Assembly (NCBI RefSeq): GCF_003550065.1
Contig: NZ_QXDC01000005.1
Location: 186,001-250,000 of the forward strand
Direction of reading: 5' to 3'
DNA: 64,000 bases
From: Hephaestia caeni
Lineage (GTDB): Bacteria; Pseudomonadota; Alphaproteobacteria; Sphingomonadales; Sphingomonadaceae
Below the pieces are notes generated by a model. It had not been told where the DNA came from. It saw nothing but the letters and a program-made list of their open reading frames with translations, and did not search any database. Below, in pieces: positions 1 through 64,000 of this stretch. Made by a program: the position numbers and the translations under genes. Each line of letters starts with the position of its first letter. The first letter of the stretch is position 1.

Positions 1-1296
1 GTCGCACAGGCGACGCCCGACTGCGATGACGGCACCTGCCGCATCCAACTGACCCCGCAGCAGCTCCAGGCCGCTGCCGAGCGGCTCGTCAGCGCGCGCC
101 GGTTCGATGAAGCGGCGCCGCTCGTCGCCGCGCTGCGGCAAGCGCCGGGCTTCGCGATGCAGAGCCGCTTCCTCACCGGCTATATCGCCGCCGAGACGGG
201 GCATCCCGATCAGGCGGCGGCGCAATATCGCGCGATCCTCACCGACGATCCGGGGCAGACGGGGGTGCGGCTCGCGCTCGCCAAGGCGATGCTCGCGCTG
301 CACAAGCCCGGCGCCGCCGACCGCCAGTTCAAGATCGCCGAGCAGGATCAGGACTTGCCGCCCGAGGTGCTGCGCACGATCCGCACGGTGCGCGACACGA
401 TCCGCGCGCAGCGCCCCTGGCAGGTCGACGTCAGCGTCGGCCTCGCGCCCGATACCAACATCAACAATGCCACCAGCCTCGATACGATCAGGGTCAATCT
501 GGGCGATAATTCGATCCCGCTCACGCTCGACGAGCGCGCGCGCGCCAAATCGGGCATCGGCCAGACAGCACAGGTTTCCGCGCGGATGCGTCTTCCCGCC
601 GCCGATCGCCTCTCGATCCTCGCCGATCTCGACGGCAACGGCACCAATTACGGCGGCAAGGATTTCGACGATTACGTCGTCCAACTGGCAGCGGGCGCCG
701 ATTATGCGCTGACCTCAAAGACGCACGCCTCGCTGGAGGCGGTCGGCGCGCACCGCTGGTATGGCGGCGACGCCGTCAGCCGCCAGATCGGCGCCCGCGT
801 CGGCCTCCAGACGACGCTCACCCCCAGCCGCCGCGTCGGCGTGCAACTCGATCTGCGCCGCACCACGGCCCTGTTCGACGCGCGCTACAGCGGCTGGCAG
901 GGCGGCCTCTACGTCACCTACGAACAGGCGGTGTCGCCCACGCTGCTCGTCTCGATGGGGCCGTTCGTGCGCCGCGACTGGCTGAGCGACAACACCTTCT
1001 CCAACATCGAGACAGGCGCCAATGTCGGGATCGGCGGCGCGATGCCGCTCGGGATCAATTTCGGCCTGCGCGCGGGCGCCTCGCGCGCGGTCTATGACGC
1101 GCCGTTCGTCTTCTTCGATGCCGCGCCGCGCCGTGATTGGCGGCTGGTGGCGCGCGCCACGCTCGGCAATCGCAAGATCCGGGTGCTGGGCCTGTCGCCG
1201 CAGATCGGCTTTTCGTGGACGCGGATCGAATCGACGATCGGCTTTTACGACGCCACCCGCAGCCGCTTCGAATTTACGCTGGCGCGGTATTTTTGA
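1..1296 (+). CDS. Slam-like outer-membrane protein (surface lipoprotein assembly modifier, DUF560), 5' end outside window
   Basis: The reading frame is open from base 1, so the first ATG inside the window (157) is internal and the gene begins upstream. The first ~100 visible residues are helical and TPR-like (alternating small/hydrophobic residues, e.g. AAQYRAILTDDPGQTGVRLALAKA). The rest is an array of amphipathic strands ending in ...SRFEFTLARYF; a terminal aromatic Phe is typical of outer-membrane beta barrels. This layout (periplasmic TPR plus C-terminal barrel) is that of the Slam/DUF560 family, which moves surface lipoproteins or haem-binding effectors across the outer membrane. The partner substrate would be expected next door, but upstream sequence is missing, so the substrate is unknown. 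Confidence 0.7.
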   Translation, partial: VAQATPDCDDGTCRIQLTPQQLQAAAERLVSARRFDEAAPLVAALRQAPGFAMQSRFLTGYIAAETGHPDQAAAQYRAILTDDPGQTGVRLALAKAMLALHKPGAADRQFKIAEQDQDLPPEVLRTIRTVRDTIRAQRPWQVDVSVGLAPDTNINNATSLDTIRVNLGDNSIPLTLDERARAKSGIGQTAQVSARMRLPAADRLSILADLDGNGTNYGGKDFDDYVVQLAAGADYALTSKTHASLEAVGAHRWYGGDAVSRQIGARVGLQTTLTPSRRVGVQLDLRRTTALFDARYSGWQGGLYVTYEQAVSPTLLVSMGPFVRRDWLSDNTFSNIETGANVGIGGAMPLGINFGLRAGASRAVYDAPFVFFDAAPRRDWRLVARATLGNRKIRVLGLSPQIGFSWTRIESTIGFYDATRSRFEFTLARYF

Positions 1297-1344
1297 GGTT
1301 TTGAGCGCCTTTTCGGCGCAAGGCGGCCCCGGCCCGATGCTAGA

Positions 1345-1362
1345 CCCCGGCCTTCGCCGGGG
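1345..1362. repeat. GC hairpin downstream of the Slam-like gene
   Basis: Perfect 7-bp stem CCCCGGC / GCCGGGG with a CTTC loop, about 50 bp after the stop codon. There is no T-run, so it is as likely a dispersed sphingomonad-type GC hairpin as a rho-independent terminator. The rest of 1297-1472 shows only a short GT dinucleotide tract near 1370. Confidence 0.5.
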
Positions 1363-1472
1363 AGGATATTGTGTGTGTGTGGCGCACGCGCGGCGATGAC
1401 GCTTGCGGACCAGCGGCCGCGTCGCCATAGGGTAGAGGCATCCCGGGACCGCCAGAATCGTCAGGTAATCGC

Positions 1473-1760
1473 ATGAAGCTCCGCATTGTCGTCACCCTCA
1501 AGAACGGCGTGCTCGACCCGCAGGGCAAGGCCATCCACCACGCGCTGACGGGCCTCGGCTTCACCGGCGTCAACGATGTGCGCGCCGGCCGGCTGATCGA
1601 ACTCGACGTCGCCGACAACACCACCGACGAGGCAATCGACGAGATGTGCCGCAAGTTGCTCGCCAATACGGTGATCGAGAATTACCGGGTGGAACGAGCA
1701 TCGCCAGGAAAAGTGGAAGCCGGTTTTCCGTCCGGCGATGCGAATAAAAAAGGCGCGTAG
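1473..1760 (+). CDS. purS: phosphoribosylformylglycinamidine synthase subunit PurS
   Basis: 95 residues starting [20 protein letters not shown], the characteristic PurS opening (family about 80 residues), followed by the [21 protein letters not shown] segment. PurS is the small scaffold of the three-protein FGAM synthase (PurL-PurQ-PurS) that converts FGAR to FGAM with glutamine as nitrogen donor in purine synthesis. The ~15-residue charged tail after IENYRV is longer than usual. It lies 2 bp before purQ, so the two are almost certainly co-transcribed; purL is not in the window. Confidence 0.95.
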
Positions 1761-1762
1761 CC

Positions 1763-2431
1763 ATGAAAACTGCGGTCATCGTCTTTCCCGGCTCGAACTG
1801 CGATCGCGACATCGCGGTCGCGCTCGAAAGCGTCACCGGCACCAAACCCGCGATGGTCTGGCACGGCGACACCGAATTGCCCTCGGGCGTCGGCCTGATC
1901 GCGCTGCCCGGCGGCTTCTCCTACGGCGATTATCTGCGCTGCGGCGCGATCGCGGCGCGATCGCCGATCGTTCGCGCGGTGGTCGCGGCGGCCGAACGCG
2001 GCACCCCCGTGCTCGGCATCTGCAACGGCTTCCAGGTGCTCACCGAAACCGGGCAGCTTCCCGGCGCGCTGATGCGCAACCAGCGGCTCGATTTCGTCTG
2101 CCGCGATGCCCCGCTCACGGTCGAGAACGCGCAAAGCGCCTTCACGTCGCGCTACGAAGCGGGGGAGACGATCACGATCCCCGTCGCGCATCACGACGGC
2201 AATTATTTCGCCGATGCCGATACGCTCGACCGGCTCGAAGGCGAAGGCCGCGTCGCCTTTCGCTATGCCGCCGACATCAACGGCTCGGCGCGCAACATCG
2301 CCGGCGTGCTCAACGCGGCCGGCAATGTCCTCGGCATGATGCCGCACCCCGAACGCCGGATCGAGCCCGCCCACGGCGGCACCGACGGCCGTCGCCTGTT
2401 CGAAGGGCTGCTTGAGACAGTCGGCGCCTGA
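1763..2431 (+). CDS. purQ: phosphoribosylformylglycinamidine synthase subunit PurQ (glutaminase)
   Basis: 222 residues of a class I glutamine amidotransferase. Visible are FPGSNCDRD near the start, [15 protein letters not shown], the nucleophile elbow GICNGFQ (catalytic Cys) and the HPERR segment near the C terminus carrying the catalytic His-Glu pair. It releases ammonia from glutamine for PurL within the PurLQS complex. It follows purS with a 2-bp gap. Length and motifs are normal for the alphaproteobacterial three-subunit type. Confidence 0.96.
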
Positions 2432-2475
2432 CGCGGCTGTCCTACAGGCGGGTAATTTGCTACGTGAACTCTGAA

Positions 2476-2603
2476 CCGTTCGCCCTGAGCTTGTCGAAGC
2501 CTGTCCTGAGCGCCTGCCTTGGCAGGCAGTCGAAGGGGGCCGCTCTTCTTCTTTCGACCGGCCAAAGAATAGAACGGTGCTTCGACAAGCTCAGCACGAA
2601 CGG
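2476..2603. repeat. REP-like inverted repeat of sphingomonad type
   Basis: Two 25-bp arms (2476-2500 and 2579-2603) are inverted copies matching at 23 of 25 positions, built on CTGAGCTTGTCGAAG. Nested between them is a smaller hairpin (CCTGCC TT GGCAGG, about 2513-2526). This core is a common dispersed intergenic repeat in Sphingomonas-like genomes (established knowledge, from memory). It fills most of the 355-bp gap 2432-2786 after purQ; a short open frame at 2464-2706 is just this repeat read through. Confidence 0.75.
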
Positions 2604-2726
2604 GATGGAGAGCGATCTCGATCCTAGCGAGCATCGTCGTAATGGTATGATTTCATTTTTAATTTTTCGATTCCTGGCCCCGAATGAGGAAGCCGTTTTG
2701 GCCTAACCTTCGCCTAACCTTCCGGG

Positions 2727-2748
2727 TTGGGGAGCGGGCCGGTGCCGC
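2727..2748. repeat. single-arm copy of the 3602-3681 palindrome sequence
   Basis: Bases 2729-2748 (GGGGAGCGGGCCGGTGCCGC) are identical to 3663-3682, part of the right arm of the long palindrome on the other side of the transporter gene. The transporter is thus flanked on both sides by the same repeat unit. Confidence 0.7.
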
Positions 2749-2786
2749 CTCTGCAATCGCTCTCCCGCGATTTCTCAAACACACTC

Positions 2787-3515
2787 TCACACCCGCGCGC
2801 GGAACGGCGTGAAATCGGTGCCGCGATCGTACACATCGATCCCCTCGCGCCGCTTGAGCCAGCCGACCACCAGATAGGTCACCGGCGTCAGCACCACTTC
2901 CCAGCCCACCTTGAGCAGCCATTGGGTAACGATCAGCGTCACCACCAGCCCGGGCGTGAAGCCGACCGCGCCGAGGAAAGCGGCGGGGTAGAAGATCAGG
3001 CTGTCGACCCCCTCGCCCGCGATCGTCGAGCCGATCGTGCGCATCCACAGATGCTTGCCCGCGCTCCAGATCTTCATCCGCGCGAGCACATAGGAATTGA
3101 CGAACTCGCCCGCCCAGAAGGCGAGCACCGAGGCGAACACGATCCGCGGCACCTGCCCGAAGATGATCTCGTACGCGCCCTGATTACCCCAACTCGGCGC
3201 CGCGGGTAGCTTGACCACCACCCACGACATCAGCGCCATGAACAGCACCGCGACGAACCCCGCCCAGATCACCCGCCGCGCCCGCGCATAGCCGTACACC
3301 TCGGTCAGCACGTCGCCGATGACGTAGGAAATGGGGAAGAACAGGATGCCCGCGCCGAACGGCCGATCCCCTAGCCACGGCAGGCTCACCACCGCCACCT
3401 TGCCCGCGCCGAGCACGTTGGAAAGCAGAAGGATCGCGACGAACGCCGCCATCACGTAATCGTAATAACGCAGGTGCGCGGCCGTGATCGCCCCCGCCTC
3501 GACCGCTTTCGGCAT
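2787..3515 (-). CDS. yhhQ: queuosine precursor transporter (YhhQ/COG1738 family)
   Basis: 242 residues, six or so hydrophobic segments, with family features such as YYDYVMAAFVAILLLSNVLG at the N terminus, FFPISYVIGDVLTEVYGY and the GVDSLIFYPAAFLG helix. The family imports queuosine precursors (preQ0/preQ1) for tRNA modification. I start at 3515 (MPKAVEAG) because AAGGGG sits just upstream; an ATG at 3533 and an open frame to 3569 are alternatives. It is host DNA, converging on the purSQ side and flanked by two copies of a GC-rich repeat. Confidence 0.9.
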   Translation of the reverse strand: MPKAVEAGAITAAHLRYYDYVMAAFVAILLLSNVLGAGKVAVVSLPWLGDRPFGAGILFFPISYVIGDVLTEVYGYARARRVIWAGFVAVLFMALMSWVVVKLPAAPSWGNQGAYEIIFGQVPRIVFASVLAFWAGEFVNSYVLARMKIWSAGKHLWMRTIGSTIAGEGVDSLIFYPAAFLGAVGFTPGLVVTLIVTQWLLKVGWEVVLTPVTYLVVGWLKRREGIDVYDRGTDFTPFRARV

Positions 3516-3601
3516 GTCGTCCCCTTCGATCATGCGCGGCTGTATGATCCCGGTTTCACCCCGGCGCAATCCGCGCTAGGACTCTTCGAGCTTCGCTGGA
3601 A

Positions 3602-3681
3602 CGGCACCGGCCCGCTCCCCCACCCGGCCACCCATTAGGATACACTGTTGGGTGGCCGGGTGGGGGAGCGGGCCGGTGCCG
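3602..3681. repeat. perfect 33-bp palindrome with 14-nt loop before tRNA-Arg
   Basis: Arms 3602-3634 and 3649-3681 are exact reverse complements over 33 bp, separated by a 14-nt AT-richer loop (TTAGGATACACTGT). It sits between the divergently oriented transporter gene and tRNA-Arg, ending 17 bp before the tRNA. It may be a bidirectional terminator or a REP/MITE-like element; the partial copy at 2727 favours a dispersed element. Confidence 0.8.
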
Positions 3682-3698
3682 CAACCGACGAACAACGC

Positions 3699-3775
3699 GC
3701 GCCCGTAGCTCAGTTGGATAGAGCACGAGCCTTCTAAGCTTGTGGCCGCTGGTTCGAATCCAGCCGGGCGCGCCA
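3699..3775 (+). tRNA. tRNA-Arg (anticodon UCU)
   Basis: 77-nt cloverleaf with acceptor GCGCCCG / CGGGCGC, discriminator G and encoded CCA at 3773-3775; anticodon loop CTTCTAA at 3731-3737 with anticodon TCT at 3733-3735 on stem CGAGC/GCTTG; T-arm GGTTCGAATCC. Its 3' end faces the mobile element and is the left attachment site. The antisense strand of its 3' half also encodes the C terminus and stop codon (3734-3736) of the adjacent integrase. Confidence 0.98.
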
Positions 3776-5428
3776 CTTCGGTATAAAACTGCGAACGCCA
3801 ACAGCCGCCGATTCTACGCTAGCAGCAGCGACAAGTGTCCGTAGCAGTTCAGTTTTCGAGCCCATGATGCGAATCTCGCTCGGGTCGACGACCTCGACCC
3901 GCTGGGCAAGCGCGCGTAAATGGTCCCGCCGATAAGTTCCATCTTCGTTCCGCAGCTTGCGTCGAGCTGCGAGCGCGAACCGCCGCAAACTGTCCGGCGT
4001 GATCGCGGGCCCGAGTCGCTCCACCGCGGACGTTGCGCGCTCCGCGTCAGCCTGCGCCTGATCGCGCACCGCGGTGAGTTCTGCGATGCGATCTTTCAGC
4101 GACGGGTCGGCCATATCGACCACGCCGTTCTCGATCGCTTCATAGAGACGTTTCAACTTCGCCTCGGCTTCGGCGGCGCGCTTTCGCAGCTCCGCGATGT
4201 GTCCGCGACGGCGTTCATTCCATTCTTCACGTCGCTCAAGCAACTGATCCATCATCGTCGTCAAACGCGCCGGATCGAGCAGCCGCCACTCCAGGTGATT
4301 GACCACAGCGCGGTCGAGCTTGTCCATCGGCACCGTCAGACCGCGACAACCACGCTCGCCCTGCCGCGCCTTCGTCGAGCAGGTGTAGTAGCGATACATG
4401 CCGCCTGCGCTGCCCTTGCCGGTCCGTAGCGTCATCGCACCGCCACAGAATGCGCAGAAGCAAATCCCGGTCAGTAAAGTCGGACCGCTCACAGCGCGCG
4501 GCGGCATCCATTGCGGGCTGCGCGCCTTCAACGCCGCCTGGACGGCCTCGAACTCCGCTTCGGTGATGATCGGCGGAACATCCATGACCGCGTGCTCGGC
4601 CTCGGGTTTTGCCGTGCGCGTCTTGTGGTCGCGCGTGTTGAACCGATGCTGCCCGATATATGTGGTGCGCGTGAGTATCTGATGCACCGAGGCGATGCCC
4701 CAGCGGCCGCCGTCGCGGGTGCGAACGTCGCGCTCATTGAGATAGGTGGTGATCGACTTGATACCCATCGGACCGCGGTCGCCGCCACCATTGAGCGCCA
4801 GCCTGTAGATCAGGCGCACCGTGTCGGCGTGGATCGGATCGATCTCCAGCTTCTTTTTGATCTTCGCTCCGCGTTGTTCGGCGGCCACGATGCGGTAACC
4901 GATCGGCGGCAGCGCGCCATTCCAGTAGCCCTGACGCGCATTCTCCTTCATGGCGCGCAGGGTGTGCTTGGCGTTCTCCTTCGACTGGTATTCGTCGAAC
5001 AGCGTCATGATCTGACGCATCATCACGCTCATCGGGTCGTCGCCGAGATCCTGAGTGATGGAGATCAACCGCACGCCATTCTTGGCCAGCTTGCGAACAT
5101 AGAATTCGAACTGGAACTGATCGCGGAAGAAGCGCGAGAAGGAATGCACGACGATGACGGTGAAGGTTGGCGGCTTCACGAGCGCAGCGTCGATCATCGT
5201 CTGAAACGCTGGCCGGCGATCATCAGTAGCGGTATTGCCTGGTTCAACGAATTCAGCCGCGACGTCCCAGCCCTTGGCGACGCAATAGGCCGTATTCTGC
5301 CGGCGCTGATCTGGGATCGAGAGATCGCTCTCCGCCTGGCGTCCCGTCGAGACGCGCAAATAGAGCGCCGCCTTGGCAATCGCAGGCCCAGCCGTCACGT
5401 CAGGCGATGCGGGTGCTGCGTCGGTCAT
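3734..5428 (-). CDS. large serine integrase of the ICE
   Basis: 564 residues. N-terminal resolvase domain with catalytic Ser27 in ALYLRVSTGRQ and SFSRFFRDQFQFEFYV; then a recombinase domain (PPIGYRIV ... ITEAEFEAVQAAL, about 180-310); a zinc ribbon with CFCAFCGG and later CSTKARQGERGC (about 320-370); and a coiled coil at about 395-470. This is the large serine recombinase layout. The last 13 residues, WRARLDSNQRPQA, and the TAG stop are encoded by the antisense of tRNA-Arg, i.e. by host DNA. In an excised circle the frame would instead continue into WRPSVDETDNYVSAGAL from the right-end repeat. The start overlaps the GNAT gene stop (ATGA), so it is translationally coupled to the toxin-antitoxin pair. 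Confidence 0.95.
   Translation of the reverse strand: MTDAAPASPDVTAGPAIAKAALYLRVSTGRQAESDLSIPDQRRQNTAYCVAKGWDVAAEFVEPGNTATDDRRPAFQTMIDAALVKPPTFTVIVVHSFSRFFRDQFQFEFYVRKLAKNGVRLISITQDLGDDPMSVMMRQIMTLFDEYQSKENAKHTLRAMKENARQGYWNGALPPIGYRIVAAEQRGAKIKKKLEIDPIHADTVRLIYRLALNGGGDRGPMGIKSITTYLNERDVRTRDGGRWGIASVHQILTRTTYIGQHRFNTRDHKTRTAKPEAEHAVMDVPPIITEAEFEAVQAALKARSPQWMPPRAVSGPTLLTGICFCAFCGGAMTLRTGKGSAGGMYRYYTCSTKARQGERGCRGLTVPMDKLDRAVVNHLEWRLLDPARLTTMMDQLLERREEWNERRRGHIAELRKRAAEAEAKLKRLYEAIENGVVDMADPSLKDRIAELTAVRDQAQADAERATSAVERLGPAITPDSLRRFALAARRKLRNEDGTYRRDHLRALAQRVEVVDPSEIRIMGSKTELLRTLVAAASVESAAVGVRSFIPKWRARLDSNQRPQA
3770..3775. other. attL core of the ICE (GCGCCA at the tRNA-Arg 3' end)
   Basis: The six bases GCGCCA closing the tRNA recur at 50059-50064 at the right end, just before host DNA; the inner copy at 44410-44414 keeps CGCCA. 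Upstream of 3776 the sequence is tRNA, downstream it is integrase coding sequence. The exact crossover dinucleotide cannot be fixed from one sequence. Confidence 0.65.
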
Positions 5429-5946
5429 GGCTCCACCAATCGCTGGATTGCGTGCATCGGTAGGACCAGCCGGAGGGAGTCCGGCAGCCGCACGAAGCCG
5501 TTTCCCTCATAGAAGGCGGCGGCGCGCTCACTGATAGCATCCACCACCAGCATCGAGGAACCGACTGTGGCCGCGCTCGCATAGGCGCGCCGCACGGCGT
5601 CGGCGAGAAGCATCGCACCCAGGCGTTCGCCCTGCCGCGATTCGGAGACCGCCAGCCGTCCGACCAGCGTGGCGCTGACCAGTGGATAGCGCGGGATGTG
5701 CTTGCGGGTGGCGGCCGGCACGTCGCCCTGCGCCACGCTGGTCGCGCATAGCGTATAATAGCCCAGCACGACGTCCGGCTTGTCAGGCTCGACCAGAATG
5801 AAGACCCCATTCGCCTTGCGCCGCACATCCTGGCTTGCCTGCGTCCGGAGATAACGGTCGAGGCTGTCGACGCCGCAGGCAAAGCCGTCCCGCTCGTGAT
5901 GCGACGCGAGCGCCTCGATCTTCAAATCTGGCCGAGACGCCGCCAT
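5425..5946 (-). CDS. GNAT acetyltransferase toxin (TacT-like)
   Basis: 173 residues. GNAT fold signatures: ...VVLGYYTLCATSV (beta4), GRLAVSESRQGERLGAMLLADAVRRA (acetyl-CoA loop RQGERLG) and ERAAAFYEGNGFVRLP near the end. Together with the DUF1778 gene 2 bp upstream this is a type II toxin-antitoxin pair of the TacAT/AtaRT class, whose toxins acetylate charged aminoacyl-tRNAs (family knowledge). It overlaps the integrase start by 4 bp. Likely role: stabilising the ICE; a link to integrase expression is inferred from the overlap. Confidence 0.88.
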   Translation of the reverse strand: MAASRPDLKIEALASHHERDGFACGVDSLDRYLRTQASQDVRRKANGVFILVEPDKPDVVLGYYTLCATSVAQGDVPAATRKHIPRYPLVSATLVGRLAVSESRQGERLGAMLLADAVRRAYASAATVGSSMLVVDAISERAAAFYEGNGFVRLPDSLRLVLPMHAIQRLVEP

Positions 5947-5948
5947 GT

Positions 5949-6272
5949 TCAGGAAGCGACCCGGCGCTTGTGCTCGGCCAGGGCGCGGACCAGCCGCTCG
6001 CTCGGCTCAGGCGGATTGACCAGCGCGTCGAAGAATGCCGCGCGGTCGTGATCGGACAACACCAACGTCTCATGCTCGGCGATCGTCCGGCGTGCGGTGT
6101 CGGTGAGCGCAGTCACGCAAAAGTCGCTGACCTTGCGCCGCGAGAGGTGGGCGGCCCGCTCGATAAGATCCTTCGTTTCTTCATCCAGCCGGAATCCGAG
6201 GCGTTCGACGCGGTTGGGCGTTTCCCGTTCGATCTTGGGCTGTTTGCGCGGCATTGGGGTCACTCCTGACAT
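5949..6272 (-). CDS. DUF1778 antitoxin (TacA-like)
   Basis: 107 residues with an N-terminal ribbon-helix-helix (RLGFRLDEETKDLIERAAHLSRRKVSDFCVTAL) and a C-terminal toxin-binding tail ending LVRALAEHKRRVAS. DUF1778 proteins bind DNA as dimers, neutralise the GNAT toxin and repress their own operon. First gene of a three-gene minus-strand operon antitoxin-toxin-integrase, so its autoregulation may also set integrase transcription. Confidence 0.88.
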   Translation of the reverse strand: MSGVTPMPRKQPKIERETPNRVERLGFRLDEETKDLIERAAHLSRRKVSDFCVTALTDTARRTIAEHETLVLSDHDRAAFFDALVNPPEPSERLVRALAEHKRRVAS

Positions 6273-6333
6273 GGTCTACGTTTCCTCAACAATGTACGTC
6301 ATATAGACGAACAAATCAACTTCCAAATTCCCA

Positions 6334-6573
6334 TCAGGCTCGCGGCCCGAAAAGCTCGTCCAGCTCTTGGGCGAAATGGCTTTCCATGACCCTCAACTCG
6401 GCGTCCGTGATCGGCACGATCTCGGGCCAGTCGTCAGTCACCGTGATCGCCCCCTCTAAGCGCAGGGGCGACCGCCCCGCGCGCGGCGCTGGCGGACGCG
6501 CATAGTCATACAGGTCTTCAGACTCGCCGGACCATTCAGGCAGGACCCGGCGTACACGTCGCTTCTGGGCCAT
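6334..6573 (-). CDS. hypothetical acidic small protein
   Basis: 79 residues, basic at the N terminus (MAQKRRVRRV) and acidic afterwards, ending ESHFAQELDELFGPRA. I do not recognise the family. It lies 61 bp upstream of the antitoxin on the same strand and could be the first gene of that operon or separate; the A/T-richer gap 6273-6333 more likely holds the antitoxin promoter. Confidence 0.5.
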   Translation of the reverse strand: MAQKRRVRRVLPEWSGESEDLYDYARPPAPRAGRSPLRLEGAITVTDDWPEIVPITDAELRVMESHFAQELDELFGPRA

Positions 6574-6719
6574 GCCTCACTGGAGCGACGCGCGGCGCCT
6601 GACGCAATCAAAAGGAGGAGGCGTCGTGCTGTGGCGTAGCAAAACAGGCGGCCGGCGGTTTTCCGTCTGCTCGGCACCGCCCTGTGTGCAAGACGGCTTC
6701 CTTTGGCCGTGATAATAGT

Positions 6720-6736
6720 ATAGGGGAGTACCCTAT
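6720..6736. promoter_or_regulatory. candidate operator of the RcnR/DmeR-type repressor
   Basis: Inverted repeat ATAGGG (6720-6725) - GAGTA - CCCTAT (6731-6736). Its right arm overlaps the ATG of the repressor gene (6735). RcnR/CsoR-family proteins bind G/C-tract sites flanked by A/T inverted repeats, so autorepression by blocking initiation is plausible (inference). Confidence 0.5.
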
Positions 6737-7010
6737 GGTACACACCATATCCAACAAAGACCAGCTCATCGCACGCGTCCGCCGCATCGCAGGCCAGATG
6801 GCCGCGATCGAGAAGGCGATCACCGAGGAGGTCGGGTGCTCTGCGGTCCTGCACCAGGTCGCCGGCGCCCGCGGCGCGATCAATGGGCTCATGGACGAGT
6901 TGGTCGAAGACCATGTGCGCGAGCACGTCGCCCACCCGGACCTCAGCGATGCCGCGCGCGCGACGGGCGCCGAGGAACTGATCGCGGTCGTGCGCCGCTA
7001 CATCAAATAG
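6735..7010 (+). CDS. Ni/Co-sensing transcriptional repressor (RcnR/DmeR, CsoR family)
   Basis: 91 residues. The all-helical CsoR/RcnR/FrmR fold carries His3, Cys35, His60 and His64, exactly the Ni/Co ligand set of Escherichia coli RcnR, which separates it from the copper (CsoR) and formaldehyde (FrmR) sensors. I start at 6735 (MVHTISNKD) because His3 falls in place; the open frame reaches 6684. The dmeF pump gene follows 11 bp downstream, so this is a dmeRF pair: metal binding should release DNA and induce efflux. It is ICE cargo. Confidence 0.88.
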   Translation: MVHTISNKDQLIARVRRIAGQMAAIEKAITEEVGCSAVLHQVAGARGAINGLMDELVEDHVREHVAHPDLSDAARATGAEELIAVVRRYIK

Positions 7011-7021
7011 GGACAGATGAG

Positions 7022-7948
7022 ATGACAACCGAGCGGGACATCGGAGCCCTAAACCACGACCACATGTTCCTGGGCGAGGGCCACGACGACAACGCCCGGC
7101 GCACGCTCTGGGTGGTCGCGCTGACGACCGTGATGATGGTCGGCGAGATCGTCGCCGGCTCCATCTTCAACTCGATGGCGCTGCTCGCGGATGGTTTCCA
7201 CATGGCGACGCACGCCGGTGCGCTCGCGATCGCGGCCGGCGCCTATGCTTTTGCCAAGCGCAACGCCACCAACCGCCGCTTCAGCTTCGGCACTGGCAAG
7301 GTAGGAGATCTTGCCGGCTTCGCCTCAGCGCTGATCCTCGGGGTCGTGGCTGTCGGAATCGCCTTCGAATCTGTAGGCCGCCTCCTAGAACCGCGCCCGG
7401 TGGCCTTCTCGCAAGCGACGGTCGTGGCGGTGATCGGACTCGTGGTCAATATCGCCAGCGCGCTACTCCTCAGCGGCGGGCACCATCATGGCCACCAACA
7501 CGATGACCATGGCGATCATCATCACGGACACGCGGCCCGCCATAACGACAACAATCTGCGATCTGCCTTCGTCCATGTCCTGGCCGACGCGCTCACTTCG
7601 GTGCTGGCGATTGTTGCGCTGCTCGCCGGCAGCTACCTCGGCTGGATCTGGCTCGACCCGGTGATGGGCATTGTGGGCGCGACCGTAATCGCGGTGTGGT
7701 CCTGGACTCTGATGCGGGATACCGCCGGCGTGCTGCTCGACACGTCCGACACCCATTTGGAAACCGAGGTCCGCGAGCACGTCGAAGGCAAGGGTGACAC
7801 GCGCATCACCGACCTCCACATCTGGCGCGTCGGGCCGGGGGCGCATGCGGCAATCGTCAGCGTGACCGGCTGTGTGGATGGAGACACAGTGCGCTCGCGG
7901 TTGGCCCCGGTGCACGAGCTGGCGCACGTCACTGTCGAGACGCGCTAG
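7022..7948 (+). CDS. dmeF: cation diffusion facilitator DmeF (Co/Ni efflux)
   Basis: 308 residues with six predicted membrane helices. CDF metal-site motifs ADGFHMATH (helix 2) and HVLADALTS (helix 5) are present; between helices 4 and 5 is a His-rich loop (HHHGHQHDDHGDHHHGHAARH), and a cytoplasmic domain with DLHIWRVGPG follows. It exports divalent cations by proton antiport. The N-terminal HDHMFLGEGHD is typical of DmeF. I start at 7022, not at the upstream open frame at 6836, because this ATG follows the repressor stop by 11 bp and begins MTTERDIGAL. Confidence 0.92.
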   Translation: MTTERDIGALNHDHMFLGEGHDDNARRTLWVVALTTVMMVGEIVAGSIFNSMALLADGFHMATHAGALAIAAGAYAFAKRNATNRRFSFGTGKVGDLAGFASALILGVVAVGIAFESVGRLLEPRPVAFSQATVVAVIGLVVNIASALLLSGGHHHGHQHDDHGDHHHGHAARHNDNNLRSAFVHVLADALTSVLAIVALLAGSYLGWIWLDPVMGIVGATVIAVWSWTLMRDTAGVLLDTSDTHLETEVREHVEGKGDTRITDLHIWRVGPGAHAAIVSVTGCVDGDTVRSRLAPVHELAHVTVETR

Positions 7949-7999
7949 GCCGAGGGGGGCGGCGAGTTGTGGTTTCGCTTCTGGCGTCTAGTGGCCTTT

Positions 8000-8084
8000 A
8001 GAGGAAGAGGGCTGCGGCATTCGCCGTGACGGGTTTGAGGGTCGAGAGAGAGGCTCCCGGCCGGCCCGTCATGGAGATTCTGCC
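8000..8084 (+). promoter_or_regulatory. structured leader A of the DUF932 gene
   Basis: Shares most of its sequence with 9365-9444 before parB: the opening GAGGAAGAGGGCTGCG, a GTGACGGG block, a GAGAGAG purine run and CCCGTCATGGAGA. TGACGGG (8027-8033) pairs with CCCGTCA (8065-8071), placing a hairpin one base before the GGAG ribosome binding site (8073-8076). Confidence 0.6.
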
Positions 8085-9296
8085 ATGACCCAGATAAACA
8101 TCGTCGCCGAGCAAGATGCCTTCGGCGCCCCGCCGGTTTCAGCCGGCTATAAGGTCGACATCTCGCGCGGCGAACGGATCGGGCGGGTGTCGTCCGAATG
8201 GTTCTCGCGGCCCGACGACGAGCGCTATCTGTCGCTCAGCGCCCTCCACGCCGCGGTTCGCGCCCGCGCCGATCGCGCCGCGGCGCGCACCGTCGAATCT
8301 CGCGCCATCCGCGTCGAGGCCAGTCGCGATGACGCGGAGCGCCTGGCGTTGATCGTGCCCGGCCGCGAGGAGCCCATCGCTCCCACGCACTGGTCGTTCG
8401 GCCAGATGTGCAGCCTCATCGGCGCGCCCGCCGGCTATATGCGGCAGCTTCCCGCGCCGCTTGCCGGCATCAACATGCAGCACGGGCTGCTCTCGCACCG
8501 CGCCGAGCTGGTGAAGACGCTGGAAGCGGACGACGGGCGGATCGAACTGCGCGCCGTCACCGGCCCGGACTACGGCCGCATCTGGGACCATGAATTGGTT
8601 GCTGCGATCATGAAGATCGCCGGCGACGGCACGGGCGATACATGCTGGAAGGTGCCGGGCCTGCTCGACTGGTCGACCATGACGCACAATCCGTTTGTCG
8701 AGGTGACCAAGGACACCACCACCCTCTACGCCTCCGATCGCGATGTCTTCCTCTTCCTGGTCGACGACACTCATCCGATCGAAGCCGGCCGCCTGCCCAA
8801 TGGCGACCCTGATCTCTACTTCCGGGGCTTCTATTGCTGGAACAGCGAGGTGGGCTCCAAGACGCTCGGCATGGCGTCCTTCTATCTCCGCGCGGTTTGC
8901 ATGAATCGCAACATCTGGGGCGCCGAGGGCTTCGAGGAGATCTCGATCCGTCACAGCAAGTTCGCCAGCCACCGGTTCGCGCATCAGGCGGCGCCGGCGC
9001 TGGAACGCTTCGCCACGTCGTCGCCCGCCCCGTTTCTAGCGGGGATCAGGGCCGCTCGCGAGCAGGTCGTTGCCCGCAAGGACGAGGATCGCGAGAGCTT
9101 CTTGCGCAGGCGCGGCTTCTCACGTCCCGAGACTGAGAAGATCATCGCCACCGTGCTGGAGGAAGAAGGGCGGCCGCCGGAGTCGATCTTCGACTTTGTC
9201 CAGGGAATCACGGCGCTCGCCCGCGCCAAGCCACATCAAGATGCGCGGCTGGAGCTGGAGGGCAAAGCCGCGAAACTCCTTTCCAGCGTCCGGTAA
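8085..9296 (+). CDS. DUF932 domain protein
   Basis: 403 residues. The DUF932 core is visible: TGPDYGRIWDHELVAAI, ...SDRDVFLFLVDDTHPIEAG, LYFRGFYCWNSEVGSKTLGMASFYLRAVCMNRNIWG, and ISIRHSKFASHRF. DUF932 proteins are plasmid- and ICE-borne (related to phage/plasmid-like protein LGT_TIGR03299); their biochemical role is not settled. It starts at 8085 behind a GGAG site and a structured leader shared with parB, so the two genes are probably co-regulated. Confidence 0.85.
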   Translation: MTQINIVAEQDAFGAPPVSAGYKVDISRGERIGRVSSEWFSRPDDERYLSLSALHAAVRARADRAAARTVESRAIRVEASRDDAERLALIVPGREEPIAPTHWSFGQMCSLIGAPAGYMRQLPAPLAGINMQHGLLSHRAELVKTLEADDGRIELRAVTGPDYGRIWDHELVAAIMKIAGDGTGDTCWKVPGLLDWSTMTHNPFVEVTKDTTTLYASDRDVFLFLVDDTHPIEAGRLPNGDPDLYFRGFYCWNSEVGSKTLGMASFYLRAVCMNRNIWGAEGFEEISIRHSKFASHRFAHQAAPALERFATSSPAPFLAGIRAAREQVVARKDEDRESFLRRRGFSRPETEKIIATVLEEEGRPPESIFDFVQGITALARAKPHQDARLELEGKAAKLLSSVR

Positions 9297-9303
9297 TACC
9301 GGG

Positions 9304-9338
9304 AGGCGTGAAGCCGGTGTCTACGGCTCCACGCCTTT
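9304..9338 (+). terminator. weak terminator-like hairpin after the DUF932 gene
   Basis: AGGCGTG (9304-9310) pairs with CACGCCT (9330-9336), with an inner GCCG/CGGC stem and a 7-nt loop, followed by TTT. The T-run is short. It separates the DUF932 stop from the parB leader. Confidence 0.5.
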
Positions 9339-9364
9339 ACGATTCCGCGCAGCCCGAGCCTCCT

Positions 9365-9444
9365 AGAGGAAGAGGGCTGCGCTCGCTTCGTGACGGGTTG
9401 AGGTCGCGAGAGAGTCTCACGGCCGCCCGTCATGGAGAATGACC
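9365..9444 (+). promoter_or_regulatory. structured leader B of the parB gene
   Basis: Paralogue of leader A (8000-8084). TGACGGG (9391-9397) pairs with CCCGTCA (9426-9432), with GAGAGAG in the loop and the GGAG ribosome binding site at 9434-9437, directly after the stem. By analogy with copy A, where 8 nt separate GGAG from ATG, the parB start is 9445 rather than the in-frame ATG at 9439. Confidence 0.6.
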
Positions 9445-11574
9445 ATGACCCGAGTTCAGAAGATCGTCCTGTCCTCATCGCGGGATATCCCGTTCAACAA
9501 GCTGGTGCTGAGCCAGTCCAATGTCCGCCGGATCAAGGCCGGCGTCTCAATCGACGAGCTGGCCGAGGACATCGCCCGGCGCACGCTCCTGCAGAGCATC
9601 ACCGTGCGGCCGGTTCGCGATGCCGAAGGCGTCGAGACCGGCATGTTCGAGGTGCCGGCCGGCGGCCGCCGCTTCCGCGCGCTCGAACTTCTGGTCAAGC
9701 AGAAGCGCTTGGCCAAGACCGCGCCCGTGCCCTGCGTCGTGCGCGAGAACGGCATTCCCGAGGAAGACAGCCTCGCCGAAAACGTCCAGCGCGCGCCGCT
9801 GCATCCGCTCGATCAGTTCCGGGCGTTCCTGGCGCTGCGTGAGAAGGGCCAATCCGAGGAGGACATCGCCGCGGCCTTCTTTGTCGCTGTGTCGGTGGTC
9901 AAGCAGCGCCTCCGCCTTGCGTCCGTCTCGCCCAAGCTGCTCGACGTCTATGCCGACGACGGCATGACGCTGGACCAGCTCATGGCGTTCACCGTCAACG
10001 GCGATCATGAGCGCCAGGAGCAGGTGTTCGAGCGCCTGACCCAGTCGTACTCCAAAGAGCCGCATGTCATCCGCCGGATGCTCACCGAGGGGGCCGTGCG
10101 GGCGTCTGACAAGCGCGCGCAATTCATCGGCCTCGACGCCTACACCGAGGCGGGCGGCGTGATCCTGCGCGACCTGTTCCAGGGCGACGACGGCGGCTGG
10201 CTGCAGGATGTCGGTCTCCTCGACATGCTGGTGGCCGAGAAGCTGCGCGAGCAGTCCGAAGCGATCCGCGCCGAAGGCTGGAAGTGGATCGATGTCGCGC
10301 CCGACTTTGCCTACGGCCACACCTACGGCCTGCGGCAATTGCGCGGCGAGCAGATTCCGCTCACCCACGATGAGCAGGCGACGCGCGATGCGTTGCAAGC
10401 CGAGATGGACAGTCTGGAGGAGACCTACGCCGAAGCCGAGGAACTGCCCGACGAGGTCGATCAACGACTCGGCGAGATCGAGACGGCGCTTGCCGCCTTC
10501 GATGAACGCCCCCAGGCCTTCGATCCCGAGGAGGTCGCGCGAGCTGGCGCCTTCATCAGCATCGACGGCTCCGGCGCCCTGCGCATCGAGCGCGGCTATG
10601 TCCGCCCCGAGGACGAACTTCGGATCGCCCCCGAGTCTGACGCCGAGACCGATCCGGCCGAAGGGCCGACCATCGCAACACGCGCTGAGCATGACGGTGC
10701 GAGCGTGGTCGCGGACCCGGAGAGTCCTGCCGCTGAGCCCGAAGAAGACGATGGTATCAAGCCGATTCCTGACCGGCTGATGACCGAGCTGACCGCCCAT
10801 CGGACCCTGGCCCTTCGCCATGCGGTGGGCGAGAATCCCGACATCGCCTTCATCGCCGCGCTTCACGCCCTGTGCCTCAAGGTGTTTTACCGTTACGCGC
10901 AGGACACCTGTCTGGAGCTCGACCTGAAGAGTGTCGGTTTCAGCGCTCAGGCGCCGGGCCTTGCCGACAGTGCGCTTGCCGTCGCTTTCGACGCCCGGCA
11001 TCAGGCTTGGGTCAGCGCGCTGCCGAAGGAACCGGCCGACCTTTGGGACGGGCTTGTGACGTTCGACGGCGACAGCCGTCGGGCGCTCTTCGCTCATTGC
11101 GTCTCGCTGTCGGTCAACGCGGTCTATGAGGCCTACAATCGCAAGCCTCGCGCGCTGGCCCACGCCGACCGGATCGCCCATGCCGTCGATCTCGACATGG
11201 TTGCCGCCGGTTGGACGCCGACGATCGAAAACTATTTTGGTCGGGTGACCAAGGCCCGCATCCTCGCAGCCGTGCGGGAGGCGAAAGGTGAGCGTGCGGG
11301 CGACCGCATTGAGCATCTGAAGAAGGCCGAGATGGCCGAACAAGCCCAGACGCTGTTGGCCGGGTCCGGATGGCTGCCGGAGCCGCTGCGCACACCGGGT
11401 CGCGACGTGCTGAGCGCCGTTGAGTCCGACGCCATCGACGCTGCGGAAGCAGGCGCCGACGCGGCGGGCGAAGAAACGGCGGCGGACGGCGGCGAAACGG
11501 CCGTGGTCGAAGACGACGAAGTGACCGAGGATGAGTCGGTCGCGCTCGAAGCCCACGCGACCGCGGCCGAATAA
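9445..11574 (+). CDS. ParB/RepB/Spo0J-family protein
   Basis: 709 residues. N-terminal ParB/Srx domain (LVLSQSNVRRIKAGVSIDELAEDI ... VPAGGRRFRALELL ... PCVVRENG) with the catalytic-type segment ENVQRAPLHPLDQFRAF, then a helix-turn-helix (EEDIAAAFFVAVSVVKQRLRLASVSP) to about residue 170. The long C-terminal half is acidic and specific to ICE and megaplasmid homologues. A ParA gene lies at 18101, well separated, so a partition partnership is possible but unproven. Start chosen from RBS spacing. Confidence 0.88.
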   Translation: MTRVQKIVLSSSRDIPFNKLVLSQSNVRRIKAGVSIDELAEDIARRTLLQSITVRPVRDAEGVETGMFEVPAGGRRFRALELLVKQKRLAKTAPVPCVVRENGIPEEDSLAENVQRAPLHPLDQFRAFLALREKGQSEEDIAAAFFVAVSVVKQRLRLASVSPKLLDVYADDGMTLDQLMAFTVNGDHERQEQVFERLTQSYSKEPHVIRRMLTEGAVRASDKRAQFIGLDAYTEAGGVILRDLFQGDDGGWLQDVGLLDMLVAEKLREQSEAIRAEGWKWIDVAPDFAYGHTYGLRQLRGEQIPLTHDEQATRDALQAEMDSLEETYAEAEELPDEVDQRLGEIETALAAFDERPQAFDPEEVARAGAFISIDGSGALRIERGYVRPEDELRIAPESDAETDPAEGPTIATRAEHDGASVVADPESPAAEPEEDDGIKPIPDRLMTELTAHRTLALRHAVGENPDIAFIAALHALCLKVFYRYAQDTCLELDLKSVGFSAQAPGLADSALAVAFDARHQAWVSALPKEPADLWDGLVTFDGDSRRALFAHCVSLSVNAVYEAYNRKPRALAHADRIAHAVDLDMVAAGWTPTIENYFGRVTKARILAAVREAKGERAGDRIEHLKKAEMAEQAQTLLAGSGWLPEPLRTPGRDVLSAVESDAIDAAEAGADAAGEETAADGGETAVVEDDEVTEDESVALEAHATAAE

Positions 11575-11598
11575 CGAAGGAGCCAACCGCACTGCCAG

Positions 11599-11627
11599 GG
11601 GCCCGCCAGCGATGGCGGGCCCTTTTT
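11599..11627 (+). terminator. rho-independent terminator after parB
   Basis: Perfect 9-bp stem GGGCCCGCC / GGCGGGCCC with a 6-nt loop (AGCGAT) followed by TTTTT (11623-11627), 25 bp after the parB stop. Confidence 0.9.
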
Positions 11628-11643
11628 CGTCTCGGAGGACACG

Positions 11644-12687
11644 ATGTCGGACAATGCATCCGATCTGGCGCGCCGCATGGCCAGGCAGGCTGAGGCGGTC
11701 TGCCGGCATTATCTTTCCAACGGCCGCCGTGAAGGACGCTATTGGCTGGTAGGCGATGCCCGCAACACGCCGGGGCGGTCCATGTTCGTCCGCCTAAAGG
11801 GCACCGAATCCGGCAAGGGCGCTGCAGGCAAATGGACCGACGCCGCTACTGGCGAACACGGCGATTTGCTCGACGTCATCCGCGAGACACGCGGTCTCGT
11901 GGATTTCAAGGACGTCGCCGAAGAGGCGCGAACCTTCCTCAGCCTTCCGCATCCTGAGCCTGAGCGGCAATCAAGTCCGCGGCTGGCGCCAGCTCCGACC
12001 GGATCGCCCGAGGCCGCACGCCGGCTCTTCGCCATGTCGCAACCGATTCCGCGCACTGTCGTAGACACGTATTTGCGGAACCGCGGCATCACGGCTTTGC
12101 ACGGAACCGGATCGCTGCGCTTTCATCCGCGATGCTATTTCCGGCCGGACGAGCATAGTCCGACCGAGAGCTGGCCGGCGATGATTGCATCTGTCACCGA
12201 TCTCGGCGGCCGGATCACCGGCGTGCATCGCACGTGGCTTGCACCTGACGGCAGCGGCAAGGCACCGGTCGACACGCCGCGGCGGGCGATGGGCGACCTC
12301 CTCGGTCACGCGGTCCGGTTCGGAATAGCGCATGACGTGATGGCGGCCGGCGAAGGCATCGAGACCATTCTGTCGCTGCGAATGGCAGCGCGCCGCATGC
12401 CGATGGTCGCCGCGCTGTCGGCCGCACATCTTGCAGCCATCCTGTTCCCGGCGACACTCCGCCGACTCTACATCGTGCGTGACGACGATCCGGCTGGCGA
12501 TGGCGCGCGCGACAGCCTGATCGAACGGGCAAACGCTGTCGGGATCGATGCGATTGTTCTGTCGCCGACGCTCGGAGACTTCAACGAGGATCTCAGGCTG
12601 ATCGGCATCGTTGCGCTTTGCGCCAATGTCCGCGTTCAGCTCGCCCCGGAAGATGTCGCGCGCTTCGTCGCGGCCGAGGCGATGTAG
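11644..12687 (+). CDS. Toprim-domain primase-like protein (DUF7146)
   Basis: 347 residues. N-terminal region resembles the zinc-less primase start (YWLVGDARNTPGRSMFVRL ... GDLLDVIRETRG); the C-terminal half is a Toprim domain with AAGEGIETILS (catalytic Glu) and LYIVRDDDPAGDGARD (DxD metal site). Proteins of this type are common on ICEs and large plasmids, presumably priming or processing element DNA after transfer (inference). It starts at 11644, just downstream of the parB terminator, with GGAGG upstream (11634-11638). Confidence 0.82.
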   Translation: MSDNASDLARRMARQAEAVCRHYLSNGRREGRYWLVGDARNTPGRSMFVRLKGTESGKGAAGKWTDAATGEHGDLLDVIRETRGLVDFKDVAEEARTFLSLPHPEPERQSSPRLAPAPTGSPEAARRLFAMSQPIPRTVVDTYLRNRGITALHGTGSLRFHPRCYFRPDEHSPTESWPAMIASVTDLGGRITGVHRTWLAPDGSGKAPVDTPRRAMGDLLGHAVRFGIAHDVMAAGEGIETILSLRMAARRMPMVAALSAAHLAAILFPATLRRLYIVRDDDPAGDGARDSLIERANAVGIDAIVLSPTLGDFNEDLRLIGIVALCANVRVQLAPEDVARFVAAEAM

Positions 12688-12811
12688 TTCCGGAGGGATG
12701 CGACAAGAGGGGCGGCGCTGTCAGCGCGATCACCCTGGCTGCTTCCCATCTCGCCGGAGAGACCGCGACCCGGCCTTCGAGAGGGCGATCGGCCGTCAAA
12801 CGGTCCGGTCC

Positions 12812-12899
12812 GGCAATGGCTACGCCCGGTTCTTTTCCGCCGGCCCTTCGGGCCTTTGCATCGCGAAGCAAAACAACCGGGCTTCGCCATCCTCCGCTG
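12812..12899 (+). ncRNA. candidate structured leader, copy 1 (upstream of DUF2493)
   Basis: Part of the 318-bp gap 12688-13005. It shares flanks with 14917-15005: GGCAATGGC at 12812-12820 and GCCATCCTCCGCTG at 12886-12899. Between the flanks GCCCGGTT (12824-12831) pairs with AACCGGGC (12875-12882), enclosing GGCCC-TTC-GGGCC (12842-12854). In copy 2 the same positions hold different but still complementary bases, which is evidence for a conserved fold. I see nothing else in the rest of the gap except a GAAGGAG site before the next gene. Confidence 0.55.
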
Positions 12900-13005
12900 A
12901 CGCTTCGGCCCTGCGCTTCGCTCCGGGTGCAGGTCCGGCCCGCCCGACGGCTTTCGTCGCCAGAAGGCCGCGAGGGTCGCGGTCAAACCGACGAAGGAGC
13001 ATCCC

Positions 13006-13932
13006 ATGACAAGCGATCGCGACGACTTCGAGCCCCATCACGCTTCATCTCCTACCGACCACCTTCTCACCGAACTACAGCTTTACGGCTTCCGCCCCTT
13101 CCAGGACGAACTAGACCCGAGGCCGCTGCCTGAGGGGAACGCCGTCGCCGGCGCCATTGCCGACATCTTCGATGCGCTGATTGTCACCTTGCGGGACACC
13201 CGCCTCGAGCCTGACCTCGACGATCTGCTTTGGTCGACCGTCAATCTCTTCCACCGCGCCACCGACCGGATCGAGCGCGAACTCGACGACAATGAGCAGG
13301 CGCAGCGGCGGAGCCAGCGGGAGCAGGACGGCTCCGAGGTGAAATCCGTCGACCTGGAACGGCTCACCGCCGAGGGACAAACGCTGATTGAGCGCAGGGA
13401 CGCGTTCGAGCTGATGCGCGACCAGGCCGCCGAACATTTCGAACGCCACACCAGCTCATCTTGGCGGCCGCGCAGCGGATCGATGGTCAACCATCGCAAC
13501 CTGACCTCGGCGATGATCGACAGCCGCGACTTCCTCGCCGCCAAGCGCCGCGCCGAAACCGAAGTGATGCTGCCCGCGGGTCCGAAGATCGCCTTCACCG
13601 GCGGTCTCGACTTCAACGACCACCGGCTGATCTGGGCCAAGCTCGATCAGGTGCACGCCAAGCATCCGGACATGGTGCTGCTGCATGGCGGATCGCCGAA
13701 GGGCGCCGAGCGCATCGCCGCCCGCTGGGCCGACCATCGCAAGGTTCCGCAGGTCGCGTTCAAGCCCGACTGGACGAAACACGCCAAGGCTGCACCGTTC
13801 AAGCGCAATGATCAGATGCTCGAAGTCCTGCCCATCGGCGCCATGGTATTTCCGGGAACCGGCATCCAGGGCAATCTTGCGGACAAGGCTCGCAAGCTCG
13901 GCATCCCAGTTTGGAAGTTCGGCGGCGCGTGA
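13006..13932 (+). CDS. DUF2493 (SLOG-superfamily) protein
   Basis: 308 residues. The C-terminal ~120 residues form a Rossmann-like DUF2493 domain: KIAFTGGLDFNDHRLIWAKL, DMVLLHGGSPKGAERIAARW, VPQVAFKPDW and AMVFPGTGIQGNLADKARKLGIPVWKF. The N-terminal half is helical and acidic. DUF2493 belongs to the SLOG nucleotide-binding superfamily, often associated with mobile elements and nucleotide signalling; the ligand is unknown. It is preceded by the structured leader at 12812-12899 and by GAAGGAG. Confidence 0.82.
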   Translation: MTSDRDDFEPHHASSPTDHLLTELQLYGFRPFQDELDPRPLPEGNAVAGAIADIFDALIVTLRDTRLEPDLDDLLWSTVNLFHRATDRIERELDDNEQAQRRSQREQDGSEVKSVDLERLTAEGQTLIERRDAFELMRDQAAEHFERHTSSSWRPRSGSMVNHRNLTSAMIDSRDFLAAKRRAETEVMLPAGPKIAFTGGLDFNDHRLIWAKLDQVHAKHPDMVLLHGGSPKGAERIAARWADHRKVPQVAFKPDWTKHAKAAPFKRNDQMLEVLPIGAMVFPGTGIQGNLADKARKLGIPVWKFGGA

Positions 13933-14080
13933 GCGCCTCCCAACTTAACCTGCTCGCGGAAGCGGAAGTCCAGCCGGATTTCCGCTCCCGTTTTCGCTCA
14001 ATTTCGGCTATGCTCAGGTCGCGCCATGGTGGTGGTGGAAGGCACGACCGTCAGACATTTTCTCACGGGAGCCCATTACC

Positions 14081-14521
14081 ATGATCTTCATCGGCATTCT
14101 CGCCAGCATCGCAGCCATTGGCATGCTCTGCTGGCTCTTGTTCACCCTTGCCGTATTCGCACTGCCCGCCTTCGCCGGCGTCACCACTGGAGTTTGGGCC
14201 TATCAGACCGGCGCGGGCTGGATCGGCGGCATCGTCGTCGGCCTGGTCGCCGCCGCACTGACGTTCGGCATCGGCCAGTTCCTGCTCGCCTTCGTGCGGC
14301 CGCTCTGGCTGCGCCTCGCGATCGCGATCGTGTTCGTCGCGCCCGCAGCGCTCGCCGGCTATCACGCCACCCATGGCATCGTGAAGCACACGATGCCTTC
14401 CGACACGTGGCAGATCGTCTTTTCCGTCATCGGCGCAATTGCCGTCGGCGTCACAGCATTCGTGCGCGTGGCGGCGATGGCAGCGCCCGGACCGTCCGGG
14501 CGGGGCTTGGCACGCGCCTGA
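14081..14521 (+). CDS. small multi-pass membrane protein, unknown function
   Basis: 146 residues with four hydrophobic segments (about 2-30, 40-65, 75-95 and 105-130), rich in Gly/Ala, with no recognisable catalytic motif; the last ~15 residues are soluble. Its ATG at 14081 follows GGGAGCCC. It is isolated between DUF2493 and the DUF736 leader and not a part of the T4SS that I recognise. Confidence 0.6.
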   Translation: MIFIGILASIAAIGMLCWLLFTLAVFALPAFAGVTTGVWAYQTGAGWIGGIVVGLVAAALTFGIGQFLLAFVRPLWLRLAIAIVFVAPAALAGYHATHGIVKHTMPSDTWQIVFSVIGAIAVGVTAFVRVAAMAAPGPSGRGLARA

Positions 14522-14916
14522 CGCCATCAGCAGCAGAGGCAGAACCAACTAATGATCTCCCCAGCGCCGCCCTCGTCATCGAAGCCATGGGAATGGCGGT
14601 TAGCGCCACTCGGACCTTAGTCTCGGTCAACCCGTGTCGCGTCATCGCAGTTTCACGCTGGAGCAGTGAGGCGTCGTTCGGTCACACGATCGAAACATCG
14701 GTGTGCGAGCTTTCATACCAGAGCAGTGTCTGCGTCGAGATGCGGTCAGGCCCGGAACGGTCGCGTGGAATCGCCAACCGCGTTGACGCCGGGACCGCGA
14801 CGGCAGCGCGCTCGCCACGTTCTCCTCAATCCATCTCTGTCTAACCGACCGCTCCAAAACGGCCTCTTCAATGGGCTGATCTGGCCGAAGGCCGGCTGCG
14901 CCTCGATCGCCTATGC
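14522..14916. other. 395-bp stretch with no supported gene
   Basis: Short frames on both strands here have no family resemblance and no ribosome binding sites. I see no repeat or terminator. The stretch leads into the structured leader at 14917. Confidence 0.5.
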
Positions 14917-15005
14917 GGCAATGGCGCCGAGCGACTTTCTTCCCCTGCCGGCTGCGCCGTCATCCTCGCGAAACAACAAAGTCGCCTGGCTGCCATCCTC
15001 CGCTG
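14917..15005 (+). ncRNA. candidate structured leader, copy 2 (upstream of DUF736)
   Basis: Shares GGCAATGGC (14917-14925) and GCCATCCTCCGCTG (14992-15005) with copy 1. GCGACTTT (14931-14938) pairs with AAAGTCGC (14978-14985) and encloses CGGC-TGC-GCCG (14949-14959). Both stems differ in sequence from copy 1 yet remain complementary, and the apical loop is 3 nt in both. About 100 nt separate it from the DUF736 ATG. Confidence 0.55.
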
Positions 15006-15107
15006 CGCTGCGGTCGCAAGCGATGCCGCGTCGATCGCCTTCGGCCCGCCGATCGCCATCGAGGCCGCAATGGTGCGGGCTCGGAACAGAGTTCAAGGAG
15101 AACTATC

Positions 15108-15434
15108 ATGGCGACCATCGGCACCTTCAAGAAGACCGGCAACAACGAATTTGTCGGCGACATCGTCACCCTCTCGGTCCAGGCCAGGAACGTCCGCATC
15201 GTCCCGGAGAACGGCCGCTCAGCCGAGAACGCTCCCAGCCACCGCGTCTTCGTCGGCCGCGCCGAGATCGGCGCCGCCTGGTCCAAGCGCTCGAACGAAG
15301 GCCGCGACTATCTGAGCCTCAAGCTCGACGATCCGAGCTTCACCGCCCCGATCTTCGCCAACCTCTTCGACGACGAGGACGGCGAGGGCTACAGCCTCAT
15401 CTGGTCCCGCCCCAGCCGTAGGAACGCGGATTGA
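15108..15434 (+). CDS. DUF736 family protein (first copy)
   Basis: 108 residues, MATIGTFKKTGNNEFVGDIVTLSVQ ... PSHRVFVGRAEIGAAW ... RDYLSLKLDDPSFTAPIFANLF, the single-domain DUF736 signature. DUF736 proteins are small plasmid/ICE proteins of unknown biochemical role, abundant in alphaproteobacterial elements. The start at 15108 follows AAGGAG. A second, diverged copy lies at 20080. It is preceded by the structured leader shared with DUF2493. Confidence 0.88.
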   Translation: MATIGTFKKTGNNEFVGDIVTLSVQARNVRIVPENGRSAENAPSHRVFVGRAEIGAAWSKRSNEGRDYLSLKLDDPSFTAPIFANLFDDEDGEGYSLIWSRPSRRNAD

Positions 15435-15592
15435 CCGCCCGGCTCAGGATGCCCCGCCCGATCCTCGGGCGGGGCAAGCCCTTCAAGGCTCGTCGATCCG
15501 GCTTTGCGCATTGTCGGCATTGCGCGTCGGCGGTTTGGTAGTCTCTCGGTTTGAATTACGCGCCACCGCCCTTTTGCGGATAGTGTCGTCCA

Positions 15593-15972
15593 ATGAACGG
15601 CAAGCTGAAAGACTGGGCACGCACGATCAAGCGAGACGTGCATGCGATTTATCTCGCTGCTCGCGATCCTCGCACCCCCTGGTACGCGAAAGCGCTGGCG
15701 CTATGCGTTGCTGGATACGCTCTGTCGCCAATAGATCTGATTCCAGACTTCATTCCAGTGCTGGGGTATCTCGACGACGCGATAATTGTGCCGCTCGGCA
15801 TTCTGGCTGTGATCAAAATGATCCCGCCAGAAGTTTTGGCAGAGCACCGCGCCGCCGCCGCTCTTGCCGGAGTGCGCCCGGTGAGTGGAACCGCCGCCGT
15901 AGTAATAGTTGCGTCTGGGTCGCATCCGTTGGACTGACGGCATGGCTCGGCTATCGCTATTTCACCGGCTGA
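15593..15972 (+). pseudogene. YkvA family (DUF1232) protein with C-terminal frameshift
   Basis: The 5' frame starts MNGKLKDWARTIKRDVHAIYLAARD and contains the DUF1232 core WYAKALALCVAGYALSPIDLIPDFIPVLGYLDDAIIVPLGI. It terminates early at 15937 after ...VIVASGSHPLD. The other frame supplies the expected final hydrophobic helix, VWVASVGLTAWLGYRYFTG, ending at 15972. Restoring one base near 15910-15914 would fuse the two into a typical two-helix YkvA protein of about 126 residues. Either a real 1-nt deletion or an assembly error; the truncated form may still be made. Function of the family is unknown. Confidence 0.65.
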
Positions 15973-16071
15973 ATTTCAAACTGAGGCACTACCGGCGGTT
16001 TTGACGGATTTGCACGTTTCCGCTTATCCGGCAGTGCGGATCGGGCAAGTCGGGCCGCGACTCGCTGAGAC

Positions 16072-16299
16072 TCACGTCTCAGCTTCCTCTACCGCCTCAT
16101 CGAGAAGGTCGGCGGGTCTCACGCCCAACGCTTCCGACAAATGCCACATCGTCAACAGCGTGACATTCTGCTGGCCCCGCTCCATGCCGCTCACATAGGC
16201 GCGGTCCACACCCATTTTCACGGCGACCGCTTCCTGACTCAGACCGGCCGCGACGCGATACCTCCTGACGTTGGCTCCAAAAATTCTGCGAATGTCCAT
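16072..16299 (-). CDS. XRE-family repressor (QseC-like position)
   Basis: 75 residues, essentially one helix-turn-helix domain: MDIRRIFGANVRRYRVAAGLSQEAVAVKMGV ... RAYVSGMERGQQNVTLLTMWHLSEALGV. Start taken as the ATG at 16299 (an in-frame TTG at 16317 is possible); no Shine-Dalgarno is evident and the predicted transcript start is within about 20 bp, so translation may be nearly leaderless. It is divergent from the small DUF2285 gene with a symmetric operator-like sequence between them. In ICEMlSymR7A the XRE protein QseC is divergent from the DUF2285 antiactivator gene qseM; this arrangement matches (inference by synteny). Confidence 0.8.
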   Translation of the reverse strand: MDIRRIFGANVRRYRVAAGLSQEAVAVKMGVDRAYVSGMERGQQNVTLLTMWHLSEALGVRPADLLDEAVEEAET

Positions 16300-16321
16300 C
16301 CGCAGGATAGGAGACAATCGA

Positions 16322-16348
16322 GTATTATATCGCTACGTGTTATAATAC
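16322..16348. promoter_or_regulatory. symmetric operator/promoter between the XRE and DUF2285 genes
   Basis: Perfect inverted repeat GTATTATA (16322-16329) / TATAATAC (16341-16348) with an 11-nt spacer. Each arm contains a consensus -10 hexamer TATAAT, one for each strand, so repressor binding here could control both divergent genes. Confidence 0.6.
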
Positions 16349-16473
16349 ACGGCCGCGAAGCCTCCTCGCGATGCCGCCACTGGGCTGGCGCGATGCGTGA
16401 AAAGCATCGGGAAATTTCAGCTATCGGTCTGGTTTGCATTGGCGATGCGGATACGATCGATTAACCAAAGAAG

Positions 16474-16749
16474 ATGGACGCGCCGATGACCGTCATTGCT
16501 TTCCAGGACCGTCCGCCCGACGGCGACCGCCTGACGGGTTACGACGAAAGCCATCTTGCTCTCTATATTCGGCTCCTCGATGCCGCCGCCGAAGGCGCCG
16601 ACTGGCGTGAGGCGGTGCAAATCCTTTTCGCGCTCGATCCGGACCGCGATCCCGACCGCGCCCGAATAGTTCATGACAGCCATCTCGCCCGCGCCCGCTG
16701 GATGACCACCACCGGCTATCGCGAGCTCCTCCGTCCCCGCGTGTCTTAA
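16474..16749 (+). CDS. small DUF2285-type protein (QseM-like antiactivator candidate)
   Basis: 91 residues (78 to 87 if started at MTVIAFQDRPP, 16486). The pattern LYIRLLDAAAEGADWREAVQILF ... SHLARARWMTTTGYRELL parallels the C-terminal DUF2285 domain of the gene at 16877 (ATYREIAGVLF ... DAQTMMHGGYLRLL). A stand-alone DUF2285 protein divergent from an XRE gene and next to a DUF6499-DUF2285 activator is the arrangement of the QseM antiactivator in ICEMlSymR7A, which sequesters FseA. Function here is inferred by that analogy; no Shine-Dalgarno is strong for either start. Confidence 0.65.
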   Translation: MDAPMTVIAFQDRPPDGDRLTGYDESHLALYIRLLDAAAEGADWREAVQILFALDPDRDPDRARIVHDSHLARARWMTTTGYRELLRPRVS

Positions 16750-16876
16750 AGCAGGACACTCCTCCCGGTTGTGCGAGGCATCACGCCGCGCAGTTTTGGG
16801 GACTTCCGCCGCGCCTCGTCGGCGGCGAGGCTTGGGCGTGGAGGGGGCCACTCAAAACGCGGACGAGGAGACGCGT

Positions 16877-17660
16877 ATGGCCGAGCCGCCGGATTGGCGA
16901 TTGCAGACAACCGAACGCGCGCTGAACCGCTTGGAGCGGCAAGGGTTTGCGTGGGAGTTCCTGCGCCGGAATCCCGACTATCGCAGCGACTATGACCGTC
17001 TGCGCAGCACGCCGGCCAGCCGGTCAAGCGCTTCATTGCCCCATAGGAGCGCCGCCGCCCCACAGTGGGGGCTGCGATTTCCTGCTCGACCCCGATCGCT
17101 CCGCTAACGAGACCGCGATCTTCTGGCGGCCCGAGGTTGTCGCCAGCGTTCTGATGCTTGAAGCCGCGCCGGCCGTCTTTCGCATGGCCCGGCGGCTCGA
17201 ACAACTCGACCTGACCCACGCCACATTGCACGCGCAGCCCGGAGGCGAAGGTGCGATCGTAATAGCCGATCCCGACGGTGATCATTATTTGGTCGCCGGA
17301 GCCATCGACCCGGCTCAGCCGCTCGCCATCCTGCTACCGCTCGACGACAACTTCCACATCCGCACCGAAGCGGCATTGCGATTCCAACGCCGCCTATTTG
17401 GACGTGCCGCCGGTCCGCTACCGCGCGCGCTCACGCTCACACCGCGCCACCGCTTGCGGCTGGTGCGCATGGTGCGCGCGCTCGATGGCCGATCCGCGGG
17501 CGCGACTTATCGCGAAATCGCCGGAGTGCTTTTCGACACGCCCCGGCAGTCCGCTGCCGAGTGGAAGACGTCGTCCATCCGCGCCCAGACGATCCGCTTG
17601 GTGAAGGATGCGCAGACGATGATGCACGGCGGCTATCTCCGTTTGCTCGCCGGCCGCTGA
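16877..17660 (+). CDS. DUF6499-DUF2285 excision activator (FseA-like), read by a +1 frameshift
   Basis: Two overlapping frames encode one protein. Frame 1 (16877-17107, 76 codons) begins MAEPPDWRLQTTERALNRLERQGFAWEFLRRNPDYRSDYDRL, the DUF6499 domain, and reaches QWGLRF at 17080. The continuation LLDPDRSANETAIFWRPEVV is in the +1 frame from 17082 and runs through a DUF2285 domain to 17660. Skipping C17081 at TTT-C joins them into about 260 residues; UUU to UUC re-pairing suits a +1 slip by tRNA-Phe. In ICEMlSymR7A the excision activator FseA is made from msi172-msi171 by programmed +1 frameshifting, so this is probably functional rather than a mutation. Start has AGGAG upstream (16865). A sequencing error remains possible. 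Confidence 0.72.
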
Positions 17661-17810
17661 CCCCGCCTCGGCTCCCCTCAAGCGTGACCGTAAGGGGGTA
17701 TGCGCACGCAGGGGCCTCACTTCGTCATCCACCCTGACGCCGATGGTTCGCCACCGTGGTCGCCGCTTCGCCACCGCACGCTGGAGGCGCAGCCGAAGCC
17801 CGGAGGCCCC

Positions 17811-18104
17811 ATGCCAGCAGCGCGACTCGACCCCCCGCCACGCTATCTCCGCACCCCTGAGGCTGCGCGCTTCCTCGGCCTGTCAGGTCGCACGCTCGAG
17901 AAGCATCGCACCTATGGCACCGGACCAGTCTATCGCAAGCTGGGCGGCCGCATTGTCTATGCCCTCGACGATCTTCAGGCCTGGGCGGATCGTGGCACGC
18001 GGCTTTCCACATCTGATCCGGGACATGACGTTGTCCATCCCGCCAAGCCGCACGCAAGGCTTGGCCATGGGAATGCCGCCCGTCGCGGTGGCGGTGCGTC
18101 ATGA
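17811..18104 (+). CDS. helix-turn-helix excisionase-like protein (RdfS-like)
   Basis: 97 residues with a MerR/AlpA-type winged HTH: PRYLRTPEAARFLGLSGRTLEKHRTYGTGPVYRKLGGRIVYALDDLQAWADRG; the last 35 residues are low-complexity. Proteins of this fold act as recombination directionality factors or as activators of ICE genes. Position matches rdfS of ICEMlSymR7A: directly after the FseA-like gene and at the head of the parA-traF-relaxase operon. GGAGG at 17802-17806 sets the start at 17811; the upstream in-frame region to 17700 lacks similarity. Overlaps parA by 4 bp. Confidence 0.78.
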   Translation: MPAARLDPPPRYLRTPEAARFLGLSGRTLEKHRTYGTGPVYRKLGGRIVYALDDLQAWADRGTRLSTSDPGHDVVHPAKPHARLGHGNAARRGGGAS

Positions 18105-18739
18105 TCGTCGCGCTCCTCAACCAGAAGGGCGGCGTCGGCAAGACGACGCTCGCGCTCCATCTCGCCGGCGAATGGGCCAGCAGGGGGAGGCGCGTCCTAC
18201 TCATTGACGCGGACCCACAGGGCTCCGCGCTCGATTGGTCGCAGCAGCGCGCGCGCGAAGGTTTACCGCGCCTGTTTGGTGTTGTCGGTCTAGCGCGAGA
18301 TACGCTTCACAACGAAGCGCCGGAACTGGCGCGAGGCGCCGATCATGTGGTGATCGACGGGCCACCGCGCGTTGCCGGCCTGATGCGATCAGCACTGCTT
18401 GCCGCCGACCTGGTGCTGATCCCGGTGCAGCCATCGCCCTTCGATGGCTGGGCCTCGGCGGAGATGCTGTCGCTGCTTGGCGAGGCGCGCATCTATCGTC
18501 CGCAGGTCGTGGCTCGTTTCGTGCTGAACCGATGCGGCGCGCGCACCATCATCGCCCGCGAGACGGCCGAGACGCTCGCCGACCATGATCCGCCGGTGCT
18601 CGCGTCCACCATCGGCCAGCGCGTCGCCTTCGCCGACACAGCGCGGTCTGGACGCCTCGTCTCGGAGATCAACGAGCACGGCCCGGCAGCGCGCGAGATC
18701 ACCGCGCTCTGCGCCGAGATCGGGAGGATCGCGCCATGA
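18101..18739 (+). CDS. parA: ParA family partition ATPase
   Basis: 212 residues. Deviant Walker A LNQKGGVGKTT at residues 6-16 with the signature Lys, switch I/II segments LLIDADPQGSALDW and HVVIDGPPRVAGLMRSALLAADLVLIPVQPSPFDGW. Typical ParA/VirC1-like length. It starts inside the HTH gene stop (ATGA) and its stop overlaps the next ATG, so it is part of a tightly coupled operon. Role: DNA segregation of the excised circle or recruitment of the relaxosome (VirC1-like); which one cannot be decided here. Confidence 0.92.
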   Translation: MIVALLNQKGGVGKTTLALHLAGEWASRGRRVLLIDADPQGSALDWSQQRAREGLPRLFGVVGLARDTLHNEAPELARGADHVVIDGPPRVAGLMRSALLAADLVLIPVQPSPFDGWASAEMLSLLGEARIYRPQVVARFVLNRCGARTIIARETAETLADHDPPVLASTIGQRVAFADTARSGRLVSEINEHGPAAREITALCAEIGRIAP

Positions 18740-18987
18740 CCGGGCGATCCCAGAAACGCGGCTTCACTGCACGTCCTGTCGATCCTGAGAGCTGGGTCAA
18801 AGCCTCCGATCCGCGACCCGCTCGGAACGGCGACGCCGCGTTCACGGCACGGCTCACGATCGATGTGACGCCCGACATGCGCGGCCAGATCAAGATCGCC
18901 GCGTTCCAGCGCGGCGTCACCGTCGCCGACATGCTGCGCGAACTGCTCGCCCGCGAATTTCCTCCAGCCGAAGGAGACACGCAATGA
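18736..18987 (+). CDS. ribbon-helix-helix protein, partner of ParA
   Basis: 83 residues; the second half (FTARLTIDVTPDMRGQIKIAAFQRGVTVADMLRELLAREF) reads as a CopG/ribbon-helix-helix dimerisation domain following a basic N terminus. 4-bp overlaps with parA on the left and DUF2840 on the right. Small RHH proteins next to ParA often provide the centromere-binding function; that is the likely role here. Confidence 0.65.
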   Translation: MTGRSQKRGFTARPVDPESWVKASDPRPARNGDAAFTARLTIDVTPDMRGQIKIAAFQRGVTVADMLRELLAREFPPAEGDTQ

Positions 18988-19493
18988 ACGGCGCTGGTCA
19001 TTTGCGCGGCGTGCCGGCGGCGCTCCTCTTCGACGGTCTGACTCGCGTCGAACTGACCTGGATCGAGAAGAGGGTCGAATACTGGATTCGGTTCGGCCAG
19101 GACGTCCAGGAACAGATTCTCGACCGACGCCGGCGCGTGCTCAGCTTCCCGCCCCACAGTGTCTTCGCCTTTGTCCGTTGGGCGGCAAACGACTTCGGCA
19201 CGATCATCTCGCGCATCGACATCGTGCGCGCGATCTCGCCCGGCGAGCACTACCAGACTCTGCCCTTCGTGCGTCCTGGTGGCGACATCCTGCTGAGGAT
19301 GGACGGCTGGCCAAAGGTCGAGCGCGTACTGCAGATCGTCGACGCCATCGAGTCGGTCGGCATCAATCCGGCTGAGGTCTCACCGCATCATTGGCGGCAT
19401 GTTCATAATCGTCTCGCTGCCGGCCAGGAACCGCGCAGCTACACGGCGGAGCAGCATCGGGCCATCCTTCTGCGCCGGAAGGTCGAGCCATGA
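18984..19493 (+). CDS. DUF2840 domain protein
   Basis: 169 residues: LTRVELTWIEKRVEYWIRFG at the N terminus, VFAFVRWAANDFGTIISRIDI centrally and a long C-terminal segment rich in His/Arg. DUF2840 genes almost always lie between parA and traF in Trb-type ICEs and plasmids; their activity is unknown. Overlapping starts on both sides place it in the same transcript. Confidence 0.82.
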   Translation: MNGAGHLRGVPAALLFDGLTRVELTWIEKRVEYWIRFGQDVQEQILDRRRRVLSFPPHSVFAFVRWAANDFGTIISRIDIVRAISPGEHYQTLPFVRPGGDILLRMDGWPKVERVLQIVDAIESVGINPAEVSPHHWRHVHNRLAAGQEPRSYTAEQHRAILLRRKVEP

Positions 19494-20035
19494 CCCGCTT
19501 CGGCTACGTCATGACGACGTACTTCACCGTGATCTTGATCGGTGGCCTGTCCTTCATCCACATCACGCCCAGGCTGATCTGGAACGCGTCCGCCAGCACG
19601 CCGGTCGGCCTCTATTCAATCGATCGGTCGCCGCAGCTCGAAGTGACCGACCTGGTCGCCGTAAACGCACCCGAGCCGCTCGCATCGTTCCTCGCTGAGC
19701 GCGGCTATCTGCCTCGCGGCGTCCCGCTCCTGAAACGCGTTGCGGGTCTATCGGGGCAACAAGTCTGCCGCACCGGCGCACACGTCACCGTAGACGGCAT
19801 CCCGGTCGGCGACGCGCTGCCGCGCGACCGTCTCGGCCGCCATCTCCCCGTTTGGCAGGGCTGCCGCCGCATCGCCGCCGACGAGATCTTCCTCATGAAC
19901 TGGTCCGTGGAGGACAGCCTGGACGGTCGCTACTTCGGTCCAGTTTCCCGCGGCTCGGTCATCGGACGAGCAACCCCTCTCTACACCGACGAAGACGGCA
20001 ACGGCCGCTTCGAATGGCGCGCCGCGACGCGGTGA
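19490..20035 (+). CDS. traF: conjugal transfer signal peptidase TraF (S26 family)
   Basis: 181 residues with one N-terminal membrane helix (residues 8-24). Catalytic Ser36 in NASASTPVGLY and Lys82 in LLKRVAGLSG match the S26C/TraF peptidases, which mature and cyclise the TrbC pilin. The substrate trbC is present at 26799. 4-bp overlap with the DUF2840 gene. Length is normal for the family. Confidence 0.92.
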   Translation: MTRFGYVMTTYFTVILIGGLSFIHITPRLIWNASASTPVGLYSIDRSPQLEVTDLVAVNAPEPLASFLAERGYLPRGVPLLKRVAGLSGQQVCRTGAHVTVDGIPVGDALPRDRLGRHLPVWQGCRRIAADEIFLMNWSVEDSLDGRYFGPVSRGSVIGRATPLYTDEDGNGRFEWRAATR

Positions 20036-20079
20036 AGACGCGCCCATTCCCATTTCACCGCACCACACAGGAGGCTTCC

Positions 20080-20415
20080 ATGCCGCAGATCGGAGAGTTC
20101 ACGCGCACCAAGACCGGCTATGCCGGCCGCATCCGAACGGTCGCTCTCGACATCGAGATGGTGCTCGTCCCCGCCGAGCATTCCGACACCGAGAACGCGC
20201 CGGACTATCGCATTCACCTTCGCGACGACGGCGGTCCGGAGATCGGCGCCGGATGGAGGCGAACCGGCGAGAAGGCCGGCGACTACGTTTCCTTGCAGAT
20301 CGACGACCCGTCACTCCGCCAACCGATCCGCGCCAACCTGTTCCAGTCCGGCGACGACAAGTCCGCCTGGGGCCTGCACTGGAACCGTCCGCCGAAGCGC
20401 AATGAGCGGGACTGA
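20080..20415 (+). CDS. DUF736 family protein (second copy)
   Basis: 111 residues, MPQIGEFTRTKTGYAGRIRTVALDIEMVLVP ... DYRIHLRDDGGPEIGAGW ... DYVSLQIDDPSLRQPIRANLF. Clearly paralogous to 15108-15434 but diverged and embedded in the traF operon rather than preceded by the structured leader. AGGAGG lies 8 bp before the ATG at 20080. Function unknown. Confidence 0.88.
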   Translation: MPQIGEFTRTKTGYAGRIRTVALDIEMVLVPAEHSDTENAPDYRIHLRDDGGPEIGAGWRRTGEKAGDYVSLQIDDPSLRQPIRANLFQSGDDKSAWGLHWNRPPKRNERD

Positions 20416-21196
20416 CGGCATGCCGACGCGCCGCCCATCGCGCAGGCAACCGGTGGAGACCGGGCGGACACGCGCCGCCCGGCATCTCTCCGTCCTTCTC
20501 CTTTCCGGCCTGCTGATCGTCAGCGGATCACCGGCCACCGCGCTGGCGCAGAACGCGACGACCTCGCGCGCAAGCCCAGCCGATCCGTTCGCCGTCTTCA
20601 TCGCCGAGGCTTCGCAACGCTTCGGCATTCCGGAGCGCTGGATTCGCGCCGTCATGCGTGCCGAAAGCGCGGGCGACGTGCGCGCGATCTCATCCGCGGG
20701 CGCAATGGGTCTGATGCAGATCATGCCCCATACATGGACGGAGCTTCGCACACGCCACCGACTGGGGCGCGATCCTTACAGTCCGCGCGACAACATCCTC
20801 GCGGGCGCGGCCTACCTGCGCGAGATGTATGATCGCTATGGTTCGCCAGGCTTCCTGGCCGCCTACAATGCGGGGCCGGGACGCTACGAGGAGTATCTCG
20901 CCGGTCGCCCGCTCCCGGCCGAGACCCGCGCCTACGTCGCCGCGCTGGTCCCTTTATTCGGCGGCGGTGATCTCCCCAGTCCAGTCGCCGTCGCCGTCGC
21001 CGATCCGCCACAGGCTTGGACCCGCGCCCCGCTGTTCGTCGCGCGTATCGAGCGCATCTCGGCTGCCGATCCAGCGCAAACCCCGCACCATCCGGACGAC
21101 GCTCCTGCGACACCTCCCGTGCGCGAGGTTTCCGCGATCATGCCGCAGTCCTCCGGCCTGTTCGTCGCGCGGCCTGATGGTCGAGGGCCGCAATGA
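20402..21196 (+). CDS. lytic transglycosylase (VirB1-like)
   Basis: 264 residues. An N-terminal signal sequence (HLSVLLLSGLLIVSGSPATALAQ) leads into an SLT domain: IPERWIRAVMRAESAGD with catalytic Glu, ISSAGAMGLMQIMPHTW, and PGFLAAYNAGPGRYEEY. Enzymes of this type open peptidoglycan locally for assembly of the transfer apparatus. The proline-rich tail after ~190 is typical of ICE homologues. The start at 20402 overlaps the DUF736 gene; 20420 (MPTRRPSRR) is an alternative. Confidence 0.9.
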   Translation: MSGTDGMPTRRPSRRQPVETGRTRAARHLSVLLLSGLLIVSGSPATALAQNATTSRASPADPFAVFIAEASQRFGIPERWIRAVMRAESAGDVRAISSAGAMGLMQIMPHTWTELRTRHRLGRDPYSPRDNILAGAAYLREMYDRYGSPGFLAAYNAGPGRYEEYLAGRPLPAETRAYVAALVPLFGGGDLPSPVAVAVADPPQAWTRAPLFVARIERISAADPAQTPHHPDDAPATPPVREVSAIMPQSSGLFVARPDGRGPQ

Positions 21197-21284
21197 CCGC
21201 GCTCACTCGAGATCGCGGTCTGGCGTACTCCGGCGCATCATGGCGTGCGTGGAAGGGGGAGCGAGGCAACACGACCGCACGATG

Positions 21285-21311
21285 GCAGGATAAAGGGGCG
21301 CGATGTGCGCC
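21285..21311. other. candidate origin of transfer (oriT nic region)
   Basis: On the minus strand TATCCTGC (21292-21285) matches the IncP-type nic consensus YATCCTG|C. Adjacent is an inverted repeat GGCGC-GATGT-GCGCC (21297-21311). It lies in the 244-bp gap 21197-21440 immediately upstream of the relaxase, where MOBP-type oriTs usually occur. A second short dyad, GATTT/AAATC (21392-21408), is nearer the relaxase. Confidence 0.55.
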
Positions 21312-21440
21312 TCGGTTCGGTTGTGCTTTTTCAAGGGCTTATGCAGCAAATTCGCGAGGTGCGCCTGTCTGGCGCAGTCTGCGGCTTCAGCGATTTCATA
21401 AGCAAATCAGCGCCATCGCGCGATGTGCAGGCGCGCGACC

Positions 21441-23186
21441 ATGACCGACGAGAACGATTTCCGAATCCGGCCAGGCCGCATCCGCTCGACGCGCGTGCAG
21501 CGCGCCAGACCCTTCATCGCCCAGGCGCTCGCCGCCGCCCAGCGGGCCGGCGGATCGGTTTCCCGCAAGGGGACGATCGGGCCGGGCCACCGCTCCCGGT
21601 TCGGCCGCGGTCAGCGCGCATCAGTGCAGGCCAACCGGCTCATCACCTCCCGCTCGCGCGGCGCCGTCGTCAAGGCGCGCGTCGTCCGTCACGCCGGACG
21701 CGGCGCGCCGCTCGCCACCCATCTCAACTATCTGCGCCGCGAGGGCGTCACCCGGGACGGAGAGAAGGCGAGGCTGTTCGGCCCTGGTACGGACCATGCC
21801 GATCCGAAGGCGTTCGCGCAGCGATGCGAGGACGACCGGCATCATTTCCGGTTCATCGTCTCGCCGGACGACGCCGTGGAGATGTCGGACCTCAAGACCT
21901 TCGCCCGCGATTTGGTCGGCCAGATGGAGAAGGACCTCGGCACCAAGCTCGAATGGGTCGCCGTCGATCACTGGAACACCGAGCATCCGCACGTCCACCT
22001 GATTGTGCGTGGCGTGCGCGAGGACGGCGAGAACCTCGTCATCTCCCGCGACTATATCAAGGAAGGCATGCGCGATCGGGCGCGGGATCTGATCACGCGG
22101 GAGTTGGGTCCGCGCACGGATCACGAAATCCGTCGCACCCTGGAACGTCAGATCGACGCCGAACGCTGGACCAACCTCGATCGCCAGCTCACGCGCGATG
22201 GCTGTCGCACCGGCGTCATCGACCTTGCGCCGCATCCCAACCGGCAGCCCGACGAATTCCACGCCCTCAAGGTCGGACGCCTGCGCAAGCTCGAATCGCT
22301 TGGGCTTGCCGACCAGGTTGGCCCCGGCCAGTGGATTGTGTCCGAGAATGCCGAGACGACTCTGCGCGAGCTGGGCGAACGCGGCGACATCATCAAGCGA
22401 ATCCATCGCGGCCTTTCGGAACGCGGCATCGAGCGCGGCACGGCCAGCTACGTGCTGGCAGGCGAAAGCCTGGACGATTCTGTCGTCGGCCGTCTGGTGG
22501 CTCGCGGCCTCGACGACGAGCTGAAGGGCACCGCCTATGCCGTGGTCGACGGCGCGGACGGACGGACCCATCATATCAAGCTGCCCGATCTCGACGCCGC
22601 CGGGGACGGCGCGCCGGGCTCGATCGTCGAGCTGCGCAAGTTCGACGATGCCCAGGGCCGGCGCCGCGTCGCCCTGGCGGTCCGCTCGGACCTCTCGATC
22701 GAACGGCAGATCACCGCAGCCGGCGCCACCTGGCTTGACCGGCAAGCTATCGCCCGTGAACCGATCGCACTCGGCGGCGGCGTCGGCGGCTTTGGCGCAG
22801 AGGTGCGCGAGGCGCTGGACCGGCGCGCCGAGCACCTGATCGCGCAAGGTCTGGCGGAGCGTCAGAGCCGTGGCGTCAGCTTCAGCCGCGACCTGATCGA
22901 GACGCTGCGCCGGCGCGAGCTGGACGCGCTCGCCGATAAGCTGTCGGCGGAAAGCGGGCGGCCGCTGACGCGTGCTTCGACGGGTGAGTATGTCGCCGGC
23001 ACCTACAGGCAGCGCTTCGCGCTCGCCTCCGGCCGCTTCGCGATGATCGATGACGGCCTCGGCTTCCAGCTCGTTCCCTGGTCTCCATCACTCGAAAAGC
23101 AGCTCGGCCGTCATGTCTCCGGTCTCGCGCGAAGCGATGGCGGCATCGACTGGAGCTTCGGCCGCAAGCGGGGGCTCGGCCTGTGA
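21441..23186 (+). CDS. relaxase / mobilisation nuclease with DUF3363 (RlxS type, MOBP)
   Basis: 581 residues. The N-terminal nuclease has RFIVSPDDAVEM, the three-His motif in WNTEHPHVHLIVRG and an upstream catalytic Tyr candidate in THLNYLRREGV; the DUF3363 C-terminal part follows from about residue 250. It nicks oriT and pilots the strand into the recipient. Start at 21441 (MTDENDFRIRPGRIRS), since the 6 extra codons upstream lack conservation. Same class as RlxS of ICEMlSymR7A. Followed 31 bp later by the coupling protein gene. Confidence 0.92.
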   Translation: MTDENDFRIRPGRIRSTRVQRARPFIAQALAAAQRAGGSVSRKGTIGPGHRSRFGRGQRASVQANRLITSRSRGAVVKARVVRHAGRGAPLATHLNYLRREGVTRDGEKARLFGPGTDHADPKAFAQRCEDDRHHFRFIVSPDDAVEMSDLKTFARDLVGQMEKDLGTKLEWVAVDHWNTEHPHVHLIVRGVREDGENLVISRDYIKEGMRDRARDLITRELGPRTDHEIRRTLERQIDAERWTNLDRQLTRDGCRTGVIDLAPHPNRQPDEFHALKVGRLRKLESLGLADQVGPGQWIVSENAETTLRELGERGDIIKRIHRGLSERGIERGTASYVLAGESLDDSVVGRLVARGLDDELKGTAYAVVDGADGRTHHIKLPDLDAAGDGAPGSIVELRKFDDAQGRRRVALAVRSDLSIERQITAAGATWLDRQAIAREPIALGGGVGGFGAEVREALDRRAEHLIAQGLAERQSRGVSFSRDLIETLRRRELDALADKLSAESGRPLTRASTGEYVAGTYRQRFALASGRFAMIDDGLGFQLVPWSPSLEKQLGRHVSGLARSDGGIDWSFGRKRGLGL

Positions 23187-23217
23187 TCACCGCTCCTCAT
23201 CAAGAAAGGACACCGCC

Positions 23218-25206
23218 ATGTCGGCCACGAAGATTCTCTGGGGACAGATTCTCGCCGTCTTCGTGATCGTGCTGACCACGACCTGGACCGCGACCCAGTG
23301 GACGGCATGGCAGCTAGGCTTCCAGCCGCAACTCGGCCGGCCATGGTTCGAGGCATTTGGCTGGCCAGTCTACCATCCGCCGGCCTTCTTCTGGTGGTGG
23401 TACTTCTACGACGCCTATGCGCCTTCGGTTTTCGTCGAGGGCGCCTACATCGCCGCATCCGGCGGCTTCATTGCCATCGCGGTCGCCATCGGCATGTCAG
23501 TGTGGCGAGCCCGCGAGGCCAAAAATGTCGAAACCTATGGTTCGGCGCGCTGGGCGCGAGCCGACGAGGTGCGCGCCGCCGGCCTGCTTGGGCCCGATGG
23601 CGTGGTGCTCGGCAGGTTCGATCGCGCCTATCTTCGCCATGACGGGCCAGAGCATGTGCTGTGCTTCGCGCCGACCCGCTCCGGCAAGGGCGTCGGCCTG
23701 GTCGTGCCCTCGCTGCTGACCTGGCCGGGCTCCGCCATCGTTCACGACATCAAGGGCGAGAACTGGCAGCTCACTTCCGGCTTCCGCGCCCAACATGGCC
23801 GCGTGCTGCTGTTCGATCCCACGAATGCGAAGTCGTCCGCTTACAACCCGCTGCTCGAAGTCCGCCGCGGCGAATGGGAGGTCCGCGACGTCCAGAACAT
23901 CGCCGACATCCTGGTCGATCCCGAAGGGAGTTTGGAACGCCGCAATCATTGGGAGAAGACGTCCCACGCACTCCTCGTCGGCGCTATCCTGCACGTTCTC
24001 TACGCTGAGACCGACAAGACACTCGCAGGCGTCGCCGCCTTCCTCTCCGACCCCAAGCGGCCGATCGAGTCGACGCTCGCCGCCATGATGAAGACGGCGC
24101 ATCTCGGCGAAGCTGGACCGCACCCGGTCATCGCATCGGCCGCGCGCGAGCTGCTGAATAAGTCCGACAATGAGCGGTCGGGCGTCTTGTCGACCGCGAT
24201 GTCGTTTCTCGGACTCTATCGCGATCCCGTGGTGGCGGATGTTACGCGCCGTTGCGACTGGCGCATCACAGACATTGTTGGCGGAGCGCGACCGTCGACG
24301 CTCTACCTCGTCGTGCCGCCATCTGACATCGCGCGCACCAAGCCGCTGATCCGGCTTATCCTCAATCAGATCGGACGCCGACTGACGGAGGATCTCAACG
24401 CCAAAGGCAGGCGGCACCGGCTGCTGCTCATGCTCGACGAGTTTCCCGCACTCGGGCGCCTCGACTTCTTCGAGAGCGCCTTGGCGTTCATGGCGGGCTA
24501 TGGGCTGAAGAGCTTCCTGATCGCCCAGTCGCTCAATCAGATTGAGAAAGCGTATGGTCCGAACAACTCGATCCTCGACAACTGCCATGTGCGCGTGAGC
24601 TTCGCGACCAATGACGAGCGCACGGCCAAACGCGTCTCCGACGCCCTCGGCACCGCGACCGAGATGCGGGCAATGCGAAACTACGCGGGGCACAGGCTGA
24701 GCCCATGGCTCGGCCATCTGATGGTTTCGCGATCGGAGACGGCGCGCCCACTGCTGACGCCGGGTGAGGTGATGCAGCTCCCGCCCGCCGACGAGATCGT
24801 GATGGTGGCCGGTACGCCGCCGATACGCGCGAAGAAAGCCCGCTATTTCGAGGATCGCCGGTTTCAGGAACGCGTCCTGCCACCACCCGCGCTCGCGAGG
24901 CCAGCCGCGGGAAAGCCGGACGATTGGAGCGCCCTGCCATTGCCGTCGCGGCCGCAACCCGATGCAGCCGCGCAGCAGGACGGCACCGGCGATGACGACT
25001 CGACCGGCTCCGAACGGCGTCAGCAACCGGAGCTGACCGCGGTAAAGCCTGTCGAGAGGAAGGCGCCGATCGACAACGAGTTCGAGCTCGATGGTCCCGA
25101 CGACGCCGATGACGACGACGCCGCGCGCGCAGGCCGGCTGAATCAGGTGATGCAGGGCGTCGCGCGGCAGGTCTCGCTCGATCCCAGTGACGGGATGGAC
25201 CTCTGA
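23218..25206 (+). CDS. traG: conjugal transfer coupling protein TraG/VirD4
   Basis: 662 residues. Two N-terminal membrane helices (about 8-28 and 75-98); Walker A APTRSGKGVGLVVPS near residue 150; Walker B LLMLDEFPALGRLDF near residue 405; RPLLTPGEVMQLP near residue 515. T4CP ATPase linking the relaxosome to the T4SS. The acidic, low-complexity C terminus after ~580 is common. AAAGGA precedes the ATG at 23218. Confidence 0.95.
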   Translation: MSATKILWGQILAVFVIVLTTTWTATQWTAWQLGFQPQLGRPWFEAFGWPVYHPPAFFWWWYFYDAYAPSVFVEGAYIAASGGFIAIAVAIGMSVWRAREAKNVETYGSARWARADEVRAAGLLGPDGVVLGRFDRAYLRHDGPEHVLCFAPTRSGKGVGLVVPSLLTWPGSAIVHDIKGENWQLTSGFRAQHGRVLLFDPTNAKSSAYNPLLEVRRGEWEVRDVQNIADILVDPEGSLERRNHWEKTSHALLVGAILHVLYAETDKTLAGVAAFLSDPKRPIESTLAAMMKTAHLGEAGPHPVIASAARELLNKSDNERSGVLSTAMSFLGLYRDPVVADVTRRCDWRITDIVGGARPSTLYLVVPPSDIARTKPLIRLILNQIGRRLTEDLNAKGRRHRLLLMLDEFPALGRLDFFESALAFMAGYGLKSFLIAQSLNQIEKAYGPNNSILDNCHVRVSFATNDERTAKRVSDALGTATEMRAMRNYAGHRLSPWLGHLMVSRSETARPLLTPGEVMQLPPADEIVMVAGTPPIRAKKARYFEDRRFQERVLPPPALARPAAGKPDDWSALPLPSRPQPDAAAQQDGTGDDDSTGSERRQQPELTAVKPVERKAPIDNEFELDGPDDADDDDAARAGRLNQVMQGVARQVSLDPSDGMDL

Positions 25207-25217
25207 GCGTGGTGAAC

Positions 25218-25649
25218 ATGAAGATTCCGAAGAAGCAGCGCCTCTCGGTCTATCTCGATCCGGATATCACGAAAGCGCTCGCCGCTTATGCCGCGCGTCG
25301 CGATCAATCGCGATCCCTGGTCGCGGAAGCGGCCATCGCATCCTTCCTATCGCCCGACGCCGCCGAGCGCCAAGAGGCCGCGACCACCAAGCGATTGGAC
25401 CAGCTCGACCGGCGCATGACGCGCATGGAACGCGACCTTGGCATTTCCGTGGAAATGCTCGCAGTGTTCGTCCGCTTCTGGCTCACCACCAACCCGCCAC
25501 TTCCGGAGCCAGCCCAGGCGGCCGCACGCGCACAGGCCGGCGAGCGGTACGACGCCTTCGTCGCCGCACTCGGGCGGCGACTCGCGAAGGGACCGAAAGT
25601 GCGTGAGGAGATTTCGGACGACGTAGTAGGTGTCCCGGGCGCGGAATAA
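25218..25649 (+). CDS. CopG-type (ribbon-helix-helix) regulator upstream of trbB
   Basis: About 143 residues: MKIPKKQRLSVYLDPDITKALAAYAARRDQSRSLVAEAAI is a CopG ribbon-helix-helix; a coiled coil (AATTKRLDQLDRRMTRMERDLGIS) and a hydrophobic helix follow. Such genes sit between traG and trbB in many Trb-type elements and are likely local repressors. In-frame GTG codons at 25209 and 25212 could also serve as the start. Confidence 0.75.
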   Translation: MKIPKKQRLSVYLDPDITKALAAYAARRDQSRSLVAEAAIASFLSPDAAERQEAATTKRLDQLDRRMTRMERDLGISVEMLAVFVRFWLTTNPPLPEPAQAAARAQAGERYDAFVAALGRRLAKGPKVREEISDDVVGVPGAE

Positions 25650-25721
25650 TCATCGCGCCGGGCATCGCAAGAGTTTGTCAGTTCCGCCGTCGCCCTCTCT
25701 TTGTACGCCAGAGCACTACGA

Positions 25722-25813
25722 CCCCGTTCTGCTTGTTGTCATGCCCTGATTTCTGCCTCTTCTACTCATCCCCGATCCAGGGCCGCTTGTTTGCGGTCCC
25801 GCGCAGAACGGGG
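25722..25813 (+). promoter_or_regulatory. long-range inverted repeat over the trbB ribosome binding site
   Basis: CCCCGTTCTGC (25722-25732) and GCAGAACGGGG (25803-25813) are perfect 11-bp inverted arms, 70 nt apart, in the 169-bp gap before trbB. The right arm includes the GGGGA that serves as Shine-Dalgarno for the ATG at 25819, so pairing would mask it. Could be an operator or an RNA switch for the trb operon. Confidence 0.55.
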
Positions 25814-25818
25814 ACGAC

Positions 25819-26802
25819 ATGGCGGTTTCTCACCAGCAATCAGAGGCGATCCTTCGAGGCGCGCGCATGTTGCGCACGGCCCTCGGCCCCGCCATCGCCG
25901 GATTCCTGGAAGACCCGTCGATCGTCGAGGTGATGCTCAATCCCGATGGGCGGCTCTGGATCGACCGGCTGTCCGAGGGACTCTCCGATACCGGAGCGCG
26001 CCTGTCGCCCGCGGACGGCGAGCGCATCGTCCGCCTGGTCGCGCATCATGTCGGCGCCGAGGTTCATTCCGGTTCACCGCGCGTTTCGGCCGAGTTGCCC
26101 GAGACGGGGGAGCGCTTCGAAGGCCTTCTGCCGCCCGTCGTCGCCGCGCCGGCATTCGCGATCCGCAAACCTGCCGTCGCCGTCTTCACGCTCGCTGACT
26201 ATGTCGCCGCCGAGATCATGTCCGCCGAACAGGCGGAGGTGCTCCGCCGCGCCGTCGCGGACCGCCGCAACATCCTCGTCGCCGGCGGCACCTCGACCGG
26301 CAAGACCACGCTCACCAACGCCTTGCTCGCCGAGGTATCGAAGACCTTCGACCGCGTGGTTCTGATCGAGGACACGCGCGAGCTGCAATGCGCCGCGCCC
26401 AACCTCGTAGCCATGCGCACCAAGGATGGCGTCGCATCGCTGTCCGATCTCGTCCGCTCCTCGCTTCGCTTGCGCCCTGATCGCATTCCGATCGGAGAGG
26501 TGCGCGGCGCCGAGGCGCTGGATTTGCTCAAGGCCTGGGGGACGGGCCACCCGGGCGGCATCGGCACGATCCACGCCGGCACCGCGCTCGGCGCGCTGCG
26601 CCGCCTTGAGCAACTCATTCAGGAAGCCGTCGTCACCGTCCCGCGCGCGCTGATCGCCGAGACCATCGATCTCGTCGCGGTGCTCAGCGGTCGCGGCTCG
26701 ACCCGTCGCCTCGCCGAACTCGCCCGCGTCGAAGGCCTACAGCCGGACGGCGACTACCGCGTCATCCCCGCAACCCAGCCCGCCCCAGGAGAACCCGAAT
26801 GA
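25819..26802 (+). CDS. trbB: T4SS ATPase TrbB (VirB11-like)
   Basis: 327 residues. VirB11/GspE-like hexameric ATPase: N-terminal [18 protein letters not shown], Walker [17 protein letters not shown] near residue 155, Asp box [11 protein letters not shown], Walker B/His box [22 protein letters not shown], and [12 protein letters not shown]. Powers pilus biogenesis and substrate transfer. First gene of the trb operon; its stop overlaps the trbC start. Confidence 0.95.
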
Positions 26803-27131
26803 TCCGCCATGCCCTGCGCGCTCGCCGTCATATCGCGACGGCCGCGTCCGTCGCCGTCTTCAGCATGATGCTTGCGCCAGCAGCCCATGCTTCCGGCTCT
26901 TCGATGCCGTGGGAAGCGCCGCTGCAATCGATCCTCGAATCCATCGAGGGGCCTGTGGCCAAGATCATCGCTGTGATGATCATCATCATCACAGGGCTAA
27001 CGCTAGCCTTCGGCGATACGTCAGGCGGCGCGCGGAAGCTGATCCAGATCGTCTTCGGCCTGTCGATCGCCTTCGCCGCGTCGAGCTTCTTCCTGTCCTT
27101 CTTCTCCTTCGGCGGCGGAGCGCTCGTCTGA
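26799..27131 (+). CDS. trbC: conjugal transfer pilin TrbC (VirB2-like)
   Basis: 110 residues: cleavable signal (SVAVFSMMLAPAAHAS) and two hydrophobic helices (about 48-68 and 80-100), the VirB2/TrbC pilin layout. Expected to be processed and cyclised by TraF (19490). Overlaps trbB by 4 bp and trbD by 1 bp. Confidence 0.92.
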   Translation: MIRHALRARRHIATAASVAVFSMMLAPAAHASGSSMPWEAPLQSILESIEGPVAKIIAVMIIIITGLTLAFGDTSGGARKLIQIVFGLSIAFAASSFFLSFFSFGGGALV

Positions 27132-27412
27132 TGGCGAGCCTGACCGACAGCGTCGGCGACGTGCCAGGCTTCGCCGTCCCGGTCCATCGGGCGCTCACCG
27201 AGCACATCCTGCTCGGCGGCGCGCCGCGCTCCATCGCGATCCTCAACGGCACGCTGGCGGCGGCGCTCGGCCTTGGCCTGCGGCTCTGGCTGGTCGGTCT
27301 CGGGCTCTGGGCGATCGGGCATTTCGCGGCGGTGTGGGCGGCCAAACGCGATCCACAATTCGTCGACGTGGTGCGCCGTCACCTGCGCATCCCCGGCCAT
27401 CTAAGCGCGTGA
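27131..27412 (+). CDS. trbD: TrbD (VirB3-like) inner-membrane component
   Basis: 93 residues, VPGFAVPVHRALTEHILLGGAPRSIAILNGTLAAALGLGLRLW, one or two membrane helices and RDPQFVDVVRRHL at the end, the VirB3 signature. Start at 27131 follows the trbC stop as TGATG, indicating coupling. Confidence 0.92.
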   Translation: MASLTDSVGDVPGFAVPVHRALTEHILLGGAPRSIAILNGTLAAALGLGLRLWLVGLGLWAIGHFAAVWAAKRDPQFVDVVRRHLRIPGHLSA

Positions 27413-27419
27413 GGCCCCG

Positions 27420-29858
27420 ATGATGCACCTTGCCGAATATCGCCGAACCTCAACCCGTCTCGCGGACTTCCTGCCCTGGGCCGCGCTCGTCGGCGAGGGC
27501 ATCGTCCTCAACAAGGACGGCAGCTACCAACGCACCGCCCGCTTTCGCGGTCCCGACCTCGACTCCGCGGTGCCGGCCGAGCTCGTCGCCGTGGCCGGCC
27601 GGCTCAACAATGCTTTCCGCCGGCTCGGCTCGGGATGGGCGATTTTCGTCGAGGCCCAGCGCCATGGCGCCGGCACCTATCCGGCGAGCCGCTTTCCCGA
27701 TGCCGCGTCGGCTCTGGTCGACGCCGAACGCAAGGCCGATTTCGAGGAAGACGCCTCGCACTTCGAGTCGAGCTACTTCCTGACCTTCGTCTACCTGCCG
27801 CCGGCCGAGGACGCCGCCCGCGCCGAAAGCTGGCTCTATGAAGGCAAGGCCGATAACGGTCTCGACCCTCGTGAGGCGTTGCGCGGCTTCGCCGATCGCA
27901 CCGACCGCGTGCTCCAGCTCATCGAGAACTTCATGCCGGAATGCGCATGGCTCGATGGCGGCGAGACGCTGACCTATCTGCATTCGACCGTCTCGACCAA
28001 ACGCCACCGCGTGCGTGTGCCCGAGACGCCGATGTATCTCGACGCGTTGCTGGCCGATCAACCGCTCACCGGCGGACTGGAGCCGCGGCTCGGCGACGCG
28101 CATCTCCGCATCCTTACCATTGTCGGTTTTCCGACCGCGACCACGCCCGGGCTGCTCGACGACCTCAACCGGCTCGCCTTTCCCTATCGCTGGTCGACAC
28201 GCGCCGTCCTACTGGACAAGACCGACGCCACCAAGCTGCTAACCAAGATACGGCGGCAGTGGTTCGCCAAGCGCAAGAGCATCATGGCGATCCTCAAGGA
28301 GGTGATGACCAACGAGGCTTCGGTGCTCGTCGACACCGATGCGGCGAACAAGGCGGCCGATGCCGACCTCGCGCTCCAGGAACTCGGCGCGGACTATGCG
28401 GGTCAGGCCTATGTCACCGCGACGGTCGCTGTCTGGGACGCCGATCCACGCATCGCAGCCGAGAAGCTCCGGTTGGTGGAGAAGATCGTTCAAGGCCGCG
28501 ACTTCACCGCGATGGCGGAAACGATCAACGCCGTCGACGCCTGGCTTGGCTCGCTGCCGGGCCATGTCTACGCCAACGTCCGGCAGCCGCCGATCTCGAC
28601 GCTCAATCTCGCCCATATGATTCCGCTGTCGGCGGTGTGGGCGGGGCCGGAACGGGACGAGCATTTCGGGCAACCCCCCTTGCTCTACGGCAGGACCGAA
28701 GGCTCGACCCCGTTCCGGTTTTCCCTTCATGTCGGCGATGTCGGTCACACGCTCGTCGTCGGGCCGACCGGCGCCGGCAAATCGGTGCTCCTGGCGCTGA
28801 TGGCGCTGCAGTTCCGGCGCTATCCCGGCTCCCAGGTCTTCGCCTTCGACTTCGGCGGAAGCATCCGAGCTGCAGCGCTCGCGATGGGCGGCGACTGGCA
28901 CGATCTCGGCGGCGGCCTGACAGAAGGCGCGGCTGACAGCGTCTCGCTGCAACCGCTCGCCGGCATCCACCACGTGCCGGAGCGCGCGTGGGCGGCTGAT
29001 TGGATCGTCGCGATCTTGCAGCGCGAGGGCGTGACGATCGCGCCAGAGGTGAAGGAATACATCTGGACGGCGCTGACCTCGCTGGCGAGCGCGCCCGTCG
29101 TCGAGCGCACCCTGACCGGACTCGCCGTCCTCCTTCAATCGAACGATCTCAAACAGGCGCTGCGGCCCTATTGCGTCGGGGGCGCCTATGGCCGGCTGCT
29201 CGACGCCGAGAGCGAGCATCTTGGCGAAGCCGTTGTGCAGGCGTTCGAGACCGAGGGCCTGATCGGCACGGCCGCCGCGCCGGCCGTGCTCGCCTATCTC
29301 TTCCACCGCATCGAGGACCGCCTCGACGGCAGCCCAACGCTGCTCATCGTCGACGAAGGCTGGCTGGCGCTCGATGACGAGGATTTCGCCGGCCAGCTCC
29401 GCGAGTGGTTGAAGACGCTCCGCAAGAAGAACGCGTCCGTCGTCTTCGCCACCCAATCGCTCTCCGACATCGACAGTTCTGCGATCGCGCCGGCCATTGT
29501 CGAGAGCTGCCAGACGCGGCTGCTGTTACCGAACGAGCGCGCGATCGAACCGCAGATCACCGCGATCTACCGCCGCTTCGGGCTCAACGATCGCCAGATC
29601 GAGATCCTCGCCCGCGCGATGCCGAAGCGCGACTACTACTGCCAATCCCGCCGAGGCAACCGACTCTTCGAACTCGGTCTGTCCGACGTGGCGTTGGCGC
29701 TCTGCGCCGCCTCCTCAAAAACCGATCAGGCGGCGATCGAGCGCGTCATCGCAGAGCACGGCCGCGAAGGTTTCCTGCCGGCCTGGCTGCGTCTGCGCGG
29801 CGTCGCCTGGGCCGCCGACCTCATCCCCAACCTCAATAACCTGGAGACCCAGCCATGA
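27420..29858 (+). CDS. trbE: T4SS ATPase TrbE (VirB4-like)
   Basis: 812 residues. CagE/TrbE N-terminal domain (LAEYRRTSTRLADFLPWAALVGEGIVLNKDGS) and a C-terminal AAA domain with Walker A VVGPTGAGKSVLLALM near residue 448 and Walker B LIVDEGWLALDDEDF near 640, then VVFATQSLSDI. Largest ATPase of the apparatus. Two adjacent ATGs (27420, 27423) are possible starts. Overlaps trbJ by 4 bp. Confidence 0.95.
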   Translation: MMHLAEYRRTSTRLADFLPWAALVGEGIVLNKDGSYQRTARFRGPDLDSAVPAELVAVAGRLNNAFRRLGSGWAIFVEAQRHGAGTYPASRFPDAASALVDAERKADFEEDASHFESSYFLTFVYLPPAEDAARAESWLYEGKADNGLDPREALRGFADRTDRVLQLIENFMPECAWLDGGETLTYLHSTVSTKRHRVRVPETPMYLDALLADQPLTGGLEPRLGDAHLRILTIVGFPTATTPGLLDDLNRLAFPYRWSTRAVLLDKTDATKLLTKIRRQWFAKRKSIMAILKEVMTNEASVLVDTDAANKAADADLALQELGADYAGQAYVTATVAVWDADPRIAAEKLRLVEKIVQGRDFTAMAETINAVDAWLGSLPGHVYANVRQPPISTLNLAHMIPLSAVWAGPERDEHFGQPPLLYGRTEGSTPFRFSLHVGDVGHTLVVGPTGAGKSVLLALMALQFRRYPGSQVFAFDFGGSIRAAALAMGGDWHDLGGGLTEGAADSVSLQPLAGIHHVPERAWAADWIVAILQREGVTIAPEVKEYIWTALTSLASAPVVERTLTGLAVLLQSNDLKQALRPYCVGGAYGRLLDAESEHLGEAVVQAFETEGLIGTAAAPAVLAYLFHRIEDRLDGSPTLLIVDEGWLALDDEDFAGQLREWLKTLRKKNASVVFATQSLSDIDSSAIAPAIVESCQTRLLLPNERAIEPQITAIYRRFGLNDRQIEILARAMPKRDYYCQSRRGNRLFELGLSDVALALCAASSKTDQAAIERVIAEHGREGFLPAWLRLRGVAWAADLIPNLNNLETQP

Positions 29859-30616
29859 TCTTCCGTCGCTCACGCGCGGCGCTTCTTGCCGCATCGATCC
29901 TTTCCGTCCCCGTGGCGATGTCGCCCGTGATGATCCAGCCGGCGTCCGCGCAATGGATCGTCTACGACCCGACGAACTACGTGCAGAATGTTCTCTCCGC
30001 AGCTCGTGCCCTGGAGCAGATCAACAACCAGATCACCTCGCTTCAGAATGAAGCGACGATGCTGATCAACCAGGCGCGAAACCTCGCGAGCCTGCCTTAC
30101 TCCTCGCTTCAGCGCCTGCAGCAGTCCGTGCAGCGGACGCAGCAACTCCTCGGCCAGGCGCAGCGCATCGCCTACGACGTCCAGCAGATCGACCAGGCCT
30201 TCACCTCCACCTACGGCAATGCGTCGATGTCGGCGTCCGACCAGCAACTCGTAGCGCAAGCGCGCGAGCGCTGGCAGAACACCGTCGGCGGCCTGCAGGA
30301 CGCCATGCGGGTGCAGGCCGGTGTCGTCGGCAACATCGACACCAACCGCGCCGAGATGTCGGCGCTCATCGGCCAAAGCCAGGGCGCGACCGGCGCCTTG
30401 CAGGCGGCGCAGGCAGGCAATCAGCTCCTCGCGCTCCAGGCGCAGCAGCTCGCCGATCTCACGGCCGTCGTCGCTGCGAACGGACGAGCTCAAGCGCTGA
30501 CCGAAGCGGAGCGTGCGGCGGCTGCCGAGCAGGGCCGTGAGCAGCGCCGCCGCTTCCTGACGCCCGGCGTCGGCTATCAGCCCGGCAACGCCCGCATGTT
30601 CCCGAATGGCAACTAA
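29855..30616 (+). CDS. trbJ: TrbJ (VirB5-like) T4SS protein
   Basis: 253 residues with a signal sequence (LLAASILSVPVAMSPVMIQPASAQ), then WIVYDPTNYVQNVLSAARALEQINNQITSLQNEA, a hallmark of TrbJ, and long coiled coils. Periplasmic minor pilus component. Stop is 22 bp before the trbK ATG. Confidence 0.93.
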   Translation: MIFRRSRAALLAASILSVPVAMSPVMIQPASAQWIVYDPTNYVQNVLSAARALEQINNQITSLQNEATMLINQARNLASLPYSSLQRLQQSVQRTQQLLGQAQRIAYDVQQIDQAFTSTYGNASMSASDQQLVAQARERWQNTVGGLQDAMRVQAGVVGNIDTNRAEMSALIGQSQGATGALQAAQAGNQLLALQAQQLADLTAVVAANGRAQALTEAERAAAAEQGREQRRRFLTPGVGYQPGNARMFPNGN

Positions 30617-30638
30617 GGCCCCCCAAGAGGATCGTGTC

Positions 30639-30929
30639 ATGGACGGCAAGCTTCTAGCGCGCCTCGGCGCCGTCGTCTTCGTCGCCGTCGCCATCACCGC
30701 GACGGCGATCGAGATGACCCGGAAAGAGGAAGACCCCGCCGGCCAAGCGCTGCAGCCGGTTGAAGTCACGCCGGCTGATCCGCTGCGCCAGGCGCAACGG
30801 CGCTGCCAACTGCTCGGCGAGGCCGCCGCGCGGGATACCGAATGTCTGCGCACCTGGGCCGAAACCCGGGACCGATTCCTTGGCGCTACGCCCGCGCCAG
30901 CATCGCCCCAGCCGCAGGACGGACGGTGA
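30639..30929 (+). CDS. TrbK-alt, candidate entry-exclusion protein
   Basis: 96 residues with one N-terminal helix (LLARLGAVVFVAVAITATAIEM) and a short exposed domain with the Cys pair ...RRCQLLGEAAARDTECLRTW. This is the TrbK-alt form found between trbJ and trbL in alphaproteobacterial elements; a role in entry exclusion is assigned by position. Start at 30639 (MDGKLLARLG), preceded by AAGAGGA. Confidence 0.82.
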   Translation: MDGKLLARLGAVVFVAVAITATAIEMTRKEEDPAGQALQPVEVTPADPLRQAQRRCQLLGEAAARDTECLRTWAETRDRFLGATPAPASPQPQDGR

Positions 30930-30932
30930 ACC

Positions 30933-32285
30933 ATGGGCGGCACCGGCGTCATCGACCAGTTCCTCGGCGTATTCACCAGCTACATCGATAGCGGCTTCGG
31001 CCTGCTCGGCGGCGAGGTGGCGTTCATCGCAACCACGCTGATCGTCATCGACGTGACATTGGCCGCGCTGTTCTGGAGCTGGGGCGCCGACGACGACATC
31101 ATGGCGCGCCTGGTCAAGAAGACGCTGTTCGTCGGCGTCTTCGCCTACATCATCGGCAACTGGAACAACCTCGCGCGCATCGTGTTCGAAAGCTTCGCCG
31201 GGCTCGGCCTGAAGGCGTCGGGCACGGGATTTACCGTCGACGATCTCATGCGTCCCGGCCGTGTTGCGCAGACCGGCCTCGACGCCGGCCGGCCGCTGCT
31301 CGATTCCATCTCCAACCTGATGGGCTGGATCGCCTTCTTCGAGAACTTCATCCAGATCGCCTGTCTGTTGTTCGCCTGGGCGCTGGTGCTGCTCGCCTTC
31401 TTCATTCTCGCCGTCCAGCTCTTCGTCACCCTGATCGAGTTCAAGCTGACGACGCTCGCCGGCTTCGTGCTGATCCCGTTCGGCCTGTTCGGCAAATCCG
31501 CGTTCATGGCCGAGCGCGTCCTCGGCAACGTCATCTCGAGCGGCATCAAGGTGCTGGTCCTCGCCGTCATCATCGGCATCGGCTCGACGTTGTTCTCTCA
31601 ATTCACCGCCGGGTTCGCTGGCCAGACGCCCACGATCGACCAGGCCATGGCGATCGTGCTCGCCGCACTGTCGCTGCTGGGTCTCGGCATCTTCGGTCCC
31701 GGTATCGCCAACGGCCTCGTCTCGGGTGGTCCGCAGCTCGGCGCCGGCGCCGCGGTCGGCACCGGACTCGCGGCGGGCGGCATAGTGGCGGCGGGCGCTG
31801 CGACTGTTGGGGCCGTGGCATCTGGCGGCGGCGCCCTTGCTGGAGGAGCCGCCGCCGCCGCCCGTGGCGGTGCGGCGATGGCGGGCGGCGCTTCGACCGC
31901 TTACAGCCTTGGCGCCGCTGGCCAGTCGGGCGCCGCAGGCGTGGCGTCAGGCTTGGGCGGGGTCGCACGCGCAGCCGGCGGCGCGGCGGCTTCGCCCCTC
32001 CGCCGGACGGCCTCGCGCGCCGCCGATAGCATGAAGTCGAGCTTCTCCGAAGGCGCCAAGTCCGCGTTCGCCGCCACCGGCGGCACATCGACCATGGGTA
32101 CGATCGGCGGAAGCGCGGCCGAGGCTGCGCCATCGCAGGCTGCTGACGGGCCGCCGGCCTGGGCCCGCCGCATGAAGCGTTCTCAAGCCCTGAGCCACGG
32201 TGTGACCGCGGCCGCCCATGCCGTGCGCAGCGGCGACAGCCATGGCGGCGGCTCTTCCATCAATCTCTCCGAAGGCGATCGCTGA
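30933..32285 (+). CDS. trbL: TrbL (VirB6-like) inner-membrane protein
   Basis: 450 residues: five or more membrane helices up to about residue 270, including GVIDQFLGVFTSYIDSGFGLLGGEVAF at the N terminus, then a long Ala/Gly/Ser low-complexity tail typical of TrbL. Polytopic channel component. TGATG-type junction with trbF. Confidence 0.93.
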   Translation: MGGTGVIDQFLGVFTSYIDSGFGLLGGEVAFIATTLIVIDVTLAALFWSWGADDDIMARLVKKTLFVGVFAYIIGNWNNLARIVFESFAGLGLKASGTGFTVDDLMRPGRVAQTGLDAGRPLLDSISNLMGWIAFFENFIQIACLLFAWALVLLAFFILAVQLFVTLIEFKLTTLAGFVLIPFGLFGKSAFMAERVLGNVISSGIKVLVLAVIIGIGSTLFSQFTAGFAGQTPTIDQAMAIVLAALSLLGLGIFGPGIANGLVSGGPQLGAGAAVGTGLAAGGIVAAGAATVGAVASGGGALAGGAAAAARGGAAMAGGASTAYSLGAAGQSGAAGVASGLGGVARAAGGAAASPLRRTASRAADSMKSSFSEGAKSAFAATGGTSTMGTIGGSAAEAAPSQAADGPPAWARRMKRSQALSHGVTAAAHAVRSGDSHGGGSSINLSEGDR

Positions 32286-32968
32286 TGTTCAGAAGACCCT
32301 CCGTTCACTACGGCAAGACGCCCGAACCTGAGACGCCCTACCAGCGCGCCGCTCAGGTCTGGGATGAGCGCATCGGCGCCGCGCGCGTTCAGGCCAAGAA
32401 CTGGCGCTTCATGGCGTTCGGCTCGCTGATCCTGTCCGCTGGTTTCGCGGCGGCGCTTGTCTGGCAATCGGCGCGCGGAACGATCGTCCCTTGGGTCGTT
32501 CAGGTCGACAGGCTCGGCCAGGCGCAGGCAGTCGCGCCCGCTGTCGCCGACTATCGTCCGACTGACCCGCAGATCGCCTTCCATCTCGCGCGCTTCATCG
32601 AGCAGGTTCGATCGATTCCGTCCGACGCTATCATCGTCCGGCAGAATTGGCTGCGCGCCTACGATTTCACGACCGACCGCGGTGCGATGGCACTGAACGA
32701 CTACGCGCGCTCGAACGACCCCTTCACCAAGGTCGGCCGGCAGCAGATCGCTGTCGATGTCTCCAGCGTCATCCGGGCGTCGCCCGACAGCTTCCGCGTC
32801 GCCTGGGTCGAGCGCCGCTACGAGAACGGCCAGCTCGCCGAGACGACCCGCTGGACCGCCATCCTCACCATCGTCATGCAGGTGCCCCGCAATGCCGACC
32901 GGCTGCGCGCCAACCCGCTCGGCATCTACGTCAACGCCATCAACTGGTCACGGGAGCTTGGGCAATGA
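32285..32968 (+). CDS. trbF: TrbF (VirB8-like) T4SS protein
   Basis: 227 residues: short cytoplasmic N terminus, one membrane helix (FMAFGSLILSAGFAAALVW) and a periplasmic VirB8-like domain with VPWVVQVDRLGQAQAV, AFHLARFIEQVRSI and NPLGIYVNAINWSREL at the end. Its stop overlaps trbG by 4 bp. Confidence 0.94.
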   Translation: MFRRPSVHYGKTPEPETPYQRAAQVWDERIGAARVQAKNWRFMAFGSLILSAGFAAALVWQSARGTIVPWVVQVDRLGQAQAVAPAVADYRPTDPQIAFHLARFIEQVRSIPSDAIIVRQNWLRAYDFTTDRGAMALNDYARSNDPFTKVGRQQIAVDVSSVIRASPDSFRVAWVERRYENGQLAETTRWTAILTIVMQVPRNADRLRANPLGIYVNAINWSRELGQ

Positions 32969-33990
32969 AGCCGTCTTTCCGTAAAGCCGGAAACCCGGCT
33001 TCTCGCACTTCCACATTTGCGATTCTGCTGCTGTGCACGTCGGCCCTCGCCGGCTGCGCCACGGCGAACAGGCCGCCGGAGATCTCCTACGATGACGCAG
33101 TGCCGGCGGCGCTGAGCGCCAATCCCCCGGCTCCCGTGCGCGTGGTCGAGCTGCCGAGACCTCTGCCGCTCCCTGGTCAGATGAAGCCCGTCGAGCCATC
33201 CCGCGGCACACCCGAACCCACCGATCCGACAGCGCGCGTCAATCAGGCCAACGCCGCCGCGCGCGTGCAGCCGGTCCGCGACGGCTTCATCAACGCCATG
33301 CAGGTCTATCCCTATACGGGCGGCGCGCTCTATCAGGTCTATACCGCCGTCGGCCAGATCACCGACATAGCCCTTCAGCCGGGCGAGCAACTGGTCGGCT
33401 CCGGTCCAGTCGCCGCCGGCGACACGGTTCGCTGGATCATCGGCGATACGCTGAGCGGCGCGGGCGCGACGAGCCAAGTCCACATCCTGGTGAAGCCCAC
33501 CCGCGCCGACCTGATGACGAATCTCATCATCAACACGAACTTGCGCACCTACCACATGGAACTTCGCTCGACCGAGCGCACCTATATGGCTTCGGTGTCC
33601 TGGCAGTATCCGCAGGATCAGCTCATCGCGCTGCGGCGCCAGAACGCGCAGGCAGAGGCCGCTAGGCCAGTCGCCACCGGCGTCGACCTCGCCAACATCA
33701 ATTTCCGCTATGCGATCGAAGGCGACCGCGCACCTTGGCGACCGCTGCGCGCCTACGATGATGGTCGCCAGGTCTTCATCGAGTTTCCCCGCGGCATCGG
33801 CCAGGGCGAAATGCCGCCGCTGTTCGTAGTGGGTCCGGAAGGCAACACCTCCGAACTCGTGAACTACCGCGTTCGCGCAAACTACATGATCGTCGACCGC
33901 CTGTTCGCGGCCGCCGAGCTGCGCTTCGGCGCAGGCGACCGCCAGAAACGCGTCCGGATCGTCCGCACCGATGGGAGGCCCGCGTCGTGA
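32965..33990 (+). CDS. trbG: TrbG (VirB9-like) outer-membrane complex lipoprotein
   Basis: 341 residues: signal with lipobox-like LAGC (ILLLCTSALAGCATA), then VirB9 features (VYPYTGGALYQVYTAVGQITDIALQPGEQL, and RAPWRPLRAYDDGRQVFIEFP ... YMIVDRLFAAAELRFG). Start at 32965 by the ATGA overlap with trbF; an upstream open frame to 32647 is a shadow. Confidence 0.94.
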   Translation: MKPSFRKAGNPASRTSTFAILLLCTSALAGCATANRPPEISYDDAVPAALSANPPAPVRVVELPRPLPLPGQMKPVEPSRGTPEPTDPTARVNQANAAARVQPVRDGFINAMQVYPYTGGALYQVYTAVGQITDIALQPGEQLVGSGPVAAGDTVRWIIGDTLSGAGATSQVHILVKPTRADLMTNLIINTNLRTYHMELRSTERTYMASVSWQYPQDQLIALRRQNAQAEAARPVATGVDLANINFRYAIEGDRAPWRPLRAYDDGRQVFIEFPRGIGQGEMPPLFVVGPEGNTSELVNYRVRANYMIVDRLFAAAELRFGAGDRQKRVRIVRTDGRPAS

Positions 33991-35192
33991 GTGAGCCTGG
34001 CCCCCGGAAAGAAGAACAGGAGGCGCCGCTGACCGGGCCGGCCGACGACGCTGCCGCCCCAATGCGGCTTCGTGCGGAAGCGCCGCGCGTCACGCGCCTC
34101 TCGCGCAAGGTGCTTGCCGGCATCGGCCTTCTGGCGAGCGTCGGGATCGGCGGCGCGTTGATCTATGCGCTCCAAACCCGCGAGGGGGGGACGCCCGCCG
34201 AGGAACTCCACTCGACCGACAATCGCTCGACTGCCGACGGCCTTTCCGGATTGCCGCGCGATTATAGCGGCGTTCCGCAGCTTGGCCCGCCGCTCCCGGG
34301 CGACCTCGGGCGCCCCATCCTGGGCGCGCAGAATCGTGGTCAGCCGTTGCCAGCCCAAGCCAATCCTGGTCTTAGCGCCGAGGAGCAGCGCCGTTTGCAG
34401 GAGATCGAGACTGCGCGCGTCAGCAGGCTTTTCACCGGGACGGAGAACCGTCCAATGGCGTCGACGGGCCCCGCGGCTGCGACGATCGCGCCACCGCCGG
34501 CGCCTGACCTCGCCGGCCTCGGCCTCGCGCCACCACCTGCCACACCATCAGCGCAAGATCGACAGCTTGCATTCCTCAATGCGGCCGCCGATCGGCGCAC
34601 GGTGGCACAGGATCGCGTTGCGGCGCCGGCGTCCCCCTATATCCTTCAGGCGGGCGCCGTGATCGCCGCCGCGCTCATCACGGGCATCCGCTCCGATCTT
34701 CCGGGCCAGATCACCGCGCAGGTGACGGAGAACATCTACGACAGCCCGACAGGGCGCATCCTGCTGGTGCCGCAAGGGACGCGGATCATCGGCCAGTACG
34801 ACAACAATGTTCAGTTCGGCCAGAGCCGTGTGCTCCTGGTCTGGAATCGGCTGATCCTCCCGAACGGGCGCTCGATCGTCCTCGAGCGTCAGCCCGGCGC
34901 CGACGCTGAAGGCTATGCGGGCCTTCAGGATGGCATCGACTATCATTGGTGGGAACTGGCAAAGGCGGCGGGACTATCCACGCTGCTGAGCATTGGCGCC
35001 GAGCTCGCCACCAACGACGACGACCGCCTGATTCAGGCGATCCGCAACGGCGGGCAAGACACCATCAACGATGCGGGCCAACAGATCGTCCGCCGCCAGC
35101 TCAACGTCGCGCCGACGTTGACCATACGGCCGGGCTTTCCCGTTCGCGTTATCGTCACGCGTGACCTGGTCCTCGAACCCCACGGAGGCTAA
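33987..35192 (+). CDS. trbI: TrbI (VirB10-like) T4SS protein
   Basis: 401 residues: N-terminal cytoplasmic tail, a membrane helix (VLAGIGLLASVGIGGALIYAL), a proline-rich spacer and a C-terminal VirB10 barrel: SPYILQAGAVIAAALITGIRSDLPGQITAQVTENIYDS, LLVPQGTRIIGQYDN, ending FPVRVIVTRDLVLEP. Spans both membranes. Overlaps trbG by 4 bp. Confidence 0.95.
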   Translation: MSEPGPRKEEQEAPLTGPADDAAAPMRLRAEAPRVTRLSRKVLAGIGLLASVGIGGALIYALQTREGGTPAEELHSTDNRSTADGLSGLPRDYSGVPQLGPPLPGDLGRPILGAQNRGQPLPAQANPGLSAEEQRRLQEIETARVSRLFTGTENRPMASTGPAAATIAPPPAPDLAGLGLAPPPATPSAQDRQLAFLNAAADRRTVAQDRVAAPASPYILQAGAVIAAALITGIRSDLPGQITAQVTENIYDSPTGRILLVPQGTRIIGQYDNNVQFGQSRVLLVWNRLILPNGRSIVLERQPGADAEGYAGLQDGIDYHWWELAKAAGLSTLLSIGAELATNDDDRLIQAIRNGGQDTINDAGQQIVRRQLNVAPTLTIRPGFPVRVIVTRDLVLEPHGG

Positions 35193-35195
35193 CCG

Positions 35196-35456
35196 ATGGC
35201 CAAGCTAAGGCTAGGGCCGCTCGAAGACGACAAGCCGGTGAAACTCTCGGTGGAATTGCCCGCTGCTCTTCACCGCGATCTCATCGCATATGCGGAGATC
35301 CTTGGCCGCGAAAGCGGCAAAGCCGTCGAGCCCGCCAAGGTCGTCGCACCGATGATCGAGCGTTTCATGGCGACGGATCGCGGTTTCGCGAAACTCCGCC
35401 ACGCATCCCGTTCCCGTTCGCGACCGGCGGACAGCGCTCCTCCAAAAGCCGAATGA
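35196..35456 (+). CDS. DUF2274 protein, last gene of the trb operon
   Basis: 86 residues: MAKLRLGPLEDDKPVKLSVELPAALHRDLIAYAEILGRESG, the DUF2274 core, basic tail rich in Ser/Arg. Occurs directly after trbI in many Trb-type elements; role unknown, RHH-like in character. Its last 92 bp overlap the 3' end of the convergent LysR gene. Confidence 0.85.
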   Translation: MAKLRLGPLEDDKPVKLSVELPAALHRDLIAYAEILGRESGKAVEPAKVVAPMIERFMATDRGFAKLRHASRSRSRPADSAPPKAE

Positions 35457-36318
35457 AATGCCCCACTGCAGGGTTGTCGTCGTGGCCCTTCCAATAGGCG
35501 CGATAGACGATATGAGTCGAGCCATTGCCGTCGCGCGCTTCACGATGGACCACGCCCTCATAGTTGGCGCCCATGCACGCTTCGCACATCACGCTGACGC
35601 CGTAGCCAGCGCCGACCAGGCTCTTGATGTTCTCCAGACTAACATCGTGCCGAACGACCTTAGGCAGATCGCCGGGAGAAGCCAGCTTGGCAACAAGGAT
35701 ATCATAGATCTCCGGGCCGGGATCGCGCTCGCACAAGAGGAACCGTTCGCGCTTCAAGTCAGTCCAGTAAACAATCTCGTTGGCGGCGAGAGGATGGTCC
35801 TGAGGCAGGGCAACGATAATGCGCTCGCTCCACAGCATCATCGAGCGGTTGCCGTCCAGTGCGGGCTCGCCGGTAACGATGGCGATGTCGATCTTGCCGT
35901 TCTCGATTCCCTTGGACAGTCGTGCCCGCGAGCCTTCGACCGTGCTGATGTGCACCTGCGGAAAGCGCCGAGAATACTCAATAAGCGTGGCGCGGAGATT
36001 GCCCGCCGACAACGACGTATAGAATCCGATTGTGATGTGTCCGGCTTCGCCCCGCCCCACCGCCTTGACGCCATCGATCACAACCTCCAGCTCGTGGAGG
36101 ACGCGCCGCGCGCCGTGGATGAAGTCGCGCCCAGCCGAGGTCGGTCGCACGCCGCCATTGGTTCGCTCGAAAAGCCTAACGCCGAGTTGATCCTCGAGAT
36201 GCCTGATCCGGCGGCTCAGATTGGATTGCTTCAGTGCGAGCGAATCCGCCGCCTTGCGGAAGCTGCCATGGTGTGCCGCCGCCTCGGCATAGCGTAGATG
36301 TTTAAGCTCGATCGACAC
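35365..36318 (-). CDS. LysR-family transcriptional regulator
   Basis: About 317 residues from a GTG at 36318: SIELKHLRYAEAAAHHGSFRKAADSLALKQSNLSRRIRHLEDQLGVRLFERT is the winged HTH, followed by a LysR substrate-binding domain (GHITIGFYTSLSAGNLRATLIEYSRRFPQVHI). LysR HTHs start within a few residues of the N terminus, so I prefer the GTG to the ATG at 36378 or the frame limit at 36429. A LysR gene at the end of the trb cluster is common in this ICE family; target and ligand unknown. Confidence 0.85.
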   Translation of the reverse strand: MSIELKHLRYAEAAAHHGSFRKAADSLALKQSNLSRRIRHLEDQLGVRLFERTNGGVRPTSAGRDFIHGARRVLHELEVVIDGVKAVGRGEAGHITIGFYTSLSAGNLRATLIEYSRRFPQVHISTVEGSRARLSKGIENGKIDIAIVTGEPALDGNRSMMLWSERIIVALPQDHPLAANEIVYWTDLKRERFLLCERDPGPEIYDILVAKLASPGDLPKVVRHDVSLENIKSLVGAGYGVSVMCEACMGANYEGVVHREARDGNGSTHIVYRAYWKGHDDNPAVGHFIRLLEERCPPVANGNGMRGGVSRNRDPSP

Positions 36319-36532
36319 GAGAGCGCTCGTTTCGTTGCACTGAAACGGCACAATCACGGAACGCACCGTGTTCAGCATACGTCGAAAGCGCACAGGAGAC
36401 GTCGACCATTCGTGCAGCCGCAACGACATAGCGGAGATGACGCAGTTCGATCCTCAGGGCGCAGTCTCCCTCCCTTTCCATAGAACTCCGAAGGCTTTGG
36501 CTCGTGAAGCTGATGGAGCAGAAATGCCGCTG

Positions 36533-36919
36533 TCAGAGGCTCTGGATCACCTTCTCCAGCTTGCCTCTCACGGTTTGCGCTTTATCGGCGAGCTCACGGT
36601 TCTGAATCGCCTGCATAGAGGCGACAGGATCGACTGCCGCGATTTCAACCTCGCCAAGCCTAAGTTCCTGGACGATGACGTTGCAGGGCAGCATCGTCCC
36701 GACCTTGTCCTCGAGCTTGAGCGCCTCTAACGCGAGCGCCGGGTTGCAGGCCCCGAGGATCGTATAGGGCCGAAAATCCGCGTTCACCTTCCGCTTAAGG
36801 GTTTCCCGGATGTCGATCTGCGTGATGACGCCAAAGCCCTCCGCCTTCAAGGCTTCCGTCGTGCGTGTGAGAGCATCGTCGAATGACGTCGAGAGCGTTT
36901 TTGCAAGGTAGTAGCTCAT
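36533..36919 (-). CDS. DUF302 domain protein
   Basis: 128 residues: MSYYLAKTLSTSFDDALTRTTEALKAEGFGVITQIDI ... FRPYTILGACNPALALEAL ... GTMLPCNVIVQE. The CNP...PCNV pattern is the DUF302 core. DUF302 proteins often accompany sulfur- and metal-stress operons; no activity is established. Last gene of the minus-strand sulfur operon running from 40101. Confidence 0.9.
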   Translation of the reverse strand: MSYYLAKTLSTSFDDALTRTTEALKAEGFGVITQIDIRETLKRKVNADFRPYTILGACNPALALEALKLEDKVGTMLPCNVIVQELRLGEVEIAAVDPVASMQAIQNRELADKAQTVRGKLEKVIQSL

Positions 36920-36951
36920 GACCTTGATCCTTTCTGGTTAGACGCTGTCTC

Positions 36952-37077
36952 TTACCGACGGCGTGAAAAGATGTACTTGGCGAGGGCGATCGCCGCGAGC
37001 ACGAGAACAATGATGATGACGAGCCAGAAAAAGCCCATGCCCCACATCATTCCTCCACCCATCATGTCTTGCATCAT
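36952..37077 (-). CDS. 41-residue Met-rich single-helix membrane peptide
   Basis: Reads MMQDMMGGGMMWGMGFFWLV then IIIVLVLAAIALAKYIFSRRR: a Met/Gly-rich N terminus, one ~20-residue membrane helix and a basic C-terminal anchor. Its ATG overlaps the rhodanese stop by 4 bp (ATGA), strong evidence of real, coupled translation. It resembles the short membrane peptides that accompany copper/sulfur operons (the SHOCT-less type); Met residues suggest metal contact, but the function is unknown. Confidence 0.75.
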   Translation of the reverse strand: MMQDMMGGGMMWGMGFFWLVIIIVLVLAAIALAKYIFSRRR

Positions 37078-37466
37078 CGGTTGACCTCTTCCACGAGTCC
37101 GCCCGCCTGCTGGAGGGCCGGGAACCCGCCGGCGACATGCGCTACGTTCGTGATGCCCATTTCCTTGAGGGCCTTGGCGCCAAGAGCGGAGCGGTTACCT
37201 GATCCGCAGTAGAGCACCAGCTTCTTGCCCCCGCCCAGCTCCGGCTTGTGCGTCGGGCTGGTCGGATCGGCCTGGAACTCGAGGAATCCGCGCGGCACAT
37301 GCACGGCACCCCGGAGCTTACCTGTCTTTTGCAGCTCCTCGGCCTCGCGCACGTCCACAAACATCACGCTGGGGTCGCCCACCAACTTCGCTGCTTCTGG
37401 GCCCGAAAGCGTCTCGATGTCCCGGCTTGCCTCAGCCACTAGATCCTTTGCACTTTTCGTCGTCAT
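37074..37466 (-). CDS. rhodanese-like sulfurtransferase
   Basis: 130 residues: one rhodanese domain with VMFVDVREAEELQKTGKLRGAVHVPRGFLEF and active-site loop LYCGSGNRSAL (nucleophile Cys). Transfers sulfane sulfur, e.g. between persulfide and sulfite/thiosulfate. Start at 37466 (MTTKSAKDLV), with GAAGGAG upstream. Lies between the MBL hydrolase and the membrane peptide in the sulfur operon. Confidence 0.93.
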   Translation of the reverse strand: MTTKSAKDLVAEASRDIETLSGPEAAKLVGDPSVMFVDVREAEELQKTGKLRGAVHVPRGFLEFQADPTSPTHKPELGGGKKLVLYCGSGNRSALGAKALKEMGITNVAHVAGGFPALQQAGGLVEEVNR

Positions 37467-37477
37467 GATTGGCTCCT

Positions 37478-38383
37478 TCACTCGTCCCACGGTGCGTCGA
37501 GCGCATCGAGGGGGATCTTGAGATAACGTATGCCGTTTTCCTCGGGCTCAGGCAGCCGACCGCCCTGGATGTTCACCTGCAGGGAGTGCAGGATGAGCTT
37601 CGGCATAGGCAGCTCGCGGTCGCGCTTCTCGCGCAGGGCCACGAACTCCTCTTCCGTTCTTGCCTTTACGAGGTGCGTGTTCCTGGCCCTCTGCTCAGCC
37701 ACTGTGCTTTCCCATTCCGGCTTTCGACCGCCAGGGCAGTAGTCGTGCCCGGTGAACAAGCGGGTGTCGTCGGGCAGCGCCATGATGCGTTGAATACTGT
37801 TCCACAGCACCTTTGCTGAGCCGCCAGGGAAGTCGGCCCGGGCTGTGCCGCCATCCGGCATGAAGATAGTGTCGTGGATGAAGGCGGCGTCGCCGACCAC
37901 GTAGGCGATCGAGGCGAGCGTGTGCCCCGGCGTGAACACCACCTCGACGTCCATGTTGCCGATCTTGAAACGTTCGCCGTCGGCGAAGAGCCGGTTCCAT
38001 TGCGAGCCGTCTGGCGGGAAGCTGTCGGGCAGGTTGTAGATCCCCTTCCAGAGCTTCTGGATCTCGACGACCTTCTCGCCGATGGCGGTCGGGACGGCTG
38101 TCTTGTCCTTGAGGTAGCCGGCCGCCGAGAAATGATCGGCATGCGGATGGGTGTCCAAAATCCACTCCAGCGTGTAGTCCTCCTGGTCGATATGCGCGAG
38201 GAGCTGATCGGCCGAGTGAGTGGCCGTAGCGCCGGACTTCGGATCGAAGTCCAGCACCGGGTCGATTATGGCGGCGCGCTTCGTCTCCGGATCGGCGACG
38301 ACATACTGGACGCTAGACGTGCGCTTCTCGAAGAAGCCCTTCACGACAGGGTTGCCTTTCAGAGGCGAAGACGAGGCGGGCAT
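37478..38383 (-). CDS. metallo-beta-lactamase-fold hydrolase (Blh/persulfide dioxygenase type)
   Basis: 301 residues. Metal-binding motif THPHADHFSAAGYL, further ligands in VVFTPGHTLASIAY and LFTGHDYCPGG. This family occurs in BigR-regulated operons (Blh) and oxidises glutathione persulfide. Start at 38383 (MPASSSPLKGNPVV), with AGGAG upstream; the upstream in-frame sequence to 38992 is antisense to the next gene. A second, shorter MBL protein is at 40956. Confidence 0.9.
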   Translation of the reverse strand: MPASSSPLKGNPVVKGFFEKRTSSVQYVVADPETKRAAIIDPVLDFDPKSGATATHSADQLLAHIDQEDYTLEWILDTHPHADHFSAAGYLKDKTAVPTAIGEKVVEIQKLWKGIYNLPDSFPPDGSQWNRLFADGERFKIGNMDVEVVFTPGHTLASIAYVVGDAAFIHDTIFMPDGGTARADFPGGSAKVLWNSIQRIMALPDDTRLFTGHDYCPGGRKPEWESTVAEQRARNTHLVKARTEEEFVALREKRDRELPMPKLILHSLQVNIQGGRLPEPEENGIRYLKIPLDALDAPWDE

Positions 38384-38406
38384 GCAGTTTGCTCCTTTCG
38401 ATTGAT

Positions 38407-39213
38407 TCATGGCTGAGTGGCTGTCAGCGCGAGGAGCCCTCGGGCAATAATGTAGAGGCCGACCACGATCACGAGGCCGGCGAAAAGCGTGCCCAGCATT
38501 TGCTTGCGGCTGGCGACAACTTTTCCAAGTGCCGTCCCGACCAGCCCACCGACGAGCCCCCCGAGCACGAACAGGCCGGAGAGCCACCAGTCGACGAGCC
38601 CTGAGAGCGCGTAGCTGGCGGCCGTCGCCGCCCCGAAGGCCGCCACCCCAACGAGCGAGGTGCCGATGGCGAACGCGAGCGGCATCCGGGTCGCGAGCAT
38701 CAATCCCGGTACGATCAGGAATCCACCGCCGATCCCGAAGAACCCGGAGAACACTCCGACAGTGAAGCCGATCCCGAGAAGAAGAGGCAGGAGCTCTCGC
38801 GCAGTCTCGGACGAGAGGCGTACGTCCGGGTTGCCGCGGCCCTCCCGCCTGCGGAGCATCACGGCGCCGATCACGACCATCACGACGCCGAACAACGCCA
38901 GAAGCTTCTGGCCATCGACGGCTTTGGCGACGGCCGCGCCAGCAAATGCGCCGAGGACACCGGCGGCAGCGAAGACTGCGGCGCACCGCCATTTGACGTT
39001 GCCGGCGCGCCAGTGCGGGAAGAGATTGCCAAGGGCGCTCGCGGAAACAGCGACAGCGCTTGTGCCGATGGCCACGTGGGGCGAGGCCACGCCGACCACG
39101 TAGACCAGCAGCGGCACGGCAAGGATCGAGCCGCCACCGCCCACGAGCCCGAGAACCAGCCCCACGATGCCGCCCGAGCCTGTGGCCAGGAGAGAGGTGA
39201 TGAGGTCGGGCAT
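38407..39213 (-). CDS. TauE/SafE family sulfite exporter
   Basis: 268 residues, eight hydrophobic helices in two repeats: GGIVGLVLGLVGGGGSILAVPLLVY in the first and VGVFSGFFGIGGGFLIVPGLML in the second. Exports sulfite or related sulfonates, here the likely product of persulfide oxidation. Start at 39213 overlaps the stop of the upstream gene (TAATG). Confidence 0.92.
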   Translation of the reverse strand: MPDLITSLLATGSGGIVGLVLGLVGGGGSILAVPLLVYVVGVASPHVAIGTSAVAVSASALGNLFPHWRAGNVKWRCAAVFAAAGVLGAFAGAAVAKAVDGQKLLALFGVVMVVIGAVMLRRREGRGNPDVRLSSETARELLPLLLGIGFTVGVFSGFFGIGGGFLIVPGLMLATRMPLAFAIGTSLVGVAAFGAATAASYALSGLVDWWLSGLFVLGGLVGGLVGTALGKVVASRKQMLGTLFAGLVIVVGLYIIARGLLALTATQP

Positions 39214-39671
39214 TAGCCGTCTACTCCCGCCGGCCCGCGTCGGAAGGTCACCTGTGGCCAGTCGTCCGGGAGCAACCGGAACAGGGCCATGCCGGTCATC
39301 ATCGCCGTGATGAAGACGAAAACCTGCCAAGGCCCGAAGGTAAGCGCGGTCAAAGCCGGGCCCGGGCAGAGGCCGACCAGGCCCCATCCGACGCCGAAGA
39401 GCACGGCCCCACCGATCAGGCGCGGATCAAGATCGCGGCGGGTCGGGATCTCAAGCCGCCGCGCGAAGACCGGGACACCTCGGCGCTTGGCGAGGAGGTA
39501 TCCGAGCGCAGACACTGCGAGGGCGCCGCCCATCACCAAGGCAAGGCTCGGGTCCCAGTTGCCGAAGACGTCGAGGAACCCGAGCACCTTCGCCGGATTG
39601 ACCATCTCGGAGATGACCAGCCCGAGGCCGAAGAGCAGCCCGGAGGCGAAGGCGGAGATGATGAGGGACAT
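39213..39671 (-). CDS. YeeE/YedE-type transporter, C-terminal half (DUF6691)
   Basis: 152 residues, about four membrane helices: LLFGLGLVISEMVNPAKVLGFLDVFGNWDPSLALVMGGAL and VGWGLVGLCPGPAL with a conserved Cys. Pairs with the adjacent gene as a split YeeE/TsuA-like carrier for thiosulfate or sulfide-derived species. Start at 39671, with GGAGG upstream. Confidence 0.9.
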   Translation of the reverse strand: MSLIISAFASGLLFGLGLVISEMVNPAKVLGFLDVFGNWDPSLALVMGGALAVSALGYLLAKRRGVPVFARRLEIPTRRDLDPRLIGGAVLFGVGWGLVGLCPGPALTALTFGPWQVFVFITAMMTGMALFRLLPDDWPQVTFRRGPAGVDG

Positions 39672-39675
39672 GGAG

Positions 39676-40101
39676 TCAGCCTCCGAGAACATGACGCGTG
39701 ATGAAGACAGTGGCGATGGCCGTGGCCATGAAGACCGCTGTCGCGGCGAGCGAACGTGGCGAGCCGCGTGCGACGCCGCAAACGCCGTGACCGCTGGTGC
39801 AACCTGCCCCGAGACGGGTGCCGAAGCCGACGATCAGGCCTGCGACGGCCAGAAGCTCTATCGAAGGAGTCAGGGTGATCTGCGGCAGCGCGCCGCCAAG
39901 CGCGGCGTAGAGGAATGGGGCGAGGAAGAGGCCGGCGACGAAAGCCAGGCGCCAGCCGATCTCATTGCGGGCAGGATGAATGAAGCCGCCGAGGATGCCG
40001 CTGACACCCGCGATGCGGCCATTCAGGAAGAGGAACAGAGCCGCGGAGGCGCCGATCAACAGGCCGCCGAGCAGCGCTGATACCGGAGTAAAGTTGTCCA
40101 T
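39676..40101 (-). CDS. YeeE/YedE-type transporter, N-terminal half
   Basis: 141 residues: ALLGGLLIGASAALFLFLNGRIAGVSGILGG and GFGTRLGAGCTSGHGVCGVARGSPRSL, whose Cys residues line the substrate path in YeeE/TsuA. First gene of the minus-strand sulfur operon, four bases from its partner. Confidence 0.9.
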   Translation of the reverse strand: MDNFTPVSALLGGLLIGASAALFLFLNGRIAGVSGILGGFIHPARNEIGWRLAFVAGLFLAPFLYAALGGALPQITLTPSIELLAVAGLIVGFGTRLGAGCTSGHGVCGVARGSPRSLAATAVFMATAIATVFITRHVLGG

Positions 40102-40421
40102 TCCTTCGACCCGATCAAAACATTAGACGATCCCTATTTAGGGTTGCCTTCATATCTGCGCAAGTGCGATGATATGCATCTACGACGGGTGAACGATGGA
40201 AACCGTTGGTGGTATCGGGTTACCATTCACCTCGCGAGTTTATCCAGGCTCGCGCCAACCCGTGACCGTTTCCGGTCGTTCGGGGGCAACAACATGCGGG
40301 AGGAACGGCTCGTTCATAGAGTCGCTGATCCTCCTGCTGCTGAGGAACTGCGCCACGCCTGCGCCCAGTCGCCCACCAAGCAACCTTGATGAGAGCCGAT
40401 GCCCTTCATATGTATGAAACT
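40102..40421. promoter_or_regulatory. divergent regulatory region of the sulfur cargo
   Basis: 320 bp without a gene between the transporter operon (minus) and the BigR-like gene (plus). It contains CCCTA-TT-TAGGG (40132-40143), 31 bp upstream of the minus-strand ATG, and TTCATA-TG-TATGAA (40405-40418), just before the regulator start. The latter fits TTC-N8-GAA, the half-site spacing reported for SqrR/BigR operators. Confidence 0.55.
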
Positions 40422-40829
40422 ATGAAGATAGAAGAGATGTTCCAAGCGGTAGAGCAAGCGACAGACCTCTTGAAGGCGCTTGCCAGTCGGAACCGCCTTC
40501 TCCTCCTCTGCTACCTTTTGGAGGGCGAGAGGTCGGTCGGCGAACTCGCTCGCCTCATCCAGGCACGGGAGACAGCTGTCTCGCAACAACTGGCGCTGCT
40601 CCGCAAGGATGGCTTGGTTCGCACCCGGCGTGAGGGCCAGACTGTCTACTACACGCTCGCGAGCACAGAGGCCGCCAAAGTCATAGAGACACTCCATGGA
40701 ATATATTGCGCGCCGATCGCGGAAGCAGCCGCTGTCGCGCCCGCGGCGGTTGCTGGCAGCGCTAACGACCAGTCACATGTGAAGAACAGCCACACCGGAC
40801 CTGAAAACTCAGATCCTCAGGAGAATTGA
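40422..40829 (+). CDS. ArsR-family persulfide-sensing repressor (BigR/SqrR type)
   Basis: 135 residues: MKIEEMFQAVEQATDLLKALASRNRLLLLCYLLEGERSVGEL then the recognition helix ETAVSQQLALLRKDGLV. Cys30 (LLCYL) and Cys96 (IYCAP) are 66 residues apart, the same spacing as the Cys41/Cys107 pair that forms the tetrasulfide link in SqrR. Start chosen by alignment to BigR, downstream of the operator; ATGs further upstream (40389, 40410) are less likely. Predicted to repress both the divergent sulfur operon and its own transcript. Confidence 0.86.
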   Translation: MKIEEMFQAVEQATDLLKALASRNRLLLLCYLLEGERSVGELARLIQARETAVSQQLALLRKDGLVRTRREGQTVYYTLASTEAAKVIETLHGIYCAPIAEAAAVAPAAVAGSANDQSHVKNSHTGPENSDPQEN

Positions 40830-40955
40830 TCATGAACTACTGCCGTCGCGATGGCCTCGACGGAAGCCGTCCATAATTCGGCCCTGCACGAAGCAACGCA
40901 TGAGGTTCGCCAAAAGCGCGCGCGTCATGGACTCCAAGCCGCCGGGAGCCTGAAC

Positions 40956-41708
40956 ATGAACTTTCGCCAACTGTATGAGCCGGAATCTTCAACCTACACT
41001 TACCTGTTCGGCTGCCGCGACACAGGAGAAGCCGTGCTTCTCGATCCGGTCCTGGAGACGTTGGACCGGGACCTCTCCGCTCTCCAGGATCTCGGTTTAA
41101 GGCTCGCATACACACTCGAGACGCACATCCATGCCGACCATGTCACATCCGCTTGCCGGTTGCGGAGCATCACTGGATGCAAGGTGGCTTATCCTGAGCT
41201 GGACGGTCTTCCTTGTGCCGACGTGGGCGTGAGCGAGGTCAACCCGCTGTCCGTCGGTCACCTCACATTCAATCCCCTCTATACTCCTGGCCACACCGAC
41301 TCGCATCACAGCTACCTCATCGACGTTCCTGGCGTGACGAGGGTTTTCACAGGCGATGCCCTTCTGATCGACGGGTGCGGACGAACGGACTTTCAGGGCG
41401 GTGACGCGGCCGCGCTCTACCGCTCGATCCACGAGAAGATCTTCACTTTGCCCGGAGAAACTCTCGTCTATCCCGCCCATGACTACCAGCACCGCCACGT
41501 TAGTACGGTGGAGCAGGAGCGCGAGCGAAACCCGCGTCTTGGCGCCGGCAAAAGCTTGGACGAGTTCATCCAGATCATGAGCGATCTCAACCTGCCATAT
41601 CCGAAGCGGATCGATATCGCTCTGCCCGCCAATCGAATGTGCGGGGACTGCCCGGATGAGGCCGAGATCATGAGAGCTGAACCGGAAGGACCATCGATAC
41701 AAGGCTAG
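40956..41708 (+). CDS. persulfide dioxygenase-like metallo-beta-lactamase (ETHE1 type)
   Basis: 250 residues: FRQLYEPESSTYTYLFGC opening and TLETHIHADHVTSACRLR, YTPGHTDSHHSYL, VFTGDALLIDGCGRTDFQGGD and VYPAHDYQHRHVSTVEQE, all ETHE1 signatures. Oxidises glutathione persulfide to sulfite. Start at 40956 (MNFRQLYEP), with GGGAGCC upstream. Cotranscribed with the BigR-like gene. Confidence 0.93.
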   Translation: MNFRQLYEPESSTYTYLFGCRDTGEAVLLDPVLETLDRDLSALQDLGLRLAYTLETHIHADHVTSACRLRSITGCKVAYPELDGLPCADVGVSEVNPLSVGHLTFNPLYTPGHTDSHHSYLIDVPGVTRVFTGDALLIDGCGRTDFQGGDAAALYRSIHEKIFTLPGETLVYPAHDYQHRHVSTVEQERERNPRLGAGKSLDEFIQIMSDLNLPYPKRIDIALPANRMCGDCPDEAEIMRAEPEGPSIQG

Positions 41709-41753
41709 CTCGCCCTGCTGCATCTTCCGCCGATCTGATCAAGGGGTTCCCTC

Positions 41754-43274
41754 ATGCTTCTTTCACGTCGAACGGTTCTGGCGGGAGCTGGCGTTCTTGG
41801 ATTAGGCATTGCGGGCTTTGCTGCTCGCCCTATCCTGTGGCCTAGGAGCGGAACTGACACACAGGCGCTCAAGATCCCACCCCTACTCGACCCGCGGGCG
41901 AGCGGGGGATCTGCCTCGCTTCGCGTGCAGACTGGAACAACCGAGTTCTACCCTGGACGGTTCAGCGAGACGCTCGGATACAATGGGTCTTACCTCGGCC
42001 CGACCATCCGGGTCAGGCGGGGAGATTCCGTCCAGGTCAACGTCAAGAATGAGCTTGCTGAGACCACCACTGTGCACTGGCACGGCCTACTCGTTCCAGG
42101 CCCGCTGGATGGGGGGCCGCACCAGCCTATCAGTCCAGGTCAGACGTGGCGTCCGCTGCTCCCGATCGACCAACCGGCTGCCACCTTGATGTATCACTCG
42201 CACGTTCACGGGCTCACCGCGGAACAGGTTTATCGGGGCCTGGCAGGCGTCTTCATCATTCAGGACGACGAGGAGCAGCGTCTCGGGCTTCCGAACGACT
42301 ATGGAGTGGACGACCTGCCGCTTGTCCTACAGGATCGTCAGTTTGAGGACGGCCTGCTCGTAATGCCAAACGGCATGATGACGCTCATGCAGGGCAGGCG
42401 CGGCGATATCGTTCTGGTAAACGGCACTCCTAACCCCGTGGCTCAGGTGCCTCCACGCCTCGTGCGGCTACGCATGGTGAACGCGTCAAACGCGCGCGTC
42501 TACGATCTTTCATTCGAGGACAAGAGGGCCTTCCACTGGATCGCGACCGAGGGCGGCCTTCTTGAACGACCGGTGCAGTTGCAATCGATACGCCTTGCTC
42601 CCGGGCAGCGCGCCGAACTGCTGGTGGACTTCTCGGATCGAAGCCCCGTGGGGCTGCTAACTACCGCTGATTCCAACTCGAGAATAATGGGCATGATGCC
42701 TATGATGCAAGACTTCGGCCGAGACCGTGTTGCGGGTGGAGCGTTCATCAGGTTTGAGCCGGGCGCGGCTGCTTCGGGAGCCGCATCCGTGCCTAAGCTG
42801 CTCATCGCACAGGAGCGGGTTCAGCCTTCGGCAGCGATACGGCGGCGCCGGCTGGTCCTCAACATGGGTATGGGCGGAATGATGGGCGGCGGCATGATGG
42901 AAGAACAGATGTCGGGCGACACTAGAACGGAAGCCGGTCCCATGGCTGCCCCGTTCAGCATCAATGGCCGCCCCTTCGACATGCGGCGGATCGATGAGAG
43001 CGTGACCCTTGGCAATACGGAGATTTGGGAAGTCTCGGGCGAGATGATGGCTCACCCGCTCCATATCCACGGCGTCCACTTCGAGGTGCTGAGCAGGGCG
43101 GGAAGGAAGCCAGACGTCCTGGATCAGGGACTCAGAGATACAGTTCTGGTGCGCGAACCCGCGGAGCTGCTCGTCAAGTTTAGCAAGGCCTCGCAGGGCT
43201 ACCCCTTCATGTATCACTGCCACATTCTGGAGCACGAGGACAACGGAATGATGGGCCAATTCTCCGTCGAATAG
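41754..43274 (+). CDS. Tat-exported multicopper oxidase
   Basis: 506 residues. Tat signal LLSRRTVLAGAGVLGLGIAG. Copper ligands in TVHWHGLLVPG, LMYHSHVHG, HPLHIHGVHFEVL and the type 1 site FMYHCHILEHEDNGMMGQF. A Met-rich stretch (MGMGGMMGGGMMEEQM) near residue 370 resembles the CueO substrate-binding insert. Likely a periplasmic cuprous oxidase. Stands 46 bp after the MBL gene on the same strand. Confidence 0.93.
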   Translation: MLLSRRTVLAGAGVLGLGIAGFAARPILWPRSGTDTQALKIPPLLDPRASGGSASLRVQTGTTEFYPGRFSETLGYNGSYLGPTIRVRRGDSVQVNVKNELAETTTVHWHGLLVPGPLDGGPHQPISPGQTWRPLLPIDQPAATLMYHSHVHGLTAEQVYRGLAGVFIIQDDEEQRLGLPNDYGVDDLPLVLQDRQFEDGLLVMPNGMMTLMQGRRGDIVLVNGTPNPVAQVPPRLVRLRMVNASNARVYDLSFEDKRAFHWIATEGGLLERPVQLQSIRLAPGQRAELLVDFSDRSPVGLLTTADSNSRIMGMMPMMQDFGRDRVAGGAFIRFEPGAAASGAASVPKLLIAQERVQPSAAIRRRRLVLNMGMGGMMGGGMMEEQMSGDTRTEAGPMAAPFSINGRPFDMRRIDESVTLGNTEIWEVSGEMMAHPLHIHGVHFEVLSRAGRKPDVLDQGLRDTVLVREPAELLVKFSKASQGYPFMYHCHILEHEDNGMMGQFSVE

Positions 43275-43305
43275 CTATCGGCAATGTTTGGCCCTGTCCG
43301 GCTCA

Positions 43306-44094
43306 TTACGTGAATGCTTCTGCGAAACAACGACGCGACGCCCGTCGACAGCTCGCCCCGAAGAAGGAGTGCATTCTCTCCGCTGGGATGCCGTGCTTCT
43401 TCTGCGTCGTTGTCGTTCCGTGCGCGATCCCGGCGCATACGCGGCCGTGACCCATGTGGTGGAGCACTTCAGTGTTCATGATCGGATGAGCCGCAAATGG
43501 CGGGTGGTCTGGCGTCTCCAGCCCGTAAGCCTCGTGAGGGCCAACGAGAAGCTTGAGCAGCGCCGCCGCGTCGGGCGGGTGCGCCCATTCCGGCAGCCCG
43601 TCGCGGCGGCGGAAGAATTGGTCGCTAGGCCGCCCTGCGATAAATTTCGGCACGAACCAGTAGCCGCGACGCATCGAAAGCGATACGGAAGCAGCTGTTC
43701 GAGCCACGTCGCAGGCGATATCGGCACCCGAATTGCCGCCGCCGACCACCAGGACGCGCCTGCTCTGCACCTCATCGGCCGAGCGGGAGGTCACCGAATG
43801 GCGGATAGCGCCGCCGAACGCCTCGGCACCCGGCAGCTCCGGGATGATCGGGTCCCATAGCGTTCCAGATGCGCAAACAAGGGCAGCGTATTCGCGAGAC
43901 TGGCCGCCCGAGTGGAACCGTTTGCTCGATGCCATGACCAGGTTGTTGCGCAACGGCGCCCGCATCACTGCCTCGAATGGCACCCGCGCCCGACTCGAGG
44001 AGATGAGATGGCCGATTTTTATCGGGTCACCCCGCCGGGAGGCGACGGAGGCCGCGCTTCGGGAATGGCGTGAACGCAGAAACGCGTGATCCAT
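43306..44094 (-). pseudogene. remnant of a flavin-containing monooxygenase
   Basis: 262 codons. The NADPH-binding part is recognisable (RRVLVVGGGNSGADIACDVARTAASVSLSMRRGYWFVPKFIAGRP) and so is HPIMNTEVLHHMGHGRV. The N-terminal FAD-binding GxGxxG is absent and the ~80 residues before it have lost similarity; the C-terminal third of a normal ~450-residue enzyme is missing after HGRV. The gene therefore appears truncated at both ends. It lies between the oxidase and the inner attachment repeat. Confidence 0.75.
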
Positions 44095-44533
44095 TCTAAT
44101 AATGCGTTAGACGCACGACTCACGGAGACACTTCCTCAAAACAGATAGACCGCTGTCGGCCAACAGATGCCCTCAGCAGTGGCGCTCGCGATCGTACTGC
44201 GGCGGTGAGGGACGATAGGCGGCGACTTTTCGGCGACCCTAGCGTAGTAAGCCCTCTCCGGCCTATGCTCGCCGTAGCAGGGCTGCTCTACGAACGAGCG
44301 TAGTAGATTTGGCTAGCCGAAGGTACTTTTGGCGGGATCTTCGTGCCTGCGGTCGCAATATCAGAGTGCTCCAGCGGAAACGTAGTTATCAGTTTCATCT
44401 ACGCTGGGACGCCAAATCCCGCCTTTTCTTCGCGGCGGCACGACCTCGCACTCCAGACTACGATCACTGCTGATGGCATCGTCGTAGGCAGGTGAGTTGT
44501 GGCGTAGAAAATTCGCCACCTGTTCCAGACTGG
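44095..44533. other. 439-bp non-coding stretch with the inner attachment repeat
   Basis: Holds the att-like repeat at 44361-44414 and two copies of AGCGTAGTA (about 44240 and 44295), but no supported gene. A minus-strand open frame 44361-44597 ends in the integrase tail peptide; its upstream part is not recognisable and may be a relic of the end of a lost integrase. Confidence 0.55.
44361..44414 (-). repeat. inner att repeat encoding the integrase tail (attM)
   Basis: Minus-strand codons read W R P S V D E T D N Y V S A G A L stop (Trp at 44414-44412, TGA at 44363-44361). Matches 50011-50064 at 50 of 54 positions inside the coding span, with the four differences at codon third positions (CGT/CGC, TAC/TAT, GGA/GGG, CTC/CTA). 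It marks the right end of the conjugative unit and left end of the mercury unit. Confidence 0.85.
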
Positions 44534-44956
44534 CTACTTGTGTCCGGCGAACAGCGTCTCGATAAGCGGACATTCCGGCAGCGTGCCGTCGGCGCATTGC
44601 GCGACCACGTCCTTAAGCACCCGCTCCATCCGTCTTAGGTCGGCTATCTTCGCCCGCACATCGTCGAGGTGCGTGGCGGCCACAACCCGCGCTTCCGCGC
44701 AGGGCTGGTCCCGCTCGTCGACGAGGCGCAAGAGTTCGCGGATCTCGTCGAGCGAGAAGCCGAGCTCGCGCGCCCGCAGCACGAACCGAAGGCGCCGCTC
44801 ATGCGAGGTGTCGTAGCTGCGATAGCCGCTCGCTGTGCGCGGCGGGTCGGGTAGAAGGCCGACCTTCTCGTAATAGCGCACGGTCTCCAGGTTGCAGCCC
44901 GTCCGCTGGGCGAGCTCGGCCCGTTGCAGGCCCTTCACCACGGCGTGATCGCGCAT
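44534..44956 (-). CDS. merR: mercuric resistance regulator MerR
   Basis: 140 residues. HTH ELAQRTGCNLETVRYYEKVGLLPDPPRTASGYRSYD; Hg(II) ligands Cys86, Cys121 (VAQCADG) and Cys129 (PECPLIE), corresponding to Cys82/117/126 of Tn501 MerR. Start at 44956 (MRDHAVVKG); an open frame to 45235 on the same strand is antisense to merT. Divergent from merT with a MerR-type promoter between. Confidence 0.95.
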   Translation of the reverse strand: MRDHAVVKGLQRAELAQRTGCNLETVRYYEKVGLLPDPPRTASGYRSYDTSHERRLRFVLRARELGFSLDEIRELLRLVDERDQPCAEARVVAATHLDDVRAKIADLRRMERVLKDVVAQCADGTLPECPLIETLFAGHK

Positions 44957-44969
44957 CGCAAAAACCCTC

Positions 44970-45000
44970 TTGACCCTGTAGTGACTACAGACCGCATGGT
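44970..45000 (+). promoter_or_regulatory. MerR-controlled mer promoter/operator
   Basis: -35 TTGACC (44970-44975), perfect dyad CTGTAG-TGA-CTACAG (44976-44990), -10 CATGGT (44995-45000). The -35/-10 spacing is 19 bp, the over-long spacer that MerR untwists on Hg(II) binding. Confidence 0.85.
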
Positions 45001-45041
45001 ACGGCACAGATAGTATTTCGGCAAGGATAGAGAGGTCGGAC

Positions 45042-45467
45042 ATGGACACCGCGCGACCAGGAACAGTAGCGGTCACATCGGGCGAAGCGGGCGTCGCCGC
45101 GTCGGAGCGGAGCGAGGTCGGACGGCAGCGCTTGGTCGCCGTCGGCGGCATTCTCGGCGCGCTTGCCGCCTCCTCCTGCTGCATCGTGCCACTCGTCTTG
45201 TTCAGCCTCGGCATCGGTGGCGCCTGGATTGGCAATCTGACGGCGCTCGCACCCTACAAGCCATTGTTCGTCGCCGGGACGACGGGTGTTCTCGGCTACG
45301 GCTTCTACCTCGTCTACTGGAAGCCGCGGCAAGCCTGCGCCGATGACGCGGCCTGTGCACGCCCGATCCCCAGCCGCCTCGTGCAAATCGCGCTTTGGAT
45401 CGCAACGGTCCTCGTCGCGGCTGCCTTCGCCTTCGACTATGTCGCGCCGCTGCTGCTTCGCGCCTGA
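45042..45467 (+). CDS. merT: mercuric ion transporter MerT
   Basis: 141 residues, three membrane helices; the vicinal pair ASSCCIVPLVLFSLGIGGAW in helix 1 and the Cys pair ACADDAAC in the cytoplasmic loop are the Hg(II) relay residues. Longer N terminus than Tn501 MerT. AGAGAGG upstream. Passes Hg(II) to MerA in the cytoplasm. Confidence 0.95.
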   Translation: MDTARPGTVAVTSGEAGVAASERSEVGRQRLVAVGGILGALAASSCCIVPLVLFSLGIGGAWIGNLTALAPYKPLFVAGTTGVLGYGFYLVYWKPRQACADDAACARPIPSRLVQIALWIATVLVAAAFAFDYVAPLLLRA

Positions 45468-45487
45468 GCAAAGAGGAGATCCATTCC

Positions 45488-45784
45488 ATGAAGACCTATT
45501 TGAGCGCTCTCGCCCTGATCGCCTCGGTGATGACGGCGCCGGCTGCGTTTGCTGCCGAACGTACGATCACCTTCGCCGTCGACAACATGACCTGCGCCTC
45601 CTGTCCCTACATCGTAAAGACCTCGATGGCAGCGGTGCCCGGGGTGACGAAGGTGGCGGTCTCGTTCGAGGCGAAGACCGCCACCGTGACCTTCGATGAC
45701 GGGAAAACGAACCCCGACGCCATCGCGGCGGCCAGCATGAACGCCGGCTATCCCGCCCGCCCGACGCAGCAGCAAGGCAGTTGA
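45488..45784 (+). CDS. merP: periplasmic mercury-binding protein MerP
   Basis: 98 residues: signal peptide LSALALIASVMTAPAAFA, then an HMA domain with the metal site VDNMTCASCPY. Captures Hg(II) in the periplasm for MerT. Start at 45488 with AGAGGAG upstream. Confidence 0.96.
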   Translation: MKTYLSALALIASVMTAPAAFAAERTITFAVDNMTCASCPYIVKTSMAAVPGVTKVAVSFEAKTATVTFDDGKTNPDAIAAASMNAGYPARPTQQQGS

Positions 45785-45785
45785 C

Positions 45786-46025
45786 ATGAATGACCGTGCC
45801 CTGATCCGCACCGGCACCGCCGGCGCCACTGTTGCCGCGATCTGCTGCGCGATGCCTGTCCTCGCGGTGCTCCTGCCGCTGGTTGGTCTGAGCGCGTGGA
45901 TGGCACGCGCGGATCTAGTGCTGTTTCCACTGCTGGCGGCGAGCCTCGGGCTCATCGCGTGGGGCGTTTATCGGCGCCGCACCAGAGCCGCCTGTTGCGA
46001 GACGAGAATCACGAAGAAGGCCTGA
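45786..46025 (+). CDS. merF: mercury transporter MerF
   Basis: 79 residues, two membrane helices, with vicinal Cys in AAICCAMPVL and a second pair in AACCETR near the C terminus, the MerF pattern. Alternative Hg(II) importer alongside MerT. Begins 1 bp after the merP stop. Confidence 0.93.
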   Translation: MNDRALIRTGTAGATVAAICCAMPVLAVLLPLVGLSAWMARADLVLFPLLAASLGLIAWGVYRRRTRAACCETRITKKA

Positions 46026-46029
46026 AGCA

Positions 46030-48333
46030 ATGAACGATTGCTGCGCATCCACCGCGTCCCGGGACAAGGTTGCGGCTTCCGCATCCGCGACACTGCCGAG
46101 CTATGCCGTGCGGCCAGGTGTGACGTTCCCGGACTGGCCGGTGGTTTCGTCGCTCGTGGTCAAAGACGCCCTGCTGGCAATGGTCGGGTCCGGCCATGTG
46201 CTCAACCGCTGGAGCGGCTACGACCCGGCCACGGACCGCGTTCGCGTTGTGCTGCTTCAGCTTTACGCCGAACACGGACGAGCTCCGACGCCCGGTGCGC
46301 TTGCCAAGTGTGCGGCGCTGAGCGAGACGGCCATCCAGCCGCTGCTCCAAGATCTCCGCCGTCGCGACCTGGTCGTTCTCGACGGCGACAAGATCGTCGG
46401 CGCCTATCCTTTCACCGACCGCGACACCGGCCACCGGGTCACACTGGATGGACGCACTCTCAATGCCATGTGCGCGGTCGACGCGCTCGGCATCGGTGCC
46501 ATGACCGGCCACGACATCGCGATCGCATCGAGCTGCCGCTACTGTGGCGCGCCAATCCGGATCGCCACGCGAGATCGAGGCAGGGCGTTGGCCCAGGTCG
46601 AGCCGCGGACGGCCTTCGTGTGGCTCAGCGTCCGTTATGAAGGCGCGTGCGCTGCGAACTCACTATGCGCGGCAACGTCATTCTTCTGTTCGGACGATCA
46701 CCTCGCCGCGTGGCGTCAGGAGCGTCGATCCGCCGAACCGGGATTCCGGCTGTCAATCGAGGAAGCCCTGGAAGCAGGTCGAGCGATCTTCGGGCCGAGC
46801 CTTGCCGGTGTGACCGCCGGCGAACGTGCGGTCGACCTCGCTGCCGAGGCGCGTGGAGCATTTCCATCATCGGTCGATACCGTGTCGAAAAACACGCCGA
46901 CGGCAGGCCGGCGGGTTGCCTCGAACGGGCGCAATGGCGGTGGCTACGATCTCGTCGTCATCGGCGCCGGCTCGGCCGGCTTCTCGGCCGCGATCACAGC
47001 CGCCGACCAAGGCGCGCAGGTAGCGCTCATAGGGAGCGGCACCATCGGCGGCACCTGCGTCAATATCGGCTGCGTGCCGTCGAAGACGCTGATCCGCGCC
47101 GCCGAGACGCTCCACAATGCTCGGGCGGCAGCGCGCTTCGCCGGCATCTCGGCCGAGGCCGAAGTGACCGACTGGCGGGGAACCGTTCGCCAGAAGGACG
47201 CGCTCGTTTCCGGGTTGCGCCAGGCCAAGTACATTGACCTCCTCCCGGCCTATAACGGCATCGCCTATCGCGAAGGGCCGGCGCGCCTCATGGACCGTGG
47301 CGTCGAGGTGGACGGCACGCGCATTCCCGCCGGCAAGATCATCATCGCGACCGGCGCGCGGCCGGCGGTTCCTGCCATCCCCGGCATCGAGACCGTGCCG
47401 TATCTCACCAGCACGACGGCGCTCGACCTCGAGGAGCTGCCGCGGTCGCTGCTTGTGATCGGCGGCGGCTATATCGGAGCGGAGCTCGCCCAGATGTTCG
47501 TCCGCGCCGGCGTCAAGGTGACGCTCGTGTGCCGGTCCCGCTTGCTCCCCGAGACCGAGCCCGAGATCAGCGCGGCCCTGACGGCGTATTTCGCAGACGA
47601 GGGGATCACCGTGACCTCCGGTATTGCCTACCGCGCCATTCGGAAGACTGAGGACGGTGTCTCGCTCATTGTTGCGCGCGACGGCCAGGACACGACGATC
47701 GAGGCGGACCGGGTACTGATCACCACCGGCCGCACACCCAATATTGAAAGCCTGGGGCTCGCCGAACACGAGATCGCCGTCTCGTCTAGGGGCGCCATCG
47801 TCATTGATGATCGGATGCGCACGACCCGCGCCGGCATCTATGCCGCCGGCGACGTCACCGGCCGCGACCAGTTCGTTTACATGGCCGCCTACGGCGCAAA
47901 GCTCGCGGCGAAGAACGCCCTCAATGGCGACAGCTTGCGCTACGACAACAGCGCCATGCCCGCCGTCGTGTTCACCGACCCGCAGGTGGCGAGTGTCGGG
48001 CTGACGGAGGCCGCGGCTCGAACGGCGGGGTATGCCGTCCGTGCCTCGACGATCGGTCTCGACCAGGTGCCGCGCGCGCTCGCCGCGCGCGACACCCGCG
48101 GGCTCATCAAGCTTGTCGCCGACGCCGGCAGCGGCCGGCTGCTCGGCGCGCATATCCTGGCGCCGGAGGGTGCTGACAGCATTCAGACCGCGGCGCTCGC
48201 GATCCGGCACCGCCTCACCATCGACGACCTCGCGGATACGATCTTTCCGTATCTCACCACAGTCGAGGGCCTGAAGCTCGCGGCGCTGTCGTTCAGCAAG
48301 GACGTCGCGAAGCTGTCGTGCTGCGCGGGCTGA
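46030..48333 (+). CDS. MerB-MerA fusion: organomercurial lyase joined to mercuric reductase
   Basis: 767 residues. Residues ~25-260 are MerB: Cys148 and Asp151 in MCAVDALG and Cys220 in TSFFCSDDH match the catalytic Cys96/Asp99/Cys159 of plasmid R831b MerB. A ~40-residue linker leads to MerA from ~305: FAD site VVIGAGSAGFSA, redox pair Cys343/Cys348 in GTCVNIGCVPSK and C-terminal Cys764-Cys765 in KLSCCAG. The usual NmerA metal-binding domain is replaced by MerB. The single polypeptide would cleave C-Hg bonds and pass Hg(II) directly to the reductase. Similar fusions are known but rare. Follows merF by 4 bp. Confidence 0.93.
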   Translation: MNDCCASTASRDKVAASASATLPSYAVRPGVTFPDWPVVSSLVVKDALLAMVGSGHVLNRWSGYDPATDRVRVVLLQLYAEHGRAPTPGALAKCAALSETAIQPLLQDLRRRDLVVLDGDKIVGAYPFTDRDTGHRVTLDGRTLNAMCAVDALGIGAMTGHDIAIASSCRYCGAPIRIATRDRGRALAQVEPRTAFVWLSVRYEGACAANSLCAATSFFCSDDHLAAWRQERRSAEPGFRLSIEEALEAGRAIFGPSLAGVTAGERAVDLAAEARGAFPSSVDTVSKNTPTAGRRVASNGRNGGGYDLVVIGAGSAGFSAAITAADQGAQVALIGSGTIGGTCVNIGCVPSKTLIRAAETLHNARAAARFAGISAEAEVTDWRGTVRQKDALVSGLRQAKYIDLLPAYNGIAYREGPARLMDRGVEVDGTRIPAGKIIIATGARPAVPAIPGIETVPYLTSTTALDLEELPRSLLVIGGGYIGAELAQMFVRAGVKVTLVCRSRLLPETEPEISAALTAYFADEGITVTSGIAYRAIRKTEDGVSLIVARDGQDTTIEADRVLITTGRTPNIESLGLAEHEIAVSSRGAIVIDDRMRTTRAGIYAAGDVTGRDQFVYMAAYGAKLAAKNALNGDSLRYDNSAMPAVVFTDPQVASVGLTEAAARTAGYAVRASTIGLDQVPRALAARDTRGLIKLVADAGSGRLLGAHILAPEGADSIQTAALAIRHRLTIDDLADTIFPYLTTVEGLKLAALSFSKDVAKLSCCAG

Positions 48334-48535
48334 TAGAGATTCATTCAGGCAATACTCGTTTTCAAGCGCAAGAACTGCCGCGCGCTTCTGTCATCGACCT
48401 GATACCTGCCACCTCGCCGCAGACCAAGAGAACGGTGACGAGCGCGACCCGGATAGGCACGCTGATGCCGCTTGCTCTCGCGGGAATCGGCGCCGCGTTC
48501 GGATGGGCGGCAGCAGGCATAAGTAGGAGAGACGA

Positions 48536-49882
48536 ATGGCGGAGCAATACGACCTCGTAGTCATAGGAACCGGCACGGCTGCCATGGTCGCTGCCATGCG
48601 CGTGCGCGCTGCCGGCTGGAGTGTGGCGATCATCGACTACCGGCCTTTCGGCGGCACCTGCGCCCTACGCGGCTGCGACCCGAAAAAGATGCTTGTCGGC
48701 GGTGCCTCGGCCCTCGACCACGCCCGGCGCATGCGGGGCAACGGCGTTGCCGGCGACGTCCATATCGACTGGCCCGAACTGATTGCCTTCAAGCGCACCT
48801 TCACCGATCCAGTCCCTGAAAAACATGAACACCGCTACGATGAAAAGGGCATCCATACGTACCGCGGGCACGCGCGCTTCACGGGCCGGAACAGCCTGAC
48901 GGTGGACGGCGAGAGCCTTGAAGCCCGCCACGTCCTTATCGCTGCGGGTGCCGAGCCGATAAGGCTAGGGATTCCCGGTGAAGAGTACTTCGCCACCAAC
49001 GAAGACTTCTTGGCCATGGAGCGACTGCCACGCCGGATCGTGCTGGTTGGCGGCGGGTATATTGCGTCGGAGTTCTCCCACATCGCTGCGCGTGCGGGTG
49101 TGCAGGTGACGATTCTCCAGCGTGGCAAACGGATGCTTGGACACTTTGACCCGGACCTCGTGGGCTGGCTCATGGACAAGTTCCGGGAGATCCGGGTGGA
49201 TGTGCGCTTGCGGACCACGGTAAGCGCGATCGAGAAGGACCATGCGGGCTTTGTCGTCCGCGCTTCCTCAGAAGGCGGAGACGCGACCTTCGACGCCGAC
49301 CTCGTTGTCCATTCGGCCGGCCGCGCGCCTGCGCTCGACGCGCTTGATCTTGAGGCCGGCGGCGTCGCCGCGGAGAAGGGCCGGCTCAAGCTGAATGAGT
49401 ACCTGCAGAGCGTCTCTAACGCAGCCGTATATGCCGCCGGCGATGCGGCACAGGAGGGGCCGCCGCTGACTCCCGTCTCCAGCCACGACGCCAAGATGGT
49501 CGCCGCTAACCTCCTGGAGGGCAATCGGCATAGACCCGACTATCGCGGCGTGCCAAGCGTCGCCTTCACGATCCCGCCGATCGCCGCCGTCGGGCTGAGC
49601 GAGGAACAAGCACGTCAGCAGGACCTGAAATTTCAGACGAAGTCCCAGAAGGCGTCCGACTGGTTTACGGCCCGCCAGGCCGTAGAGAAGACCTATGGCT
49701 TCAAGGTGATGGTGGAGGACGATACGGGGCGCATCATCGGCGCTCATCTTGTCGGGCCGCACGCCGATGAAGTGATCAACCTGTTTGCCCTGGCGATCCG
49801 CCACGACCTGACGGCCGACAATCTGAAGACGACAATGTTCGCGTATCCCACTGGCGCCTCGGATATCGGCTACATGCTCTGA
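48536..49882 (+). CDS. class I pyridine nucleotide-disulfide oxidoreductase (glutathione reductase/MerA-like)
   Basis: 448 residues: FAD site VVIGTGTAAMVAAM, redox pair in FGGTCALRGCDPKK, NAD(P) site RIVLVGGGYIASEFSHIAARAG. The C terminus ends HDLTADNLKTTMFAYPTGASDIGYML instead of the usual HPTxxE, so the canonical interface His-Glu pair is not seen. It lies 200 bp after merBA on the same strand and may keep low-molecular-weight thiols reduced under Hg stress; substrate unknown. The 200-bp gap has only a short unsupported frame. Confidence 0.85.
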   Translation: MAEQYDLVVIGTGTAAMVAAMRVRAAGWSVAIIDYRPFGGTCALRGCDPKKMLVGGASALDHARRMRGNGVAGDVHIDWPELIAFKRTFTDPVPEKHEHRYDEKGIHTYRGHARFTGRNSLTVDGESLEARHVLIAAGAEPIRLGIPGEEYFATNEDFLAMERLPRRIVLVGGGYIASEFSHIAARAGVQVTILQRGKRMLGHFDPDLVGWLMDKFREIRVDVRLRTTVSAIEKDHAGFVVRASSEGGDATFDADLVVHSAGRAPALDALDLEAGGVAAEKGRLKLNEYLQSVSNAAVYAAGDAAQEGPPLTPVSSHDAKMVAANLLEGNRHRPDYRGVPSVAFTIPPIAAVGLSEEQARQQDLKFQTKSQKASDWFTARQAVEKTYGFKVMVEDDTGRIIGAHLVGPHADEVINLFALAIRHDLTADNLKTTMFAYPTGASDIGYML

Positions 49883-50010
49883 ATGCTGGTATCAACGGCA
49901 AGCATGTCGCCGAGCGCCTTCAACTTGTTTGCAGCACCCCAAAGTCGTCGCAGGGAGATGGCGTGCAGGATCGCATTTTAGGCGGCGTTGGCGTTTTGTG
50001 GGATACGCTC

Positions 50011-50064
50011 TCATAGTGCCCCAGCGGAAACATAGTTATCAGTTTCATCTACGCTGGGGCGCCA
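50011..50064 (-). repeat. outer att repeat encoding the integrase tail (attR)
   Basis: Minus-strand codons again read WRPSVDETDNYVSAGAL plus TGA (50013-50011). The ends form a 9-bp inverted repeat GCCCCAGCG (50018-50026) / CGCTGGGGC (50052-50060). GCGCCA at 50059-50064 equals the tRNA-Arg end at 3770-3775, and host sequence resumes at once, with glpD 22 bp downstream. Confidence 0.85.
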
Positions 50065-50086
50065 TTCGTTGCGGGGGAGGAAATCG

Positions 50087-51556
50087 ATGTACGACCTCGC
50101 GGTGATCGGCGGCGGCGTCAACGGCTGCGGGATTGCGCGCGATGCGGCCGGGCGCGGCGCGAAGGTGCTGCTGCTCGAACGCGGCGATCTCGCCTGCGGC
50201 ACCTCCTCGGCCTCGACCAAGCTGATCCACGGCGGGCTGCGCTATCTTGAACATTACGAATTCGCCCTGGTGCGCGAAGCCTTGCAGGAACGCGAGCGGC
50301 TGTGGCGCATTGCCCCGCATCTCATCCACCCGATGCGCTTCGTCCTGCCCTATCGCAAGGGATTGCGGCCGCGCTGGATACTGCGGTTCGGGCTGCTCAT
50401 CTACGATCATCTCGGCGGCCGCACCACGCTGCCGGGCACCGCGACGCTCGATCTTCGCCGCCATCCCGCCGGCGCCCCGCTCAAGCCCGGCTTCCGCCAC
50501 GGCTACGCCTATTCGGACGGCTGGGTCGATGACGCCCGCCTGGTCGCCTTGAACGCGCTCGACGCCGCCGAACGCGGCGCGACGATCGAAACCCATACCG
50601 AGGTGACGCGACTGGCTCGTGAGGACGGCGGCTGGCTGATCACCGCGCACGATCGCACCTTCCGCGCCCGCGCGCTCGTCAACGCCGCCGGGCCGTTCGT
50701 GCTCGATCTGCTCCACGACGCCCACCAGCCGACCGAGCGCCGGATGCGCTTCGTCCGCGGCTCGCACATCGTCGTGCCCAGATTGTTCGATCACAGCTTC
50801 GCCTATTTCTTCCAGCTTCCCGACGGCCGCATCTTCTTCGCGGTGCCCTATGAGCGCGATTTCACGCTGATCGGCACCACCGATCGCGATCAGGACAGCC
50901 CCGAGCGTCCACCCGCCGCCAGCGACGAGGAAATCCGCTACCTCTGCGACGCCGCCAACCAGTATTTCGCGCAATCGATCGGCCCGGACGACGTGGTGTG
51001 GAGCTATGCCGGGGTGCGCCCGCTGGTCGACGACGGATCGGGCAAGCCCGAAGCCGCGACGCGCGGCTATCGCCTCGAACTCGACGGCGGCGACGGGGAA
51101 CCCGCGCTGCTGTCGGTGTTCGGCGGCAAGATCACCACCTATCGCCACCTGGCGGCTGAAGCCGTCGATCTGCTCGCCGATCATCTCGACGCACTCCAGG
51201 GCGACGCGTGGACGGCGACCCAGCCGCTCCCCGGCGGCGACTTTCCGACCGACGGCCTGCCCGCGCTCGAAGCCGATCTCGCGCGCGCCTATCCGTTCTT
51301 CGATTCGGTCTGGGTGGAGCGCATCGCGAAGGCTTACGGCACGCGCGCCCGGCGCTGGCTGGCCGATGCGCGGTCGCTCGACGATCTGGGCACCCATTTC
51401 GGGCACGGCCTCACTGCGGCCGAGGTCGATTATCTGGTCGCGGTCGAATGGGCGCGGACGGCGGACGACGTGCTGTGGCGCCGCACCAAATTGGGGCTGC
51501 GCTTCGACGCCGATCAGGCCGCGGCGCTCGCCCGATATATGGCGGAGCAGCAATGA
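50087..51556 (+). CDS. glpD: aerobic glycerol-3-phosphate dehydrogenase
   Basis: 489 residues: FAD motif DLAVIGGGVNGCGIARDAAGRG, SSASTKLIHGGLRYLEHYEF, VNAAGPF, and GGKITTYRHLAAEAVDLL near the end. Oxidises glycerol-3-phosphate at the membrane. Start at 50087, with GGGGGAGG upstream. The ICE right end lies only 22 bp before, so insertion has replaced whatever promoter was originally located in or beyond the tRNA-Arg. 4-bp overlap with glpK. Confidence 0.95.
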   Translation: MYDLAVIGGGVNGCGIARDAAGRGAKVLLLERGDLACGTSSASTKLIHGGLRYLEHYEFALVREALQERERLWRIAPHLIHPMRFVLPYRKGLRPRWILRFGLLIYDHLGGRTTLPGTATLDLRRHPAGAPLKPGFRHGYAYSDGWVDDARLVALNALDAAERGATIETHTEVTRLAREDGGWLITAHDRTFRARALVNAAGPFVLDLLHDAHQPTERRMRFVRGSHIVVPRLFDHSFAYFFQLPDGRIFFAVPYERDFTLIGTTDRDQDSPERPPAASDEEIRYLCDAANQYFAQSIGPDDVVWSYAGVRPLVDDGSGKPEAATRGYRLELDGGDGEPALLSVFGGKITTYRHLAAEAVDLLADHLDALQGDAWTATQPLPGGDFPTDGLPALEADLARAYPFFDSVWVERIAKAYGTRARRWLADARSLDDLGTHFGHGLTAAEVDYLVAVEWARTADDVLWRRTKLGLRFDADQAAALARYMAEQQ

Positions 51557-53022
51557 CCGAGCGCCTGATCCTCGTCCTCGACGAAGGCACCACCTCGACC
51601 CGCGCGATCCTCTACGCGCCCGACGGCACGCGCCGCGGCGTCGCGCAACGCGAACTGACGCAGCATTATCCCCGCCCCGGCCGGGTCGAACACGATGCCG
51701 ACGAGATCTGGCGCGCCACCCTCGCCTGCGCCGTCGAGATGGTTGCGGCGGCGGGCGGCGCGGATCGGATCGCCGCGATCGGCATCACCAACCAGCGCGA
51801 AACCGTCGTCGCCTGGGACAAGCGCACCGGCGAACCGATCACCCGCGCAATCGTCTGGCAGGATCGCCGCACCGCCGATCAATGCCGCGCGCTGGTCAAG
51901 GCGGGCCACGAACCCTTGGTCCAGACGCGCACCGGGCTCGTCATCGATCCCTATTTCTCGGCGACCAAGATGCACTGGATCCTCGATAACATCCCCGAGG
52001 CACGCGCGCTCGGCGACGCGCTGGCGTTCGGCACGATCGAAAGCTGGCTAGTCTGGAAATTGACCGGCGGCGCGCACCTGACTGACGCGAGCAACGCCAG
52101 CCGCACCCAGTTGATGGCGCTCGAAGACCGTGACTGGGACGACGAATTGTGCGCGCTGATGGGGGTGCCTCGCGCGCATCTTCCCGAAATCGTCGACATG
52201 ACGGGCGATATCGGCCGCTGCGATCGCGCCTTGCTCGGCGGTGCGATCCCGATCTGCGGGCTGGCGGGCGACCAGCAGGCAGCGACGATCGGCCAGGGCT
52301 GTTTCGCGGTCGGCGACACCAAGGCGACGTTCGGCACCGGCGCCTTCGTGCTCACCAACATGGGCGCGCAACTGCCACGCTCGCAGCACCGCCTGCTCGG
52401 CACCGTGCTGCTCCAGCTCGGCGGCAAGCGCACCTATGCGCTCGAAGGATCGGTGTTCGTCGCGGGCAGCCTCGTCAAATGGCTGCGCGACCAATTGGGC
52501 TGGATCGACCGCGCCGCCGATACCGAGGCGATCGCGCGCGCGACCCCCGACAATGGCGGCGTCTACCTGCTCCCCGCGCTCGCCGGGCTCGGCGCGCCGC
52601 ACTGGCGCCCCGATGCCACCGGCGCGATCGTCGGGCTCACGCTCGGCACCACGCGCGACCAGATCGTGCGCGCCGCGATGGAATCGCTCGCCCATCAATG
52701 CCGCGATCTGATGGAGGCCTTCGCCGCCGACGGCGCCGCGTGGCAATCGCTGCGCATCGACGGCGGGATGAGCGCCAACGACTGGATGGCGCAGGATCTC
52801 GCCGACATGCTCGACCTGCCCGTCGAGCGGCCGGCGGATGTCGAAACGACCGCACTGGGCGCGGCGATGCTGGCCGGGATCGGCGCCGGGCTGTTCGCGT
52901 CGCTGCAAGAAGCAGTGGCAATGCGGCCGGCCACCCGCCGCTTCACCCCCGCACTCGCCCCCACCGATCGCGATCGACGCCTCGCCGGATGGCACGCGAT
53001 GCTCGCGCGCCACCTGAATTGA
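51553..53022 (+). CDS. glpK: glycerol kinase
   Basis: 489 residues: LILVLDEGTTSTRAILY (phosphate 1 loop), IGITNQRETVVAWDKRTG, TFGTGAFVLTNMG and IDGGMSANDWMAQDLADML. FGGY-family kinase that phosphorylates glycerol. ATGA overlap with glpD indicates an operon glpD-glpK; a glycerol facilitator gene is not present. Confidence 0.96.
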   Translation: MTERLILVLDEGTTSTRAILYAPDGTRRGVAQRELTQHYPRPGRVEHDADEIWRATLACAVEMVAAAGGADRIAAIGITNQRETVVAWDKRTGEPITRAIVWQDRRTADQCRALVKAGHEPLVQTRTGLVIDPYFSATKMHWILDNIPEARALGDALAFGTIESWLVWKLTGGAHLTDASNASRTQLMALEDRDWDDELCALMGVPRAHLPEIVDMTGDIGRCDRALLGGAIPICGLAGDQQAATIGQGCFAVGDTKATFGTGAFVLTNMGAQLPRSQHRLLGTVLLQLGGKRTYALEGSVFVAGSLVKWLRDQLGWIDRAADTEAIARATPDNGGVYLLPALAGLGAPHWRPDATGAIVGLTLGTTRDQIVRAAMESLAHQCRDLMEAFAADGAAWQSLRIDGGMSANDWMAQDLADMLDLPVERPADVETTALGAAMLAGIGAGLFASLQEAVAMRPATRRFTPALAPTDRDRRLAGWHAMLARHLN

Positions 53023-53065
53023 CCGCGGACAGCGGCCGAAAAACGCGAAATTCAGCGATTGGTGG

Positions 53066-53141
53066 TGGTGCCGCCTACAGGACTCGAACCTGTGACCCCC
53101 GCATTACGAATGCGATGCTCTACCAGCTGAGCTAAGGCGGC
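53066..53141 (-). tRNA. tRNA-Thr (anticodon CGU)
   Basis: 76 nt on the minus strand; acceptor GCCGCCT / ggcggc, encoded CCA (53066-53068), anticodon loop ATTCGTAA with CGT, T-arm GGTTCGAGTCC. Intact and not occupied by an element. Confidence 0.97.
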
Positions 53142-53304
53142 TCGTCCCCAAAGATGGGGCCGTTGGAAGGCGGCGCGAGTAACAGGTCGCCGGGGGGCTG
53201 GCAAGCGGGTTTCGCGGCGGCGGAATGGCTTTACGCTTCGTTTACCACGCAGAGGGCACAACGGTATCCGAACCGACGAATATCTCGTCGCTTGAGGATG
53301 GCGC

Positions 53305-54597
53305 ATGGACACGCTTCGCGGCCTGGACGATGATCGGACCGGAACCGATCACGACGAAGACGGGAACGCGTCGGTCAACGACGTCGGCCACGACATCGGC
53401 ACCGACGAGCGGCGCATGCATGTGCGCGCCTATAATCATTGGGTGTCGCTGCTGGGCGGCCGCGCTTATCCGGCGATCGACGATCTCGATCCCACCAATA
53501 TCTCGGATTTCGGCGCCAATAGCGTCCTGCTCGATTTCTCCGCCGGGGTCGAAAACCCCGCGATCCGTTTCCTCGGGCGCGCGCTGCGCGACGAATGCGG
53601 CCTCGATGCCTCGATCGCCAGCATCGCCGAGGTGCCGAGCCGATCGCTACTGTCGCGCCTCACCGATCACTATCTCCAGATCATCGCCAATCGCGCCCCG
53701 ATCGGCTTCGAGGCCGAATTCGTGGGCACGCGCGGCAACCCCACGCGCTATCGCGGCATCCTGATGCCGTTTTCATCCGACGAGGACACGATCGATTTCA
53801 TCTACGGCGTCATCAACTGGAAAGAACTGGTCGACGCCGAAAGCCAGAAAAAACTCAACGCCGAAGTCGATGCGTCGCTGCGTGCCGCGCCGCGCGTCAC
53901 GCCGACCGCTCCCGCCTGGGCAGACGGCCCCGGCGCTGAGGACGAGATCAACGACGACGCCGAAACTGAGGCCGACACCGCATCCCGGGCAGCCGCGTCG
54001 ATCGCGGGCGCGCTCGCCGATCAGTTGCTGCTCGCGCAGCAGACCGCGGCCGCAGCGCGCGCCGCCGACACGCGCACCCGCGCCGCGCTCTACCGCGCGC
54101 TCGGCCGCGCACACGATTTCGCGCTCGCCGCCGCCGAGGACAGCGAAGGCTATGCCGCGCTCCTCGCCGATGCCGGGATCAAGCCACAAGCTCGCGCGCC
54201 GATGACGCCGATCGTCAAGCTCGTCTTCGGCGCGGATTACGACAAGACGCGGCTCACCGAATTCGCCACCGTGCTCGCCCACGCGCAGCGCCACGCGGTC
54301 GGCGTGGGGGCGCTCACTGCGCTGCTCGACGCGGCCGAGGGTGGGATCAAGGGCATCGTCCAGGCCGAACGCGCGGCGCGGCGCCCGGCCGCACGCCCGG
54401 ACGTCACCAAACGCGCCGTCGCCAGGCTCGCCGAACGCGCACCGATCGCGTCGATCGCGGTCGAGACCGACGCCGTGACCGGTGAATATGTCCTGCTGCT
54501 GGCGCGCGCCGCGGGGCACGGCATGCTCGATATCGTCGCCAGCGTCGAAGGATCGAGCGCCCTCACCGACCGCGCGATCCGCCAGGCCGCGCATTGA
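53305..54597 (+). CDS. PAS-fold protein, probable signalling/regulatory function
   Basis: 430 residues. The first ~190 resemble the alphaproteobacterial PAS_5-type domain (YNHWVSLLGGRAYPAIDDLDPTNISDFGANSVLLDFS ... RFLGRALRDECG ... RYRGILMPFSSDEDTIDFIYGVINW). The remainder is Ala-rich and helical with no catalytic motif visible. Often seen beside the GDH gene in sphingomonads (from memory). Exact role unknown. Confidence 0.7.
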   Translation: MDTLRGLDDDRTGTDHDEDGNASVNDVGHDIGTDERRMHVRAYNHWVSLLGGRAYPAIDDLDPTNISDFGANSVLLDFSAGVENPAIRFLGRALRDECGLDASIASIAEVPSRSLLSRLTDHYLQIIANRAPIGFEAEFVGTRGNPTRYRGILMPFSSDEDTIDFIYGVINWKELVDAESQKKLNAEVDASLRAAPRVTPTAPAWADGPGAEDEINDDAETEADTASRAAASIAGALADQLLLAQQTAAAARAADTRTRAALYRALGRAHDFALAAAEDSEGYAALLADAGIKPQARAPMTPIVKLVFGADYDKTRLTEFATVLAHAQRHAVGVGALTALLDAAEGGIKGIVQAERAARRPAARPDVTKRAVARLAERAPIASIAVETDAVTGEYVLLLARAAGHGMLDIVASVEGSSALTDRAIRQAAH

Positions 54598-54693
54598 AAA
54601 TGTCGCTGTTAGCGGCAACATTCGCCGCTTTGTTGCAAACCATATGCGCCTTCCCCAACGCCTCTTGAGATAGCGATTCTCGCGGCGCATAGG

Positions 54694-57600
54694 ATGCGCA
54701 TGACCACGACCACGCTCTCGTCACTGGCGGATAAGCTGACGCGTCACCTCACCGATGGGGCCCTTCCCGCCGAGCTTCACGCCTTCGGTAAAACCCAGCA
54801 GAAGGAAGCGGCCGCGTTCGTCGCGGCGACCGCCGAAACGCGCAAGGCGGGCAAGCCACGGCTCGCGATCGAGACGCTGCCGGGCGATGCGGCGAGCACG
54901 CGCCGGATGCGGCTGGCAATCATCAATGACGACATGCCGTTCCTGCTCGATTCGATCGCGGCAACGATCAACGCGCACGATATCGCCATCGATCGCGTCA
55001 TCCATCCGGTGGTGCCCGTCGAGCGCGGCGCCAACGGCAAGCTGCGCTCGGTCGGCGCGGGCGGTACGCCCGAATCGATGATCTATATCGAGCTGCGCCG
55101 CGTCGATGCGCGCGCGCGGCGCGATCTGCTGTCCGCGATCGAGCATAACCTCGCCGACGTCCGCGCCGCCGTGAGCGACTGGGACAAGCTGCAAGAGGCG
55201 ATGCGCACCGACGCCGCCCGCCTCGGCAAGGGCAGCGATATCGAAGGCGCGGCCTTGCTCGAATGGTTCCTCGATCGGCACTTCACGTTGCTCGGCCACG
55301 AGACGTGGATGCGCGACGGCACGACACGCGACGTGCTGGGCATCGCGCGCAACCCACAAGCCGGGCCGATGCTGGCGGAGGCATCGCGTCATCTCGCGCT
55401 CGCCTGGTTCGAAAAGGGCGGCGAACCGCCGCTGCTGCTCAAATCCAATCTGATCTCGACCGTCCACCGGGCCGTTCCGCTCGATCTCGCGGTGGTGCCG
55501 ATCATCGAAGACGGCAAGATCGCGGGGCTGTCGATCCATGCCGGGCTGTGGACCAGCGCCGCGCTCAACGCCCCGCCGCAGGATGTGCCCGTGCTGCGCA
55601 CGCGGCTCACCGCGCTCGAGGCAAAGTTCGGGTTCGATCCCAAGGGGCATACCGGCAAGGCGCTCACGCACGCGCTCACCCAATTGCCGCACGATCTCGT
55701 CACCGCGTTCACGCCCGACGCACTCGAAACCCTGGCGCTGACCTCGATGTCGCTCGCCGATCGGCCGCGCCCGCGGCTGGTGGTGGTTCCCTCGACGCTG
55801 GGGCGGCACCTGTTCGCCTTCGTCTGGCTGCCGCGCGACGATCTGTCGACGCGACGCCGCGTCGCGATCGGCGAGATGCTGTCGGAGGCCGCCAACGCGG
55901 CGCTGCTGAGCTGGTCGATCGCAATGGAGGACGGCGTCGTCGCGCTGCTCCGCTATACGCTCGACATGCGCGCCGATGGCCGCATCCCCGATTCCGACGC
56001 CCTCGATGGCCAGCTCGAAGAGATGGTGCGCGGCTGGGTGCCCGCGGTCGAGGCAGCGCTTGTCCGGCATATCGAGCCTGCGCGCGCGGCACGGCTTGCG
56101 CTGCGCCACGCGGCGACCTTCCCCGCGTCGTATCGCAGCATGAACGACGCCGAGGAGGCGGCCGAGGATATTCTGCGGCTGGCCGCTCTATCCTCGCCCG
56201 AAGCACGTTCGGTGCGCGTCTATCGCAGCCCCGAGGGCGCGCCCCGCCTCAAAATCTATCGCCTCGGCGGCCCGGTGGAGTTGTCCGACGCGGTGCCCGT
56301 CCTCGAGAATTTCGGTTTCCGCGTGATCGAGGAAGTGCCCGCGCCGCTCGACGACGAGCATCGCGGCTTCGTCCACGATTTCCGAATCTCGTCGGCCAGC
56401 GTCGCCGATGCCGATCTGTGCGCGGGCGACACGAGCGTGCTCGAAGGCGCGATGGCCGCCGTGCTCGAGGGCCATGCCGAAGACGACGCGTTCAACCGGC
56501 TGATCGTCGAGGCGGGGATGAAGCCCGCCTCGGTGGTGCTGTTCCGTGCGTGGTTCCGTTATCTGCGCCAGGCCGGGCTGAGCTACGGGCTGAACACCGT
56601 GGTCGATGCCCTGCGCCGCACACCCAAGGTGGCGACGGCGCTGGTCGCGCGTTTCGAGGCCGCCCACGACCCCGCCCAGAAGGGCGATCGCGCCGCCGCG
56701 ATCGACGCCGCACGCAAGGCGATCGATCGTGGGCTCGATGCGGTGTCGGCGATTGACGACGATCGCATCCTGCGCGCGCTGCGCGGCGTCATCGCCGCGA
56801 TGCTGCGCACCAACGCGTTCGCGCCGTCGAGCGAGGAAGCGCTTGCCTTCAAGCTCGATTCGAAGCTCGTGCCAGGTCTGCCCGCGCCGCTCCCGTGGCG
56901 CGAGATTTTCGTTTATTCGCCCCGGATCGAGGGCATTCATCTGCGTGCCGGCCCGGTCGCACGCGGCGGGCTTCGCTGGTCCGACCGGCGCGACGATTTC
57001 CGTACCGAGATCCTGGGGCTGATGAAGGCGCAGCGCGTCAAAAACGCGGTGATCGTGCCGACCGGCGCGAAAGGCGGCTTCTACCCCAAGCGCCTTCCCG
57101 CCCCCACCGATCGCGACGCCTGGATCGCCGAGGGCACCGAAAGCTATCGGATCTTCATCCGCGCGTTGCTCTCGATCACCGACAATATCGTCGAGGGTGA
57201 TGTCATCCATCCCGCCAAGGTCGTGATCCATGACGGCGACGACCCTTATTTCGTCGTTGCCGCCGACAAGGGCACCGCGAGCTTCTCCGACGTCGCCAAC
57301 GCGATCGCCGCCGAGCACGATTTCTGGCTGGGCGATGCTTTCGCCAGCGGCGGCAGCCACGGCTATGATCACAAAGGCATGGCGATCACCGCGCGCGGCG
57401 GATGGATTTCGGTCCAGCGCCATTTCGCCGAACGCGGCGTCGACGTGCAGACGGAGCCGGTCTCGGTCGTCGGCTGCGGCGACATGTCGGGCGACGTCTT
57501 CGGCAACGGGATGCTGTTGTCGAAGGCGATCCGGCTCAAGGCGGCGTTCGATCATCGCCACATCTTCCTCGATCCCGATCCCGATCCGGCCACGAGTTGG

Positions 57601-59337
57601 ACCGAGCGCAAGCGCTTGTTCGATCTGCCGCGATCGAGCTGGGCCGATTACGACAAGAAATTGATCTCGAAGGGCGGCGGCGTCTTCTCGCGGCAGGACA
57701 AGACGATCAAGCTGTCGCCGCAGGTCCGCGAGAGGCTCGACATCGAGGCGACCGAGCTTGAACCCACCGCGCTGATCTCGGCGATCCTCAAGGCGCCGGT
57801 CGATCTGATCTGGTTCGGCGGCATCGGCACCTATGTGAAGGCGGCCGCGGAGCCGCATATCGATGTCGGCGATCCGGGCAACGACCGGTTGCGCGTCAAC
57901 GGTGAAGACGTCCGCGCGGCGGTGATCGGCGAAGGCGCCAATCTGGGCGTGACGCAGGCGGCGCGGATCGCGTTCGCCGAGCGCGGCGGCCGGATCAACA
58001 CCGATTTCATTGACAATTCGGCCGGGGTCGATTGCTCGGACAACGAGGTCAACATCAAGATCGCGCTCAACCGCGAGGTGATGGAAGGGCGGCTCGCGCT
58101 CGCCAAGCGCAACAAGCTGCTCACCGACATGACCGACGATGTCGCCGCTCTGGTCCTGGAGGACAACCGCCTCCAAACGCTCGCGCTGTCGATCATGGAG
58201 AATGACGGCGCCCTGTCCCTGCCGAGTTATGTCCGCGCGATCGAAATCTTCGAGACCGCCGGGCGGCTCGATCGCGCGGTCGAGGGGCTGGCGTCCAACG
58301 ACGATCTGCTACGCCGCGCGCAGGAAGGGCTCGGGCTTACCCGGCCCGAACTCGCGGTGCTGATCGCGACCGCCAAGCTCGCGCTCCAGGATGCGATCGA
58401 ACGCGGCGACCTCGCCCGGTCGGACGAGATGAAGGGCGATCTGCACGCCGCTTTTCCATCGGCGATGCGCAAGAAGTTCGCCGTCGCGATCGACGAACAT
58501 CGGCTGCGCGCGGAGATTGTCGCGACCAAGCTCGCCAACCGCATCGTCAACCGGCTCGGCGTGCTTCACCCGCTCGAACTCGCCGAGGAGGAAGGCGCCT
58601 CGACGCTCGACATCGCGGCGATGTTCGTCGCGGCAGAGCGCCTGTTCGATCTCCCCGCCCTGTGGGCCGAGATCGAAACCGCCGACATGCCCGAGCGCGC
58701 GCGGATCGCGCTGTTCGATGAGGTCGCGGTCGCGGTGCGCTCGCAGATCGCGGATCTGCTGCGCATCTGCCCGCCGGGCTCGCTGCCGCAACCGATCGTC
58801 GACCGGATCAAGCCCGGCATCGAGCAACTCGGTCGTCAGACCAAATCGCTGCTGCTCGATGAAGTGAAGGCGCAATCGGGCCGGATCGCCGAAATGCTCG
58901 AAGCCGAAGGCGCGCCGCGCAAGCTCGTGCTGAAAGTGGTGCGGCTCTACGAACTCGACGGTGCCGTCGGGCTCGCCGATCTCGGCGAACAGCTCCGCAT
59001 CGACGAGGTCGTGCTCACGCGCGCGTTCACCAGCCTGGGGCATGAACTCGGGCTCGATTGGGCGCAGGCCAACGCCGCGCGGATTACCTCGGGCGATCCC
59101 TGGGAACGGTTGTTGCTCGCGGGGCTCGCGCGCGATTTCCAGCAGCTTCGGCTCGAGTTCCTCGGCCGCACCGAAGGCCTTGATCCGCAAAAGCTGGTCG
59201 ACGACTGGCTGGTCGCGAACCGGGCGCGGATCGATCAGTTCAAGCGACTGGTCGCGCGCGCGCGTCGCGCTCCCGCGCCCAGCGCCGCGATGCTCGCGCA
59301 GATCGCGGGCCAGGCACGCGTGCTGCTCGGTCGATAG
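54694..59337 (+). CDS. gdhB: NAD-specific glutamate dehydrogenase (large, ~180 kDa type)
   Basis: 1547 residues, the length of the bacterial L_180 GDH family. N-terminal ACT-like regulatory region (RMRLAIINDDMPFLLDSIAATINAHDI), catalytic domain with RGGLRWSDRRDDFRTEILGLMKAQ and VIVPTGAKGGFYPK from about 755, and Rossmann segment VIGEGANLGVTQAARIAF near 1080. Converts glutamate to 2-oxoglutarate with NAD. Start at 54694 or 54700. Confidence 0.95.
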   Translation: MRMTTTTLSSLADKLTRHLTDGALPAELHAFGKTQQKEAAAFVAATAETRKAGKPRLAIETLPGDAASTRRMRLAIINDDMPFLLDSIAATINAHDIAIDRVIHPVVPVERGANGKLRSVGAGGTPESMIYIELRRVDARARRDLLSAIEHNLADVRAAVSDWDKLQEAMRTDAARLGKGSDIEGAALLEWFLDRHFTLLGHETWMRDGTTRDVLGIARNPQAGPMLAEASRHLALAWFEKGGEPPLLLKSNLISTVHRAVPLDLAVVPIIEDGKIAGLSIHAGLWTSAALNAPPQDVPVLRTRLTALEAKFGFDPKGHTGKALTHALTQLPHDLVTAFTPDALETLALTSMSLADRPRPRLVVVPSTLGRHLFAFVWLPRDDLSTRRRVAIGEMLSEAANAALLSWSIAMEDGVVALLRYTLDMRADGRIPDSDALDGQLEEMVRGWVPAVEAALVRHIEPARAARLALRHAATFPASYRSMNDAEEAAEDILRLAALSSPEARSVRVYRSPEGAPRLKIYRLGGPVELSDAVPVLENFGFRVIEEVPAPLDDEHRGFVHDFRISSASVADADLCAGDTSVLEGAMAAVLEGHAEDDAFNRLIVEAGMKPASVVLFRAWFRYLRQAGLSYGLNTVVDALRRTPKVATALVARFEAAHDPAQKGDRAAAIDAARKAIDRGLDAVSAIDDDRILRALRGVIAAMLRTNAFAPSSEEALAFKLDSKLVPGLPAPLPWREIFVYSPRIEGIHLRAGPVARGGLRWSDRRDDFRTEILGLMKAQRVKNAVIVPTGAKGGFYPKRLPAPTDRDAWIAEGTESYRIFIRALLSITDNIVEGDVIHPAKVVIHDGDDPYFVVAADKGTASFSDVANAIAAEHDFWLGDAFASGGSHGYDHKGMAITARGGWISVQRHFAERGVDVQTEPVSVVGCGDMSGDVFGNGMLLSKAIRLKAAFDHRHIFLDPDPDPATSWTERKRLFDLPRSSWADYDKKLISKGGGVFSRQDKTIKLSPQVRERLDIEATELEPTALISAILKAPVDLIWFGGIGTYVKAAAEPHIDVGDPGNDRLRVNGEDVRAAVIGEGANLGVTQAARIAFAERGGRINTDFIDNSAGVDCSDNEVNIKIALNREVMEGRLALAKRNKLLTDMTDDVAALVLEDNRLQTLALSIMENDGALSLPSYVRAIEIFETAGRLDRAVEGLASNDDLLRRAQEGLGLTRPELAVLIATAKLALQDAIERGDLARSDEMKGDLHAAFPSAMRKKFAVAIDEHRLRAEIVATKLANRIVNRLGVLHPLELAEEEGASTLDIAAMFVAAERLFDLPALWAEIETADMPERARIALFDEVAVAVRSQIADLLRICPPGSLPQPIVDRIKPGIEQLGRQTKSLLLDEVKAQSGRIAEMLEAEGAPRKLVLKVVRLYELDGAVGLADLGEQLRIDEVVLTRAFTSLGHELGLDWAQANAARITSGDPWERLLLAGLARDFQQLRLEFLGRTEGLDPQKLVDDWLVANRARIDQFKRLVARARRAPAPSAAMLAQIAGQARVLLGR

Positions 59338-59414
59338 GATCGAGTATTCCGTTCGGTTCGAGGCCGTTTCCTTGAGCTGTTCCGGTTCTGGCTGAACCGA
59401 ACTGGCGTCGACGA

Positions 59415-60518
59415 TCAGGCCGTCGCCGCCCCCTTTTTCCTGGCGGCGAGCCGACCGCGCCATGTGCGGGCGCGCCACCACATGATCACGCCCGTGATCG
59501 CGAGCCCCGCCGGTAGCAAGCCGCCGAGGAAGATGATCGTCTGCCACACCGGCCCGGTACCGTTGCCGTCATGGATGCGTCGCATCCACCCGGCGACACC
59601 CGATCCGCCGCGCGGTCGCGGTGTGGATATTGTCGCCACCTCGCCGCTCGCATCGTCGACGGCGACTTCCTTCGTCCCGATCGTCACCGTCCAGCGTGCG
59701 TCGTCGCCGGCGGGCCAGCGCACTTCCCGCACATCGCCCGGCACGCGCGCACCAGCGATCGCGATCGCCTGATCGAGACTGCGCTGCGGGTCGGTCGGTT
59801 GCGGAGGCGGCGCACGACGCGGCGGTGGGCCGCTGCGTGGTTCGGCACCCGTCAGTGCCCCGAAAAAGGCTGGGAACGAAATCCACGCCCCGGTCAGCGA
59901 CAGCACGAACAAGGGCAACGAAATCCAGAAGCCCGCCATGTGGTGCAGGTTGGTGTCGAGATTGGCATGGCGGCGCCAGCGCAAGCCTTTGCTCCAGCGC
60001 CCGACCATCGGCCACCACAGCCAGATGCCGGTGAAGGCCGAAACCATCATCGCCACGCCCAGCCAGCCGACGATCTTGCGGCCGACACCCGGCACCATCA
60101 GGCTGCCGTGCAGGACGTGGAACACGCGCAACACGCCTTCGTTCGACGCCGCCTGATCGAGCACTTTCGCGGTCGGCGGGTCGAGATAGACCATCATCCG
60201 CACCGGGCGGCCGCGCGGTGGGCCCTTGCCCGCCTGCGTCGCCGCGACCACGACCGGGCCGTTGCCCTCGGGCATGGTGAGGCTGTTGATCCGCTCGCCC
60301 GGCGCCAGCACAGCTTGCGCCGCCTCGGCATATCGCTCGGCAGGCAGCATCGTCGCGCCGCTGGTCGCGTAGCGCGCTGGGTTGGCGATCCGGTCGGTCG
60401 CGCCCTTCCACACCAGCGCCGAGCCGGTGAGGCAAATCGGGATGATCAGGATCGCGAGGATCAGGCCGATCCATTTGTGGACCTGAAACCAGGTGCGGCG
60501 CCACGCTTGCTTGCTCAT
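59415..60518 (-). CDS. PepSY-associated TM helix protein (iron-uptake reductase type)
   Basis: 367 residues, four membrane helices: TWFQVHKWIGLILAILIIPICLTGSALVW, KIVGWLGVAMMVSAFTGIWLWWP, GFWISLPLFVLSLTGAWISFP and FLGGLLPAGLAITGVIMWW, with His residues placed for haem. FecR/PiuB-like family that reduces ferric siderophores. Start at 60518 (MSKQAWRRTW). Last gene of a minus-strand iron operon. Confidence 0.88.
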   Translation of the reverse strand: MSKQAWRRTWFQVHKWIGLILAILIIPICLTGSALVWKGATDRIANPARYATSGATMLPAERYAEAAQAVLAPGERINSLTMPEGNGPVVVAATQAGKGPPRGRPVRMMVYLDPPTAKVLDQAASNEGVLRVFHVLHGSLMVPGVGRKIVGWLGVAMMVSAFTGIWLWWPMVGRWSKGLRWRRHANLDTNLHHMAGFWISLPLFVLSLTGAWISFPAFFGALTGAEPRSGPPPRRAPPPQPTDPQRSLDQAIAIAGARVPGDVREVRWPAGDDARWTVTIGTKEVAVDDASGEVATISTPRPRGGSGVAGWMRRIHDGNGTGPVWQTIIFLGGLLPAGLAITGVIMWWRARTWRGRLAARKKGAATA

Positions 60519-60526
60519 CGGTCCCC

Positions 60527-61210
60527 TCAGCATTCCGCCCAGCGGCGGAGAAGATTGTGATAGACGCCGGTCAGCCGGATCACGGCCGGATCGTCCTGCC
60601 CCATCGCGGCAGCGGCGGCCTGCACGCCTGAATCGAGTTCGAACAGCGTGCGGCGCGCGCCATCGTCGCGCACCATCGATTGAATCCAGAAGAACGCCGC
60701 GGTGCGACAACCGCGCGTCACCGGCTCGACATGGTGGAGGCTCGACGCGGGATAGAGCACCATATGCCCCGCGGGCAGCTTGACGCGCTGTTCGCCGAAC
60801 TGGTCGTCGATCACCAGCTCGCCGCCATCATAGGCGTCGGGCTCCTCCAGAAAGAGCGTCGCGGAAAGATCGCTGCGGATACGGAAATCGCTGCCGCGCC
60901 TGATCCGCACCGCGCTGTCGACATGCGCGCCGAACGCTTCGCCGCCCTCATAGCGATTGAACAGCGGCGGAAAGACCTTGAGCGGCAGTGCGGCGGCGAC
61001 GAACAACGGCGTCGCGGCCAGCGCATCGAGGATCACCGAGCCCGCGCGTTTCGCCGCATCCGATTCTTCGGGCAATTGCCGGTTGCGCTTCGCGAGCGCC
61101 GATTGCGTGCCCGACGTGGCGTTGCCGTCGATCCATTCGGCGCCATCGATCAGCGCGCGCGTTTCCTGCACCTGCCCGGCCGTCAGAACATCTGGAATGG
61201 CGATCAACAT
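60527..61210 (-). CDS. piuC: Fe(II)/2-oxoglutarate dioxygenase PiuC (PKHD-type)
   Basis: 227 residues: [21 protein letters not shown]; HxD motif [10 protein letters not shown]; distal His in [23 protein letters not shown]. PiuC/YbiX family, encoded next to TonB siderophore receptors; the substrate is not certain. Start at 61210, overlapping the Sel1 gene by 7 bp. Confidence 0.93.
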
Positions 61211-61950
61211 GCGGCCTTCCCCTGCCGCAGCATCAGCGGCCCGTGTTCGGCAAATCCGGGGATGTCGGAGCGGCGCAGCCACGCCTCGGCCTTGTCGAGA
61301 AACGAGGCAGTCGCGGTCTCGCCCGCGCGTGCGAGCCACACCAGCGCTTCATCGACCTTGCCCGCGAGCCCGAGCATCCGTGCATGGTTGAAGCAACCTC
61401 GAAAGTCGCCGCCTTCGGCCGCCTGCGCGTAACATTCGGCCGCCTTATCGATATCGGGCGCCACCACCCAGCCGTCTTCGTGGAAGCTGCCGACGAAGTT
61501 GATCGCCTTGGCATTGCCCATCGCGGCGGCCTTTTCGAGCCAGTCGAACGCCGCCGCCTTGTCTTCATCGACACCCTCGCCGAGCGCGAGCAAGGTCGCA
61601 TAATTGTACATGCCCCAATCGAGGCCCATCTCCGCGGCGATACGAAAGCAGGCGGCTGCGCGGTCCTTCATCACCGGGGTGCCCCAGCCGAGATCGTAGC
61701 AGCGCCCGACCATGTTGATCGCCATCACATGATGCTGCGCGGCGGCCTTGCTGAACCAATCGAGCGCCGCACGCTGATCGACCGCCACGCCGGCGCCGTC
61801 GAGCAGCATCTGGCCGTAGACCGCCTGTGCTTCGGCAACCCCCGCCTCAGCCGCCCCACGCACGAACGCCGCGCGGCCCTCGGGTGAACCCGAGAGCCGT
61901 TCGGCGATCTCATCGGCGGTCAACGCATCGAGCACCGCAGATGCCATCAT
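61204..61950 (-). CDS. Sel1/TPR repeat protein of the iron operon
   Basis: 248 residues with about five Sel1 repeats (e.g. [33 protein letters not shown] and [34 protein letters not shown]). Scaffold-type protein, always found beside piuC/TonB-receptor genes in this group; role unknown. TGATG junction with the receptor gene. Confidence 0.9.
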
Positions 61951-64000
61951 CAATACCGCAGATTGAGCGTGGCGAATGCCGATCTGCCCGGCGCGATGCT
62001 GGCATAATGCGCGGTGTACGCCTGATTGAAATACGTCTTGTTGGTCAGGTTCTGCACGTTGACGCTGAGATCGACCGCATCGGTGATCTTGACACCGGCA
62101 CGGGCGTCGAACCGGACGTAACCAGGGATCGAACGCAGGATCGTTTTCGTCGCGGGAACCACTGTCACATTGCCGGCGCCATCCTGGCGCGCCGATCGAT
62201 CGTCCTGATAGCCGCCGAACACGCGGCTGGTGTAGAAGGCGCCGCCGCCGATGCTGAACCGACCGAATTCGACATTGGTCCACAACGTCGCCGAATGCTT
62301 GGCGACGTTCGACACCTGACGACCGGTGCTGGTCGAGGGTACGAGCACGGTTTGCGCGGCCTGCCCGCCGACCGCCGCCGCGGTGAGCTTGGTGAAACCA
62401 CCGTTGGTGATCTTCGGATCGAGATAGGTATAGCCCCCGAATACCGTCCAGCCCGGCAGGATCGTGCCATTGGCGGTGAGTTCGACGCCGCGGATGCGGG
62501 TCTCGCCGATATATTCGACAAAGCCGTCAGGCCCGGTCGTCCTCGCATTGTCGGTCTCGGTCTGGAAGGCGGCGAGGTTGAGCGCGAGACGCCCACCGAA
62601 CAGATCGGCCTTCGCCCCCACCTCATAGCTCTTGGTCTTGGTGACCTTGATCGCGTCGGGGCTGAGCAGCGTTTCGCCGCGCCCCGGACTCAAGCCGTTG
62701 CTTTCCGATCCTTCGCCCAGCAGGCTGTTGGGCGGGGTCGCGGAGGTGGCGTAGCTCGCATAGAGGCTGGCGTTCGCGGTCGGCTTGAAGACAAGGCCGG
62801 CCTGCCAGTTGAACAAATCGTCCGAGCGCTTGATCGGGACCACTACCGCGCCCGCGCCTTTCTGCGTGGTTTTGAAGTGATCGTAGCGCACGCCAAGGTT
62901 GAGAATCAGCGCGTCGGCCAGCGTGATCGAGTCGAACGCGTAAACCGCCTTGGTGCTGGCCTCGTTCTGGATCTCGGTACTGGTCGCGCCCTTCTCGATC
63001 GGAGCCGTCACCGTCGAGGTATCTCCCGCATAATTGATCCACGGATCGTTGGGATTCGGATTGAACAGGCTGGTGCAGTTGAAGCGATCGAACGCGGCGT
63101 CGGTGCAGCGCGGCGAATTGGTCGAACCGGTGGCCAGCACATAGGCTCCGCGACGCGCCTTCTCCCATGACACCTCGGCGCCGACGGCGAAGCTGTGCTT
63201 CACCCCGCCGGTATCGACGGTGCCGAACAGATCGGTCTGGTTGACCAGCGCATCGGCATAGCCGTGGCGCGTGTTCGCGCGGCGCCACACCATGCCGCCC
63301 GCGGTTGCGGGAGTGGCCGGGTTGGTACCAAAGACATTGCCCTGCTGATCGTCGGGCTGGGTGTAGATATAGGCTTGGGTATTGTGCGTGTAGCGCGAGG
63401 TATTGCGCAGCGTGATCCCGCCGAAATCATGCTCGGCACGCAACGTCGCCTGGTGCGTCGTGGTGTCGCGGAAGTCGCGCGATTTGAGGCCGTAAAAGAC
63501 GCTGCGATCGACATGGCCGGTCGCGCCCGCAATCGTGGTGACATCGCCGATCGCCGGTTCGACGAAAGTCTCACCAAGCGGCGCGTTGGCGAGATTATAG
63601 AGATAGGGGATGCCCGTATCGGGCAGTTCGTGGGTCTCGAGATAATAATAGCTCGCCGTCAACTTGGTGGGCGTGCCGATGCCGACGGTCACCGACGGTG
63701 CGACGCCCCAGCGGCGCTGATAGAGCGCATCGCGCCCGGCCACGTCCTGATCGTGCCACATCCCCTGGATGCGCGCGGCGACCGTATCGGACAGCTTTCC
63801 GTTCACATCCACCGTGACGCGCTTGTAATCGTCGCTACCATAGCTGAGCGCGGCGCGCGCGAAATTGTCGTTGATCGGCAGCTTGGAGATGATGTTGATG
63901 GTGCCGCCGGCCGAACCGCGTCCGCCGAGCGTCGAATCCGAACCGCGAACGATCTGGATCTGATCGACCGCAAAGACCTCGCGGGTTTGCGCGGAAAAAT
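61950..64000 (-). CDS. TonB-dependent siderophore receptor, 5' end outside window
   Basis: The frame is open to the window end: the first visible codons give ...EVFAVDQIQIVRGSDSTLGGRGSAGGTINIISKLP, the end of the plug domain, followed by a 22-strand barrel ending ...YASIAPGRSAFATLNLRY with terminal aromatic. Thus the first in-window start codon near 63812 is internal. With piuC, Sel1 and PepSY genes downstream, a ferric catecholate or similar siderophore receptor (Fiu-like) is most likely. Confidence 0.93.
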   Translation of the reverse strand, partial: FSAQTREVFAVDQIQIVRGSDSTLGGRGSAGGTINIISKLPINDNFARAALSYGSDDYKRVTVDVNGKLSDTVAARIQGMWHDQDVAGRDALYQRRWGVAPSVTVGIGTPTKLTASYYYLETHELPDTGIPYLYNLANAPLGETFVEPAIGDVTTIAGATGHVDRSVFYGLKSRDFRDTTTHQATLRAEHDFGGITLRNTSRYTHNTQAYIYTQPDDQQGNVFGTNPATPATAGGMVWRRANTRHGYADALVNQTDLFGTVDTGGVKHSFAVGAEVSWEKARRGAYVLATGSTNSPRCTDAAFDRFNCTSLFNPNPNDPWINYAGDTSTVTAPIEKGATSTEIQNEASTKAVYAFDSITLADALILNLGVRYDHFKTTQKGAGAVVVPIKRSDDLFNWQAGLVFKPTANASLYASYATSATPPNSLLGEGSESNGLSPGRGETLLSPDAIKVTKTKSYEVGAKADLFGGRLALNLAAFQTETDNARTTGPDGFVEYIGETRIRGVELTANGTILPGWTVFGGYTYLDPKITNGGFTKLTAAAVGGQAAQTVLVPSTSTGRQVSNVAKHSATLWTNVEFGRFSIGGGAFYTSRVFGGYQDDRSARQDGAGNVTVVPATKTILRSIPGYVRFDARAGVKITDAVDLSVNVQNLTNKTYFNQAYTAHYASIAPGRSAFATLNLRY

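Follow-up and report, generated by a model that had tools for sequence, protein, structure and literature searches.

The closest described counterpart of the locus analyzed here is FseA, the excision activator of the rhizobial symbiosis island ICEMlSymR7A of Mesorhizobium japonicum, whose DUF6499 and DUF2285 domains are encoded in two ORFs (msi172-msi171) joined by a +1 shift near a WGL/UGGGGG stretch. This shift has been published as ribosomal frameshifting (PMC10359603, PMC5009743), a stall has been suggested for the UGGGGG noted there, and a published survey of 4709 fseA homologues places about 61% of them in two ORFs that need such programmed +1 frameshifting (PMC10359603). The island likewise carries genes of the rdfS, traF, and rlxS types, and fseA in R7A-type elements follows traI2 under TraR (PMC5882170). 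FseA of R7A is blocked by QseM, which binds its DUF6499 domain, i.e., the msi172-encoded part, of which residues 15-55 suffice (PMC10359603), and a divergent XRE gene beside qseM is the arrangement described for QseC (PMC8627217). The RovC protein of Yersinia (PDB 6xz5) shows the same domain order as FseA but is one continuous chain, and it activates a type VI secretion system (PMC10359603). The literature drawn upon, in each case an excerpt of the cited paper, also includes PMC11963761.

We investigated a comparable gene in a window of 64,000 nucleotides, the whole stretch of Hephaestia caeni DNA that was analyzed. Its parts are as follows.

16877..17107, + strand: frame-0 ORF of 76 aa plus TAA, DUF6499 with an exact AWEFLRRN motif (PF20109, E 4.6e-20)
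17066..17071, + strand: UGGGGG (Trp-Gly), Shine-Dalgarno-like; UUU starts 6 nt later
17075..17077, + strand: CGA codon preceding the putative slip codon
17078..17081, + strand: putative slip site UUU-C
17082..17660, + strand: remainder of fseA in the +1 frame, comprising the middle region and the DUF2285 DNA-binding domain (PF10074, E 9.3e-38)

The frame-0 ORF begins with an ATG at 16877, reads through W-G-L-R-F, and ends with a TAA at 17105-17107, while the DUF2285 ORF lies in the +1 frame relative to it and ends at 17660. Skipping a single base in TTT-C (17078-17081) produces the join WGLRF-LLDPD (in context, ...QWGLRF-LLDPDRS...) and a protein of 260 aa, in which a Pfam profile search recovers both PF20109 and PF10074 (DUF2285, also named RovC_DNA-bd); the last 76 aa, in the DUF2285 part, carry a net charge of +9. 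The original prediction that the two domains are joined only via a one-base skip at TTT-C is borne out by the ORFs, the Pfam matches, and the join, and the two-frame organization of fseA is confirmed. It had further named C17081 as the skipped base; the skip within TTT-C stands, but the choice of C does not, as omission of any one of U17078-C17081 gives the same peptide, R-F-L, and the identity of the skipped base is therefore not readable from the product. Likewise, the GGGGG tract that it placed about 8 nt upstream is present (17067-17071), but its true spacing is 6 nt to UUU and 9 nt to C17081. The proposed likeness to FseA of R7A extends to the +1 direction, to the place after DUF6499 near the UGGGGG-coded WGL, and to the domain makeup (PMC10359603).

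A comparison of the joined protein with solved structures reveals a match to RovC over the whole protein (E 2.8e-7), aligned on both sides of the join: the better stretch (query 22-85, 18.6 bits) spans the join, and the second (query 197-256, 12.5 bits) falls within DUF2285. On their own, the parts do far less well, the +1 ORF matching RovC with E 0.43 and the frame-0 ORF with E 0.019, behind two designed proteins in the ranking. FseA here differs from RovC in being split between two frames.

To place this gene in its family, homologues were gathered from whole genomes of the genus, family, order, class, and phylum, and the frame of the N-terminal versus the C-terminal domain was assigned in each locus by profile search; the 230 loci yielded 196 distinct N+C pairs, with locus lists biased to strong matches except in the genus sample, for which nearly every place found was taken. 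The +1 arrangement is kept in 161 of the 196 pairs, a further 34 are in frame (a count that, like the 28 fused codon rows discussed below, still includes the in-frame pairing of L034, which looks like chance or decay), and one (L132) has another offset. Among the +1 loci, TTT-C stands in frame 0 at the overlap of the open frames in 150 and TTT-T at the usual place in 9 of the remaining 11, the two without UUU having AGT (L026) and TGT (L107). Thus, UUU followed by C or U (UUU-Y) marks the join in 159/161 loci, against a background of 25% UUU among the Phe codons elsewhere in those genes, and this bias together with the shared offset is more than chance would give. By these sequence comparisons, the +1 offset is not a lone sequencing error. 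The genus sample comprises 151 genomes, of which 63 have matches; its 100 pairs include 77 with +1 at UUU-Y, 1 with +1 elsewhere, and 22 in frame. In the window's own genome, there are seven fseA pairs (L001-L007), five split at TTTC and two in frame; with its seven fseA-like genes, this one genome houses several such elements or remnants of them, and cross-regulation among them is conceivable. A scan of named genomes confirmed 28 loci (overlapping the 196-pair set, with three sharing the genomes of L044-L046), and a motif search at the join showed UUU-Y in all 28 (27 C, 1 U), with an open +1 reading after it. TTTC is also found in two named rhizobial plasmids from 78 plasmid records found, and no relative was confirmed in viral contigs. 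The 34 in-frame pairs imply that part of the family can do without the shift.

The UUU-Y bias also bears on whether the two ORFs might be separate proteins, with the DUF2285 ORF translated from its own start. The best start of the +1 ORF, TTG 16947, is preceded at a distance of about 10 nt by a Shine-Dalgarno-like GGAG, and the Azorhizobium homologues rihF1b and rihF1a are described as separate genes with their own start and end codons and no frameshift (PMC9601964, as excerpted). However, this TTG is TCG in all seven relatives in which it could be placed (two more were unplaced), a +1-frame start with a Shine-Dalgarno sequence occurs near the site in only 14/159 loci, and separate translation accounts neither for UUU-Y nor for the RovC alignment that spans the join. 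We thus consider this arrangement improbable.

Closer to the window, its clade counts six rows with the window itself among them, and every one is split at UUU-C. These five relatives and the 28 named ones, from separate assemblies, share the form split at UUU-Y rather than having one continuous frame. With the window as reference, in comparisons that share history, substitutions in the five relatives number 32/17/73 on codon positions 1/2/3 before the site in frame 0 and 104/50/225 after the site in frame +1, which reveals coding constraint in both frames, each on its own side of the site. The position of the frame-0 stop is not conserved in the six clade members (8, 8, 8, 26, 9, and 9 codons after UUU). 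The split relatives and the substitution pattern speak against a dead gene or an assembly error, i.e., a single base inserted at 17078-17081 into a once-continuous gene: in-frame homologues do exist, two of them in the window's own genome, but relatives in other genera with 83-90% aa identity display the same split arrangement, and third-position substitutions prevail in each part in its own frame, making such an insertion very improbable. The named relatives at this identity are Mesorhizobium comanense, Sphingosinicella soli, a Reyranella MAG, Sphingomonas sp. SRS2, and three further MAGs, a spread indicating that fseA has moved between orders. Three loci (L237, L238, and L239), from MAGs labeled Alphaproteobacteria, Rhizobiaceae, and Mesorhizobium, encode an identical joined FseA of 259 aa, which suggests either very recent transfer or mis-binning.

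Upstream of the site, less-used codons are markedly preferred in the 143 loci that have Trp at the fourth codon ahead of UUU (UUU-C and UUU-U pooled). Here GGG accounts for 106/142 Gly codons (16% in the rest of these genes), UUG or UUA for 83/130 Leu codons (12%), and CGA for 35/42 Arg codons directly before UUU (8.5%). With one vote per cluster of 50% protein identity, the figures are GGG in 67% of 42, CGA in 90% of 16, and UUR in 61% of 39 clusters; CGA is unfixed among close relatives, the window's clade having CGA in 2/6 and CGC in 4/6. Fused homologues have GGG in 9/28 (Fisher p 3e-5 versus split, kinship uncorrected), and predicted anti-Shine-Dalgarno pairing stands at -8.3 kcal/mol in the 143 split loci versus -6.2 in 23 fused ones. 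Strong pairing in both forms implies that part of it stems from the Trp-Gly codons themselves. A stimulatory role of the G tract is thus borne out only in part, since Trp-Gly yields a similar tract in frameshift-free homologues. Downstream mRNA structure found no support as a general stimulator: samples of 80 split loci gave a mean z of -0.28 to -0.39, with -0.37 in 23 fused loci and +0.19 at a control place 200 nt on, and the window itself gave 0.03, -1.62, and -1.44 from three start points. No description of the CGA and UUR biases, of moved slip sites, or of repeated split/fused change was found in the excerpts of the FseA literature examined, though we do not claim novelty for them.

The GGGGG and UUU runs at the site raise another possibility, namely, that RNA polymerase adds or drops a base there, resulting in RNA that is in frame; the protein made from such slipped RNA would be identical, except that a slip at the G run would alter the residues from there up to the join. 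Against this, neither run is long, 36/142 anchored loci have a Gly codon other than GGG, and the R7A case was published as ribosomal (PMC10359603, PMC5009743). Consequently, we regard transcriptional slippage as extremely improbable. As to how the ribosome would shift, the codon before UUU varies (Arg, His, Ser, Cys, and others), whereas UUU itself, with C or U after it, hardly changes. Slippage on the preceding codon would account less well for this pattern than would tRNA-Phe re-pairing in the P site, which is most likely the mechanism. In prfB, the gene for release factor 2, a +1 frameshift also has a Shine-Dalgarno-like tract upstream, with a shorter spacer, and the slip precedes a stop codon. 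Here, by contrast, UUU is followed in frame 0 by CCU, and across the 150 UUU-C loci the waiting codon is never a stop (CGC in 92, CCC in 35, CCT in 11, and other sense codons in 12).

The evolution of split and fused forms was traced on a quick tree of 193 of the 196 rows (omitting L132, the in-frame pairing of L034, and a single +1 row whose C domain is short). At least eight changes between the two forms are required, four of them forced by well-supported branches, with gain and loss indistinguishable. Gain or loss of a single base at the Phe codon would suffice to interconvert them, and decay is possible in single cases. In L100, L118, and L226, TTTC lies one codon downstream of its usual place, and in L185 and L191, it lies two codons downstream; the latter two adjoin a group of eight fused members, most with TTC at the matching Phe.

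The genes around fseA form a module, in the order divergent XRE repressor, QseM antiactivator, fseA, rdfS-like gene, relaxase, and T4SS genes.

16072..16317, - strand: XRE/HTH_3 regulator, candidate QseC, divergent from the QseM-like gene (PF01381, E 1.5e-14)
16474..16749, + strand: QseM-like antiactivator, a lone DUF2285 (PF10074, E 1.9e-6; 7uqt_A, E 1.9e-21; net charge -4)
17811..18104, + strand: rdfS-like HTH_17 gene, presumed excision factor and FseA target (PF12728, E 4.7e-8 on 17700-18104)
18101..23186, + strand: genes for ParA, RHH, DUF2840, S26 (TraF-like) peptidase, SLT, and RlxS-like relaxase
23224..35192, + strand: coupling protein and Trb-type secretion genes

The rdfS-like gene, the RlxS-like relaxase, and the trb genes accompany fseA in the element as expected for the FseA family; the start of the rdfS-like gene at 17811 is inferred and the gene has no NCBIfam match, and the relaxase scores 577 bits with the RlxS model, under its cut-off of 850. 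The product of 16474-16749 matches QseM of R7A (PDB 7UQT) over residues 10-86, and both are negatively charged. The arrangement differs from that of R7A in that fseA adjoins the rdfS-like gene and directly follows the QseM-like gene, which in R7A is not adjacent to fseA; there, fseA follows traI2 under TraR (PMC5882170, as excerpted). The window also has a serine recombinase gene, while R7A uses IntS. Across the survey, a QseM-like gene lies upstream in 80/159 +1 loci versus 8/33 in-frame loci (three short-flank loci dropped), and L132 also has one adjacent. A link between the frameshift and qseM adjacency was not retained, as the four independent pairs that the tree supplies on supported branches do not suffice to decide it. 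An XRE homologue lies divergently upstream in 45/87 loci with a QseM-like gene and in 2/103 without it (six short-flank loci dropped). No FseA box (inverted hexamers 15-16 bp apart) emerged before rdfS, 74 upstream regions scoring 4.69 of 6 versus 4.67 in shuffles, and a candidate dyad in the window is not kept in relatives. Profile matches revealed no LuxI or LuxR on this contig; the genome has two LuxI and nine LuxR matches, and a different fseA copy, on C2, has one pair about 10 kb away. The quorum-sensing setup of R7A, with traR and traI2 upstream of fseA, is absent here and is not a feature of every homologue; quorum-sensing induction may act on this fseA in trans.

Elsewhere in the window, 5.6 kb containing merR- and merBA-like genes are flanked by a 54-bp direct repeat (44361-44414 and 50011-50064), whose copies agree at 50/54 positions and have inverted ends (CCAGCG...CGCTGG). 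The 38-base core of this repeat has exactly two copies in the whole genome; the repeats may mark the ends of a nested element. The 767-aa ORF at 46030-48333 contains an alkylmercury lyase (MerB) at residues 128-255 and a full mercury(II) reductase (MerA) at 306-767, and its predicted product is a MerB-MerA fusion. A tRNA-Arg(TCT) gene (3699-3775) contains the end of the large serine recombinase gene (3734-5428, - strand). The tRNA was rejected as an att repeat, there being no second exact copy of at least 16 nt of it within the window.

Based on the anatomy, its conservation, and the neighboring genes, we propose that this locus encodes an FseA activator of excision and transfer, read in two frames via a rare +1 shift (probability roughly 0.88), and that it looks like a real further example of the mechanism known from ICEMlSymR7A. 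Most ribosomes would stay in frame and make the 76-aa DUF6499 protein; in a minority, P-site tRNA-Phe on UUU, with CCU waiting, would re-pair with UUC, and reading on in the +1 frame would add the DNA-binding DUF2285 domain. The whole FseA, presumably binding DNA as a dimer, would then activate the genes immediately downstream, the rdfS-like one and those for conjugation, unless blocked by QseM, encoded directly upstream beside its own presumed repressor. From the sequence and by analogy with R7A, we infer that slippage occurs and is rare, and likewise the P-site mechanism, the FseA targets, and the QseM block; by the same analogy, the activator would be scarce by design, as originally predicted. 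A further role could be envisaged for the unshifted 76-aa product. It includes the region matching msi172 residues 15-55 and so keeps the QseM-binding part of FseA, and an excess of it could act as a decoy soaking up the QseM encoded next door. No mention of titration or a decoy role for the Msi172 product was found in the excerpted text of PMC10359603, and we consider this role unlikely. If it were true, one slip site would set two quantities, little activator and much protector, and cells would commit only when decoy plus activator outrun QseM.

The two-frame fseA extends, by anatomy and conservation, the published transfer control to a sphingomonad element with mercury resistance genes, and such activators are again found to be split or missed by automatic annotation. 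The survey offers testable points on how +1 slip sites function and evolve, such as which codons before UUU-Y matter and how a change of a single base could make a fused gene out of a frameshifted one.
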